A stretch of DNA of 64,000 bases from Siphonodentalium dalli (Eukaryota; Mollusca; Scaphopoda; Gadilida; Siphonodentaliidae). Below the pieces are notes generated by a model, which was not told where the DNA came from, searched no databases, and saw nothing but the letters and a program-made list of their open reading frames with translations. The stretch lies in the NCBI GenBank assembly GCA_032622095.1, contig CP136063.1:35378106-35442105 (forward strand), read 5' to 3'. Positions within the stretch are counted from its first letter, which is position 1, and each line of letters begins with the position of its first letter. Position numbers and translations under genes: made by a program. This document shows, in pieces, positions 1-64,000 of this stretch.

Positions 1-612
1 TAGTTTGAACATTTAGTGGCACAAGCTGTCGCTATATGGCCACATAATCATCATCTGTACCCGCCTTACTGAAAACCCGGACCAGTTGACCGTCGGTTGA
101 CCACCCACAGATATCCTGGGGGGATGGCAAATAAGAAATCGACAAATTTTGAAGGAAATTTCGTATAGTTTGAACATTTAGTGGCACAAGCTGTCGCTAT
201 ATGGCCACATAATCATCATTTGTACCCGCCTTACTGAAAACCCGGACCAGTTGACCGTCGGTTGACCACCTACATATATCATGGGGGGATGGCAAATAAG
301 AAATCGAAAAATTTTGAAGAAAATTTCGTATAGTTTGAACATTTGGTGGCACAAGCTGTCGCTATATGGCCACATAATCATCATTTGTACCCGCCTTACT
401 GAAAACCCGGACCAGTTGACCGTCGGTTGACCACCTACAGATATCATGGGGGGATGGCAAATAAGAAATCGACAAATTTTGAAGGAAATTTAGTATAGTT
501 TGAACATTTAGTGGCACAAGCTGTCGCTATATGGCCACATAATCACCATTTGTACCCGCCTTACTGAAAACCCGGACCAGTTGACCGTCGGTTGACCACC
601 CACAGATATCCT

Positions 613-622
613 GGGGGGGGGG
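613..622 (+). repeat. 10-G homopolymer in a class B monomer
   Basis: The usual six-G run at monomer positions 118-123 is expanded to ten G here. Other copies carry five, six or seven G, or an interrupted form (gggagg, ggggtgg), so this run is the most length-variable site of the monomer. Confidence 0.9.
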
Positions 623-1158
623 ATGGCAAATAAGAAATCGACAAATTTTGAAGGAAATTTCGTATAGTTTGAACATTTAGTGGCACAAGCTGTCGCTATA
701 TGGCCACATAATCATCATTTGTACCCGCCTTACTGAAAACCCGGACCAGTTGACCGTCGGTTGACCACCCACAGATATCCTGGGGGGATGGCAAATAAGG
801 AATCGACAAATTTTGAAGGAAATTTCGTATAGTTTGAACATTTAGTGGCACAAGCTGTCGCTATATGGCACATAATCATCATTTGTACCCGCCTTACTGA
901 AAACCCGGACCAGTAGACCGTCGGTTGACCACCTACAGATATCATGGGGGGATGGCAAATAAGAAATCGACAAATTTTGAAGAAAATTTCGTATAGTTTG
1001 AACATTTAGTGGCACAAGCTGTCGCTATATAGCCACATAATCATCATTTGTACCCGCCTTACTGAAAACCCGGACCAGTTGACCGTCGGTTGACCACCTA
1101 CAGATATCATGGGGGGATGGCAAATAAGAAATTGACAAATTTTGAAGGAAATTTCGTA

Positions 1159-1323
1159 TAGTTTGAACATTTAGTGGCACAAGCTGTCGCTATATGGCCA
1201 CATAATCATCATTTGTACCCGCCTTACTGAAAACCCGGACCAGTTGACCGTCGGTTGACCACCCACAGATATCCTGGGGGGATGGCAAATAAGGAATCGA
1301 CAAATTTTGAAGGAAATTTCGTA
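1159..1323 (+). repeat. Reference class B monomer (165 bp)
   Basis: Class B differs from class A by the linked pair C106 (cacccacag) and C116 (atatcctgg), and this frequent subtype also has aaggaatc instead of aagaaatc at 133-140. Classes A and B are interspersed through the window in HOR-specific order. Mixed monomers (T106 with C116) are rare, for example near 1590-1606 and 9685-9700. The tight linkage of sites 10 bp apart, held across hundreds of copies, shows that the classes are real lineages and not sequencing noise. Confidence 0.93.
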
Positions 1324-1408
1324 TAGTTTGAACATTTAGTGGCACAAGCTGTCGCTATATGGCCACATAATCATCATTTGTACCCGCCTTACTGAAAACC
1401 CGGACCAG

Positions 1409-1425
1409 TTGACCGTCGGTTGACC
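1409..1425 (+). repeat. Paired TTGACC direct repeat, 11-bp spacing (shown in reference monomer)
   Basis: Two TTGACC hexamers lie 11 bp apart start to start, about one helical turn, at monomer positions 86-91 and 97-102. The bases between them form a small dyad, accg-t-cggt, at 1412-1420. The pair is kept in nearly every monomer; I saw only scattered exceptions (cagtagacc near 913 and 19390, cagtcgacc near 3553, gttgactg near 38513, ttgacag near 5876, gttaacc near 27149 and 57637). Same-face spacing suits a dimeric DNA-binding protein, but no binding protein can be named from sequence. TTGAC is also the core of the plant WRKY W-box; that match alone is weak evidence. Confidence 0.6.
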
Positions 1426-1466
1426 ACCTACAGATATCATGGGGGGATGGCAAATAAGAAATCGAC

Positions 1467-1484
1467 AAATTTTGAAGGAAATTT
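1467..1484 (+). other. Phased A/T tracts at the monomer end (shown in reference monomer)
   Basis: An AAATTTT tract and an AAATTT tract lie about 12 bp apart centre to centre at monomer positions 144-150 and 156-161, followed by another T-rich stretch at the next monomer start. A/T tracts repeated near helical periodicity are known to bend DNA. The frequent variant gaagaaaattt lengthens the second tract. A role in nucleosome positioning is inference. Confidence 0.45.
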
Positions 1485-3467
1485 CGTATAGTTTGAACAT
1501 TTAGTGGCACAAGCTGTCGCTATATGGCCACATAATCATCATTTGTACCCGCCTTACTGAAAACCCGGACCAGTTGACCGTCGGTTGACCAGCTACAGAT
1601 ATCCTGGGGGGATGGCAAATAAGAAATCAACAAATTTTGAAGAAAATTTCGTATAGTTTGAACATTTAGTGGCACAAGCTGTCGCTATATGGCCACATAC
1701 TCATCATTTGTACCCGCCTTACTGAAAACCCGGACCAGTTGACCGTCGGTTGACCACCTACAGATATCATGGGGGGATGGCAAATAAGAAATCGACAAAT
1801 TTTGAAGGAAATTTCGTATAGTTTAAACATTTAGTGGCACAAGCTGTCGCTCTATGGCCACATAATCACCATTTGTACCCGCCTTACTGAAAACCCGGAC
1901 CAGTTGACCGTCGGTTGACCACCCACAGATATCCTGGGGGGATGGCAAATAAGAAATCGACAAATTTTGAAGGAAATTTCGTATAGTTTGAACATTTAGT
2001 GGCACAAGCTGTCGCTATATGTCCACATACTCATCATTTGTACCCGCCTTACTGAAAACCCGGACAGTTGACCGTCGGTTGACCACCCACAGATATCCTG
2101 GGAGGATGGCAAATAAGAAATCGACAAATGTTGAAGGAAATTTCGTATAGTTTGAGCATTTAGTGGCACAAGCTGTCGCTATATGGCCACATAATCATCA
2201 TTTGTACCCGCCTTACTGAAAACCCGGACCAGTTGACCGTCGGTTGACCACCTACAGACATCATGGGGGGATGGCAAATAAGAAATCGACAAATTTTGAA
2301 GGAAATTTCGTATAGTTTGAACATTTAGTGGCACAATCTGTCGCTATATGGCCACATAATCACCATTTGTACCCGCCTTACTGAAAACCCGGACCAATTG
2401 ACCGTCGGTTGACCACCCACAGATATCCTGGGGGGATGGCAAATAAGAAATCGACAAATTTTGAAGGAAATTTCGTATAGTTTGAACATTTAGTGGCACA
2501 AGCTGTCGCTATATGGCCACATAATGATCATTTGTACCCGCCTTACTGCAAACCCGGACCAGTTGACCGTCGGTTGACCACCTACATATATCATGGGGGG
2601 ATGGCAAATAAGAAATCGACAAATTTTGAAGGAAATTTCGTATAGTTTGAACATTTAGTGGCACAAGCTGTCGCTATATGGCCACATAATCACCATTTGT
2701 ACCCGCCTTACTGAAAACCCGGACCAGTTGACCGTCGGTTGACCACCCACAGATATCCTGGGGGATGGCAAATAAGAAATCGACAAATTTTGAAGGAAAT
2801 TTCGTATAGTTTGAACATTTAGTGGCACAAGCTGTCGCTATATGGCCACATAATCATCATTTGTACCCGCCTTACTGAAAACCCGGACCAGTTGACCGTC
2901 GGTTGACCACCCACAGATATCCTGGGGGGGATGGCAAATAAGAAATCGACAAATTTTGAAGGAAATTTCGTATAGTTTGAACATTTAGTGGCACAAGCTG
3001 TCGCTATATGGCCACATAATCATCATTTGTACCCGCCTTACTGAAAACCCGGACCAGTTGACCGTCGGTTGACCACCTACAGATATCATGGGGGGATGGC
3101 AAATAAGAAATCGACAAATTTTGAAGGAAATTTCGTATAGTTTGAACATTTAGTGGCACAATCTGTCGCTATATGGCCACATAATCACCATTTGTACCCG
3201 CCTTACTGAAAACCCGGACCAGTTGACCGTCGGTTGACCACCCACAGATATCCTGGGGGGATGGCAAATAAGAAATCGACAAATTTTGAAGGAAATTTCG
3301 TATAGTTTGAACATTTAGTGGCACAAGCTGTCGCTATATGGCCACATAATGATCATTTGTACCCGCCTTACTGCAAACCCGGACCAGTTGACCGTCGGTT
3401 GACCACCTACAGATATCATGGGGGGATGGCAAATAAGAAATCGAAAAAATTTGAAGAAAATTTCGTA

Positions 3468-3643
3468 TAGTTTGAACATTTGGTGGCACAAGCTGTCGCT
3501 ATATGGCCACATAATCATCATTTGTACCCGCCTTACTGAAAACCCGGACCAGTCGACCGTCGGTTGACCACCCACAGATATCCTGGGGGGGGGGGGGGGG
3601 GATGGCAAATAAGAAATCGACAAATTTTGAAGGAAATTTCGTA
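3468..3643 (+). repeat. 176-bp monomer with a 17-G expansion
   Basis: This tttggtgg-type class B monomer is 11 bp longer than the consensus. The whole excess is a pure run of 17 G at 3585-3601 in place of six. It is the longest homopolymer in the window and the only monomer departing so far from 165 bp. It also carries a private cagtcgacc change in the first TTGACC. A run this long can fold into a G-quadruplex by itself and is prone to replication slippage and to long-read base-calling error, so its exact length is uncertain. Confidence 0.85.
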
Positions 3644-3972
3644 TAGTTTGAACATTTAGTGGCACAAGCTGTCGCTATATGGCCACATAATCATCATTTG
3701 TACCCGCCTTACTGAAAACCCGGACCAGTTGACCGTCGGTTGACCACCCACAGATATCCTGGGGGAATGGCAAATAAGGAATCGACAAATTTTGAAGGAA
3801 ATTTCGTATAGTTTGAACATTTAGTGGCACAAGCTGTCGCTATATGGCACATAATCATCATTTGTACCCGCCTTACTGAAAACCCGGACCAGTTGACCGT
3901 CGGTTGACCACCTACAGATATCATGGGGGGATGGCAAATAAGAAATCGATAAATTTTGAAGAAAATTTCGTA

Positions 3973-4632
3973 TAGTTTGAACATTTAGTGGCACAAGCTG
4001 TCGCTATATAGCCACATAATCATCATTTGTACCCGCCTTACTGAAAACCCGGACCAGTTGACCGTCGGTTGACCACCTACAGATATCATGGGGGGATGGC
4101 AAATAAGAAATCGAAAAATTTTGAAGAAAATTTCGTATAGTTTGAACATTTGGTGGCACAAGCTGTCGCTATATGGCCACATAATCATCATTTGTACCCG
4201 CCTTACTGAAAACCCGGACCAGTTGACCGTCGGTTGACCACCTACAGATATCATGGGGGGATGGCAAATAAGAAATCGACAAATTTTGAAGGAAATTTCG
4301 TATAGTTTGAACATTTAGTGGCACAAGCTGTCGCTATATGGCCACATAATCATCATTTGTACCCGCCTTACTGAAAACCCGGACCAGTTGACCGTCGGTT
4401 GACCACCTACAGATATCATGGGGGGATGGCAAATAAGAAATCGAAAAATTTTGAAGAAAATTTCGTATAGTTTGAACATTTGGTGGCACAAGCTGTCGCT
4501 ATATGGCCACATAATCATCATTTGTACCCGCCTTACTGAAAACCCGGACCAGTTGACCGTCGGTTGACCACCTACAGATATCATGGGGGGATGGCAAATA
4601 AGAAATCGACAAATTTTGAAGGAAATTTAGTA
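3973..4632 (+). repeat. Local dimer duplication
   Basis: A two-monomer module repeats twice. The first member has cgaaaaattttgaagaaaa at its end and the second starts with tttggtgg. Copies are 3973-4302 and 4303-4632. The first copy begins with a tatagcc monomer and the second with a tatggcc monomer. The second tttggtgg monomer ends in ttagta, the form seen in the following 19-mer, so the duplication sits at the 19-mer boundary. Confidence 0.7.
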
Positions 4633-7600
4633 TAGTTTGAACATTTAGTGGCACAAGCTGTCGCTATATGGCCACATAATCACCATTTGTACCCGCCTTA
4701 CTGAAAACCCGGACCAGTTGACCGTCGGTTGACCACCCACAGATATCCTGGGGGGGATGGCAAATAAGAAATCGACAAATTTTGAAGGAAATTTCGTATA
4801 GTTTGAACATTTAGTGGCACAAGCTGTCGCTATATGGCCACATAATCATCATTTGTACCCGCCTTACTGAAAACCCGGACCAGTTGACCGTCGGTTGACC
4901 ACCTACAGATATCATGGGGGGATGGCAAATAAGAAATCGACAAATTTTGAAGAAAATTTCGTATAGTTTGAACATTTAGTGGCACAAGCTGTCGCTATAT
5001 AGCCACATAATCATCATTTGTACCCGCCTTACTGAAAACCCGGACCAATTGACCGTCGGTTGACCACCTACAGATATCATGGGGGGATGGCAAATAAGAA
5101 ATCGACAAATTTTGAAGGAAATTTCGTATAGTTTGAACATTTAGTGGCACAAGCTGTCGCTATATGGCCACATAATCATCATTTGTACCCGCCTTACTGA
5201 AAACCCGGACCAGTTGACCGTCGGTTGACCACCCACAGATATCCTGGGGGGATGGCAAATAAGGAATCGACAAATTTTGAAGGAAATTTCGTATAGTTTG
5301 AACATTTAGTGGCACAAGCTGTCGCTATATGGCCACATAATCATCATTTGTACCCGCCTTACTGAAAACCCGGACCAGTTGACCGTCGGTTGACCACCTA
5401 CAGATATCATGGGGGGATGGCAAATAAGAAATCGACAAATTTTGAAGGAAATTTCGTATAGTTTGAACATTTAGTGGCACAAGCTGTCGCTATATGGCCA
5501 CATAATCATCATTTGTACCCGCCTTACTGAAAACCCGGACCAGTTGACCGTCGGTTGACCACCTACAGATATCATGGGGGGATGGCAAATAAGAAATCAA
5601 CAAATTTTGAAGAAAATTTCGTATAGTTTGAACATTTAGTGGCACAAGCTGTCGCTATATGGCCACATACTCATCATTTGTACCCGCCTTACTGAAAACC
5701 CGGACCAGTTGACCGTCGGTTGACCACCTACAGATATCATGAGGGGATGGCAAATAAGAAATCGACAAATTTTGAAGGAAATTTCGTATAGTTTGAACAT
5801 TTAGTGGCACAAGCTGTCGCTATATGGCCACATAATCACCATTTGTACCCGCCTTACTGAAAACCCGGACCAGTTGACAGTCGGTTGACCACCCACAGAT
5901 ATCCTGGGGGGATGGCAAATAAGAAATCGACAAATTTTGAAGGAAATTTCGTATAGTTTGAACATTTAGTGGCACAAGCTGTCGCTATATGGCCACATAC
6001 TCATCATTTGTACCCGCCTTACTGAAAACCCGGACAGTTGACCGTCGGTTGACCACCCACAGATATCCTGGGAGGATGGCAAATAAGAAATCGACAAATT
6101 TTGAAGGAAATTTCGTATAGTTTGAGCATTTAGTGGCACAAGCTGTCGCTATATGGCCACATAATCATCATTTGTACCCGCCTTACTGAAAACCCGGACC
6201 AGTTGACCGTCGGTTGACCACCTACAGATATCATGGGGGGATGGCAAATAAGAAATCGACAAATTTTGAAGGAAATTTCGTATAGTTTGAACATTTAGTG
6301 GCACAATCTGTCGCTATATGGCCACATAATCACCATTTGTACCCGCCTTACTGAAAACCCGGACCAGTTGACCGTCGGTTGACCACCCACAGATATCCTG
6401 GGGGGATGGCAAATAAGAAATCGACAAATTTTGAAGGAAATTTCGTATAGTTTGAACATTTAGTGGCACAAGCTGTCGCTATATGGCCACATAATGATCA
6501 TTTGTACCCGCCTTACTGCAAACCCGGACCAGTTGACCGTCGGTTGACCACCTACATATATCATGGGGGGATGGCAAATAAGAAATCGACAAATTTTGAA
6601 GGAAATTTCGTATAGTTTGAACATTTAGTGGCACAAGCTGTCGCTATATGGCCACATAATCACCATTTGTACCCGCCTTACTGAAAACCCGGACCAGTTG
6701 ACCGTCGGTTGACCACCCACAGATATCCTGGGGGATGGCAAATAAGAAATCGACAAATTTTGAAGGAAATTTCGTATAGTTTGAACATTTAGTGGCACAA
6801 GCTGTCGCTATATGGCCACATAATCATCATTTGTACCCGCCTTACTGAAAACCCGGACCAGTTGACCGTCGGTTGACCACCCACAGATATCCTGGGGGGA
6901 TGGCAAATAAGAAATCGACAAATTTTGAAGGAAATTTCGTATAGTTTGAACATTTAGTGGCACAAGCTGTCGCTATATGGCCACATAATCATCATTTGTA
7001 CCCGCCTTACTGAAAACCCGGACCAGTTGACCGTCGGTTGACCACCCACAGATATCCTGGGGGAATGGCAAATAAGGAATCGACAAATTTTGAAGGAAAT
7101 TTCGTATAGTTTGAACATTTAGTGGCACAAGCTGTCGCTATATGGCACATAATCATCATTTGTACCCGCCTTACTGAAAACCCGGACCAGTTGACCGTCG
7201 GTTGACCACCTACAGATATCATGGGGGGATGGCAAATAAGAAATCGACAAATTTTGAAGAAAATTTCGTATAGTTTGAACATTTAGTGGCACAAGCTGTC
7301 GCTATATAGCCACATAATCATCATTTGTACCCGCCTTACTGAAAACCCGGACCAGTTGACCGTCGGTTGACCACCTACAGATATCATGGGGGGATGGCAA
7401 ATAAGAAATCGACAAATTTTGAAGGAAATTTCGTATAGTTTGAACATTTAGTGGCACAAGCTGTCGCTATATGGCCACATAATCATCATTTGTACCCGCC
7501 TTACTGAAAACCCGGACCAGTTGACCGTCGGTTGACCACCTACAGATATCATGGGGGGATGGCAAATAAGAAATCGAAAAATTTTGAAGAAAATTTCGTA
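4468..7600 (+). repeat. 19-mer higher-order repeat unit (3,133 bp)
   Basis: The unit starts at a tttggtgg/ttagta monomer and ends before the next one. Order: tttggtgg; caccatt B with seven G; A gaagaaaa; tatagcc; B aaggaatc; A; A aaatcaac; catactc A; caccatt B; catactc ggacagttg gggagg; tttgagc (6118); caatctg; cataatgatc with tgcaaacc; caccatt with five G; B; B gggggaatgg; tggcacat; tatagcc; A with cgaaaaatttt. It looks like the long ancestral form from which the shorter units to the right could arise by loss of its second half. Confidence 0.8.
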
Positions 7601-10402
7601 TAGTTTGAACATTTGGTGGCACAAGCTGTCGCTATATGGCCACATAATCATCATTTGTACCCGCCTTACTGAAAACCCGGACCAGTTGACCGTCGGTTGA
7701 CCACCTACAGATATCATGGGGGGATGGCAAATAAGAAATCGACAAATTTTGAAGGAAATTTAGTATAGTTTGAACATTTAGTGGCACAAGCTGTCGCTAT
7801 ATGGCCACATAATCACCATTTGTACCCGCCTTACTGAAAACCCGGACCAGTTGACCGTCGGTTGACCACCCACAGATATCCTGGGGGGGATGGCAAATAA
7901 GAAATCGACAAATTTTGAAGGAAATTTCGTATAGTTTGAACATTTAGTGGCACAAGCTGTCGCTATATGGCCACATAATCATCATTTGTACCCGCCTTAC
8001 TGAAAACCCGGACCAGTTGACCGTCGGTTGACCACCCACAGATATCCTGGGGGGATGGCAAATAAGGAATCGACAAATTTTGAAGGAAATTTCGTATAGT
8101 TTGAACATTTAGTGGCACAAGCTGTCGCTATATGGCACATAATCATCATTTGTACCCGCCTTACTGAAAACCCGGACCAGTTGACCGTCGGTTGACCACC
8201 TACAGATATCATGGGGGGATGGCAAATAAGAAATCGACAAATTTTCAAGGAAATTTCGTATAGTTTGAACATTTAGTGGCACAAGCTGTCGCTATATGGC
8301 CACATAATCATCATTTGTACCCGCCTTACTGAAAACCCGGACCAGTTGACCGTCGGTTGACCACCCACAGATATCCTGGGGGGATGGCAAATAAGGAATC
8401 GACAAATTTTGAAGGAAATTTCGTATAGTTTGAACATTTAGTGGCACAAGCTGTCGCTATATGGCCACATAATCATCATTTGTACCCGCCTTACTGAAAA
8501 CCCGGACCAGTTGACCGTCGGTTGACCACCTACAGATATCATGGGGGGATGGCAAATAAGAAATCGACAAATTTTGAAGGAAATTTCGTATAGTTTGAAC
8601 ATTTAGTGGCACAAGCTGTCGCTATATGGCCACATAATCATCATTTGTACCCGCCTTACTGAAAACCCGGACCAGTTGACCGTCGGTTGACCACCTACAG
8701 ATATCATGGGGGATGGCAAATAAGAAATCAACAAATTTTGAAGAAAATTTCGTATAGTTTGAACATTTAGTGGCACAAGCTGTCGCTATATGGCCACATA
8801 CTCATCATTTGTACCAGCCTTACTGAAAACCCGGACCAGTTGACCGTCGGTTGACCACCTACAGATATCATGGGGGGATGGCAAATAAGAAATCGACAAT
8901 TTTTGAAGGAAATTTCATATAGTTTGAACATTTAGTGGCACAAGCTGTCGCTATATGGCCACATAATCACCATTTGTACCCGCCTTACAGAAAACCCGGA
9001 CCAGTTGACCGTCGGTTGACCACCCACAGATATCCTGGGGGGATGGCAAATAAGAAATCGACAAATTTTGAAGGAAATTTCGTATAGTTTGAACATTTAG
9101 TGGCACAAGCTGTCGCTATATGGCCACATACTCATCATTTGTACCCGCCTTACTGAAAACCCGGACAGTTGACCGTCGGTTGACCACCCACAGATATCCT
9201 GGGAGGATGGCAAATAAGAAATCGACAAATTTTGAAGGAAATTTCGTATAGTTTGAGCATTTAGTGGCACAAGCTGTCGCTATATGGCCACATAATCATC
9301 ATTTGTACCCGCCTTACTGAAAACCCGGACCAGTTGACCGTCGGTTGACCACCTACAGATATCATGGGGGGATGGCAAATAAGAAATCGACAAATTTTGA
9401 AGGACATTTCGTATAGTTTGAACATTTAGTGGCACAATCTGTCGCTATATGGCCACATAATCACCATTTGTACCCGCCTTACTGAAAACCCGGACCAGTT
9501 GACCGTCGGTTGACCACCCACAGATATCCTGGGGGGATGGCAAATAAGAAATCGACAAATTTTGAAAGAAATTTCGTATAGTTTGAACATTTAGTGGCAC
9601 AAGCTGTCGCTATATGGCCACATAATCATCATTTGTACCCGCCTTACTGAAAACCCGGACCAGTTGACCGTCGGTTGACCACCTACATATATCCTGGGGG
9701 GATGACAAATAAGAAATCGACAAATTTTGAAGGAAATTTCGTATAGTTTGAACATTTAGTGGCACAAGCTGTCGCTATATGGCCACATAATCATCATTTG
9801 TACCCGCCTTACTGAAAACCCGGACCAGTTGACCGTCGGTTGACCACCCACAGATATCCTGGGGGAATGGCAAATAAGAAATCGACAAATTTTGAAGGAA
9901 ATTTCGTATAGTTTGAACATTTAGTGGCACAAGCTGTCGCTATATGGCACATAATCATCATTTGTACCCGCCTTACTGAAAACCCGGACCAGTTGACCGT
10001 CGGTTGACCACCTACAGATATCATGGGGGGATGGCAAATAAGAAATCGACAAATTTTGAAGGAAATTTCGTATAGTTTGAACATTTAGTGGCACAAGCTG
10101 TCGCTATATAGCCACATAATCATCATTTGTACCCGCCTTACTGAAAACCCGGACCAGTTGACCGTCGGTTGACCACCTACAGATATCATGGGGGGATGGC
10201 AAATAAGAAATCAACAAATTTTGAAGGAAATTTCGTATAGTTTGAACATTTAGTGGCACAAGCTGTCGCTATATGGCCACATAATCATCATTTGTACCCG
10301 CCTTACTGAAAACCCGGACCAGTTGACCGTCGGTTGACCACCTACAGATATCATGGGGGGATGGCAAATAAGAAATCGAAAAATTTTGAAGAAAATTTCG
10401 TA
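7601..10402 (+). repeat. 17-mer higher-order repeat unit (2,802 bp)
   Basis: Starts at tttggtgg/ttagta and follows the 19-mer order up to tttgagc (9249) and caatctg, then skips the cataatgatc and five-G monomers. It introduces markers that continue into the next region: gtaccagcc with ttcata, ttacagaaaa, ggacattt and gaaagaaat. The first eleven monomers match the 11-mer units at 10403-17656, so this unit is the link between the two arrangements. Confidence 0.78.
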
Positions 10403-12215
10403 TAGTTTGAACATTTGGTGGCACAAGCTGTCGCTATATGGCCACATAATCATCATTTGTACCCGCCTTACTGAAAACCCGGACCAGTTGACCGTCGGTT
10501 GACCACCTACAGATATCATGGGGGGATGGCAAATAAGAAATCGACAAATTTTGAAGGAAATTTAGTATAGTTTGAACATTTAGTGGCACAAGCTGTCGCT
10601 ATATGGCCACATAATCACCATTTGTACCCGCCTTACTGAAAACCCGGACCAGTTGACCGTCGGTTGACCACCCACAGATATCCTGGGGGGGGTGGCAAAT
10701 AAGAAATCGACAAATTTTGAAGGAAATTTCGTATAGTTTGAACATTTAGTGGCACAAGCTGTCGCTATATGGCCACATAATCATCATTTGTACCCGCCTT
10801 ACTGAAAACCCGGACCAGTTGACCGTCGGTTGACCACCCACAGATATCCTGGGGGGATGGCAAATAAGGAATCGACAAATTTTGAAGGAAATTTCGTATA
10901 GTTTGAACATTTAGTGGCACAAGCTGTCGCTATATGGCACATAATCATCATTTGTACCCGCCTTACTGAAAACCCGGACCAGTTGACCGTCGGTTGACCA
11001 CCTACAGATATCATGGGGGGATGGCAAATAAGAAATCGACAAATTTTGAAGGAAATTTCGTATAGTTTGAACATTTAGTGGCACAAGCTGTCGCTATATG
11101 GCCACATAATCATCATTTGTACCCGCCTTACTGAAAACCCGGACCAGTTGACCGTCGGTTGACCACCCACAGATATCCTGGGGGGATGGCAAATAAGGAA
11201 TCGACAAATTTTGAAGGAAATTTCGTATAGTTTGAACATTTAGTGGCACAAGCTGTCGCTATATGGCCACATAATCATCATTTGTACCCGCCTTACTGAA
11301 AACCCGGACCAGTTGACCGTCGGTTGACCACCTACAGATATCATGGGGGGATGGCAAATAAGAAATCGACAAATTTTGAAGGAAATTTCGTATAGTTTGA
11401 ACATTTAGTGGCACAAGCTGTCGCTATATGGCCACATAATCATCATTTGTACCCGCCTTACTGAAAACCCGGACCAGTTGACCGTCGGTTGACCACCTAC
11501 AGATATCATGGGGGATGGCAAATAAGAAATCAACAAATTTTGAAGAAAATTTCGTATAGTTTGAACATTTAGTGGCACAAGCTGTCGCTATATGGCCACA
11601 TACTCATCATTTGTACCAGCCTTACTGAAAACCCGGACCAGTTGACCGTCGGTTGACCACCTACAGATATCATGGGGGGATGGCAAATAAGAAATCGACA
11701 AATTTTGAAGGAAATTTCATATAGTTTGAACATTTAGTGGCACAAGCTGTCGCTATATGGCCACATAATCACCATTTGTACCCGCCTTACAGAAAACCCG
11801 GACCAGTTGACCGTCGGTTGACCACCCACAGATATCCTGGGGGGATGGCAAATAAGAAATCGACAAATTTTGAAGGAAATTTCGTATAGTTTGAACATTT
11901 AGTGGCACAAGCTGTCGCTATATGGCCACATACTCATCATTTGTACCCGCCTTACTGAAAACCCGGACAGTTGACCGTCGGTTGACCACCCACAGATATC
12001 CTGGGAGGATGGCAAATAAGAAATCGACAAATTTTGAAGGAAATTTCGTATAGTTTGAGCATTTAGTGGCACAAGCTGTCGCTATATGGCCACATAATCA
12101 TCATTTGTACCCGCCTTACTGAAAACCCGGACCAGTTGACCGTCGGTTGACCACCTACAGATATCATGGGGGGATGGCAAATAAGAAATCGACAAATTTT
12201 GAAGAAAATTTCGTA
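10403..12215 (+). repeat. 11-mer HOR, unit 1 (1,813 bp)
   Basis: Order: 1 tttggtgg A ttagta; 2 caccatt B long G run (here eight G then tgg); 3 B aaggaatc; 4 tggcacat A, 164 bp; 5 B aaggaatc; 6 A; 7 A five G, aaatcaac, gaagaaaa; 8 catactc gtaccagcc A ttcata; 9 caccatt ttacag B; 10 catactc ggacagttg B gggagg; 11 tttgagc A. It is preceded by a cgaaaaatttt monomer, like unit 3 and unlike units 2 and 4. Confidence 0.88.
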
Positions 12216-14029
12216 TAGTTTGAACATTTGGTGGCACAAGCTGTCGCTATATGGCCACATAATCATCATTTGTACCCGCCTTACTGAAAACCCGGACCAG
12301 TTGACCGTCGGTTGACCACCTACAGATATCATGGGGGGATGGCAAATAAGAAATCGACAAATTTTGAAGGAAATTTAGTATAGTTTGAACATTTAGTGGC
12401 ACAAGCTGTCGCTATATGGCCACATAATCACCATTTGTACCCGCCTTACTGAAAACCCGGACCAGTTGACCGTCGGTTGACCACCCACAGATATCCTGGG
12501 GGGGATGGCAAATAAGAAATCGACAAATTTTGAAGGAAATTTCGTATAGTTTGAACATTTAGTGGCACAAGCTGTCGCTATATGGCCACATAATCATCAT
12601 TTGTACCCGCCTTACTGAAAACCCGGACCAGTTGACCGTCGGTTGACCACCCACAGATATCCTGGGGGGATGGCAAATAAGGAATCGACAAATTTTGAAG
12701 GAAATTTCGTATAGTTTGAACATTTAGTGGCACAAGCTGTCGCTATATGGCACATAATCATCATTTGTACCCGCCTTACTGAAAACCCGGACCAGTTGAC
12801 CGTCGGTTGACCACCTACAGATATCATGGGGGGATGGCAAATAAGAAATCGACAAATTTTGAAGGAAATTTCGTATAGTTTGAACATTTAGTGGCACAAG
12901 CTGTCGCTATATGGCCACATAATCATCATTTGTACCCGCCTTACTGAAAACCCGGACCAGTTGACCGTCGGTTGACCACCCACAGATATCCTGGGGGGAT
13001 GGCAAATAAGGAATCGACAAATTTTGAAGGAAATTTCGTATAGTTTGAACATTTAGTGGCACAAGCTGTCGCTATATGGCCACATAATCATCATTTGTAC
13101 CCGCCTTACTGAAAACCCGGACCAGTTGACCGTCGGTTGACCACCTACAGATATCATGGGGGGATGGCAAATAAGAAATCGACAAATTTTGAAGGAAATT
13201 TCGTATAGTTTGAACATTTAGTGGCACAAGCTGTCGCTATATGGCCACATAATCATCATTTGTACCCGCCTTACTGAAAACCCAGACCAGTTGACCGTCG
13301 GTTGACCACCTACAGATATCATGGGGGATGGCAAATAAGAAATCAACAAATTTTGAAGAAAATTTCGTATAGTTTGAACATTTAGTGGCACAAGCTGTCG
13401 CTATATGGCCACATACTCATCATTTGTGCCAGCCTTACTGAAAACCCGGACCAGTTGACCGTCGGTTGACCACCTACAGATATCATGGGGGGATGGCAAA
13501 TAAGAAATCGACAAATTTTGAAGGAAATTTCATATAGTTTGAACATTTAGTGGCACAAGCTGTCGCTATATGGCCACATAATCACCATTTGTACCCGCCT
13601 TACAGAAAACCCGGACCAGTTGACCGTCGGTTGACCACCTACAGATATCATGGGGGGATGGCAAATAAGAAATCGACAAATTTTGAAGGAAATTTCGTAT
13701 AGTTTGAACATTTAGTGGCACAAGCTGTCGCTATATAGCCACATAATCATCATTTGTACCCGCCTTACTGAAAACCCGGACCAGTTGACCGTCGGTTGAC
13801 CACCTACAGATATCATGGGGGGATGGCAAATAAGAAATCGACAAATTTTGAAGGAAATTTCGTATAGTTTGAACATTTAGTGGCACAAGCTGTCGCTATA
13901 TGGCCACATAATCATCATTTGTACCCGCCTTACTGAAAACCCGGACCAGTTGACCGTCGGTTGACCACCTACAGATATCATGGGGGGATGGCAAATAAGA
14001 AATCGAAAAATTTTGAAGAAAATTTCGTA
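12216..14029 (+). repeat. 11-mer HOR, unit 2 (1,814 bp), last three monomers replaced
   Basis: Monomers 1-8 follow the unit order. It has two private changes shared only with unit 4 and its long-range copy: cccagacc at 13281 and gtgccagcc at 13426. Monomer 9 is class A rather than B, and monomers 10-11 are a tatagcc copy and a cgaaaaatttt copy in place of ggacagttg and tttgagc. The switch within monomer 9 is a likely exchange point. Confidence 0.85.
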
Positions 14030-15843
14030 TAGTTTGAACATTTGGTGGCACAAGCTGTCGCTATATGGCCACATAATCATCATTTGTACCCGCCTTACTG
14101 AAAACCCGGACCAGTTGACCGTCGGTTGACCACCTACAGATATCATGGGGGGATGGCAAATAAGAAATCGACAAATTTTGAAGGAAATTTAGTATAGTTT
14201 GAACATTTAGTGGCACAAGCTGTCGCTATATGGCCACATAATCACCATTTGTACCCGCCTTACTGAAAACCCGGACCAGTTGACCGTCGGTTGACCACCC
14301 ACAGATATCCTGAGGGGGGATGGCAAATAAGAAATCGACAAATTTTGAAGGAAATTTCGTATAGTTTGAACATTTAGTGGCACAAGCTGTCGCTATATGG
14401 CCACATAATCATCATTTGTACCCGCCTTACTGAAAACCCGGACCAGTTGACCGTCGGTTGACCACCCACAGATATCCTGGGGGGATGGCAAATAAGGAAT
14501 CGACAAATTTTGAAGGAAATTTCGTATAGTTTGAACATTTAGTGGCACAAGCTGTCGCTATATGGCACATAATCATCATTTGTACCCGCCTTACTGAAAA
14601 CCCGGACCAGTTGACCGTCGGTTGACCACCTACAGATATCATGGGGGGATGGCAAATAAGAAATCGACAAATTTTGAAGGAAATTTCGTATAGTTTGAAC
14701 ATTTAGTGGCACAAGCTGTCGCTATATGGCCACATAATCATCATTTGTACCCGCCTTACTGAAAACCCGGACCAGTTGACCGTCGGTTGACCACCCACAG
14801 ATATCCTGGGGGGATGGCAAATAAGGAATCGACAAATTTTGAAGGAAATTTCGTATAGTTTGAACATTTAGTGGCACAAGCTGTCGCTATATGGCCACAT
14901 AATCATCATTTGTACCCGCCTTACTGAAAACCCGGACCAGTTGACCGTCGGTTGACCACCTACAGATATCATGGGGGGATGGCAAATAAGAAATCGACAA
15001 ATTTTGAAGGAAATTTCGTATAGTTTGAACATTTAGTGGCACAAGCTGTCGCTATATGGCCACATAATCATCATTTGTACCCGCCTTACTGAAAACCCGG
15101 ACCAGTTGACCGTCGGTTGACCACCTACAGATATCATGGGGGATGGCAAATAAGAAATCAACAAATTTTGAAGAAAATTTCGTATAGTTTGAACATTTAG
15201 TGGCACAAGCTGTCGCTATATGGCCACATACTCATCATTTGTACCAGCCTTACTGAAAACCCGGACCAGTTGACCGTCGGTTGACCACCTACAGATATCA
15301 TGGGGGAATGGCAAATAAGAAATCGACAAATTTTGAAGGAAATTTCATATAGTTTGAACATTTAGTGGCACAAGCTGTCGCTATATGGCCACATAATCAC
15401 CATTTGTACCCGCCTTACAGAAAACCCGGACCAGTTGACCGTCGGTTGACCACCCACAGATATCCTGGGGGGATGGCAAATAAGAAATCGACAAATTTTG
15501 AAGGAAATTTCGTATAGTTTGAACATTTAGTGGCACAAGCTGTCGCTATATGGCCACATACTCATCATTTGTACCCGCCTTACTGAAAACCCGGACAGTT
15601 GACCGTCGGTTGACCACCCACAGATATCCTGGGAGGATGGCAAATAAGAAATCGACAAATTTTGAAGGAAATTTCGTATAGTTTGAGCATTTAGTGGCAC
15701 AAGCTGTCGCTATATGGCCACATAATCATCATTTGTACCCGCCTTACTGAAAACCCGGACCAGTTGACCGTCGGTTGACCACCTACAGATATCATGGGGG
15801 GATGGCAAATAAGAAATCGACAAATTTTGAAGAAAATTTCGTA
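14030..15843 (+). repeat. 11-mer HOR, unit 3 (1,814 bp)
   Basis: Same order as unit 1, with gtaccagcc in monomer 8 and an intact ggacagttg/tttgagc ending (tttgagc monomer at 15679). A private interruption, cctgagggggg, occurs in monomer 2 near 14310, and monomer 8 has gggggaatgg near 15302. It pairs with unit 1 in the alternating 22-mer pattern. Confidence 0.85.
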
Positions 15844-17656
15844 TAGTTTGAACATTTGGTGGCACAAGCTGTCGCTATATGGCCACATAATCATCATTTG
15901 TACCCGCCTTACTGAAAACCCGGACCAGTTGACCGTCGGTTGACCACCTACAGATATCATGGGGGGATGGCAAATAAGAAATCGACAAATTTTGAAGGAA
16001 ATTTAGTATAGTTTGAACATTTAGTGGCACAAGCTGTCGCTATATGGCCACATAATCACCATTTGTACCCGCCTTACTGAAAACCCGGACCAGTTGACCG
16101 TCGGTTGACCACCCACATATATCCTGGGGGGGATGGCAAATAAGAAATCGACAAATTTTGAAGGAAATTTCGTATAGTTTGAACATTTAGTGGCACAAGC
16201 TGTCGCTATATGGCCACATAATCATCATTTGTACCCGCCTTACTGAAAACCCGGACCAGTTGACCGTCGGTTGACCACCCACAGATATCCTGGGGGGATG
16301 GCAAATAAGGAATCGACAAATTTTGAAGGAAATTTCGTATAGTTTGAACATTTAGTGGCACAAGCTGTCGCTATATGGCACATAATCATCATTTGTACCC
16401 GCCTTACTGAAAACCCGGACCAGTTGACCGTCGGTTGACCACCTACAGATATCATGGGGGGATGGCAAATAAGAAATCGACAAATTTTGAAGGAAATTTC
16501 GTATAGTTTGAACATTTAGTGGCACAAGCTGTCGCTATATGGCCACATAATCATCATTTGTACCCGCCTTACTGAAAACCCGGACCAGTTGACCGTCGGT
16601 TGACCACCCACAGATATCCTGGGGGGATTGCAAATAAGGAATCGACAAATTTTGAAGGAAATTTCGTATAGTTTGAACATTTAGTGGCACAAGCTCTCGC
16701 TATATGGCCACATAATCATCATTTGTACCCGCCTTACTGAAAACCCGGACCAGTTGACCGTCGGTTGACCACCTACAGATATCATGGGGGGATGGCAAAT
16801 AAGAAATCGACAAATTTTGAAGGAAATTTCGTATAGTTTGAACATTTAGTGGCACAAGCTGTCGCTATATGGCCACATAATCATCATTTGTACCCGCCTT
16901 ACTGAAAACCCAGACCAGTTGACCGTCGGTTGACCACCTACAGATATCATGGGGGATGGCAAATAAGAAATCAACAAATTTTGAAGAAAATTTCGTATAG
17001 TTTGAACATTTAGTGGCACAAGCTGTCGCTATATGGCCACATACTCATCATTTGTGCCAGCCTTACTGAAAACCCGGACCAGTTGACCGTCGGTTGACCA
17101 CCTACAGATATCATGGGGGGATGGCAAATAAGAAATCGACAAATTTTGAAGGAAATTTCATATAGTTTGAACATTTAGTGGCACAAGCTGTCGCTATATG
17201 GCCACATAATCACCATTTGTACCCGCCTTACAGAAAACCCGGACCAGTTGACCGTCGGTTGACCACCCACAGATATCCTGGGGGGATGGCAAATAAGAAA
17301 TCGACAAATTTTGAAGGAAATTTCGTATAGTTTGAACATTTAGTGGCACAAGCTGTCGCTATATGGCCACATACTCATCATTTGTACCCGCCTTACTGAA
17401 AACCCGGACAGTTGACCGTCGGTTGACCACCCACAGATATCCTGGGAGGATGGCAAATAAGAAATCGACAAATTTTGAAGGAAATTTCGTATAGTTTGAG
17501 CATTTAGTGGCACAAGCTGTCGCTATATGGCCACATAATCATCATTTGTACCTGCCTTACTGAAAACCCGGACCAGTTGACCGTCGGTTGACCACCTACA
17601 TATATCATGGGGGGATGGCAAATAAGAAATCGACAAATTTTGAAGGACATTTCGTA
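15844..17656 (+). repeat. 11-mer HOR, unit 4 (1,813 bp)
   Basis: Shares cccagacc (16909) and gtgccagcc (17054) with unit 2, each offset by 3,628 bp. Private changes include ggggggattgc near 16621. It ends with tttgagc (17492) carrying acctgcc and ggacattt, and then runs into a caatctg monomer in place of another tttggtgg. It is also the start of the 59-mer: the same unit recurs at 25571. Confidence 0.85.
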
Positions 17657-20294
17657 TAGTTTGAACATTTAGTGGCACAATCTGTCGCTATATGGCCACA
17701 TAATCACCATTTGTACCCGCCTTACTGAAAACCCGGACCAGTTGACCGTCGGTTGACCACCCACAGATATCCTGGGGGGATGGCAAATAAGAAATCGACA
17801 AATTTTGAAAGAAATTTCGTATAGTTTGAACATTTAGTGGCACAAGCTGTCGCTATATGGCCACATAATGATCATTTGTACCCGCCTTACTGCAAACCCG
17901 GACCAGTTGACCGTCGGTTGACCACCTACATATATCATGGGGGGATGGCAAATAAGAAATCGACAAATTTTGAAGGAAATTTCGTATAGTTTGAACATTT
18001 AGTGGCACAAGCTGTCGCTATATGGCCACATAATCACCAGTTGTACCCGCCTTACTGAAAACCCGGACCAGTTGACCGTCGGTTGACCACCCACAGATAT
18101 CCTGGGGGATGGCAAATAAGAAATCGACAAATTTTGAAGGAAATTTCGTATAGTTTGAACATTTAGTGGCACAAGCTGTCGCTATATGGCCACATAATCA
18201 TCATTTGTACCCGCCTTACTGAAAACCCGGACCAGTTGACCGTCGGTTGACCACCCACAGATATCCTGGGGGGATGGCAAATAAGAAATCGACAAATTTT
18301 GAAGGAAATTTCGTATAGTTTGAACATTTAGTGGCACAAGCTGTCGCTATATGGCCACATAATCATCATTTGTACCCGCCTTACTGAAAACCCGGACCAG
18401 TTGACCGTCGGTTGACCACCCACAGATATCCTGGGGGAATGGCAAATAAGGAATCGACAAATTTTGAAGGAAATTTCGTATAGTTTGAACATTTAGTGGC
18501 ACAAGCTGTCGCTATATGGCACATAATCATCATTTGTACCCGCCTTACTGAAAACCCGGACCAGTTGACCGTCGGTTGACCACCTACAGATATCATGGGG
18601 GGATGGCAAATAAGAAATCGACAAATTTTGAAGAAAATGTCGTATAGTTTGAACATTTAGTGGCACAAGCTGTCGCTATATAGCCACATAATCATCATTT
18701 GTACCCGCCTTACTGAAAACCCGGACCAGTTGACCGTCGGTTGACCACCTACAGATATCATGGGGGGATGGCAAATAAGAAATCGACAAATTTTGAAGGA
18801 AATTTCGTATAGTTTGAACATTTAGTGGCACAAGCTGTCGCTATATAGCCACATAATCATCATTTGTACCCGCCTTACTGAAAACCCGGACCAGTTGACC
18901 GTCGGTTGACCACCCACAGATATCCTGGTGGATGGCAAATAAGAAATCGACAAATTTTGAAGGAAATTTCGTATAGTTTGAACATTTAGTGGCACAAGCT
19001 GTCGCTATATGGCCACATAATCATCATTTGTACCCGCCTTACTGAAAACCCGGACCAGTTGACCGTCGGTTGACCACCCACAGATATCCTGGGGGGGATG
19101 GCAAATAAGAAATCGACAAATTTTGAAGGAAATTTCGTATAGTTTGAACATTTAGTGGCACAAGCTGTCGCTATATGGCCACATAATCATCATTTGTACC
19201 CGCCTTACTGAAAACCCGGACCAGTTGACCGTCGGTTGACCACCTACAGATATCATGGGGGGATGGCAAATAAGAAATCGACAAATTTTGAAGGAAATTT
19301 CGTATAGTTTGAACATTTAGTGGCACAAGCTGTCGCTATATGGCCACATAATCATCATTTGTACCCGCCTTACTGAAAACCCGGACCAGTAGACCGTCGG
19401 TTGACCACCTACAGATATCATGGGGGGATGGCAAATAAGAAATCGAAAAATTTTGAAGAAAATTTCGTATAGTTTGAACATTTGGTGGCACAAGCTGTCG
19501 CTATATGGCCACATAATCATCATTTGTACCCGCCTTACTGAAAACCCGGACCAGTTGACCGTCGGTTGACCACCCACAGATATCCTGGGGGGGATGGCAA
19601 ATAAGAAATCGACAAATTTTGAAGGAAATTTCGTATAGTTTGAACATTTAGTGGCACAAGCTGTCGCTATATGGCCACATAATCATCATTTGTACCCGCC
19701 TTACTGAAAACCCGGACCAGTTGACCGTCGGTTGACCACCCACAGATATCCTGGGGGGATGGCAAATAAGGAATCGACAAATTTTGAAGGAAATTTCGTA
19801 TAGTTTGAACATTTAGTGGCACAAGCTGTCGCTATATGGCCACATAATCATCATTTGTACCCGCCTTACTGAAAACCCGGACCAGTTGACCGTCGGTTGA
19901 CCACCTACAGATATCATGGGGGGATGGCAAATAAGAAATCGAAAAATTTTGAAGGAAATTTCGTATAGTTTGAACATTTAGTGGCACAAGCTGTCGCTAT
20001 ATGGCCACATAATCATCATTTGTACCCTCCTTACTGAAAACCCGGACCAGTTGACCGTCGGTTGACCACCCACAGATATCCTGGGGGGATGGCAAATAAG
20101 GAATCGACAAATTTTGAAGGAAATTTCGTATAGTTTGAACATTTAGTGGCACAAGCTGTCGCTATATGGCACATAATCATCATTTGTACCCGCCTTACTG
20201 AAAACCCGGACCAGTTGACCGTCGGTTGACCACCTACAGATATCATGGGGGGATGGCAAATAAGAAATCGACAAATTTTTAAGAAAATTTCGTA

Positions 20295-20459
20295 TAGTTT
20301 GAACATTTAGTGGCACAAGCTGTCGCTATATAGCCACATAATCATCATTTGTACCCGCCTTACTGAAAACCCGGACCAGTTGACCGTCGGTTGACCACCT
20401 ACAGATATCATGGGGGGATGGCAAATAAGGAATCGACAAATTTTGAAGGAAATTTCGTA
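20295..20459 (+). repeat. Chimeric monomer marking loss of one repeat
   Basis: This monomer begins as tatagcc class A and keeps class A at 106 and 116, but ends with aaggaatc, which is otherwise typical of class B. In the sister copy the corresponding place holds two monomers: tatagcc class A with aagaaatc at 30022-30186, then class B with aaggaatc at 30187-30351. The left half of the first joined to the right half of the second, with the switch between positions 116 and 136, gives exactly the monomer seen here. It explains the 59 versus 60 count. Confidence 0.85.
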
Positions 20460-23400
20460 TAGTTTGAACATTTAGTGGCACAAGCTGTCGCTATATGGCC
20501 ACATAATCATCATTTGTACCCGCCTTACTGAAAACCCGGACCAGTTGACCGTCGGTTGACCACCTACAGATATCATGGGGGGATGGCAAATAAGAAATCG
20601 ACAAATTTTGAAGGAAATTTCGTATAGTTTGAACATTTAGTGGCACAAGCTGTCGCTATATGGCCACATAATCATCATTTGTACCCGCCTTACTGAAAAC
20701 CCGGACCAGTTGACCGTCGGTTGACCACCCACAGATATCCTGGGGGGATGGCAAATAAGGAATCGACAAATTTTGAAGGAAATTTCGTATAGTTTGAACA
20801 TTTAGTGGCACAAGCTGTCGCTATATGGCCACATAATCATCATTTGTACCCGCCTTACTGAAAACCCGGACCAGTTGACCGTCGGTTGACCACCTACAGA
20901 TATCATGGGGGGATGGCAAATAAGAAATCGACAAATTTTGAAGGAAATTTCGTATAGTTTGAACATTTAGTGGCACAAGCTGTCGCTATATGGCCACATA
21001 ATCATCATTTGTACCCGCCTTACTGAAAACCCGGACCAGTTGACCGTCGGTTGACCACCTACAGATATCATGGGGGGATGGCAAATAAGAAATCGAAAAA
21101 TTTTGAAGAAAATTTCGTATAGTTTGAACATTTGGTGGCACAAGCTGTCGCTATATGGCCACATAATCATCATTTGTACCCGCCTTACTGAAAACCCGGA
21201 CCAGTTGACCGTCGGTTGACCACCTACAGATATCATGGGGGGATGGCAAATAAGAAATCGACAAATTTTGAAGGAAATTTAGTATAGTTTGAACATTTAG
21301 TGGCACAAGCTGTCGCTATATGGCACATAATCATCATTTGTACCCGCCTTACTGAAAACCCGGACCAGTTGACCGTCGGTTGACCACCCACAGATATCCT
21401 GGGGGGGATGGCAAATAAGAAATCGACAAATTTTGAAGAAAATTTCGTATAGTTTGAACATTTAGTGGCACAAGCTGTCGCTATATGGCCACATAATCAT
21501 CATTTGTACCCGCCTTACTGAAAACCCGGACCAGTTGACCGTCGGTTGACCACCCACAGATATCCTGGGGGGATGGCAAATAAGGAATCGACAAATTTTG
21601 AAGGAAATTTCGTATAGTTTGAACATTTAGTGGCACAAGCTGTCGCTATATGGCACATAATCATCATTTGTACCCGCCTTACTGAAAACCCGGACCAGTT
21701 GACCGTCGGTTGACCACCTACAGATATCATGGGGGGATGGCAAATAAGAAATCGACAAATTTTGAAGAAAATTTCGTATAGTTTGAACATTTAGTGGCAC
21801 AAGCTGTCGCTATATAGCCACATAATCATCATTTGTACCCGCCTTACTGAAAACCCGGACCAGTTGACCGTCGGTTGACCACCTACAGATATCATGGGGG
21901 GATGGCAAATAAGAAATCGACAAATTTTGAAGGAAATTTCGTATAGTTTGAACATTTAGTGGCACAAGCTGTCGCTATATGGCCACATAATCATCATTTG
22001 TACCCGCCTTACTGAAAACCCGGACCAGTTGACCGTCGGTTGACCACCCACAGATATCCTGGGGGGATGGCAAATAAGGAATCGACAAATTTTGAAGGAA
22101 ATTTCGTATAGTTTGAACATTTAGTGGCACAAGCTGTCGCTATATGGCCACATAATCATCATTTGTACCCGCCTTACTGAAAACCCGGACCAGTTGACCG
22201 TCGGTTGACCACCTACAGATATCATGGGGGGATGGCAAATAAGAAATCAACAAATTTTGAAGGAAATTTCGTATAGTTTGAACATTTAGTGGCACAAGCT
22301 GTCGCTATATGGCCACATAATCATCATTTGTACCCGCCTTACTGAAAACCCGGACCAGTTGACCGTCGGTTGACCACCTACAGATATCATGGGGGATGGC
22401 AAATAAGAAATCAACAAATTTTGAAGAAAATTTCGTATAGTTTGAACATTTAGTGGCACAAGCTGTCGCTATATGGCCACATACTCATCATTTGTACCAG
22501 CCTTACTGAAAACCCGGACCAGTTGACCGTCGGTTGACCACCTACAGATATCATGGGGGGATGGCAAATAAGAAATCGACAAATTTTGAAGGAAATTTCA
22601 TATAGTTTGAACATTTAGTGGCACAAGCTGTCGCTATATGGCCACATAATCACCATTTGTACCCGCCTTACTGAAAACCCGGACCAGTTGACCGTCGGTT
22701 GACCACCCACAGATATCCTGGGGGGATGGCAAATAAGAAATCGACAAATTTTGAAGGAAATTTCGTATAGTTTGAACATTTAGTGGCACAAGCTGTCGCT
22801 ATATGGCCACATACTCATCATTTGTACCCGCCTTACTGAAAACCCGGACAGTTGACCGTCGGTTGACCACCCACAGATATCCTGGGAGGATGGCAAATAA
22901 GAAATCGACAAATTTTGAAGGAAATTTCGTATAGTTTGAGCATTTAGTGGCACAAGCTGTCGCTATATGGCCACATAATCATCATTTGTACCCGTCTTAC
23001 TGAAAACCCGGACCAGTTGACCGTCGGTTGACCACCTACAGATATCATGGGGGGATGGCAAATAAGAAATCGACAAATTTTGAAGGACATTTCGTATAGT
23101 TTGAACATTTAGTGGCACAATCTGTCGCTATATGGCCACATAATCACCATTTGTACCCGCCTTACTGAAAACCCGGACCAGTTGACCGTCGGTTGACCAC
23201 CCACAGATATCCTGGGGGGATGGCAAATAAGAAATCGACAAATTTTGAAGGAAATTTCGTATAGTTTGAACATTTAGTGGCACAAGCTGTCGCTATATGG
23301 CCACATAATGATCATTTGTACCCGCCTTACTGCAAACCCAGACCAGTTGACCGTCGGTTGACCACCTACATATATCATGGGGGGATGGCAAATAAGAAAT

Positions 23401-25241
23401 CGACAAATTTTGAAGGAAATTTCGTATAGTTTGAACATTTAGTGGCACAAGCTGTCGCTATATGGCCACATAATCACCATTTGTACCCGCCTTACTGAAA
23501 ACCCGGACCAGTTGACCGTCGGTTGACCACCCACAGATATCCTGGGGGATGGCAAATAAGAAATCGACAAATTTTGAAGGAAATTTCGTATAGTTTGAAC
23601 ATTTAGTGGCACAAGCTGTCGCTATATGGCCACATAATCATCATTTGTACCCGCCTTACTGAAAACCCGGACCAGTTGACCGTCGGTTGACCACCCACAG
23701 ATATCCTGGGGGGGATGGCAAATAAGAAATCGACAAATTTTGAAGGAAATTTCGTATAGTTTGAACATTTAGTGGCACAAGCTGTCGCTATATGGCCACA
23801 TAATCATCATTTGTACCCGCCTTACTGAAAACCCGGACCAGTTGACCGTCGGTTGACCACCCACAGATATCCTGGGGGAATGGCAAATAAGGAATCGACA
23901 AATTTTGAAGGAAATTTCGTATAGTTTGAACATTTAGTGGCACAAGCTGTCGCTATATGGCACATAATCATCATTTGTACCCGCCTTACTGAAAACCCGG
24001 ACCAGTTGACCGTCGGTTGACCACCTACAGATATCATGGGGGGATGGCAAATAAGAAATCGACAAATTTTGAAGAAAATTTCGTATAGTTTGAACATTTA
24101 GTGGCACAAGCTGTCGCTATATAGCCACATAATCATCATTTGTACCCGCCTTACTGAAAACCCGGACCAGTTGACCGTCGGTTGACCACCTACAGATATC
24201 ATGGGGGGATGGCAAATAAGAAATCGACAAATTTTGAAGGAAATTTCGTAAAGTTTGAACATTTAGTGGCACAAGCTGTCGCTATATAGCCACATAATCA
24301 TCATTTGTACCCGCCTTACTGAAAACCCGGACCAGTTGACCGTCGGTTGACCACCCACAGATATCCTGGGGGATGGCAAATAAGAAATCGACAAATTTTG
24401 AAGGAAATTTCGTATAGTTTGAACATTTAGTGGCACAAGCTGTCGCTATATGGCCACATAATCATCATTTGTACCCGCCTTACTGAAAACCCGGACCAGT
24501 TGACCGTCGGTTGACCACCCACAGATATCCTGGGGGGGATGGCAAATAAGAAATCGACAAATTTTGAAGGAAATTTCGTATAGTTTGAACATTTAGTGGC
24601 ACAAGCTGTCGCTATATGGCCACATAATCATCATTTGTACCCGCCTTACTGAAAACCCGGACCAGTTGACCGTCGGTTGACCACCTACAGATATCATGGG
24701 GGGATGGCAAATAAGAAATCGACAAATTTTGAAGGAAATTTCGTATAGTTTGAACATTTAGTGGCACAAGCTGTCGCTATATGGCCACATAATCATCATT
24801 TGTACCCGCCTTACTGAAAACCCGGACCAGTTGACCGTCGGTTGACCACCTACAGATATCATGGGGGGATGGCAAATAAGAAATCGAAAAATTTTGAAGA
24901 AAATTTCGTATAGTTTGAACATTTGGTGGCACAAGCTGTCGCTATATGGCCACATAATCATCATTTGTACCCGCCTTACTGATAACCCGGACCAGTTGAC
25001 CGTCGGTTGACCACCTACAGATATCATGGGGGGATGGCAAATAAGAAATCGACAAATTTTGAAGGAAATTTAGTATAGTTTGAACATTTAGTGGCACAAG
25101 CTGTCGCTATATGGCCACATAATCACCATTTGTACCCGCCTTACTGAAAACCCGGACCAGTTGACCGTCGGTTGACCACCCACAGATATCCTGGGGGGGA
25201 TGGCAAATAAGAAATCGACAAATTTTGAAGGAAATTTCGTA

Positions 25242-28200
25242 TAGTTTGAACATTTAGTGGCACAAGCTGTCGCTATATGGCCACATACTCATCATTTGTA
25301 CCCGCCTTACTGAAAACCCGGACAGTTGACCGTCGGTTGACCACCCACAGATATCCTGGGAGGATGGCAAATAAGAAATCGACAAATTTTGAAGGAAATT
25401 TCGTATAGTTTGAGCATTTAGTGGCACAAGCTGTCGCTATATGGCCACATAATCATCATTTGTACCCGCCTTACTGAAAACCCGGACCAGTTGACCGTCG
25501 GTTGACCACCTACAGATATCATGGGGGGATGGCAAATAAGAAATCGACAAATTTTGAAGAAAATTTCGTATAGTTTGAACATTTGGTGGCACAAGCTGTC
25601 GCTATATGGCCACATAATCATCATTTGTACCCGCCTTACTGAAAACCCGGACCAGTTGACCGTCGGTTGACCACCTACAGATATCATGGGGGATGGCAAA
25701 TAAGAAATCGACAAATTTTGAAGGAAATTTAGTATAGTTTGAACATTTAGTGGCACAAGCTGTCGCTATATGGCCACATAATCACCATTTGTACCCGCCT
25801 TACTGAAAACCCGGACCAGTTGACCGTCGGTTGACCACCCACAGATATCCTGGGGGGGATGGCAAATAAGAAATCGACAAATTTTGAAGGAAATTTCGTA
25901 TAGTTTGAACATTTAGTGGCACAAGCTGTCGCTATATGGCCACATAATCATCATTTGTACCCGCCTTACTGAAAACCCGGACCAGTTGACCGTCGGTTGA
26001 CCACCCACAGATATCCTGGGGGGATGGCAAATAAGGAATCGACAAATTTTGAAGGAAATTTCGTATAGTTTGAACATTTAGTGGCACAAGCTGTCGCTAT
26101 ATGGCACATAATCATCATTTGTACCCGCCTTACTGAAAACCCGGACCAGTTGACCGTCGGTTGACCACCTACAGATATCATGGGGGGATGGCAAATAAGA
26201 AATCGACAAATTTTGAAGGAAATTTCGTATAGTTTGAACATTTAGTGGCACAAGCTGTCGCTATATGGCCACATAATCATCATTTGTACCCGCCTTACTG
26301 AAAACCCGGACCAGTTGACCGTCGGTTGACCACCCACAGATATCCTGGGGGGATTGCAAATAAGGAATCGACAAATTTTGAAGGAAATTTCGTATAGTTT
26401 GAACATTTAGTGGCACAAGCTGTCGCTATATGGCCACATAATCATCATTTGTACCCGCCTTACTGAAAACCCGGACCAGTTGACCGTCGGTTGACCACCT
26501 ACAGATATCATGGGGGGATGGCAAATAAGAAATCGACAAATTTTGAAGGAAATTTCGTATAGTTTGAACATTTAGTGGCACAAGCTGTCGCTATATGGCC
26601 ACATAATCATCATTTGTACCCGCCTTACTGAAAACCCAGACCAGTTGACCGTCGGTTGACCACCTACAGATATCATGGGGGATGGCAAATAAGAAATCAA
26701 CAAATTTTGAAGAAAATTTCGTATAGTTTGAACATTTAGTGGCACAAGCTGTCGCTATATGGCCACATACTCATCATTTGTGCCAGCCTTACTGAAAACC
26801 CGGACCAGTTGACCGTCGGTTGACCACCTACAGATATCATGGGGGGATGGCAAATAAGAAATCGACAAATTTTGAAGGAAATTTCATATAGTTTGAACAT
26901 TTAGTGGCACAAGCTGTCGCTATATGGCCACATAATCACCATTTGTACCCGCCTTACAGAAAACCCGGACCAGTTGACCGTCGGTTGACCACCCACAGAT
27001 ATCCTGGGGGGATGGCAAATAAGAAATCGACAAATTTTGAAGGAAATTTCGTATAGTTTGAACATTTAGTGGCACAAGCTGTCGCTATATGGCCACATAC
27101 TCATCATTTGTACCCGCCTTACTGAAAACCCGGACAGTTGACCGTCGGTTAACCACCCACAGATATCCTGGGAGGATGGCAAATAAGAAATCGACAAATT
27201 TTGAAGGAAATTTCGTATAGTTTGAGCATTTAGTGGCACAAGCTGTCGCTATATGGCCACATAATCATCATTTGTACCTGCCTTACTGAAAACCCGGATC
27301 AGTTGACCGTCGGTTGACCACCTACAGATATCATGGGGGGATGGCAAATAAGAAATCGACAAATTTTGAAGGACATTTCGTATAGTTTGAACATTTAGTG
27401 GCACAATCTGTCGCTATATGGCCACATAATCACCATTTGTACCCGCCTTACTGAAAACCCGGACCAGTTGACCGTCGGTTGACCACCCACAGATATCCTG
27501 GGGGGATGGCAAATAAGAAATCGACAAATTTTGAAAGAAATTTCGTATAGTTTGAACATTTAGTGGCACAAGCTGTCGCTATATGGCCACATAATGATCA
27601 TTTGTACCCGCCTTACTGCAAACCCGGACCAGTTGACCGTCGGTTGACCACCTACATATATCATGGGGGGATGGCAAATAAGAAATCGACAAATTTTGAA
27701 GGAAATTTCGTATAGTTTGAACATTTAGTGGCACAAGCTGTCGCTATATGGCCACATAATCACCATTTGTACCCGCCTTACTGAAAACCCGGACCAGTTG
27801 ACCGTCGGTTGACCACCCACAGATATCCTGGGGGATGGCAAATAAGAAATCGACAAATTTTGAAGGAAATTTCGTATAGTTTGAACATTTAGTGGCACAA
27901 GCTGTCGCTATATGGCCACATAATCATCATTTGTACCCGCCTTACTGAAAACCCGGACCAGTTGACCGTCGGTTGACCACCCACAGATATCCTGGGGGGA
28001 TGGCAAATAAGAAATCGACAAATTTTGAAGGAAATTTCGTATAGTTTGAACATTTAGTGGCACAAGCTGTCGCTATATGGCCACATAATCATCATTTGTA
28101 CCCGCCTTACTGAAAACCCGGACCAGTTGACCGTCGGTTGACCACCCACAGATATCCTGGGGGAATGGCAAATAAGGAATCGACAAATTTTGAAGGAAAT

Positions 28201-31200
28201 TTCGTATAGTTTGAACATTTAGTGGCACAAGCTGTCGCTATATGGCACATAATCATCATTTGTACCCGCCTTACTGAAAACCCGGACCAGTTGACCGTCG
28301 GTTGACCACCTACAGATATCATGGGGGGATGGCAAATAAGAAATCGACAAATTTTGAAGAAAATGTCGTATAGTTTGAACATTTAGTGGCACAAGCTGTC
28401 GCTATATAGCCACATAATCATCATTTGTACCCGCCTTACTGAAAACCCGGACCAGTTGACCGTCGGTTGACCACCTACAGATATCATGGGGGGATGGCAA
28501 ATAAGAAATCGACAAATTTTGAAGGAAATTTCGTATAGTTTGAACATTTAGTGGCACAAGCTGTCGCTATATAGCCACATAATCATCATTTGTACCCGCC
28601 TTACTGAAATCCCGGACCAGTTGACCGTCGGTTGACCACCCACAGATATCCTGGGGGATGGCAAATAAGAAATCGACAAATTTTGAAGGAAATTTCGTAT
28701 AGTTTGAACATTTAGTGGCACAAGCTGTCGCTATATGGCCACATAATCATCATTTGTACCCGCCTTACTGAAAACCCGGACCAGTTGACCGTCGGTTGAC
28801 CACCCACAGATATCCTGGGGGGGATGGCAAATAAGAAATCGACAAATTTTGAAGGAAATTTCGTATAGTTTGAACATTTAGTGGCACAAGCTGTCGCTAT
28901 ATGGCCACATAATCATCATTTGTACCCGCCTTACTGAAAACCCGGACCAGTTGACCGTCGGTTGACCACCTACAGATATCATGGGGGGATGGCAAATAAG
29001 AAATCGACAAATTTTGAAGGAAATTTCGTATAGTTTGAACATTTAGTGGCACAAGCTGTCGCTATATGGCCACATAATCATCATTTGTACCCGCCTTACT
29101 GAAAACCCGGACCAGTTGACCGTCGGTTGACCACCTACAGATATCATGGGGGGATGGCAAATAAGAAATCGAAAAATTTTGAAGAAAATTTCGTATAGTT
29201 TGAACATTTGGTGGCACAAGCTGTCGCTATATGGCCACATAATCATCATTTGTACCCGCCTTACTGAAAACCCGGACCAGTTGACCGTCGGTTGACCACC
29301 CACAGATATCCTGGGGGGGATGGCAAATAAGAAATCGACAAATTTTGAAGGAAATTTCGTATAGTTTGAACATTTAGTGGCACAAGCTGTCGCTATATGG
29401 CCACATAATCATCATTTGTACCCGCCTTACTGAAAACCCGGACCAGTTGACCGTCGGTTGACCACCCACAGATATCCTGGGGGGATGGCAAATAAGGAAT
29501 CGACAAATTTTGAAGGAAATTTCGTATAGTTTGAACATTTAGTGGCACAAGCTGTCGCTATAATGGCCACATAATCATCATTTGTACCCGCCTTACTGAA
29601 AACCCGGACCAGTTGACCGTCGGTTGACCACCTACAGATATCATGGGGGGATGGCAAATAAGAAATTGACAAATTTTGAAGGAAATTTCGTATAGTTTGA
29701 ACATTTAGTGGCACAAGCTGTCGCTATATGGCCACATAATCATCATTTGTACCCTCCTTACTGAAAACCCGGACCAGTTGACCGTCGGTTGACCACCCAC
29801 AGATATCCTGGGGGGATGGCAAATAAGGAATCGACAAATTTTGAAGGAAATTTCGTATAGTTTGAACATTTAGTGGCACAAGCTGTCGCTATATGGCACA
29901 TAATCATCATTTGTACCCGCCTTACTGAAAACCCGGACCAGTTGACCGTCGGTTGACCACCTACAGATATCATGGGGGGATGGCAAATAAGAAATCGACA
30001 AATTTTTAAGAAAATTTCGTATAGTTTGAACATTTAGTGGCACAAGCTGTCGCTATATAGCCACATAATCATCATTTGTACCCGCCTTACTGAAAACCCG
30101 GACCAGTTGACCGTCGGTTGACCACCTACAGATATCATGGGGGGATGGCAAATAAGAAATCGACAAATTTTGAAGGAAATTTCGTATAGTTTGAACATTT
30201 AGTGGCACAAGCTGTCGCTATATGGCCACGTAATCATCATTTGTACCCGCCTTACTGAAAACCCGGACCAGTTGACCGTCGGTTGACCACCCACAGATAT
30301 CCTGGGGGGATGGCAAATAAGGAATCGACAAATTTTGAAGGAAATTTCGTATAGTTTGAACATTTAGTGGCACAAGCTGTCGCTATATGGCCACATAATC
30401 ATCATTTGTACCCGCCTTACTGAAAACCCGGACCAGTTGACCGTCGGTTGACCACCTACAGATATCATGGGGGGATGGCAAATAAGAAATCGACAAATTT
30501 TGAAGGAAATTTCGTATAGTTTGAACATTTAGTGGCACAAGCTGTCGCTATATGGCCACATAATCATCATTTGTACCCGCCTTACTGAAAACCCGGACCA
30601 GTTGACCGTCGGTTGACCACCCACAGATATCCTGGGGGGATGGCAAATAAGGAATCGACAAATTTTGAAGGAAATTTCGTATAGTTTGAACATTTAGTGG
30701 CACAAGCTGTCGCTATATGGCCACATAATCATCATTTGTACCCGCCTTACTGAAAACCCGGACCAGTTGACCGTCGGTTGACCACCTACAGATATCATGG
30801 GGGATGGCAAATAAGAAATCGACAAATTTTGAAGGAAATTTCGTATAGTTTGAACATTTAGTGGCACAAGCTGTCGCTATATGGCCACATAATCATCATT
30901 TGTACCCGCCTTACTGAAAACCCGGACCAGTTGACCGTCGGTTGACCACCTACAGATATCATGGGGGGATGGCAAATAAGAAATCGAAAAAATTTGAAGA
31001 AAATTTCGTATAGTTTGAACATTTGGTGGCACAAGCTGTCGCTATATGGCCACATAATCATCATTTGTACCCGCCTTACTGAAAACCCGGACCAGTTGAC
31101 CGTCGGTTGACCACCTACAGATATCATGGGGGGATGGCAAATAAGAAATCGACAAATTTTGAAGGAAATTTAGTATAGTTTGAACATTTAGTGGCACAAG

Positions 31201-34200
31201 CTGTCGCTATATGGCCACATAATCACCATTTGTACCCGCCTTACTGAAAACCCGGACCAGTTGACCGTCGGTTGACCACCCACAGATATCCTGGGGGGGA
31301 TGGCAAATAAGAAATCGACAAATTTTGAAGGAAATTTCGTATAGTTTGAACATTTAGTGGCACAAGCTGTCGCTATATGGCCACATAATCATCATTTGTA
31401 CCCGCCTTACTGAAAACCCGGACCAGTTGACCGTCGGTTGACCACCCACAGATATCCTGGGGGGATGGCAAATAAGGAATCGACAAATTTTGAAGGAAAT
31501 TTCGTATAGTTTGAACATTTAGTGGCACAAGCTGTCGCTATATGGCACATAATCATCATTTGTACCCGCCTTACTGAAAACCCGGACCAGTTGACCGTCG
31601 GTTGACCACCTACAGATATCATGGGGGGATGGCAAATAAGAAATCGACAAATTTTGAAGAAAATTTCGTATAGTTTGAACATTTAGTGGCACAAGCTGTC
31701 GCTATATAGCCACATAATCATCATTTGTACCCGCCTTACTGAAAACCCGGACCAGTTGACCGTCGGTTGACCACCTACAGATATCATGGGGGGATGGCAA
31801 ATAAGAAATCGACAAATTTTGAAGGAAATTTCGTATAGTTTGAACATTTAGTGGCACAAGCTGTCGCTATATGGCCACATAATCATCATTTGTACCCGCC
31901 TTACTGAAAACCCGGACCAGTTGACCGTCGGTTGACCACCCACAGATATCCTGGGGGGATGGCAAATAAGGAATCGACAAATTTTGAAGGAAATTTCGTA
32001 TAGTTTGAACATTTAGTGGCACAAGCTGTCGCTATATGGCCACATAATCATCATTTGTACCCGCCTTACTGAAAACCCGGACCAGTTGACCGTCGGTTGA
32101 CCACCTACAGATATCATGGGGGGATGGCAAATAAGAAATCGACAAATTTTGAAGGAAATTTCGTATAGTTTGAACATTTAGTGGCACAAGCTGTCGCTAT
32201 ATGGCCACATAATCATCATTTGTACCCGCCTTACTGAAAACCCGGACCAGTTGACCGTCGGTTGACCACCTACAGATATCATGGGGGATGGCAAATAAGA
32301 AATCAACAAATTTTGAAGAAAATTTCGTATAGTTTGAACATTTAGTGGCACAAGCTGTCGCTATATGGCCACATACTCATCATTTGTACCAGCCTTACTG
32401 AAAACCCGGACCAGTTGACCGTCGGTTGACCACCTACAGATATCATGGGGGGATGGCAAATAAGAAATCGACAAATTTTGAAGGAAATTTCATATAGTTT
32501 GAACATTTAGTGGCACAAGCTGTCGCTATATGGCCACATAATCACCATTTGTACCCGCCTTACTGAAAACCCGGACCAGTTGACCGTCGGTTGACCACCC
32601 ACAGATATCCTGGGGGGATGGCAAATAAGAAATCGACAAATTTTGAAGGAAATTTCGTATAGTTTGAACATTTAGTGGCACAAGCTGTCGCTATATGGCC
32701 ACATACTCATCATTTGTACCCGCCTTACTGAAAACCCGGACAGTTGACCGTCGGTTGACCACCCACAGATATCCTGGGAGGATGGCAAATAAGAAATCGA
32801 CAAATTTTGAAGGAAATTTCGTATAGTTTGAGCATTTAGTGGCACAAGCTGTCGCTATATGGCCACATAATCATCATTTGTACCCGTCTTACTGAAAACC
32901 CGGACCAGTTGACCGTCGGTTGACCACCTACAGATATCAAAGGGGATGGCAAATAAGAAATCGACAAATTTTGAAGGACATTTCGTATAGTTTGAACATT
33001 TAGTGGCACAATCTGTCGCTATATGGCCACATAATCACCATTTGTACCCGCCTTACTGAAAACCCGGACCAGTTGACCGTCGGTTGACCACACACAGATA
33101 TCCTGGGGGGATGGCAAATAAGAAATCGACAAATTTTGAAGGAAATTTCGTATAGTTTGAACATTTAGTGGCACAAGCTGTCGCTATATGGCCACATAAT
33201 GATCATTTGTACCCGCCTTACTGCAAACCCAGACCAGTTGACCGTCGGTTGACCACCTACATATATCATGGGGGGATGGCAAATAAGAAATCGACAAATT
33301 TTGAAGGAAATTTCGTATAGTTTGAACATTTAGTGGCACAAGCTGTCGCTATATGGCCACATAATCACCATTTGTACCCGCCTTACTGAAAACCCGGACC
33401 AGTTGACCGTCGGTTGACCACCCACAGATATCCTGGGGGATGGCAAATAAGAAATCGACAAATTTTGAAGGAAATTTCGTATAGTTTGAACATTTAGTGG
33501 CACAAGCTGTCGCTATATGGCCACATAATCATCATTTGTACCCGCCTTACTGAAAACCCGGACCAGTTGACCGTCGGTTGACCACCCACAGATATCCTGG
33601 GGGGGATGGCAAATAAGAAATCGACAAATTTTGAAGGAAATTTCGTATAATTTGAACATTTAGTGGCACAAGCTGTCGCTATATGGCCACATAATCATCA
33701 TTTGTACCCGCCTTACTGAAAACCCGGACCAGTTGACCGTCGGTTGACCACCCACAGATATCCTGGGGGAATGGCAAATAAGGAATCGACAAATTTTGAA
33801 GGAAATTTCGTATAGTTTGAACATTTAGTGGCACAAGCTGTCGCTATATGGCACATAATCATCATTTGTACCCGCCTTACTGAAAACCCGGACCAGTTGA
33901 CCGTCGGTTGACCACCTACAGATATCATGGGGGGATGGCAAATAAGAAATCGACAAATTTTGAAGAAAATTTCGTATAGTTTGAACATTTAGTGGCACAA
34001 GCTGTCGCTATATAGCCACATAATCATCATTTGTACCCGCCTTACTGAAAACCCGGACCAGTTGACCGTCGGCTGACCACCTACAGATATCATGGGGGGA
34101 TGGCAAATAAGAAATCGACAAATTTTGAAGGAAATTTCGTATAGTTTGAACATTTAGTGGCACAAGCTGTCGCTATATAGCCACATAATCATCATTTGTA

Positions 34201-35132
34201 CCCGCCTTACTGAAAACCCGGACCAGTTGACCGTCGGTTGACCACCCACAGATATCCTGGGGGATGGCAAATAAGAAATCGACAAATTTTGAAGGAAATT
34301 TCGTATAGTTTGAACATTTAGTGGCACAAGCTGTCGCTATATGGCCACATAATCATCATTTGTACCCGCCTTACTGAAAACCCGGACCAGTTGACCGTCG
34401 GTTGACCACCCACAGATATCCTGGGGGGGATGGCAAATAAGAAATCGACAAATTTTGAAGGAAATTTCGTATAGTTTGAACATTTAGTGGCACAAGCTGT
34501 CGCTATATGGCCACATAATCATCATTTGTACCCGCCTTACTGAAAACCCGGACCAGTTGACCGTCGGTTGACCACCTACAGATATCATGGGGGGATGGCA
34601 AATAAGAAATCGACAAATTTTGAAGGAAATTTCGTATAGTTTGAACATTTAGTGGCACAAGCTGTCGCTATATGGCCACATAATCATCATTTGTACCCGC
34701 CTTACTGAAAACCCGGACCAGTTGACCGTCGGTTGACCACCTACAGATATCATGGGGGGATGGCAAATAAGAAATCGAAAAATTTTGAAGAAAATTTCGT
34801 ATAGTTTGAACATTTGGTGGCACAAGCTGTCGCTATATGGCCACATAATCATCATTTGTACCCGCCTTACTGATAACCCGGACCAGTTGACCGTCGGTTG
34901 ACCACCTACAGATATCATGGGGGGATGGCAAATAAGAAATCGACAAATTTTGAAGGAAATTTAGTATAGTTTGAACATTTAGTGGCACAAGCTGTCGCTA
35001 TATGGCCACATAATCACCATTTGTACCCGCCTTACTGAAAACCCGGACCAGTTGACCGTCGGTTGACCACCCACAGATATCCTGGGGGGGATGGCAAATA
35101 AGAAATCGACAAATTTTGAAGGAAATTTCGTA
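25242..35132 (+). repeat. 60-mer super-repeat, copy 2 (9,891 bp)
   Basis: Second tandem copy of the preceding block, longer by one monomer. It matches copy 1 in monomer order from the catactc/ggacagttg monomer at 25242 to the caccatt seven-G monomer ending at 35132. Differences are few single-base changes: gttaacc near 27149, ggccacgtaatc near 30229, aaagggg near 32939 where copy 1 has the six-G run, ggctgacc near 34071, and gctataatgg near 29559 (a 1-bp insertion). Beyond 35132 the order departs from that following 25241. Confidence 0.9.
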
Positions 35133-36945
35133 TAGTTTGAACATTTAGTGGCACAAGCTGTCGCTATATGGCCACATAATCATCATTTGTACCCGCCTTA
35201 CTGAAAACCCGGACCAGTTGACCGTCGGTTGACCACCCACAGATATCCTGGGGGGATGGCAAATAAGGAATCGACAAATTTTGAAGGAAATTTCGTATAG
35301 TTTGAACATTTAGTGGCACAAGCTGTCGCTATATGGCCACATAATCATCATTTGTACCCGCCTTACTGAAAACCCGGACCAGTTGACCGTCGGTTGACCA
35401 CCTACAGATATCATGGGGGGATGGCAAATAAGAAATTGACAAATTTTGAAGGAAATTTCGTATAGTTTGAACATTTAGTGGCACAAGCTGTCGCTATATG
35501 GCCACATAATCATCATTTGTACCCGCCTTACTGAAAACCCGGACCAGTTGACCGTCGGTTGACCACCCACAGATATCCTGGGGGGATGGCAAATAAGGAA
35601 TCGACAAATTTTGAAGGAAATTTCGTATAGTTTGAACATTTAGTGGCACAAGCTGTCGCTATATGGCACATAATCATCATTTGTACCCGCCTTACTGAAA
35701 ACCCGGACCAGTTGACCGTCGGTTGACCACCTACAGATATCATGGGGGGATGGCAAATAAGAAATCGACAAATTTTTAAGACAATTTCGTATAGTTTGAA
35801 CATTTAGTGGCACAAGCTGTCGCTATATAGCCACATAATCATCATTTGTACCCGCCTTACTGAAAACCCGGACCAGTTGACCGTCGGTTGACCACCTACA
35901 GATATCATGGGGGGATGGCAAATAAGAAATCGACAAATTTTGAAGGAAATTTCGTATAGTTTGAACATTTAGTGGCACAAGCTGTCGCTATATGGCCACA
36001 TAATCATCATTTGTACCCGCCTTACTGAAAACCCGGACCAGTTGACCGTCGGTTGACCACCCACAGATATCCTGGGGGGATGGCAAATAAGGAATCGACA
36101 AATTTTGAAGGAAATTTCGTATAGTTTGAACATTTAGTGGCACAAGCTGTCGCTATATGGCCACATAATCATCATTTGTACCCGCCTTACTGAAAACCCG
36201 GACCAGTTGACCGTCGGTTGACCACCTACAGATATCATGGGGGGATGGCAAATAAGAAATCGACAAATTTTGAAGGAAATTTCGTATAGTTTGAACATTT
36301 AGTAGCACAAGCTGTCGCTATATGGCCACATAATCATCATTTGTACCCGCCTTACTGAAAACCCGGACCAGTTGACCGTCGGTTGACCACCTACAGATAT
36401 CATGGGGGGATGGCAAATAAGAAATCGACAAATTTTGAAAAAAAATTCGTATAGTTTGAACATTTAGTGGCACAAGTTGTCGCTATATGGCCACATAATC
36501 ATCATTTGTACCCGCCTTACTGAAAACCCGGACCAGTTGACCGTCGGTTGACCACCTACAGATATCATGGGGGGATGGCAAATAAGAAATCGACAAATTT
36601 TGAAGGAAATTTCGTATAGTTTGAACATTTAGTGGCACAAGCTGTCGCTATATGGCCACATAATCACCATTTGTACCCGCCTTACTGAAAACCCGGACCA
36701 GTTGACCGTCGGTTGACCACCCACAGATATCCTGGGGGGATGGCAAATAAGAAATCGACAAATTTTGAAGGAAATTTCGTATAGTTTGAACATTTAGTGG
36801 CACAAGCTGTCGCTATATGGCCACATACTCATCATTTGTACCCGCCTTACTGAAAACCCGGACAGTTGACCGTCGGTTGACCACCCACAGATATCCTGGG
36901 AGGATGGCAAATAAGGAATCGACAAATTTTGAAGGAAATTTCGTA
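35133..36945 (+). repeat. Transition segment into the right domain (11 monomers)
   Basis: The order is B aaggaatc, A aaattgac, B aaggaatc, tggcacat with tttttaagacaatt, tatagcc, B aaggaatc, A, agtagcac with an A-rich tract near 36440, aagttgtc, caccatt B, catactc ggacagttg gggagg. Here aagttgtc and agtagcac first appear, while cataatgatc, gtaccagcc/ttcata and cgaaaaatttt monomers are no longer seen. This is the visible boundary between two satellite neighbourhoods. Confidence 0.75.
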
Positions 36946-39900
36946 TAGTTTGAGCATTTAGTGGCACAAGCTGTCGCTATATGGCCACATAATACTCATT
37001 GTACCCGCCTTACTGAAAACCCAGACCAGTTGACCGTCGGTTGACCACCTACAGATATCATGGGGGGATGGCAAATAAGAAATTGACAAATTTTGAAGGA
37101 AATTTCGTATAGTTTGAACATTTAGTGGCACAAGCTATCGCTATATGGCCACATAATCATCATTTGTACCCGCCTTACTGAAAACCCGGACCAGTTGACC
37201 GTCGGTTGACCACCCACAGATATCCTAGGGGGATGGCAAATAAGGAATCGACAAATTTTGAAGGAAATTTCGTATAGTTTGAACATTTAGTGGCACAAGC
37301 TGTCGCTATATGGCACATAATCATCATTTGTACCCGCCTTACTGAAAACCCGGACCAGTTGACCGTCGGTTGACCACCTACAGATATCATGGGGGGATGG
37401 CAAATAAGAAATCGACAAATTTTTAAGTAAATTTCGTATAGTTTGAACATTTAGTGGCACAAGCTGTCGCTATATAGCCACATAATCATCATTTGTACCC
37501 GCCTTACTGAAAACCCGGACCAGTTGACCGTCGGTTGACCACCTACAGATATCATGGGGGGATGGCAAATAAGAAATCGACAAATTTTGAAGGAAATTTC
37601 GTATAGTTTGAACATTTAGTGGCACAAGCTGTCGCTATATGGCCACATAATCATCATTTGTACCCGCCTTACTGAAAACCCGGACCAGTTGACCGTCGGT
37701 TGACCACCCACAGATATCCTGGGGGGATGGCAAATAAGGAATCGACAAATTTTGAAGGAAATTTCGTATAGTTTGAACATTTAGTGGCACAAGCTGTCGC
37801 TATATGGCCACATAATCATCATTTGTACCCGCCTTACTGAAAACCCGGACCAGTTGACCGTCGGTTGACCACCTACAGATATCATGGGGGGATGGCAAAT
37901 AAGAAATCGACAAATTTTGAAGGAAATTTCGTATAGTTTGAACATTTAGTGGCACAAGCTGTCGCTATATGGCCACATAATCATCATTTGTACCCGCCTT
38001 ACTGAAAACCCGGACCAGTTGACCGTCGGTTGACCACCTACAGATATCATGGGGGGATGGCAAATAAGAAATCGACAAATTTTGAAGAAAATTTCGTATA
38101 GTTTGAACATTTAGTGGCACAAGTTGTCGCTATATGGCCACATAATCATCATTTGTACCCGCCTTACTGAAAACCCGGACCAGTTGACCGTCGGTTGACC
38201 ACCTACAGATATCATGGGGGATGGCAAATAAGAAATCGACAAATTTTGAAGGAAATTTCGTATAGTTTGAACATTTAGTGGCACAAGCTGTCGCTATATG
38301 GCCACATAATCACCATTTGTACCCGCCTTACTGAAAACCCGGACCAGTTGACCGTCGGTTGACCACCCACAGATATCCTGGGGGGATGGCAAATAAGGAA
38401 TCGACAAATTTTGAAGGAAATTTCGTATAGTTTGAACATTTAGTGGCACAAGCTGTCGCTATATGGCACATAATCATCATTTGTACCCGCCTTACTGAAA
38501 ACCCGGACCAGTTGACTGTCGGTTGACCACCTACAGATATCATGGGGGGATGGCAAATAAGAAATCGACAAATTTTAAAGAAAATTTCGTATAGTTTGAA
38601 CATTTAGTGGCACAAGCTGTCGCTATATAGCCACATAATCATCATTTGTACCCGCCTTACGGAAAACCCGGACCAGTTGACCGTCGGTTGACCACCTACA
38701 GATATCATGGGGGGATGGCAAATAAGAAATCGACAAATTTTGAAGGAAATTTCGTATAGTTTGAACATTTAGTGGCACAAGCTGTCGCTATATGGCCACA
38801 TAATCATCATTTGTACCCGCCTTACTGAAAACCCGGACCAGTTGACCGTCGGTTGACCACCCACAGATATCCTGGGGGGATGGCAAATAAGGAATCGACA
38901 AATTTTGAAGGAAATTTCGTATAGTTTGAACATTTAGTGGCACAAGCTGTCGCTATATGGCCACATAATCATCATTTGTACCCGCCTTACTGAAAACCCG
39001 GACCAGTTGACCGTCGGTTGACCACCTACAGATATCATGGGGGGATGGCAAATAAGAAATCGACAAATTTTGATGGAAATTTCGTATAGTTTGAACATTT
39101 AGTGGCACAAGCTGTCGCTATATGGCCACATAATCATCATTTGTACCCGCCTTACTGAAAACCCGGACCAGTTGACCGTCGGTTGACCACCTACAGATAT
39201 CATGGGGGGATGGCAAATAAGAAATCGACAAATTTTTAAGACAATTTCGTATAGTTTGAACATTTAGTGGCACAAGCTGTCGCTATATAGCCACATAATC
39301 ATCATTTGTACCCGCCTTACTGAAAACCCGGACCAGTTGACCGTCGGTTGACCACCTACAGATATCATGGGGGGATGGCAAATAAGAAATCGACAAATTT
39401 TGAAGGAAATTTCGTATAGTTTGAACATTTAGTGGCACAAGCTGTCGCTATATGGCCACATAATCATCATTTGTACCCGCCTTACTGAAAACCCGGACCA
39501 GTTGACCGTCGGTTGACCACCCACAGATATCCTGGGGGGATGGCAAATAAGGAATCGACAAATTTTGAAGGAAATTTCGTATAGTTTGAACATTTAGTGG
39601 CACAAGCTGTCGCTATATGGCCACATAATCATCATTTGTACCCGCCTTACTGAAAACCCGGACCAGTTGACCGTCGGTTGACCACCTACAGATATCATGG
39701 GGGGATGGCAAATAAGAAATCGACAAATTTTGAAGGAAATTTCGTATAGTTTGAACATTTAGTAGCACAAGCTGTCGCTATATGGCCACATAATCATCAT
39801 TTGTACCCGCCTTACTGAAAACCCGGACCAGTTGACCGTCGGTTGACCACCTACAGATATCATGGGGGGATGGCAAATAAGAAATCGACAAATTTTGAAA

Positions 39901-40406
39901 AAAATTTCGTATAGTTTGAACATTTAGTGGCACAAGTTGTCGCTATATGGCCACATAATCATCATTTGTACCCGCCTTACTGAAAACCCGGACCAGTTGA
40001 CCGTCGGTTGACCACCTACAGATATCATGGGGGGGATGGCAAATAAGAAATCGACAAATTTTGAAGGAAATTTCGTATAGTTTGAACATTTAGTGGCACA
40101 AGCTGTCGCTATATGGCCACATAATCACCATTTGTACCCGCCTTACTGAAAACCCGGACCAGTTGACCGTCGGTTGACCACCCACAGATATCCTGGGGGG
40201 ATGGCAAATAAGAAATCGACAAATTTTGAAGGAAATTTCGTATAGTTTGAACATTTAGTGGCACAAGCTGTCGCTATATGGCCACATACTCATCATTTGT
40301 ACCCGCCTTACTGAAAATCCGGACAGTTGACCGTCGGTTGACCACCCACAGATATCCTGGGAGGATGGCAAATAAGGAATCGACAAATTTTGAAGGAAAT
40401 TTCGTA
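36946..40406 (+). repeat. 21-mer HOR unit (3,461 bp)
   Basis: Starts at a tttgagc monomer that carries cataatactcattg, a 2-bp shortening found only in the three consecutive units of this region. Next come aagctatcgc with cctaggggg, tggcacat with tttttaag, tatagcc, B aaggaatc, A, A gaagaaaa, aagttgtc with five G, caccatt, then a partial second pass (tggcacat, tatagcc, B, A with tgatggaaa, tttttaag, tatagcc, B, A, agtagcac, aagttgtc with seven G, caccatt, ggacagttg). Confidence 0.8.
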
Positions 40407-42878
40407 TAGTTTGAGCATTTAGTGGCACAAGCTGTCGCTATATGGCCACATAATACTCATTGTACCCGCCTTACTGAAAACCCAGACCAGTTGACCGTCG
40501 GTTGACCACCTACAGATATCATGGGGGGATGGCAAATAAGAAATTGACAAATTTTGAAGGAAATTTCGTATAGTTTGAACATTTAGTGGCACAAGCTATC
40601 GCTATATGGCCACATAATCATCATTTGTACCCGCCTTACTGAAAACCCGGACCAGTTGACCGTCGGTTGACCACCCACAGATATCCTAGGGGGATGGCAA
40701 ATAAGGAATCGACAAATTTTGAAGGAAATTTCGTATAGTTTGAACATTTAGTGGCACAAGCTGTCGCTATATGGCACATAATCATCATTTGTACCCGCCT
40801 TACTGAAAACCCGGACCAGTTGACCGTCGGTTGACCACCTACAGATATCATGGGGGGATGGCAAATAAGAAATCGACAAATTTTTAAGAAAATTTCGTAT
40901 AGTTTGAACATTTAGTGGCACAAGCTGTCGCTATATAGCCACATAATCATCATTTGTACCCGCCTTACTGAAAACCCGGACCAGTTGACCGTCGGTTGAC
41001 CACCTACAGATATCATGGGGGGATGGCAAATAAGAAATCGACAAATTTTGAAGGAAATTTCGTATAGTTTGAACATTTAGTGGCACAAGCTGTCGCTATA
41101 TGGCCACATAATCATCATTTGTACCCGCCTTACTGAAAACCCGGACCAGTTGACCGTCGGTTGACCACCCACAGATATCCTGGGGGGATGGCAAATAAGG
41201 AATCGACAAATTTTGAAGGAAATTTCGTATAGTTTGAACATTTAGTGGCACAAGCTGTCGCTATATGGCCACATAATCATCATTTGTACCCGCCTTACTG
41301 AAAACCCCGGACCAGTTGACCGTCGGTTGACCACCTACAGATATCATGGGGGGATGGCAAATAAGAAATCGACAAATTTTGAAGGAAATTTCGTATAGTT
41401 TGAACATTTAGTGGCACAAGCTGTCGCTATATGGCCACATAATCATCATTTGTACCCGCCTTACTGAAAACCCGGACCAGTTGACCGTCGGTTGACCACC
41501 TACAGATATCATGGGGGGATGGCAAATAAGAAATCGACAAATTTTGAAGAAAATTTCGTATAGTTTGAACATTTAGTGGCACAAGTTGTCGCTATATGGC
41601 CACATAATCATCATTTGTACCCGCCTTACTGAAAACCCGGACCAGTTGACCGTCGGTTGACCACCTACAGATATCATGGGGGATGGCAAATAAGAAATCG
41701 ACAAATTTTGAAGGAAATTTCGTATAGTTTGAACATTTAGTGGCACAAGCTGTCGCTATATGGCCACATAATCACCATTTGTACCCGCCTTACTGAAAAC
41801 CCGGACCAGTTGACCGTCGGTTGACCACCTACAGATATCATGGGGGGATGGCAAATAAGAAATCGACAAATTTTGAAGGAAATTTCGTATAGTTTGAACA
41901 TTTAGTGGCACAAGCTGTCGCTATATGGCCACATAATCATCATTTGTACCCGCCTTACTGAAAACCCGGACCAGTTGACCGTCGGTTGACCACCCACAGA
42001 TATCCTGGGGGGATGGCAAATAAGGAATCGACAAATTTTGAAGGAAATTTCGTATAGTTTGAACATTTAGTGGCACAAGCTGTCGCTATATGGCCACATA
42101 ATCATCATTTGTACCCGCCTTACTGAAAACCCGGACCAGTTGACCGTCGGTTGACCACCTACAGATATCATGGGGGGATGGCAAATAAGAAATCGACAAA
42201 TTTTGATGGAAATTTCGTATAGTTTGAACATTTAGTGGCACAAGCTGTCGCTATATGGCCACATAATCATCATTTGTACCCGCCTTACTGAAAACCCGGA
42301 CCAGTTGACCGTCGGTTGACCACCTACAGATATCATGGGGGGATGGCAAATAAGAAATCGACAAATTTTTAAGAAAATTTCGTATAGTTTGAACATTTAG
42401 TGGCACAAGTTGTCGCTATATGGCCACATAATCATCATTTGTACCCGCCTTACTGAAAACCCGGACCAGTTGACCGTCGGTTGACCACCTACAGATATCA
42501 TGGGGGGATGGCAAATAAGAAATCGACAAATTTTGAAGGAAATTTCGTATAGTTTGAACATTTAGTGGCACAAGCTGTCGCTATATGGCCACATAATCAC
42601 CATTTGTACCCGCCTTACTGAAAACCCGGACCAGTTGACCGTCGGTTGACCACCCACAGATATCCTGGGGGGATGGCAAATAAGAAATCGACAAATTTTG
42701 AAGGAAATTTCGTATAGTTTGAACATTTAGTGGCACAAGCTGTCGCTATATGGCCACATACTCATCATTTGTACCCGCCTTACTGAAAACCCGGACAGTT
42801 GACCGTCGGTTGACCACCCACAGATATCCTGGGAGGATGGCAAATAAGGAATCGACAAATTTTGAAGGAAATTTCGTA
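40407..42878 (+). repeat. 15-mer HOR unit (2,472 bp)
   Basis: Begins with the same tttgagc/cataatactcattg monomer and the aagctatcgc/cctaggggg monomer as the 21-mer before it, but is six monomers shorter. The monomers missing correspond to repeated tggcacat/tatagcc passes. It has private aaaaccccgg (extra C) near 41303. It is best read as a deletion derivative of the 21-mer, or the 21-mer as an expansion of it. Confidence 0.8.
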
Positions 42879-44854
42879 TAGTTTGAGCATTTAGTGGCAC
42901 AAGCTGTCGCTATATGGCCACATAATACTCATTGTACCCGCCTTACTGAAAACCCGGACCAGTTGACCGTCGGTTGACCACCTACAGATATCATGGGGGG
43001 ATGGCAAATAAGAAATAGACAAATTTTGAAGGAAATTTCGTATAGTTTGAACATTTAGTGGCACAAGCTATCGCTATATGGCCACATAATCATCATTTGT
43101 ACCCGCCTTACTGAAAACCCGGACCAGTTGACCGTCGGTTGACCACCCACAGATATCCTAGGGGGATGGCAAATAAGGAATCGACAAATTTTGAAGGAAA
43201 TTTCGTATAGTTTGAACATTTAGTGGCACAAGCTGTCGCTATATGGCACATAATCATCATTTGTACCCGCCTTACTGAAAACCCGGACCAGTTGACCGTC
43301 GGTTGACCACCTACAGATATCATGGGGGGATGGAAAATAAGAAATCGACAAATTTTTAAGAAAATTTCGTATAGTTTGAACATTTAGTGGCACAAGCTGT
43401 CGCTATATAGCCACATAATCATCATTTGTACCCGCCTTACTGAAAACCCGGACCAGTTGACCGTCGGTTGACCACCTACAGATATCATGGGGGGATGGCA
43501 AATAAGAAATCGACAAATTTTGAAGGAAATTTCGTATAGTTTGAACATTTAGTGGCACAAGCTGTCGCTATATGGCCACATAATCATCATTTGTACCCGC
43601 CTTACTGAAAACCCGGACCAGTTGACCGTCGGTTGACCACCCACAGATATCCTGGGGGGATGGCAAATAAGGAATCGACAAATTTTGAAGTAAATTTCGT
43701 ATAGTTTGAACATTTAGTGGCACAAGCTGTCGCTATATGGCCACATAATCATCATTTGTACCCGCCTTACTGAAAACCCGGACCAGTTGACCGTCGGTTG
43801 ACCACCTACAGATATCATGGGGGGATGGCAAATAAGAAATCGACAAATTTTGAAGGAAATTTCGTATAGTTTGAACATTTAGTGGCACAAGCTGTCGCTA
43901 TATGGCCACATAATCATCATTTGTACCCGCCTTACTGAAAACCCGGACCAGTTGACCGTCGGTTGACCACCTACAGATATCATGGGGGGATGGCAAATAA
44001 GAAATCGACAAATTTTGAAGAAAATTTCGTATAGTTTGAACATTTAGTGGCACAAGTTGTCGCTATATGGCCACATAATCATCATTTGTACCCGCCTTAC
44101 TGAAAACCCGGACCAGTTGACCGTCGGTTGACCACCTACAGATATCATGGGGGATGGCAAATAAGAAATCGACAAATTTTGAAGGAAATTTCGTATAGTT
44201 TGAACATTTAGTGGCACAAGCTGTCGCTATATGGCCACATAATCACCATTTGTACCCGCCTTACTGAAAACCCGGACCAGTTGACCGTCGGTTGACCACC
44301 CACATATATCCTGGGGGGATGGCAAATAAGAAATCGACAAATTTTGAAGGAAATTTCGTATAGTTTGAACATTTAGTGGCACAAGCTGTCGCTATATAGC
44401 CACATAATCATCATTTGTACCCGCCTTACTGAAAACCCGAACCAGTTGACCGTCGGTTGACCACCTACAGATATCATGGGGGGATGGCAAATAAGAAATC
44501 GACAAATTTTGAAGGAAATTTCGTATAGTTTGAACATTTAGTGGCACAAGCTATCGCTATATGGCCACATAATCATCATTTGTACCCGCCTTACTGAAAA
44601 CCCGGACCAGTTGACCGTCGGTTGACCACCCACATATATCCTGGGGGGATGGCATATAAGGAATCGACAAATTTTGAAGGAAATTTCGTATAGTTTGAAC
44701 ATTTAGTGGCACAAGCTGTCGCTATATGGCCACATAATCATCATTTGTACCCGCCTTACTGAAAACCCGGACAGTTGACCGTCGGTTGACCACCCACAGA
44801 TATCCTGGGAGGATGGCAAATAAGGAATCGACAAATTTTGAAGAAAATTTCGTA
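42879..44854 (+). repeat. 12-mer HOR unit (1,976 bp)
   Basis: Third unit opening with tttgagc/cataatactcattg and aagctatcgc/cctaggggg. Its second half differs: a class B monomer with catatatcctgg, a tatagcc monomer with cccgaacc, and another aagctatcgc monomer with ggcatataagg. It closes with ggacagttg/gggagg now carrying gaagaaaa. Confidence 0.75.
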
Positions 44855-46206
44855 TAGTTTGAGCATTTAGTGGCACAAGCTGTCGCTATATGGCCACATA
44901 ATCATCATTTGTACCCGCCTTACTGAAAACCCGGACCAGTTGACCGTCGGTTGACCACCTACAGATATCATGGGGGGATGGCAAATAAGAAATCGACAAA
45001 TTTTGAAGAAAATTTCGTATAGTTTGAACATTTAGTGGCACAAGCTGTCGCTATATGGCCACATAATCATCATTTGTACCCGCCTTACTGAAAACCCGGA
45101 CCAGTTGACCGTCGGTTGACCACCTACAGATATCATGGGGGGATGGCAAATAAGAAATCGACAAATTTTGAAGGAAATTTCGTATAGTTTGAACATTTAG
45201 TGGCACAAGCTGTCGCTATATGGCCACATAATCACCATTTGTACCCGTCTTACTGAAAACCCGGACCAGTTGACCGTCGGTTGACCACCCACAGATATCC
45301 TGGGGGGATGGCAAATAAGAAATCGACAAATTTTGAAGGAAATTTCGTATAGTTTGAACATTTAGTGGCACAAGCTGTCGCTATATGGCCACATACTCAT
45401 CATTTGTACCCGCCTTACTGAAAACCCGGACAGTTGACCGTCGGTTGACCACCCACAGATATCCTGGGAGGATGGCAAATAAGGAATCGACAAATTTTGA
45501 AGAAAATTTCGTATAGTTTGAGCATTTAGTGGCACAAGCTGTCGCTATATGGCCACATAATCATCATTTGTACCCGCCTTACTGAAAACCCGGACCAGTT
45601 GACCGTCGGTTGACCACCTACAGATATCATGGGGGGATGGCAAATAAGAAATCGACAAATTTTGAAGGAAATTTTGTATAGTTTGAACATTTAGTGGCAC
45701 AATCTGTCGCTATATGGCCACATAATCACCATTTGTACCCGCCTTACTGAAAACCCGGACCAGTTGACCGTCGGTTGACCACCTACATATATCATGGGGG
45801 GATGGCAAATAAGAAATCGACAAATTTTGAAGGAAATTTCGTATAGTTTGAACATTTAGTGGCACAAGCTGTCGCTATATGGCCACATAATCATCATTTG
45901 TACCCGCCTTACTGAAAACCCGGACCAGTTGACCGTCGGTTGACCACCTACAGATATCATGGGGGGATGGCAAATAAGAAATCGACAAATTTTGAAGAAA
46001 ATTTCGTATAGTTTGAACATTTGGTGGCACAAGCTGTCGCTATATGGCCACATAATCATCATTTGTACCCGCCTTACTGAAAACCCGGACCAGTTTGACC
46101 GTCGGTTGACCACCTACAGATATCATGGGGGGATGGCAAATAAGAAATCGACAAATTTTGAAGGAATTTTCGTATAGTTTGAACATTTAGTGGCACAAGC
46201 TGTCGC

Positions 46207-46220
46207 TATATGGCCATATA
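46207..46220. other. Perfect 14-bp palindrome tatatggccatata
   Basis: In nearly all monomers this position reads tatatggccacata. A single C-to-T change here completes a perfect 14-bp inverted repeat. It occurs in one monomer only, so it is probably a chance mutation. Confidence 0.6.
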
Positions 46221-47987
46221 ATCACCATTTGTACCCGCCTTACTGAAAACCCGGACCAGTTGACCGTCGGTTGACCACCCACAGATATCCTGGGGGATGG
46301 CAAATAAGAAATCGACAAATTTTGAAGGAAATTTCGTATAGTTTGAACATTTAGTGGCACAAGCTGTCGCTATATGGCCACATAATCATCATTTGTACCC
46401 GCGTTACTGAAAACCCGGACCAGTTGACCGTCGGTTGACCACCCACAGATATCCTGGGGTGGATGGCAAATAAGAAATCGACAAATTTTGAAGGAAATTT
46501 CGTATAGTTTGAACATTTAGTGGCACAAGCTGTCGCTATATGGCCACATAATCATCATTTGTACCCGCCTTACTGAAAACCCGGACCAGTTGACCGTCGG
46601 TTGACCACCCACAGATATCCTGGGGGGATGGCAAATAAGGAATCGACAAATTTTGAAGGAAATTTCGTATAGTTTGAACATTTACTGGCACAAGCTGTCG
46701 CTATATGGCACATAATCATCATTTGTACCCGTCTTACTGAAAACCCGGACCAGTTGACCGTCGGTTGACCACCTACAGATATCATGGGGGGATGGCAAAT
46801 AAGAAATCGACAAATTTTGAAGAAAATTTCGTATAGTTTGAACATTTAGTGGCACAAGCTGTCGCTATATAGCCACATAATCATCATTTGTACCCGCCTT
46901 ACTGAAAACCCGGACCAGTTGACCGTCGGTTGACCTCCTACAGATATCTTGGGGGGATGGCAAATAAGAAATCGACAAATTTTGAAGGAAATTTCGTATA
47001 GTTTGAACATTTAGTGGCACAAGCTGTCGCTATATAGCCACATAATCATCATTTGTACCCGCCTTACTGAAAACCCGGACCAGTTGACCGTCGGTTGACC
47101 ACCCACAGATATCCTGGGGGGATGGCAAATAAGGAATCGACAAATTTTGAAGGAAATTTCGTATAGTTTGAACATTTAGTGGCACAAGCTGTCGCTATAT
47201 GGCCACATAATCATCATTTGTACCCGCCTTACTGAAAACCCGGACCAGTTGACCGTCGGTTGACCACCTACAGATATCATGGGGGGATGGCAAATAAGAA
47301 ATCGACAAATTTTGAAGGAAATTTCGTATAGTTTGAACATTTAGTGGCACAAGCTGTCGCTATATGGCCACATAATCATCATTTGTACCCGCCTTACTGA
47401 AAACCCGGACCAGTTGACCGTCGGTTGACCACCTACAGATATCATGGGGGGATGGCAATTAAGAAATCGACAAATTTTGAAGAAAATTTCGTATAGTTTG
47501 AACATTTAGTGACACAAGCTGTCGCTATATGGTCACATAATCATCATTTGTACCCGCCTTACTGAAAACCCGGACCAGTTGACCGTCGGTTGACCACCTA
47601 CAGATATCATGGGGGGATGGCAAATAAGAAATCGACAAATTTTGAAGTAAATTTCGTATAGTTTGAACATTTAGTGGCACAAGCTGTCGCTATATGGCCA
47701 CATAATCACCATTTGTACCCGCCTTACTGAAAACCCGGACCAGTTGACCGTCGGTTGACCACCTACAGATATCATGGGGGGATGGCAAATAAGAAATCGA
47801 CAAATTTTGAAGGAAATTTCGTATAGTTTGAACATTTAGTGGCACAAGCTGTCGCTATATGGCCACATACTCATCATTTGTACCCGCCTTACTGAAAACC
47901 CGGACAGTTGACCGTCGGTTGACCACCCACAGATATCCTGGGAGGATGGCAAATAAGGAATCGACAAATTTTGAAGAAAATTTCGTA

Positions 47988-48152
47988 TAGTTTGAGCATT
48001 TAGTGGCACAAGCTGTCGCTATATGGCCACATAATCACCATTTGTACCCGCCTTACTGAAAACCCGGACCAGTTGACCGTCGGTTGACCACCCACAGATA
48101 TCCTGGGGGGATGGCAAATAAGAAATCGACAAATTTTGAAGGAAATTTTGTA
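47988..48152 (+). repeat. Conversion-like patch inside a tttgagc monomer
   Basis: The ends carry the markers of the usual tttgagc class A monomer (tttgagc at the start, tttgta at the end), but the middle has caccatt with the class B pair, as in a different monomer type. The foreign tract lies somewhere between positions 10 and 161. This nested pattern is what a short gene-conversion tract or a double exchange would leave. Confidence 0.65.
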
Positions 48153-48316
48153 TAGTTTGAACATTTAGTGGCACAATCTGTCGCTATATGGCCACATACT
48201 CATCATTTGTACCCGCCTTACTGAAAACCCGGACAGTTGACCGTCGGTTGACCACCCACAGATATCCTGGGAGGATGGCAAATAAGAAATCGACAAATTT
48301 TGAAGGAAATTTCGTA
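48153..48316 (+). repeat. Chimera of caatctg and catactc/ggacagttg monomers (164 bp)
   Basis: It begins with caatctg but continues with catactc, ggacagttg and gggagg, which normally belong to a separate monomer. The switch lies between positions 26 and 46. The next monomer begins tttgaac, so the usual gggagg-then-tttgagc succession is broken here only. Confidence 0.7.
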
Positions 48317-50624
48317 TAGTTTGAACATTTAGTGGCACAAGCTGTCGCTATATGGCCACATAATCATCATTTGTACCCGCCTTACTGAAAACCCGGACCA
48401 GTTGACCGTCGGTTGACCACCTACAGATATCATGGGGGGATGGCAAATAAGAAATCGACAAATTTTGAAGGAAATTTCGTATAGTTTGAACATTTAGTGG
48501 CACAAGCTGTCGCTATATGGCCACATAATCATCATTTGTACCCGCCTTACTGAAAACCCGGACCAGTTGACCGTCGGTTGACCACCTACAGATATCATGG
48601 GGGGATGGCAATTAAGAAATCGACAAATTTTGAAGAAAATTTCGTATAGTTTGAACATTTAGTGACACAAGCTGTCGCTATATGGTCACATAATCATCAT
48701 TTGTACCCGCCTTACTGAAAACCCGGACCAGTTGACCGTCGGTTGACCACCTACAGATATCATGGGGGGATGGCAAATAAGAAATCGACAAATTTTGAAG
48801 TAAATTTCGTATAGTTTGAACATTTAGTGGCACAAGCTGTCGCTATATGGCCACATAATCACCATTTGTACCCGCCTTACTGAAAACCCGGACCAGTTGA
48901 CCGTCGGTTGACCACCCACAGATATCCTGGGGGGATGGCAAATAAGAAATCGACAAATTTTGAAGGAAATTTCGTATAGTTTGAACATTTAGTGGCACAA
49001 GCTGTCGCTATATGGCCACATACTCATCATTTGTACCCGCCTTACTGAAAACCCGGACAGTTGACCGTCGGTTGACCACCCACAGATATCCTGGGAGGAT
49101 GGCAAATAAGGAATCGACAAATTTTGAAGAAAATTTCGTATAGTTTGAGCATTTAGTGGCACAAGCTGTCGCTATATGGCCACATAATCATCATTTGTAC
49201 CCGCCTTACTGAAAACCCGGACTAGTTGACCGTCGGTTGACCACCTACAGATATCATGGGGGGATGGCAAATAAGAAATCGACAAATTTTGAAGGAAATT
49301 TTGTATAGTTTGAACATTTAGTGGCACAATCTGTCGCTATATGGCCACATAATCACCATTTGTACCCGCCTTACTGAAAACCCGGACCAGTTGACCGTCG
49401 GTTGACCACCTACATATATCATGGGGGGATGGCAAATAAGAAATCGACAAATTTTGAAGGAAATTTCGTATAGTTTGAACATTTAGTGGCACAAGCTGTC
49501 GCTATATGGCCACATAATCATCATTTGTACCCGCCTGACTGAAAACCCGGACCAGTTGACCGTCGGTTGACCACCTACAGATATCATGGGGGGATGGCAA
49601 ATAAGAAATCGACAAATTTTGAAGAAAATTTCGTATAGTTTGAACATTTGGTGGCACAAGCTGTCGCTATATAGCCACATAATCATCATTTGTACCCGCC
49701 TTACTGAAAACCCGGACCAGTTGACCGTCGGTTGACCACCCACAGATATCCTGGGGGGATGGCAAATAAGGAATCGACAAATTTTGAAGGAAATTTCGTA
49801 TAGTTTGAACATTTAGTGGCACAAGCTGTCGCTATATGGCCACATAATCATCATTTGTACCCGCCTTACTGAAAACCCGGACCAGTTGACCGTCGGTTGA
49901 CCACCTACAGATATCATGGGGGGATGGCAAATAAGAAATCGACAAATTTTGAAGGAAATTTCGTATAGTTTGAACATTTAGTGGCACAAGCTGTCGCTAT
50001 ATGGCCACATAATCATCATTTGTACCCGCCTTACTGAAAACCCGGACCAGTTGACCGTCGGTTGACCACCTACAGATATCATGGGGGGATGGCAATTAAG
50101 AAATCGACAAATTTTGAAGAAAATTTCGTATAGTTTGAACATTTAGTGGCACAAGCTGTCGCTATATGGTCACATAATCATCATTTGTACCCGCCTTACT
50201 GAAAACCCGGACCAGTTGACCGTCGGTTGACCACCTACAGATATCATGGGGGGATGGCAAATAAGAAATCGACAAATTTTGAAGGAAATTTCGTATAGTT
50301 TGAACATTTAGTGGCACAAGCTGTCGCTATATGGCCACATAATCACCATTTGTACCCGCCTTACTGAAAACCCGGACCAGTTGACCGTCGGTTGACCACC
50401 CACAGATATCCTGGGGGGATGGCAAATAAGAAATCGACAAATTTTGAAGGAAATTTCGTATAGTTTGAACATTTAGTGGCACAAGCTGTCGCTATATGGC
50501 CACATACTCATCATTTGTACCCGCCTTACTGAAAACCAGGACAGTTGACCGTCGGTTGACCACCCACAGATATCCTGGGAGGATGGCAAATAAGGAATCG
50601 ACAAATTTTGAAGAAAATTTCGTA

Positions 50625-51615
50625 TAGTTTGAGCATTTAGTGGCACAAGCTGTCGCTATATGGCCACATAATCATCATTTGTACCCGCCTTACTGAAAAC
50701 CCGGACCAGTTGACCGTCGGTTGACCACCTACAGATATCATGGGGGGATGGCAAATAAGAAATCGACAAATTTTGAAGGAAATTTCGTATAGTTTGAACA
50801 TTTAGTGGCACAAGCTGTCGCTATATGGCCACATAATCATCATTTGTACCCGCCTTACTGAAAACCCGGACCAGTTGACCGTCGGTTGACCACCTACAGA
50901 TATCATGGGGGGATGGCAAATAAGAAATCGACAAATTTTGAAGAAAATTTCGTATAGTTTGAACATTTGGTGGCACAAGCTGTCGCTATATGGCCACATA
51001 ATCATCATTTGTACCCGCCTTACTGAAAACCCGGACCAGTTTGACCGTCGGTTGACCACCTACAGATATCATGGGGGGATGGCAAATAAGAAATCGACAA
51101 ATTTTGAAGGAATTTTCGTATAGTTTGAACATTTAGTGGCACAAGCTGTCGCTATATGGCCACATAATCACCATTTGTACCCACCTTACTGAAAACCCGG
51201 ACCAGTTGACCGTCGGTTGACCACCCACAGATATCCTGGGGGATGGCAAATAAGAAATCGACAAATTTTGAAGGAAATTTCGTATAGTTTGAACATTTAG
51301 TGGCACAAGCTGTCGCTATATGGCCACATAATCATCATTTGTACCCGCGTTACTGAAAACCCGGACCAGTTGACCGTCGGTTGACCACCCACAGATATCC
51401 TGGGGTGGATGGCAAATAAGAAATCGACAAATTTTGAAAGAAATTTCGTATAGTTTGAACATTTAGTGGCACAAGCTGTCGCTATATGGCCACATAATCA
51501 TCATTTGTACCCGCCTTACTGAAAACCCGGACCAGTTGACCGTCGGTTGACCACCCACAGATATCTTGGGGGGATGGCAAATACGGAATCGACAAATTTT
51601 GAAGGAAATTTCGTA
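50625..51615 (+). repeat. Segment repeating the 45.5-46.5 kb order (6 monomers)
   Basis: The series A gaagaaaa, tttggtgg with cagtttgacc and aattttcgta, caccatt five G, cccgcgttac/ggggtgg occurs at 45844-46495 and again at 50790-51440, offset 4,946 bp (30 monomers). The 1-bp insertion cagtttgacc occurs at 46091 and at the same place near 51039. To the right the copies diverge. Confidence 0.75.
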
Positions 51616-52770
51616 TAGTTTGAACATTTAGTGGCACAAGCTGTCGCTATATGGCCACATAATCATCATTTGTACCCGCCTTACTGAAAACCCGGACCAG
51701 TTGACCGTCGGTTGACCACCTACATATATCATGGGGGGATGGCAAATAAGAAATCGACAAATTTTGAAGGAAATTTCGTATAGTTTGAACATTTAGTGGC
51801 ACAAGCTGTCGCTATATGGCCACATAATCATCATTTGTACCCGCCTTACTGAAAACCCGGACCAGTTGACCGTCGGTTGACCACCTACAGATATCATGGG
51901 GGGATGGCAAATAAGAAATCGACAAATTTTGAAGAAAATTTCGTATAGTTTGAACATTTAGTGGCACAAGTTGTCGCTATATGGCCACATAATCATCATT
52001 TGTACCCGCCTTACTGAAAACCCGGACCAGTTGACCGTCGGTTGACCACCTACAGATATCATGGGGGGATGGCAAATAAGAAATCGACAAATTTTGAAGG
52101 AAATTTCGTATAGTTTGAACATTTAGTGGCACAAGCTGTCGCTATATGGCCACATACTCACCATTTGTACCCGCCTTACTGAAAACCCGGACCAGTTGAC
52201 CGTCGGTTGACCACCCACAGATATCCTGGGGGGATGGCAAATAAGAAATCGACAAATTTTGAAGGAAATTTCGTATAGTTTGAACATTTAGTGGCACAAG
52301 CTGTCGCTATATAGCCACATACTCATCATTTGTACCCGCCTTACTGAAAACCCGGACCAGTTGACCGTCGGTTGACCACCTACAGATATCATGGGGGGAT
52401 GGCAAATAAGAAATCGACAAATTTTGAAGGAAATTTCGTATAGTTTGAACATTTAGTGGCACAAGCTGTCGCTATATGGCCACATAATCATCATTTGTAC
52501 CCGCCTTACTGAAAACCCGGACCAGTTGACCGTCGGTTGACCACCCACAGATATCTTGGGGGGATGGCAAATAAGGAATCGACAAATTTTGAAGGAAATT
52601 TCGTATAGTTTGAACATTTAGTGGCACAAGCTGTCGCTATATGGCCACATAATCATCATTTGTACCCGCCTTACTGAAAACCCGGACCAGTTGACCGTCG
52701 GTTGACCACCCACAGATATCTTGGGGGGATGGCAAATAAGGAATCGACAAATTTTGAAGGAAATTTCGTA
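51616..52770 (+). repeat. 7-mer HOR module (1,155 bp)
   Basis: Order: A with catatatcatg; A gaagaaaa; aagttgtc A; catactcacc B; tatagcc catactc A; B atcttgg aaggaatc; B atcttgg aaggaatc. Every monomer is exactly 165 bp. The first three monomers are repeated at 52771-53265, after which the order changes to a gtggcgcaag/cacaaactc monomer. Confidence 0.88.
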
Positions 52771-55573
52771 TAGTTTGAACATTTAGTGGCACAAGCTGTC
52801 GCTATATGGCCACATAATCATCATTTGTACCCGCCTTACTGAAAACCCGGACCAGTTGACCGTCGGTTGACCACCTACATATATCATGGGGGGATGGCAA
52901 ATAAGAAATCGACAAATTTTGAAGGAAATTTCGTATAGTTTGAACATTTAGTGGCACAAGCTGTCGCTATATGGCCACATAATCATCATTTGTACCCGCC
53001 TTACTGAAAACCCGGACCAGTTGACCGTCGGTTGACCACCTACAGATATCATGGGGGGATGGCAAATAAGAAATCGACAAATTTTGAAGAAAATTTCGTA
53101 TAGTTTGAACATTTAGTGGCACAAGTTGTCGCTATATGGCCACATAATCATCATTTGTACCCGCCTTACTGAAAACCCGGACCAGTTGACCGTCGGTTGA
53201 CCACCTACAGATATCATGGGGGGATGGCAAATAAGAAATCGACAAATTTTGAAGGAAATTTCGTATAGTTTGAACATTTAGTGGCGCAAGCTGTCGCTAT
53301 ATGGCCACAAACTCACCATTTGTACCCGCCTTACTGAAAATCCGGACCAGTTGACCGTCGGTTGACCACCCACAGATATCCTGGGGGGATGGCAAATAAG
53401 GAATCGACAAATTTTGAAGGAAATTTCGTATAGTTTGAACATTTAGTAGCACAAGCTGTCGCTATATGGCCACATAATCATCATTTGTACCCGCCTTACT
53501 GAAAACCCGGACCAGTTGACCGTCGGTTGACCACCTACAGATATCATGGGGGGATGGCAAATAAGAAATCGACAAATTTTGAAGGAAATTTCGTATAGTT
53601 TGAACATTTAGTGGCACAAGCTGTCGCTATATGGCCACATAATCATCATTTGTACCCGCCTTACTGAAAACCCGGACCAGTTGACCGTCGGTTGACCACC
53701 TACAGATATCATGGGGGGATGGCAATTAAGAAATCGACAAATTTTGAAGAAAATTTCGTATAGTTTGAACATTTAGTGGCACAAGCTGTCGCTATATGGT
53801 CACATAATCATCATTTGTACCCGCCTTACTGAAAACCCGGACCAGTTGACCGTCGGTTGACCACCTACAGATATCATGGGGGGATGGCAAATAAGAAATC
53901 GACAAATTTTGAAGGAAATTTCGTATAGTTTGAACATTTAGTGGCACAAGCTGTCGCTATATGGCCACATAATCACCATTTGTACCCGCCTTACTGAAAA
54001 CCCGGACCAGTTGACCGTCGGTTGACCACCCACAGATATCCTGGGAGGATGGCAAATAAGGAATCGACAAATTTTGAAGAAAATTTCGTATAGTTTGAGC
54101 ATTTAGTGGCACAAGCTGTCGCTATATGGCCACAAAATCATCATTTGTACCCGCCTTACTGAAAACCCGGACCAGTTGACCGTCGGTTGACCACCTACAG
54201 ATATCATGGGGGGATGGCAAATAAGAAATCGACAAATTTTGAAGGAAATTTTGTATAGTTTGAACATTTAGTGGCACAATCTGTCGCTATATGGCCACAT
54301 AATCACCATTTGTACCCGCCTTACTGAAAACCCGGACCAGTTGACCGTCGGTTGACCACCTACATATATCATGGGGGGATGGCAAATAAGAAATCGACAA
54401 ATTTTGAAGGAAATTTCGTATAGTTTGAACATTTAGTGGCACAAGCTGTCGCTATATGGCCACATAATCATCATTTGTACCCGCCTTACTGAAAACCCGG
54501 ACCAGTTGACCGTCGGTTGACCACCTACAGATATCATGGGGGGATGGCAAATAAGAAATCGACAAATTTTGAAGAAAATTTCGTATAGTTTGAACATTTG
54601 GTGGCACAAGCTGTCGCTATATAGCCACATAATCATCATTTGTACCCGCCTTACTGAAAACCCGGACCAGTTGACCGTCGGTTGACCACCCACAGATATC
54701 CTGGGGGGATGGCAAATAAGGAATCGACAAATTTTGAAGGAAATTTCGTATAGTTTGAACATTTAGTGGCACAAGCTGTCGCTATATGGCCACATAATCA
54801 TCATTTGTACCCGCCTTACTGAAAACCCGGACCAGTTGACCGTCGGTTGACCACCTACAGATATCATGGGGGGATGGCAAATAAGAAATCGACAAATTTT
54901 GAAGGAAATTTCGTATAGTTTGAACATTTAGTGGCACAAGCTGTCGCTATATGGCCACATAATCATCATTTGTACCCGCCTTACTGAAAACCCGGACCAG
55001 TTGACCGTCGGTTGACCACCTACAGATATCATGGGGGGATGGCAATTAAGAAATCGACAAATTTTGAAGAAAATTTCGTATAGTTTGAACATTTAGTGGC
55101 ACAAGCTGTCGCTATATGGTCACGTAATCATCATTTGTACCCGCCTTACTGAAAACCCGGACCAGTTGACCGTCGGTTGACCACCTACATATATCATGGG
55201 GGGATGGCAAATAAGAAATCGACAAATTTTGAAGGAAATTTCGTATAGTTTGAACATTTAGTGGCACAAGCTGTCGCTATATGGCCACATAATCACCATT
55301 TGTACCCGCCTTACTGAAAACCCGGACCAGTTGACCGTCGGTTGACCACCCACAGATATCCTGGGGGGATGGCAAATAAGAAATCGACAAATTTTGAAGG
55401 AAATTTCGTATAGTTTGAACATTTAGTGGCACAAGCTGTCGCTATATGGCACATACTCATCATTTGTACCCGCCTTACTGAAAACCCGGACAGTTGACCG
55501 TCGGTTGACCACCCACAGATATCCTGGGAGGATGGCAAATAAGGAATCGACAAATTTTGAAGAAAATTTCGTA

Positions 55574-58043
55574 TAGTTTGAGCATTTAGTGGCACAAGCT
55601 GTCGCTATATGGCCACATAATCATCATTTGTACCCGCCTTACTGAAAACCCGGACCAGTTGACCGTCGGTTGACCACCTACAGATATCATGGGGGGATGG
55701 CAAATAAGAAATCGACAAATTTTGAAGGAAATTTTGTATAGTTTGAACATTTAGTGGCACAATCTGTCGCTATATGGCCACATAATCACCATTTGTACCC
55801 GCCTTACTGAAAACCCGGACCAGTTGACCGTCGGTTGACCACCCACAGATATCCTGGGGTGGATGGCAAATAAGAAATCGACAAATTTTGAAAGAAATTT
55901 CGTATAGTTTGAACATTTAGTGGCACAAGCTGTCGCTATATGGCCACATAATCATCATTTGTACCCGCCTTACTGAAAACCCGGACCAGTTGACCGTCGG
56001 TTGACCACCCACAGATATCTTGGGGGATGGCAAATACGGAATCGACAAATTTTGAAGGAAATTTCGTATAGTTTGAACATTTAGTGGCACAAGCTGTCGC
56101 TATATGGCCACATAATCATCATTTGTACCCGCCTTACTGAAAACCCGGACCAGTTGACCGTCGGTTGACCACCTACATATATCATGGGGGATGGCAAATA
56201 AGAAATCGACAAATTTTGAAGGAAATTTCGTATAGTTTGAACATTTAGTGGCACAAGCTGTCGCTATATGGCCACATAATCATCATTTGTACCCGCCTTA
56301 CTGAAAACCCGGACCAGTTGACCGTCGGTTGACCACCTACAGATATCATGGGGGGATGGCAAATAAGAAATCGACAAATTTTGAAGAAAATTTCGTATAG
56401 TTTGAACATTTAGTGGCACAAGTTGTCGCTATATGGCCACATAATCATCATTTGTACCCGCCTTACTGAAAACCCGGACCAGTTGACCGTCGGTTGACCA
56501 CCTACAGATATCATGGGGGGATGGCAAATAAGAAATCGACAAATTTTGAAGGAAATTTCGTATAGTTTGAACATTTAGTGGCACAAGCTGTCGCTATATG
56601 GCCACATACTCACCATTTGTACCCGCCTTACTGAAAACCCGGACCAGTTGACCGTCGGTTGACCACCCACAGATATCCTGGGGGGATGGCAAATAAGAAA
56701 TCGACAAATTTTGAAGGAAATTTCGTATAGTTTGAACATTTAGTGGCACAAGCTGTCGCTATATAGCCACATACTCATCATTTGTACCCGCCTTACTGAA
56801 AACCCGGACCAGTTGACCGTCGGTTGACCACCTACAGATATCATGGGGGGATGGCAAATAAGAAATCGACAAATTTTGAAGGAAATTTCGTATAGTTTGA
56901 ACATTTAGTGGCACAAGCTGTCGCTATATGGCCACATACTCACCATTTGTACCCGCCTTACTGAAAACCCGGACCAGTTGACCGTCGGTTGACCACCCAC
57001 AGATATCCTGGGGGGATGGCAAATAAGAAATCGACAAATTTTGAAGGAATTTCGTATAGTTTGAACATTTAGTGGCACAAGCTGTCGCTATATAGCCACA
57101 TAATCATCATTTGTACCCGCCTTACTGAAAACCCGGACCAGTTGACCGTCGGTTGACCACCCACAGATATCCTGGGGGGATGGCAAATAAGGAATCGACA
57201 AATTTTGAAGGAAATTTCGTATAGTTTGAACATTTAGTGGCACAAGCTGTCGCTATATGGCCACATAATCATCATTTGTACCCGCCTTACTGAAAACCCG
57301 GACCAGTTGACCGTCGGTTGACCACCTACAGATATCATGGGGGGATGGCAAATAAGAAATCGACAAATTTTGAAGGAAATTTCGTATAGTTTGAACATTT
57401 AGTGGCACAAGCTGTCGCTATATGGCCACATAATCATCATTTGTACCCGCCTTACTGAAAACCCGGACCAGTTGACCGTCGGTTGACCACCTACAGATAT
57501 CATGGGGGGATGGCAATTAAGAAATCGACAAATTTTGAAGAAAATTTCGTATAGTTTGAACATTTAGTGGCACAAGCTGTCGCTATATGGTCACGTAATC
57601 ATCATTTGTACCCGCCTTACTGAAAACCCGGACCAGTTAACCGTCGGTTGACCACCTACATATATCATGGGGGATGGCAAATAATAAATCGACAAATTTT
57701 GAAGGAAATTTCGTATAGTTTGAACATTTAGTGGCACAAGCTGTCGCTATATGGCCACATAATCACCATTTGTACCCGCCTTACTGAAAACCCGGACCAG
57801 TTGACCGTCGGTTGACCACCCACAGATATCCTGGGGGGATGGCAAATAAGAAATCGACAAATTTTGAAGGAAATTTCGTATAGTTTGAACATTTAGTGGC
57901 ACAAGCTGTCGCTATATGGCACATACTCATCATTTGTACCCGCCTTACTGAAAACCCGGACAGTTGACCGTCGGTTGACCACCCACAGATATCCTGGGAG
58001 GATGGCAAATAAGGAATCGACAAATTTTGAAGAAAATTTCGTA
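55574..58043 (+). repeat. 15-mer HOR unit (2,470 bp)
   Basis: Runs from one tttgagc monomer to the next: tttgagc A tttgta; caatctg caccatt ggggtgg; atcttgg with aatacggaatc; catatatcatg; gaagaaaa; aagttgtc; catactcacc; tatagcc catactc; catactcacc (163-164 bp, ggaatttcg); tatagcc B; A; ggcaattaag; ggtcacgtaatc with gttaacc; caccatt; tggcacatactc ggacagttg. It embeds five monomers of the 7-mer module. Confidence 0.75.
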
Positions 58044-58209
58044 TAGTTTGAGCATTTAGTGGCACAAGCTGTCGCTATATGGCCACATAATCACCATTTG
58101 TACCCGCCTTACTGAAAACCCGGACCAGTTGACCGTCGGTTGACCACCCACAGATATCCTGGGGTGGATGGCAAATAAGAAATCGACAAATTTTGAAAGA
58201 AATTTCGTA
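58044..58209 (+). repeat. Chimeric tttgagc/ggggtgg monomer (166 bp)
   Basis: At 55574 the tttgagc monomer and the caatctg/caccatt/ggggtgg monomer are two separate repeats. Here one monomer has the tttgagc start with normal aagctg, then caccatt, class B and ggggtgg. Joining between positions 26 and 51 with loss of one repeat explains it. It is a second readable single-monomer deletion, like the one at 20295. Confidence 0.75.
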
Positions 58210-58375
58210 TAGTTTGAACATTTAGTGGCACAAGCTGTCGCTATATGGCCACATAATCATCATTTGTACCCGCCTTACTGAAAACCCGGACCAGTTTGAC
58301 CGTCGGTTGACCACCCACAGATATCTTGGGGGGATGGCAAATACGGAATCGACAAATTTTGAAGGAAATTTCGTA

Positions 58376-59528
58376 TAGTTTGAACATTTAGTGGCACAAG
58401 CTGTCGCTATATGGCCACATAATCATCATTTGTACCCGCCTTACTGAAAACCCGGACCAGTTGACCGTCGGTTGACCACCTACATATATCATGGGGGGAT
58501 GGCAAATAAGAAATCGACAAATTTTGAAGGAAATTTCGTATAGTTTGAACATTTAGTGGCACAAGCTGTCGCTATATGGCCACATAATCATCATTTGTAC
58601 CCGCCTTACTGAAAACCCGGACCAGTTGACCGTCGGTTGACCACCTACAGATATCATGGGGGGATGGCAAATAAGAAATCGACAAATTTTGAAGAAAATT
58701 TCGTATAGTTTGAACATTTAGTGGCACAAGTTGTCGCTATATGGCCACATAATCATCATTTGTACCCGCCTTACTGAAAACCCGGACCAGTTGACCGTCG
58801 GTTGACCACCTACAGATATCATGGGGGGATGGCAAATAAGAAATCGACAAATTTTGAAGGAAATTTCGTATAGTTTGAACATTTAGTGGCACAAGCTGTC
58901 GCTATATGGCCACATACTCACCATTTGTACCCGCCTTACTGAAAACCCGGACCAGTTGACCGTCGGTTGACCACCCACAGATATCCTGGGGGGATGGCAA
59001 ATAAGAAATCGACAAATTTTGAAGGAAATTTCGTATAGTTTGAACATTTAGTGGCACAAGCTGTCGCTATATAGCCACATACTCATCATTTGTACCCGCC
59101 TTACTGAAAACCCGGACCAGTTGACCGTCGGTTGACCACCTACAGATATCATGGGGGGATGGCAAATAAGAAATCGACAAATTTTGAAGGAAATTTCGTA
59201 TAGTTTGAACATTTAGTGGCACAAGCTGTCGCTATATGGCCACATAATCATCATTTGTACCCGCCTTACTGAAAACCCGAACCAGTTGACCGTCGGTTGA
59301 CCACCCACAGATATCTTGGGGGATGGCAAATAAGGAATCGACAAATTTTGAAGGAAATTTCGTATAGTTTGAACATTTAGTGGCACAAGCTGTCGCTATA
59401 TGGCCGCATAATCATCATTTGTACCCGCCTTACTGAAAACCCGGACCAGTTGACCGTCGGTTGACCACCCACAGATATCTTGGGGGGATGGCAAATAAGG
59501 AATCGACAATTTTGAAGGAAATTTCGTA
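58376..59528 (+). repeat. 7-mer HOR module (1,153 bp)
   Basis: Same seven-monomer order as the module at 51616, shortened by one G in monomer 6 and one A in monomer 7 (gacaattttg near 59506). Monomer 7 has ggccgcata, a mark shared with the next module but not with the one at 51616. Confidence 0.88.
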
Positions 59529-60683
59529 TAGTTTGAACATTTAGTGGCACAAGCTGTCGCTATATGGCCACATAATCATCATTTGTACCCGCCTTACTGA
59601 AAACCCGGACCAGTTGACCGTCGGTTGACCACCTACATATATCATGGGGGGATGGCAAATAAGAAATCGACAAATTTTGAAGGAAATTTCGTATAGTTTG
59701 AACATTTAGTGGCACAAGCTGTCGCTATATGGCCACATAATCATCATTTGTACCCGCCTTACTGAAAACCCGGACCAGTTGACCGTCGGTTGACCACCTA
59801 CAGATATCATGGGGGGATGGCAAATAAGAAATCGACAAATTTTGAAGAAAATTTCGTATAGTTTGAACATTTAGTGGCACAAGTTGTCGCTATATGGCCA
59901 CATAATCATCATTTGTACCCGCCTTACTGAAAACCCGGACCAGTTGACCGTCGGTTGACCACCTACAGATATCATGGGGGGATGGCAAATAAGAAATCGA
60001 CAAATTTTGAAGGAAATTTCGTATAGTTTGAACATTTAGTGGCACAAGCTGTCGCTATATGGCCACATACTCACCATTTGTACCCGCCTTACTGAAAACC
60101 CGGACCAGTTGACCGTCGGTTGACCACCCACAGATATCCTGGGGGGATGGCAAATAAGAAATCGACAAATTTTGAAGGAAATTTCGTATAGTTTGAACAT
60201 TTAGTGGCACAAGCTGTCGCTATATAGCCACATACTCATCATTTGTACCCGCCTTACTGAAAACCCGGACCAGTTGACCGTCGGTTGACCACCTACAGAT
60301 ATCATGGGGGGATGGCAAATAAGAAATCGACAAATTTTGAAGGAAATTTCGTATAGTTTGAACATTTAGTGGCACAAGCTGTCGCTATATGGCCACATAA
60401 TCATCATTTGTACCCGCCTTACTGAAAACCCGGACCAGTTGACCGTCGGTTGACCACCCACAGATATCTTGGGGGGATGGCAAATAAGGAATCGACAAAT
60501 TTTGAAGGAAATTTCGTATAGTTTGAACATTTAGTGGCACAAGCTGTCGCTATATGGCCGCATAATCATCATTTGTACCCGCCTTACTGAAAACCCGGAC
60601 CAGTTGACCGTCGGTTGACCACCCACAGATATCTTGGGGGGATGGCAAATAAGGAATCGACAAATTTTGAAGGAAATTTCGTA
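59529..60683 (+). repeat. 7-mer HOR module (1,155 bp)
   Basis: Direct tandem copy of the preceding module, with the same ggccgcata mark in monomer 7. The first three monomers repeat again at 60684-61178, then the array passes to the gtggcgcaag/cacaaactc monomer exactly as it does after 53265. Confidence 0.88.
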
Positions 60684-63651
60684 TAGTTTGAACATTTAGT
60701 GGCACAAGCTGTCGCTATATGGCCACATAATCATCATTTGTACCCGCCTTACTGAAAACCCGGACCAGTTGACCGTCGGTTGACCACCTACATATATCAT
60801 GGGGGGATGGCAAATAAGAAATCGACAAATTTTGAAGGAAATTTCGTATAGTTTGAACATTTAGTGGCACAAGCTGTCGCTATATGGCCACATAATCATC
60901 ATTTGTACCCGCCTTACTGAAAACCCGGACCAGTTGACCGTCGGTTGACCACCTACAGATATCATGGGGGGATGGCAAATAAGAAATCGACAAATTTTGA
61001 AGAAAATTTCGTATAGTTTGAACATTTAGTGGCACAAGTTGTCGCTATATGGCCACATAATCATCATTTGTACCCGCCTTACTGAAAACCCGGACCAGTT
61101 GACCGTCGGTTGACCACCTACAGATATCATGGGGGGATGGCAAATAAGAAATCGACAAATTTTGAAGGAAATTTCGTATAGTTTGAACATTTAGTGGCGC
61201 AAGCTGTCGCTATATGGCCACAAACTCACCATTTGTACCCGCCTTACTGAAAATCCGGACCAGTTGACCGTCGGTTGACCACCCACAGATATCCTGGGGG
61301 GATGGCAAATAAGGAATCGACAAATTTTGAAGGAAATTTCGTATAGTTTGAACATTTAGTAGCACAAGCTGTCGCTATATGGCCACATAATCATCATTTG
61401 TACCCGCCTTACTGAAAACCCGGACCAGTTGACCGTCGGTTGACCACCTACAGATATCATGGGGGGATGGCAAATAAGAAATCGACAAATTTTGAAGGAA
61501 ATTTCGTATAGTTTGAACATTTAGTGGCACAAGCTGTCGCTATATGGCCACATAATCATCATTTGTACCCGCCTTACTGAAAACCCGGACCAGTTGACCG
61601 TCGGTTGACCACCTACAGATATCATGGGGGGATGGCAATTAAGAAATCGACAAATTTTGAAGAAAATTTCGTATAGTTTGAACATTTAGTGGCACAAGCT
61701 GTCGCTATATGGTCACATAATCATCATTTGTACCCGCCTTACTGAAAACCCGGACCAGTTGACCGTCGGTTGACCACCTACAGATATCATGGGGGGATGG
61801 CAAATAAGAAATCGACAAATTTTGAAGGAAATTTCGTATAGTTTGAACATTTAGTGGCACAAGCTGTCGCTATATGGCCACATAATCACCATTTGTACCC
61901 GCCTTACTGAAAACCCGGACCAGTTGACCGTCGGTTGACCACCCACAGATATCCTGGGAGGATGGCAAATAAGGAATCGACAAATTTTGAAGAAAATTTC
62001 GTATAGTTTGAGCATTTAGTGGCACAAGCTGTCGCTATATGGCCACAAAATCATCATTTGTACCCGCCTTACTGAAAACCCGGACCAGTTGACCGTCGGT
62101 TGACCACCTACAGATATCATGGGGGGATGGCAAATAAGAAATCGACAAATTTTGAAGGAAATTTTGTATAGTTTGAACATTTAGTGGCACAATCTGTCGC
62201 TATATGGCCACATAATCACCATTTGTACCCGCCTTACTGAAAACCCGGACCAGTTGACCGTCGGTTGACCACCTACATATATCATGGGGGGATGGCAAAT
62301 AAGAAATCGACAAATTTTGAAGGAAATTTCGTATAGTTTGAACATTTAGTGGCACAAGCTGTCGCTATATGGCCACATAATCATCATTTGTACCCGCCTT
62401 ACTGAAAACCCGGACCAGTTGACCGTCGGTTGACCACCTACAGATATCATGGGGGGATGGCAAATAAGAAATCGACAAATTTTGAAGAAAATTTCGTATA
62501 GTTTGAACATTTGGTGGCACAAGCTGTCGCTATATAGCCACATAATCATCATTTGTACCCGCCTTACTGAAAACCCGGACCAGTTGACCGTCGGTTGACC
62601 ACCCACAGATATCCTGGGGGGATGGCAAATAAGGAATCGACAAATTTTGAAGGAAATTTCGTATAGTTTGAACATTTAGTGGCACAAGCTGTCGCTATAT
62701 GGCCACATAATCATCATTTGTACCCGCCTTACTGAAAACCCGGACCAGTTGACCGTCGGTTGACCACCTACAGATATCATGGGGGGATGGCAAATAAGAA
62801 ATCGACAAATTTTGAAGGAAATTTCGTATAGTTTGAACATTTAGTGGCACAAGCTGTCGCTATATGGCCACATAATCATCATTTGTACCCGCCTTACTGA
62901 AAACCCGGACCAGTTGACCGTCGGTTGACCACCTACAGATATCATGGGGGGATGGCAATTAAGAAATCGACAAATTTTGAAGAAAATTTCGTATAGTTTG
63001 AACATTTAGTGGCACAAGCTGTCGCTATATGGTCACGTAATCATCATTTGTACCCGCCTTACTGAAAACCCGGACCAGTTGACCGTCGGTTGACCACCTA
63101 CATATATCATGGGGGGATGGCAAATAAGAAATCGACAAATTTTGAAGGAAATTTCGTATAGTTTGAACATTTAGTGGCACAAGCTGTCGCTATATGGCCA
63201 CATAATCACCATTTGTACCCGCCTTACTGAAAACCCGGACCAGTTGACCGTCGGTTGACCACCCACAGATATCCTGGGGGGATGGCAAATAAGAAATCGA
63301 CAAATTTTGAAGGAAATTTCGTATAGTTTGAACATTTAGTGGCACAAGCTGTCGCTATATGGCACATACTCATCATTTGTACCCGCCTTACTGAAAACCC
63401 GGACAGTTGACCGTCGGTTGACCACCCACAGATATCCTGGGAGGATGGCAAATAAGGAATCGACAAATTTTGAAGAAAATTTCGTATAGTTTGAGCATTT
63501 AGTGGCACAAGCTGTCGCTATATGGCCACATAATCATCATTTGTACCCGCCTTACTGAAAACCCGGACCAGTTGACCGTCGGTTGACCACCTACAGATAT
63601 CATGGGGGGATGGCAAATAAGAAATCGACAAATTTTGAAGGAAATTTTGTA
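59529..63651 (+). repeat. 48-mer super-repeat, copy 2 (partial, register lost)
   Basis: Follows copy 1 for 25 monomers. The monomer at 63652 starts as caatctg caccatt in both copies but then is class A with catatatcatg here and class B with ggggtgg in copy 1 (55739). From there to the window end it follows the order seen near 54.26-54.75 kb. The copies thus part within one monomer, between positions 52 and 106. Confidence 0.78.
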
Positions 63652-64000
63652 TAGTTTGAACATTTAGTGGCACAATCTGTCGCTATATGGCCACATAATC
63701 ACCATTTGTACCCGCCTTACTGAAAACCCGGACCAGTTGACCGTCGGTTGACCACCTACATATATCATGGGGGGATGGCAAATAAGAAATCGACAAATTT
63801 TGAAGGAAATTTCGTATAGTTTGAACATTTAGTGGCACAAGCTGTCGCTATATGGCCACATAATCATCATTTGTACCCGCCTTACTGAAAACCCGGACCA
63901 GTTGACCGTCGGTTGACCACCTACAGATATCATGGGGGGATGGCAAATAAGAAATCGACAAATTTTGAAGAAAATTTCGTATAGTTTGAACATTTGGTGG
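63487..64000 (+). repeat. Array continues past the window edge
   Basis: The last tttgagc monomer (63487), a caatctg class A catatatcatg monomer (63652), a class A gaagaaaa monomer (63817) and the first 19 bp of a tttggtgg monomer (63982) close the window. There is no decay in identity, so the true array edge lies further right. Confidence 0.9.

What the first reader, a model, noticed from the sequence alone, without database searches (positions are those of the whole stretch)
15515..35132. Very long HOR: tandem 59- and 60-monomer copies (9.7 and 9.9 kb)
Two adjacent blocks share rare single-base marks at a fixed offset of 9,727 bp, then 9,891 bp after one monomer difference. This is much larger than the 4- to 19-monomer units common in well-known satellites. 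It implies a recent unequal exchange or amplification that moved almost 10 kb at once, on top of older 11-mer structure.
Basis: seen in the sequence. Interest (0 to 1): 0.7.

Follow-up and report, generated by a model that had tools for sequence, protein, structure and literature searches.

The report
Large tandem duplication inside satellite array
A stretch of about 60 repeat units (nearly 10,000 bases) inside a long run of repetitive DNA was copied once, side by side, most likely by a misaligned exchange between repeats; the copy is clear in the sequence, but this is an ordinary way for such DNA to change.

Summary
The whole window is one head-to-tail array of a 165-bp satellite (388.1 copies). 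Blocks at 15,515-25,241 (59 monomers) and 25,242-35,132 (60 monomers) are adjacent copies of one unit: 21 substitutions in 9,724 aligned bases (0.216%), five 1-bp indels and one whole-monomer indel, against 2.48% between random 5-monomer segments. Left edge, junction and right edge share one identical 94-bp tract, as expected if misaligned monomers recombined by homology.

Only two copies are seen, so this is a tandem duplication rather than an HOR array. It is not the youngest event: a 48-monomer (7,913 bp) duplication at 51.6-63.8 kb shows 1 substitution in 4,123 bases. The 11-mer pattern is real but lies mostly left of the blocks. Published primate units of 52-84 monomers and adjacent CentC duplications in maize show that size and mechanism are not new. 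Species, centromere function and assembly correctness could not be tested.

The parts
1..64000 (+). Host array: 165-bp satellite, 388.1 copies, 96% matches, one row covering the whole window; no tRNA and no Rfam match at gathering score. Transposons were not searched for separately
15515..25241 (+). Block A, left copy, 59 monomers (m94-m152); maximal match 15,467-25,287
25242..35132 (+). Block B, right copy, 60 monomers (m153-m212); maximal match 25,194-35,178
25194..25287 (+). Junction tract of 94 bp, identical to 15,467-15,560 (left edge of A) and 35,085-35,178 (right edge of B); the inferred exchange lies inside it
20295..20459 (+). Probable chimeric monomer m123: 5' part like B m182, 3' part like B m183; switch within 20,411-20,429; marks the loss of one monomer from A
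30138..30302 (+). The 165 bp present in B and absent from A
10073..17162 (+). Neighbouring 22-monomer tandem duplication (m61-81 / m83-103), over an 11-mer pattern; overlaps the start of block A and probably predates the 60-mer event
51595..63756 (+). Second large duplication: 51,595-55,843 and 59,508-63,756, offset 7,913 bp (48 monomers), with one 3,196-bp exact match; 1 substitution in 4,123 aligned bases of whole monomers

Best explanation
A 60-monomer (9.89 kb) segment of a 165-bp satellite array was tandemly duplicated once by homologous recombination between monomers misaligned by 60 units (unequal sister-chromatid or homologue exchange, or out-of-register break repair). The exchange fell within a 94-bp identical tract spanning the end of one monomer and the start of the next. 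The two copies then diverged mainly by point changes, and a later short-range recombination between two adjacent monomers removed one monomer from the left copy. Shown: the two in-register copies, their divergence, the shared junction tract and the mosaic marks of m123. Inferred: the recombination route, the order of events, and that no selected function is needed. The duplication is best read as ordinary turnover of a satellite array.
For: Adjacent copies with no spacer, offset a whole number of monomers. 0.216% divergence against 2.48% for 281 random 5-monomer pairs (number kept), with the 21 substitutions spread evenly (KS p 0.97). 13 of 21 substitutions involve a base seen in at most 3 of 388 monomers, 4 on A and 9 on B, as private mutations would give. 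Identical 94-bp tract at left edge, junction and right edge. m123 is unique (1 of 388) and combines an m182-type 5' mark with an m183-type 3' mark; at 7 of the 12 places where the m182 type occurs (m132, 182, 192, 217, 227, 238, 248; m182 itself included, and m132/m192 are copies of each other) the next monomer is the m183 type with at most one difference, which favours deletion in A over insertion in B. A mark found only in m100 and m159 and absent from m78 suggests that the 22-mer duplication came before the 60-mer one. Duplications of other sizes (7, 15, 17, 21, 22, 36, 48 monomers) share the array.
Against: 8 of 21 substitutions involve bases common in the array (minor count 5 to 82 of 388), so some may be gene conversion and the divergence is not a clean clock. 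Two of the five 1-bp indels lie in the monomer's G-run (15,961 and 20,907), where sequencing error is common; a third (23,048) abuts it together with two adjacent substitutions, probably one complex change, so 21 substitutions are fewer than 21 events. Five monomers besides m123 carry both of its marks, so its pattern could also come from conversion or mutation. At 5 of the 12 places the m182 type is followed by something else (2-6 differences from m183). No reads, second haplotype or related species were available.
Confidence: 0.83

Rival explanations
1. Assembly artefact: two haplotypes, or two passes over one region, were placed in tandem, so the A/B differences are allelic differences or errors.
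For: 0.2% divergence is a plausible heterozygosity (inference); the window is pure satellite, where misassembly is common (established knowledge); two of five 1-bp indels are in the G-run and a third abuts it. No reads were available.
Against: No N bases; the only overlap at the join is 94 bp, too short for a normal long-read overlap (inference); the copies differ by a whole monomer and 21 evenly spread substitutions; other nested duplications with graded divergence fit a biological process.
Confidence: 0.1
2. Amplification through an extrachromosomal circle or rolling-circle replication, reinserted next to its source.
For: Gives the same in-register tandem product; satellite circles are known (recalled, from no call).
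Against: Only two copies, while rolling circles tend to give several (recalled). Nothing tested here separates it from unequal exchange.
Confidence: 0.05
3. A true higher-order repeat array with a 59/60-monomer unit, of which only two copies fall in the window.
For: Arrays with units of this size exist in orangutan (59-mer, 8 copies; 58-mer, 67 copies).
Against: The window holds 15.5 kb to the left and 28.9 kb to the right of the pair, and at offsets of 58-61 monomers no run of more than 3 near-identical monomers is found there; no third block appears in the run lists.
Confidence: 0.02

Closest known systems
Adjacent segmental duplications of CentC monomers in maize centromere 10 (PMC4806543; passages, sections 23-25)
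   Same: Tandem duplication of a block of satellite monomers with low divergence between copies, and a separate one-monomer loss through a chimeric monomer formed in a 28-nt identical tract (Mo17 M11').
   Different: The youngest CentC block described there is 10 monomers; the 22.7 kb adjacent duplication there is of retrotransposon sequence with a 5-nt junction match. Here the unit is 60 monomers, the junction tract 94 bp, and the array is uninterrupted satellite.
Orangutan alpha-satellite 59-mer (chr 13, PMC11276891, abstract and section 6) and 58-mer superHOR (chr Y, PMC12428378, abstract only)
   Same: Unit size; low divergence between copies (0.1% and 0.25%) against much larger divergence between monomers.
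   Different: Those are arrays of 8 and 67 copies; monomers within the 59-mer differ by 22.4%. Here there are two copies, and random 5-monomer segments differ by only about 2.5%.
Human 52-mer alpha-satellite HOR, chr 21 (PMC12385485, abstract only)
   Different: A different satellite; its copy number was not read here.

Membership tests
Tandem duplication by misaligned homologous recombination in a satellite array | Two adjacent copies in monomer register | tested here: met
Tandem duplication by misaligned homologous recombination in a satellite array | Identical homology tract shared by left edge, junction and right edge | tested here: met
   94 bp
Tandem duplication by misaligned homologous recombination in a satellite array | Reciprocal product or unduplicated allele in the population | not testable with these tools
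   no genome is held for this window
Higher-order repeat (HOR) array | Same-position monomers between copies far more alike than other monomers of the array | tested here: met
   0.216% against 2.48%
Higher-order repeat (HOR) array | Unit repeated more than twice in tandem (recalled usage; some programs accept two blocks) | tested here: not met
   two copies; flanks at background
Centromeric satellite | Long homogeneous array of near-nucleosome-length monomers | tested here: met
   165 bp, 388.1 copies over the whole 64 kb
Centromeric satellite | Occupied by CENH3/CENP-A | not testable with these tools
   needs ChIP or CUT&RUN
Primate-type alpha satellite | CENP-B box (motif recalled) in a subset of monomers | tested here: not met
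   0 matches on either strand; monomer 165 bp, not 171. Not compared with an alpha-satellite sequence

The most novel reading that the evidence does not exclude
This array turns over mainly by rare long-range duplications of tens of monomers (48 and 60 here, perhaps 109 at the right edge, where the last 638 bp exactly repeat 45,390-46,027), not by steady short-range slippage, so that HOR-like periods are transient by-products of single large exchanges.
Probability: 0.2. Interest if true: 0.4.

Novelty: new member of a known kind. Interest (0 to 1): 0.22.

Why it matters
It is a well-resolved example of how satellite arrays grow: one exchange moved about 10 kb, and its junction, the later mutations and a probable later one-monomer loss can all be read from the sequence. 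With reads from several individuals, such events could give a rate and size spectrum for large exchanges. Alone it agrees with known turnover and does not change the picture.

Tried and rejected
Species: exact patterns of 30 bases in viral contigs and of 34 and 22 bases in genome contigs found nothing; blastn of the first 660 bases found nothing in plasmids or phages; six monomer strings were found in 0 papers of the held library. Searches on '165-bp' led to a passage that mentions 165-bp CentO monomers in rice and to passages on Salicaceae satellites; passages of a survey of candidate centromere repeats held no '165 bp'. No sequence was available to compare, so no species is named.

Coding: 6 ORFs of at least 100 aa, all on the minus strand, four of them 109 aa long; taken as chance open frames in the satellite and not followed further. 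CENP-B box: none. First segmentation by anchor matching found only 300 starts and was replaced. A left-edge check came back false because of the G-run offset; the corrected check was true. A three-copy HOR was rejected. Divergence was measured at base level for the 14 best of the 30 blocks listed (the 11-mer and 22-mer on part of their range); the other 16 were not measured. No date in years is given, because neither species nor mutation rate is known.

Full report
What the window is. Tandem Repeats Finder covers all 64,000 bases with one array: period 165, 388.1 copies, 96% matches. Segmentation gave 388 monomers; 378 of the 387 complete ones are 164-166 bp, and there are 159 distinct aligned forms. 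There are no tRNA and no Rfam matches and no N bases. CpG is hardly depleted (observed/expected 0.89).

Checking the observation. Base-by-base comparison shows long exact matches at offsets 9,726-9,727 and 9,891-9,892 between about 15.5 and 25.3 kb. Aligning the two blocks gives 21 substitutions in 9,724 aligned bases (0.216%, 95% interval 0.134-0.330), five 1-bp indels and one 165-bp indel. Among 300 draws of random 5-monomer segment pairs, 281 lay at least 12 monomers apart and were kept; their mean divergence was 2.48%. The run is not chance: 31 monomers in a row with at most 3 differences, against at most 11 in 100 monomer permutations, and at most 14, 19 and 26 when blocks of 5, 11 or 22 monomers were kept intact (100 shuffles each). 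All 175 of the 175 two-copy 31-mers starting in block A have their partner at the expected offset.

Anatomy. The maximal match is 15,467-25,287 against 25,194-35,178. The 94 bases 25,194-25,287 are identical at the left edge of A, at the junction and at the right edge of B. Outside this tract the copies depart from their neighbours: m93 lacks the extra G of m152 and m212, and m213 lacks the marks of m94 and m153. This is the signature of one exchange between monomers misaligned by the unit length, within 94 bp of identity.

The 59-versus-60 difference. In B, m182 is followed by m183 and then m184; in A, m123 stands in place of m182 and m183. m123 has the 5' mark of m182 (column 54) and the 3' mark of m183 (column 166), but not m183's marks at columns 124 and 134, so the switch lies in a 19-bp identical tract, 20,411-20,429. 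The m182 type occurs at 12 places; at 7 (m182 itself included; m132 and m192 are copies of each other) the next monomer is the m183 type with at most one difference, and at the other 5 it differs by 2-6. I read this as a 60-monomer unit, later shortened in A. Against this, five other monomers of 388 carry both marks of m123, so conversion or mutation together with a clean deletion is not excluded.

After the duplication. The 21 differences are evenly spread (KS p 0.97). Thirteen involve a base present in at most 3 of 388 monomers, four on A and nine on B; eight involve bases with minor counts of 5 to 82. So most look like private mutations and some may be conversion. Two of them (23,049 and 23,050) lie next to a 1-bp indel at the start of the G-run and are probably one complex change. 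Ten are transitions and eleven transversions.

The rest of the array. Self-alignment in monomers lists 30 blocks; I measured the best 14: 48 monomers (m313-337 / m361-385; 1 substitution in 4,123), 22 (6 in 2,966), 21 (3 in 2,635), 17 (6 in 2,307), offsets 36, 15, 26 and 102 at 0.36-0.47%, offset 11 at 0.61%, and short blocks at offsets 39, 41, 81 and 7 at 0.06-0.15% with wide intervals. Offsets 59, 33, 11, 69, 48, 36 and 22 are the most enriched over permutation (z 4.7 to 5.6). The 11-mer layer runs from m63 to m105; 11 is not among the twelve leading offsets within m94-212, although 33 is. A mark present only in m100 and m159 (2 of 388), and absent from the 22-mer partner m78, suggests that the 22-mer duplication came first. 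The 60-mer event is one of a series and not the youngest.

Mechanism. Shown: the copies, the junction tract, the mosaic marks of m123. Inferred: unequal exchange or out-of-register repair. [quoted passage not shown] A circle-reinsertion route would give the same product. An assembly artefact cannot be excluded without reads, but the 94-bp overlap at the join and the graded series of other duplications make it unlikely.

Comparison with the literature. Maize centromere 10 has a 10-monomer adjacent CentC duplication, seven dated duplications, a one-monomer loss through a chimeric monomer, and a 22.7 kb adjacent duplication of retrotransposon sequence (PMC4806543; passages, sections). Orangutan chr 13 has a 59-mer in eight copies, six of them canonical (PMC11276891; abstract, section); orangutan Y has a 58-mer in 67 copies, with a preliminary 84-mer on chr 5 (PMC12428378, abstract); human chr 21 has a 52-mer (PMC12385485, abstract). 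A human study argues that new HORs spread by more than simple unequal crossover (PMC11062924, passages), a caution against my route. I found no paper reporting this array; the searches that bear on that were made, and on long HORs and duplications, of which I saw the listings.

Verdict. A confirmed, well-delimited tandem duplication in a satellite array, of a known kind. Interest is low to moderate.

Noticed in passing
51,595-55,843 and 59,508-63,756: A 48-monomer duplication, offset 7,913 bp, with a 3,196-bp exact match and 1 substitution in 4,123 aligned bases; younger by divergence than the 60-mer pair. The match breaks at 63,756, before the unit is complete.
   Followed up: partly
45,390-46,027 and 63,363-64,000: The last 638 bases of the window occur exactly once elsewhere in it, 17,973 bp (109 monomers) upstream; possible start of a larger duplication cut by the window end, but only about four monomers long.
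   Followed up: partly
e.g. 85-102 in the first monomer: Internal direct repeat GTTGACC, 11 bp apart (GTTGACCGTCGGTTGACC), in the monomer consensus and exact in 375 of 388 monomers; possible protein-binding site or relic.
   Followed up: no
613-622 and 3,585-3,601: The monomer's G-run, six G in the consensus, is expanded to 10 and 17 G at these places, giving monomers of 169 and 176 bp.
   Followed up: no
46,000-64,000: AT skew is 0.071-0.081 here against 0.079-0.096 to the left, and 7-, 14- and 27-monomer offsets lead together with 48 in m300-387: probably a different local mix of monomer variants.
   Followed up: no
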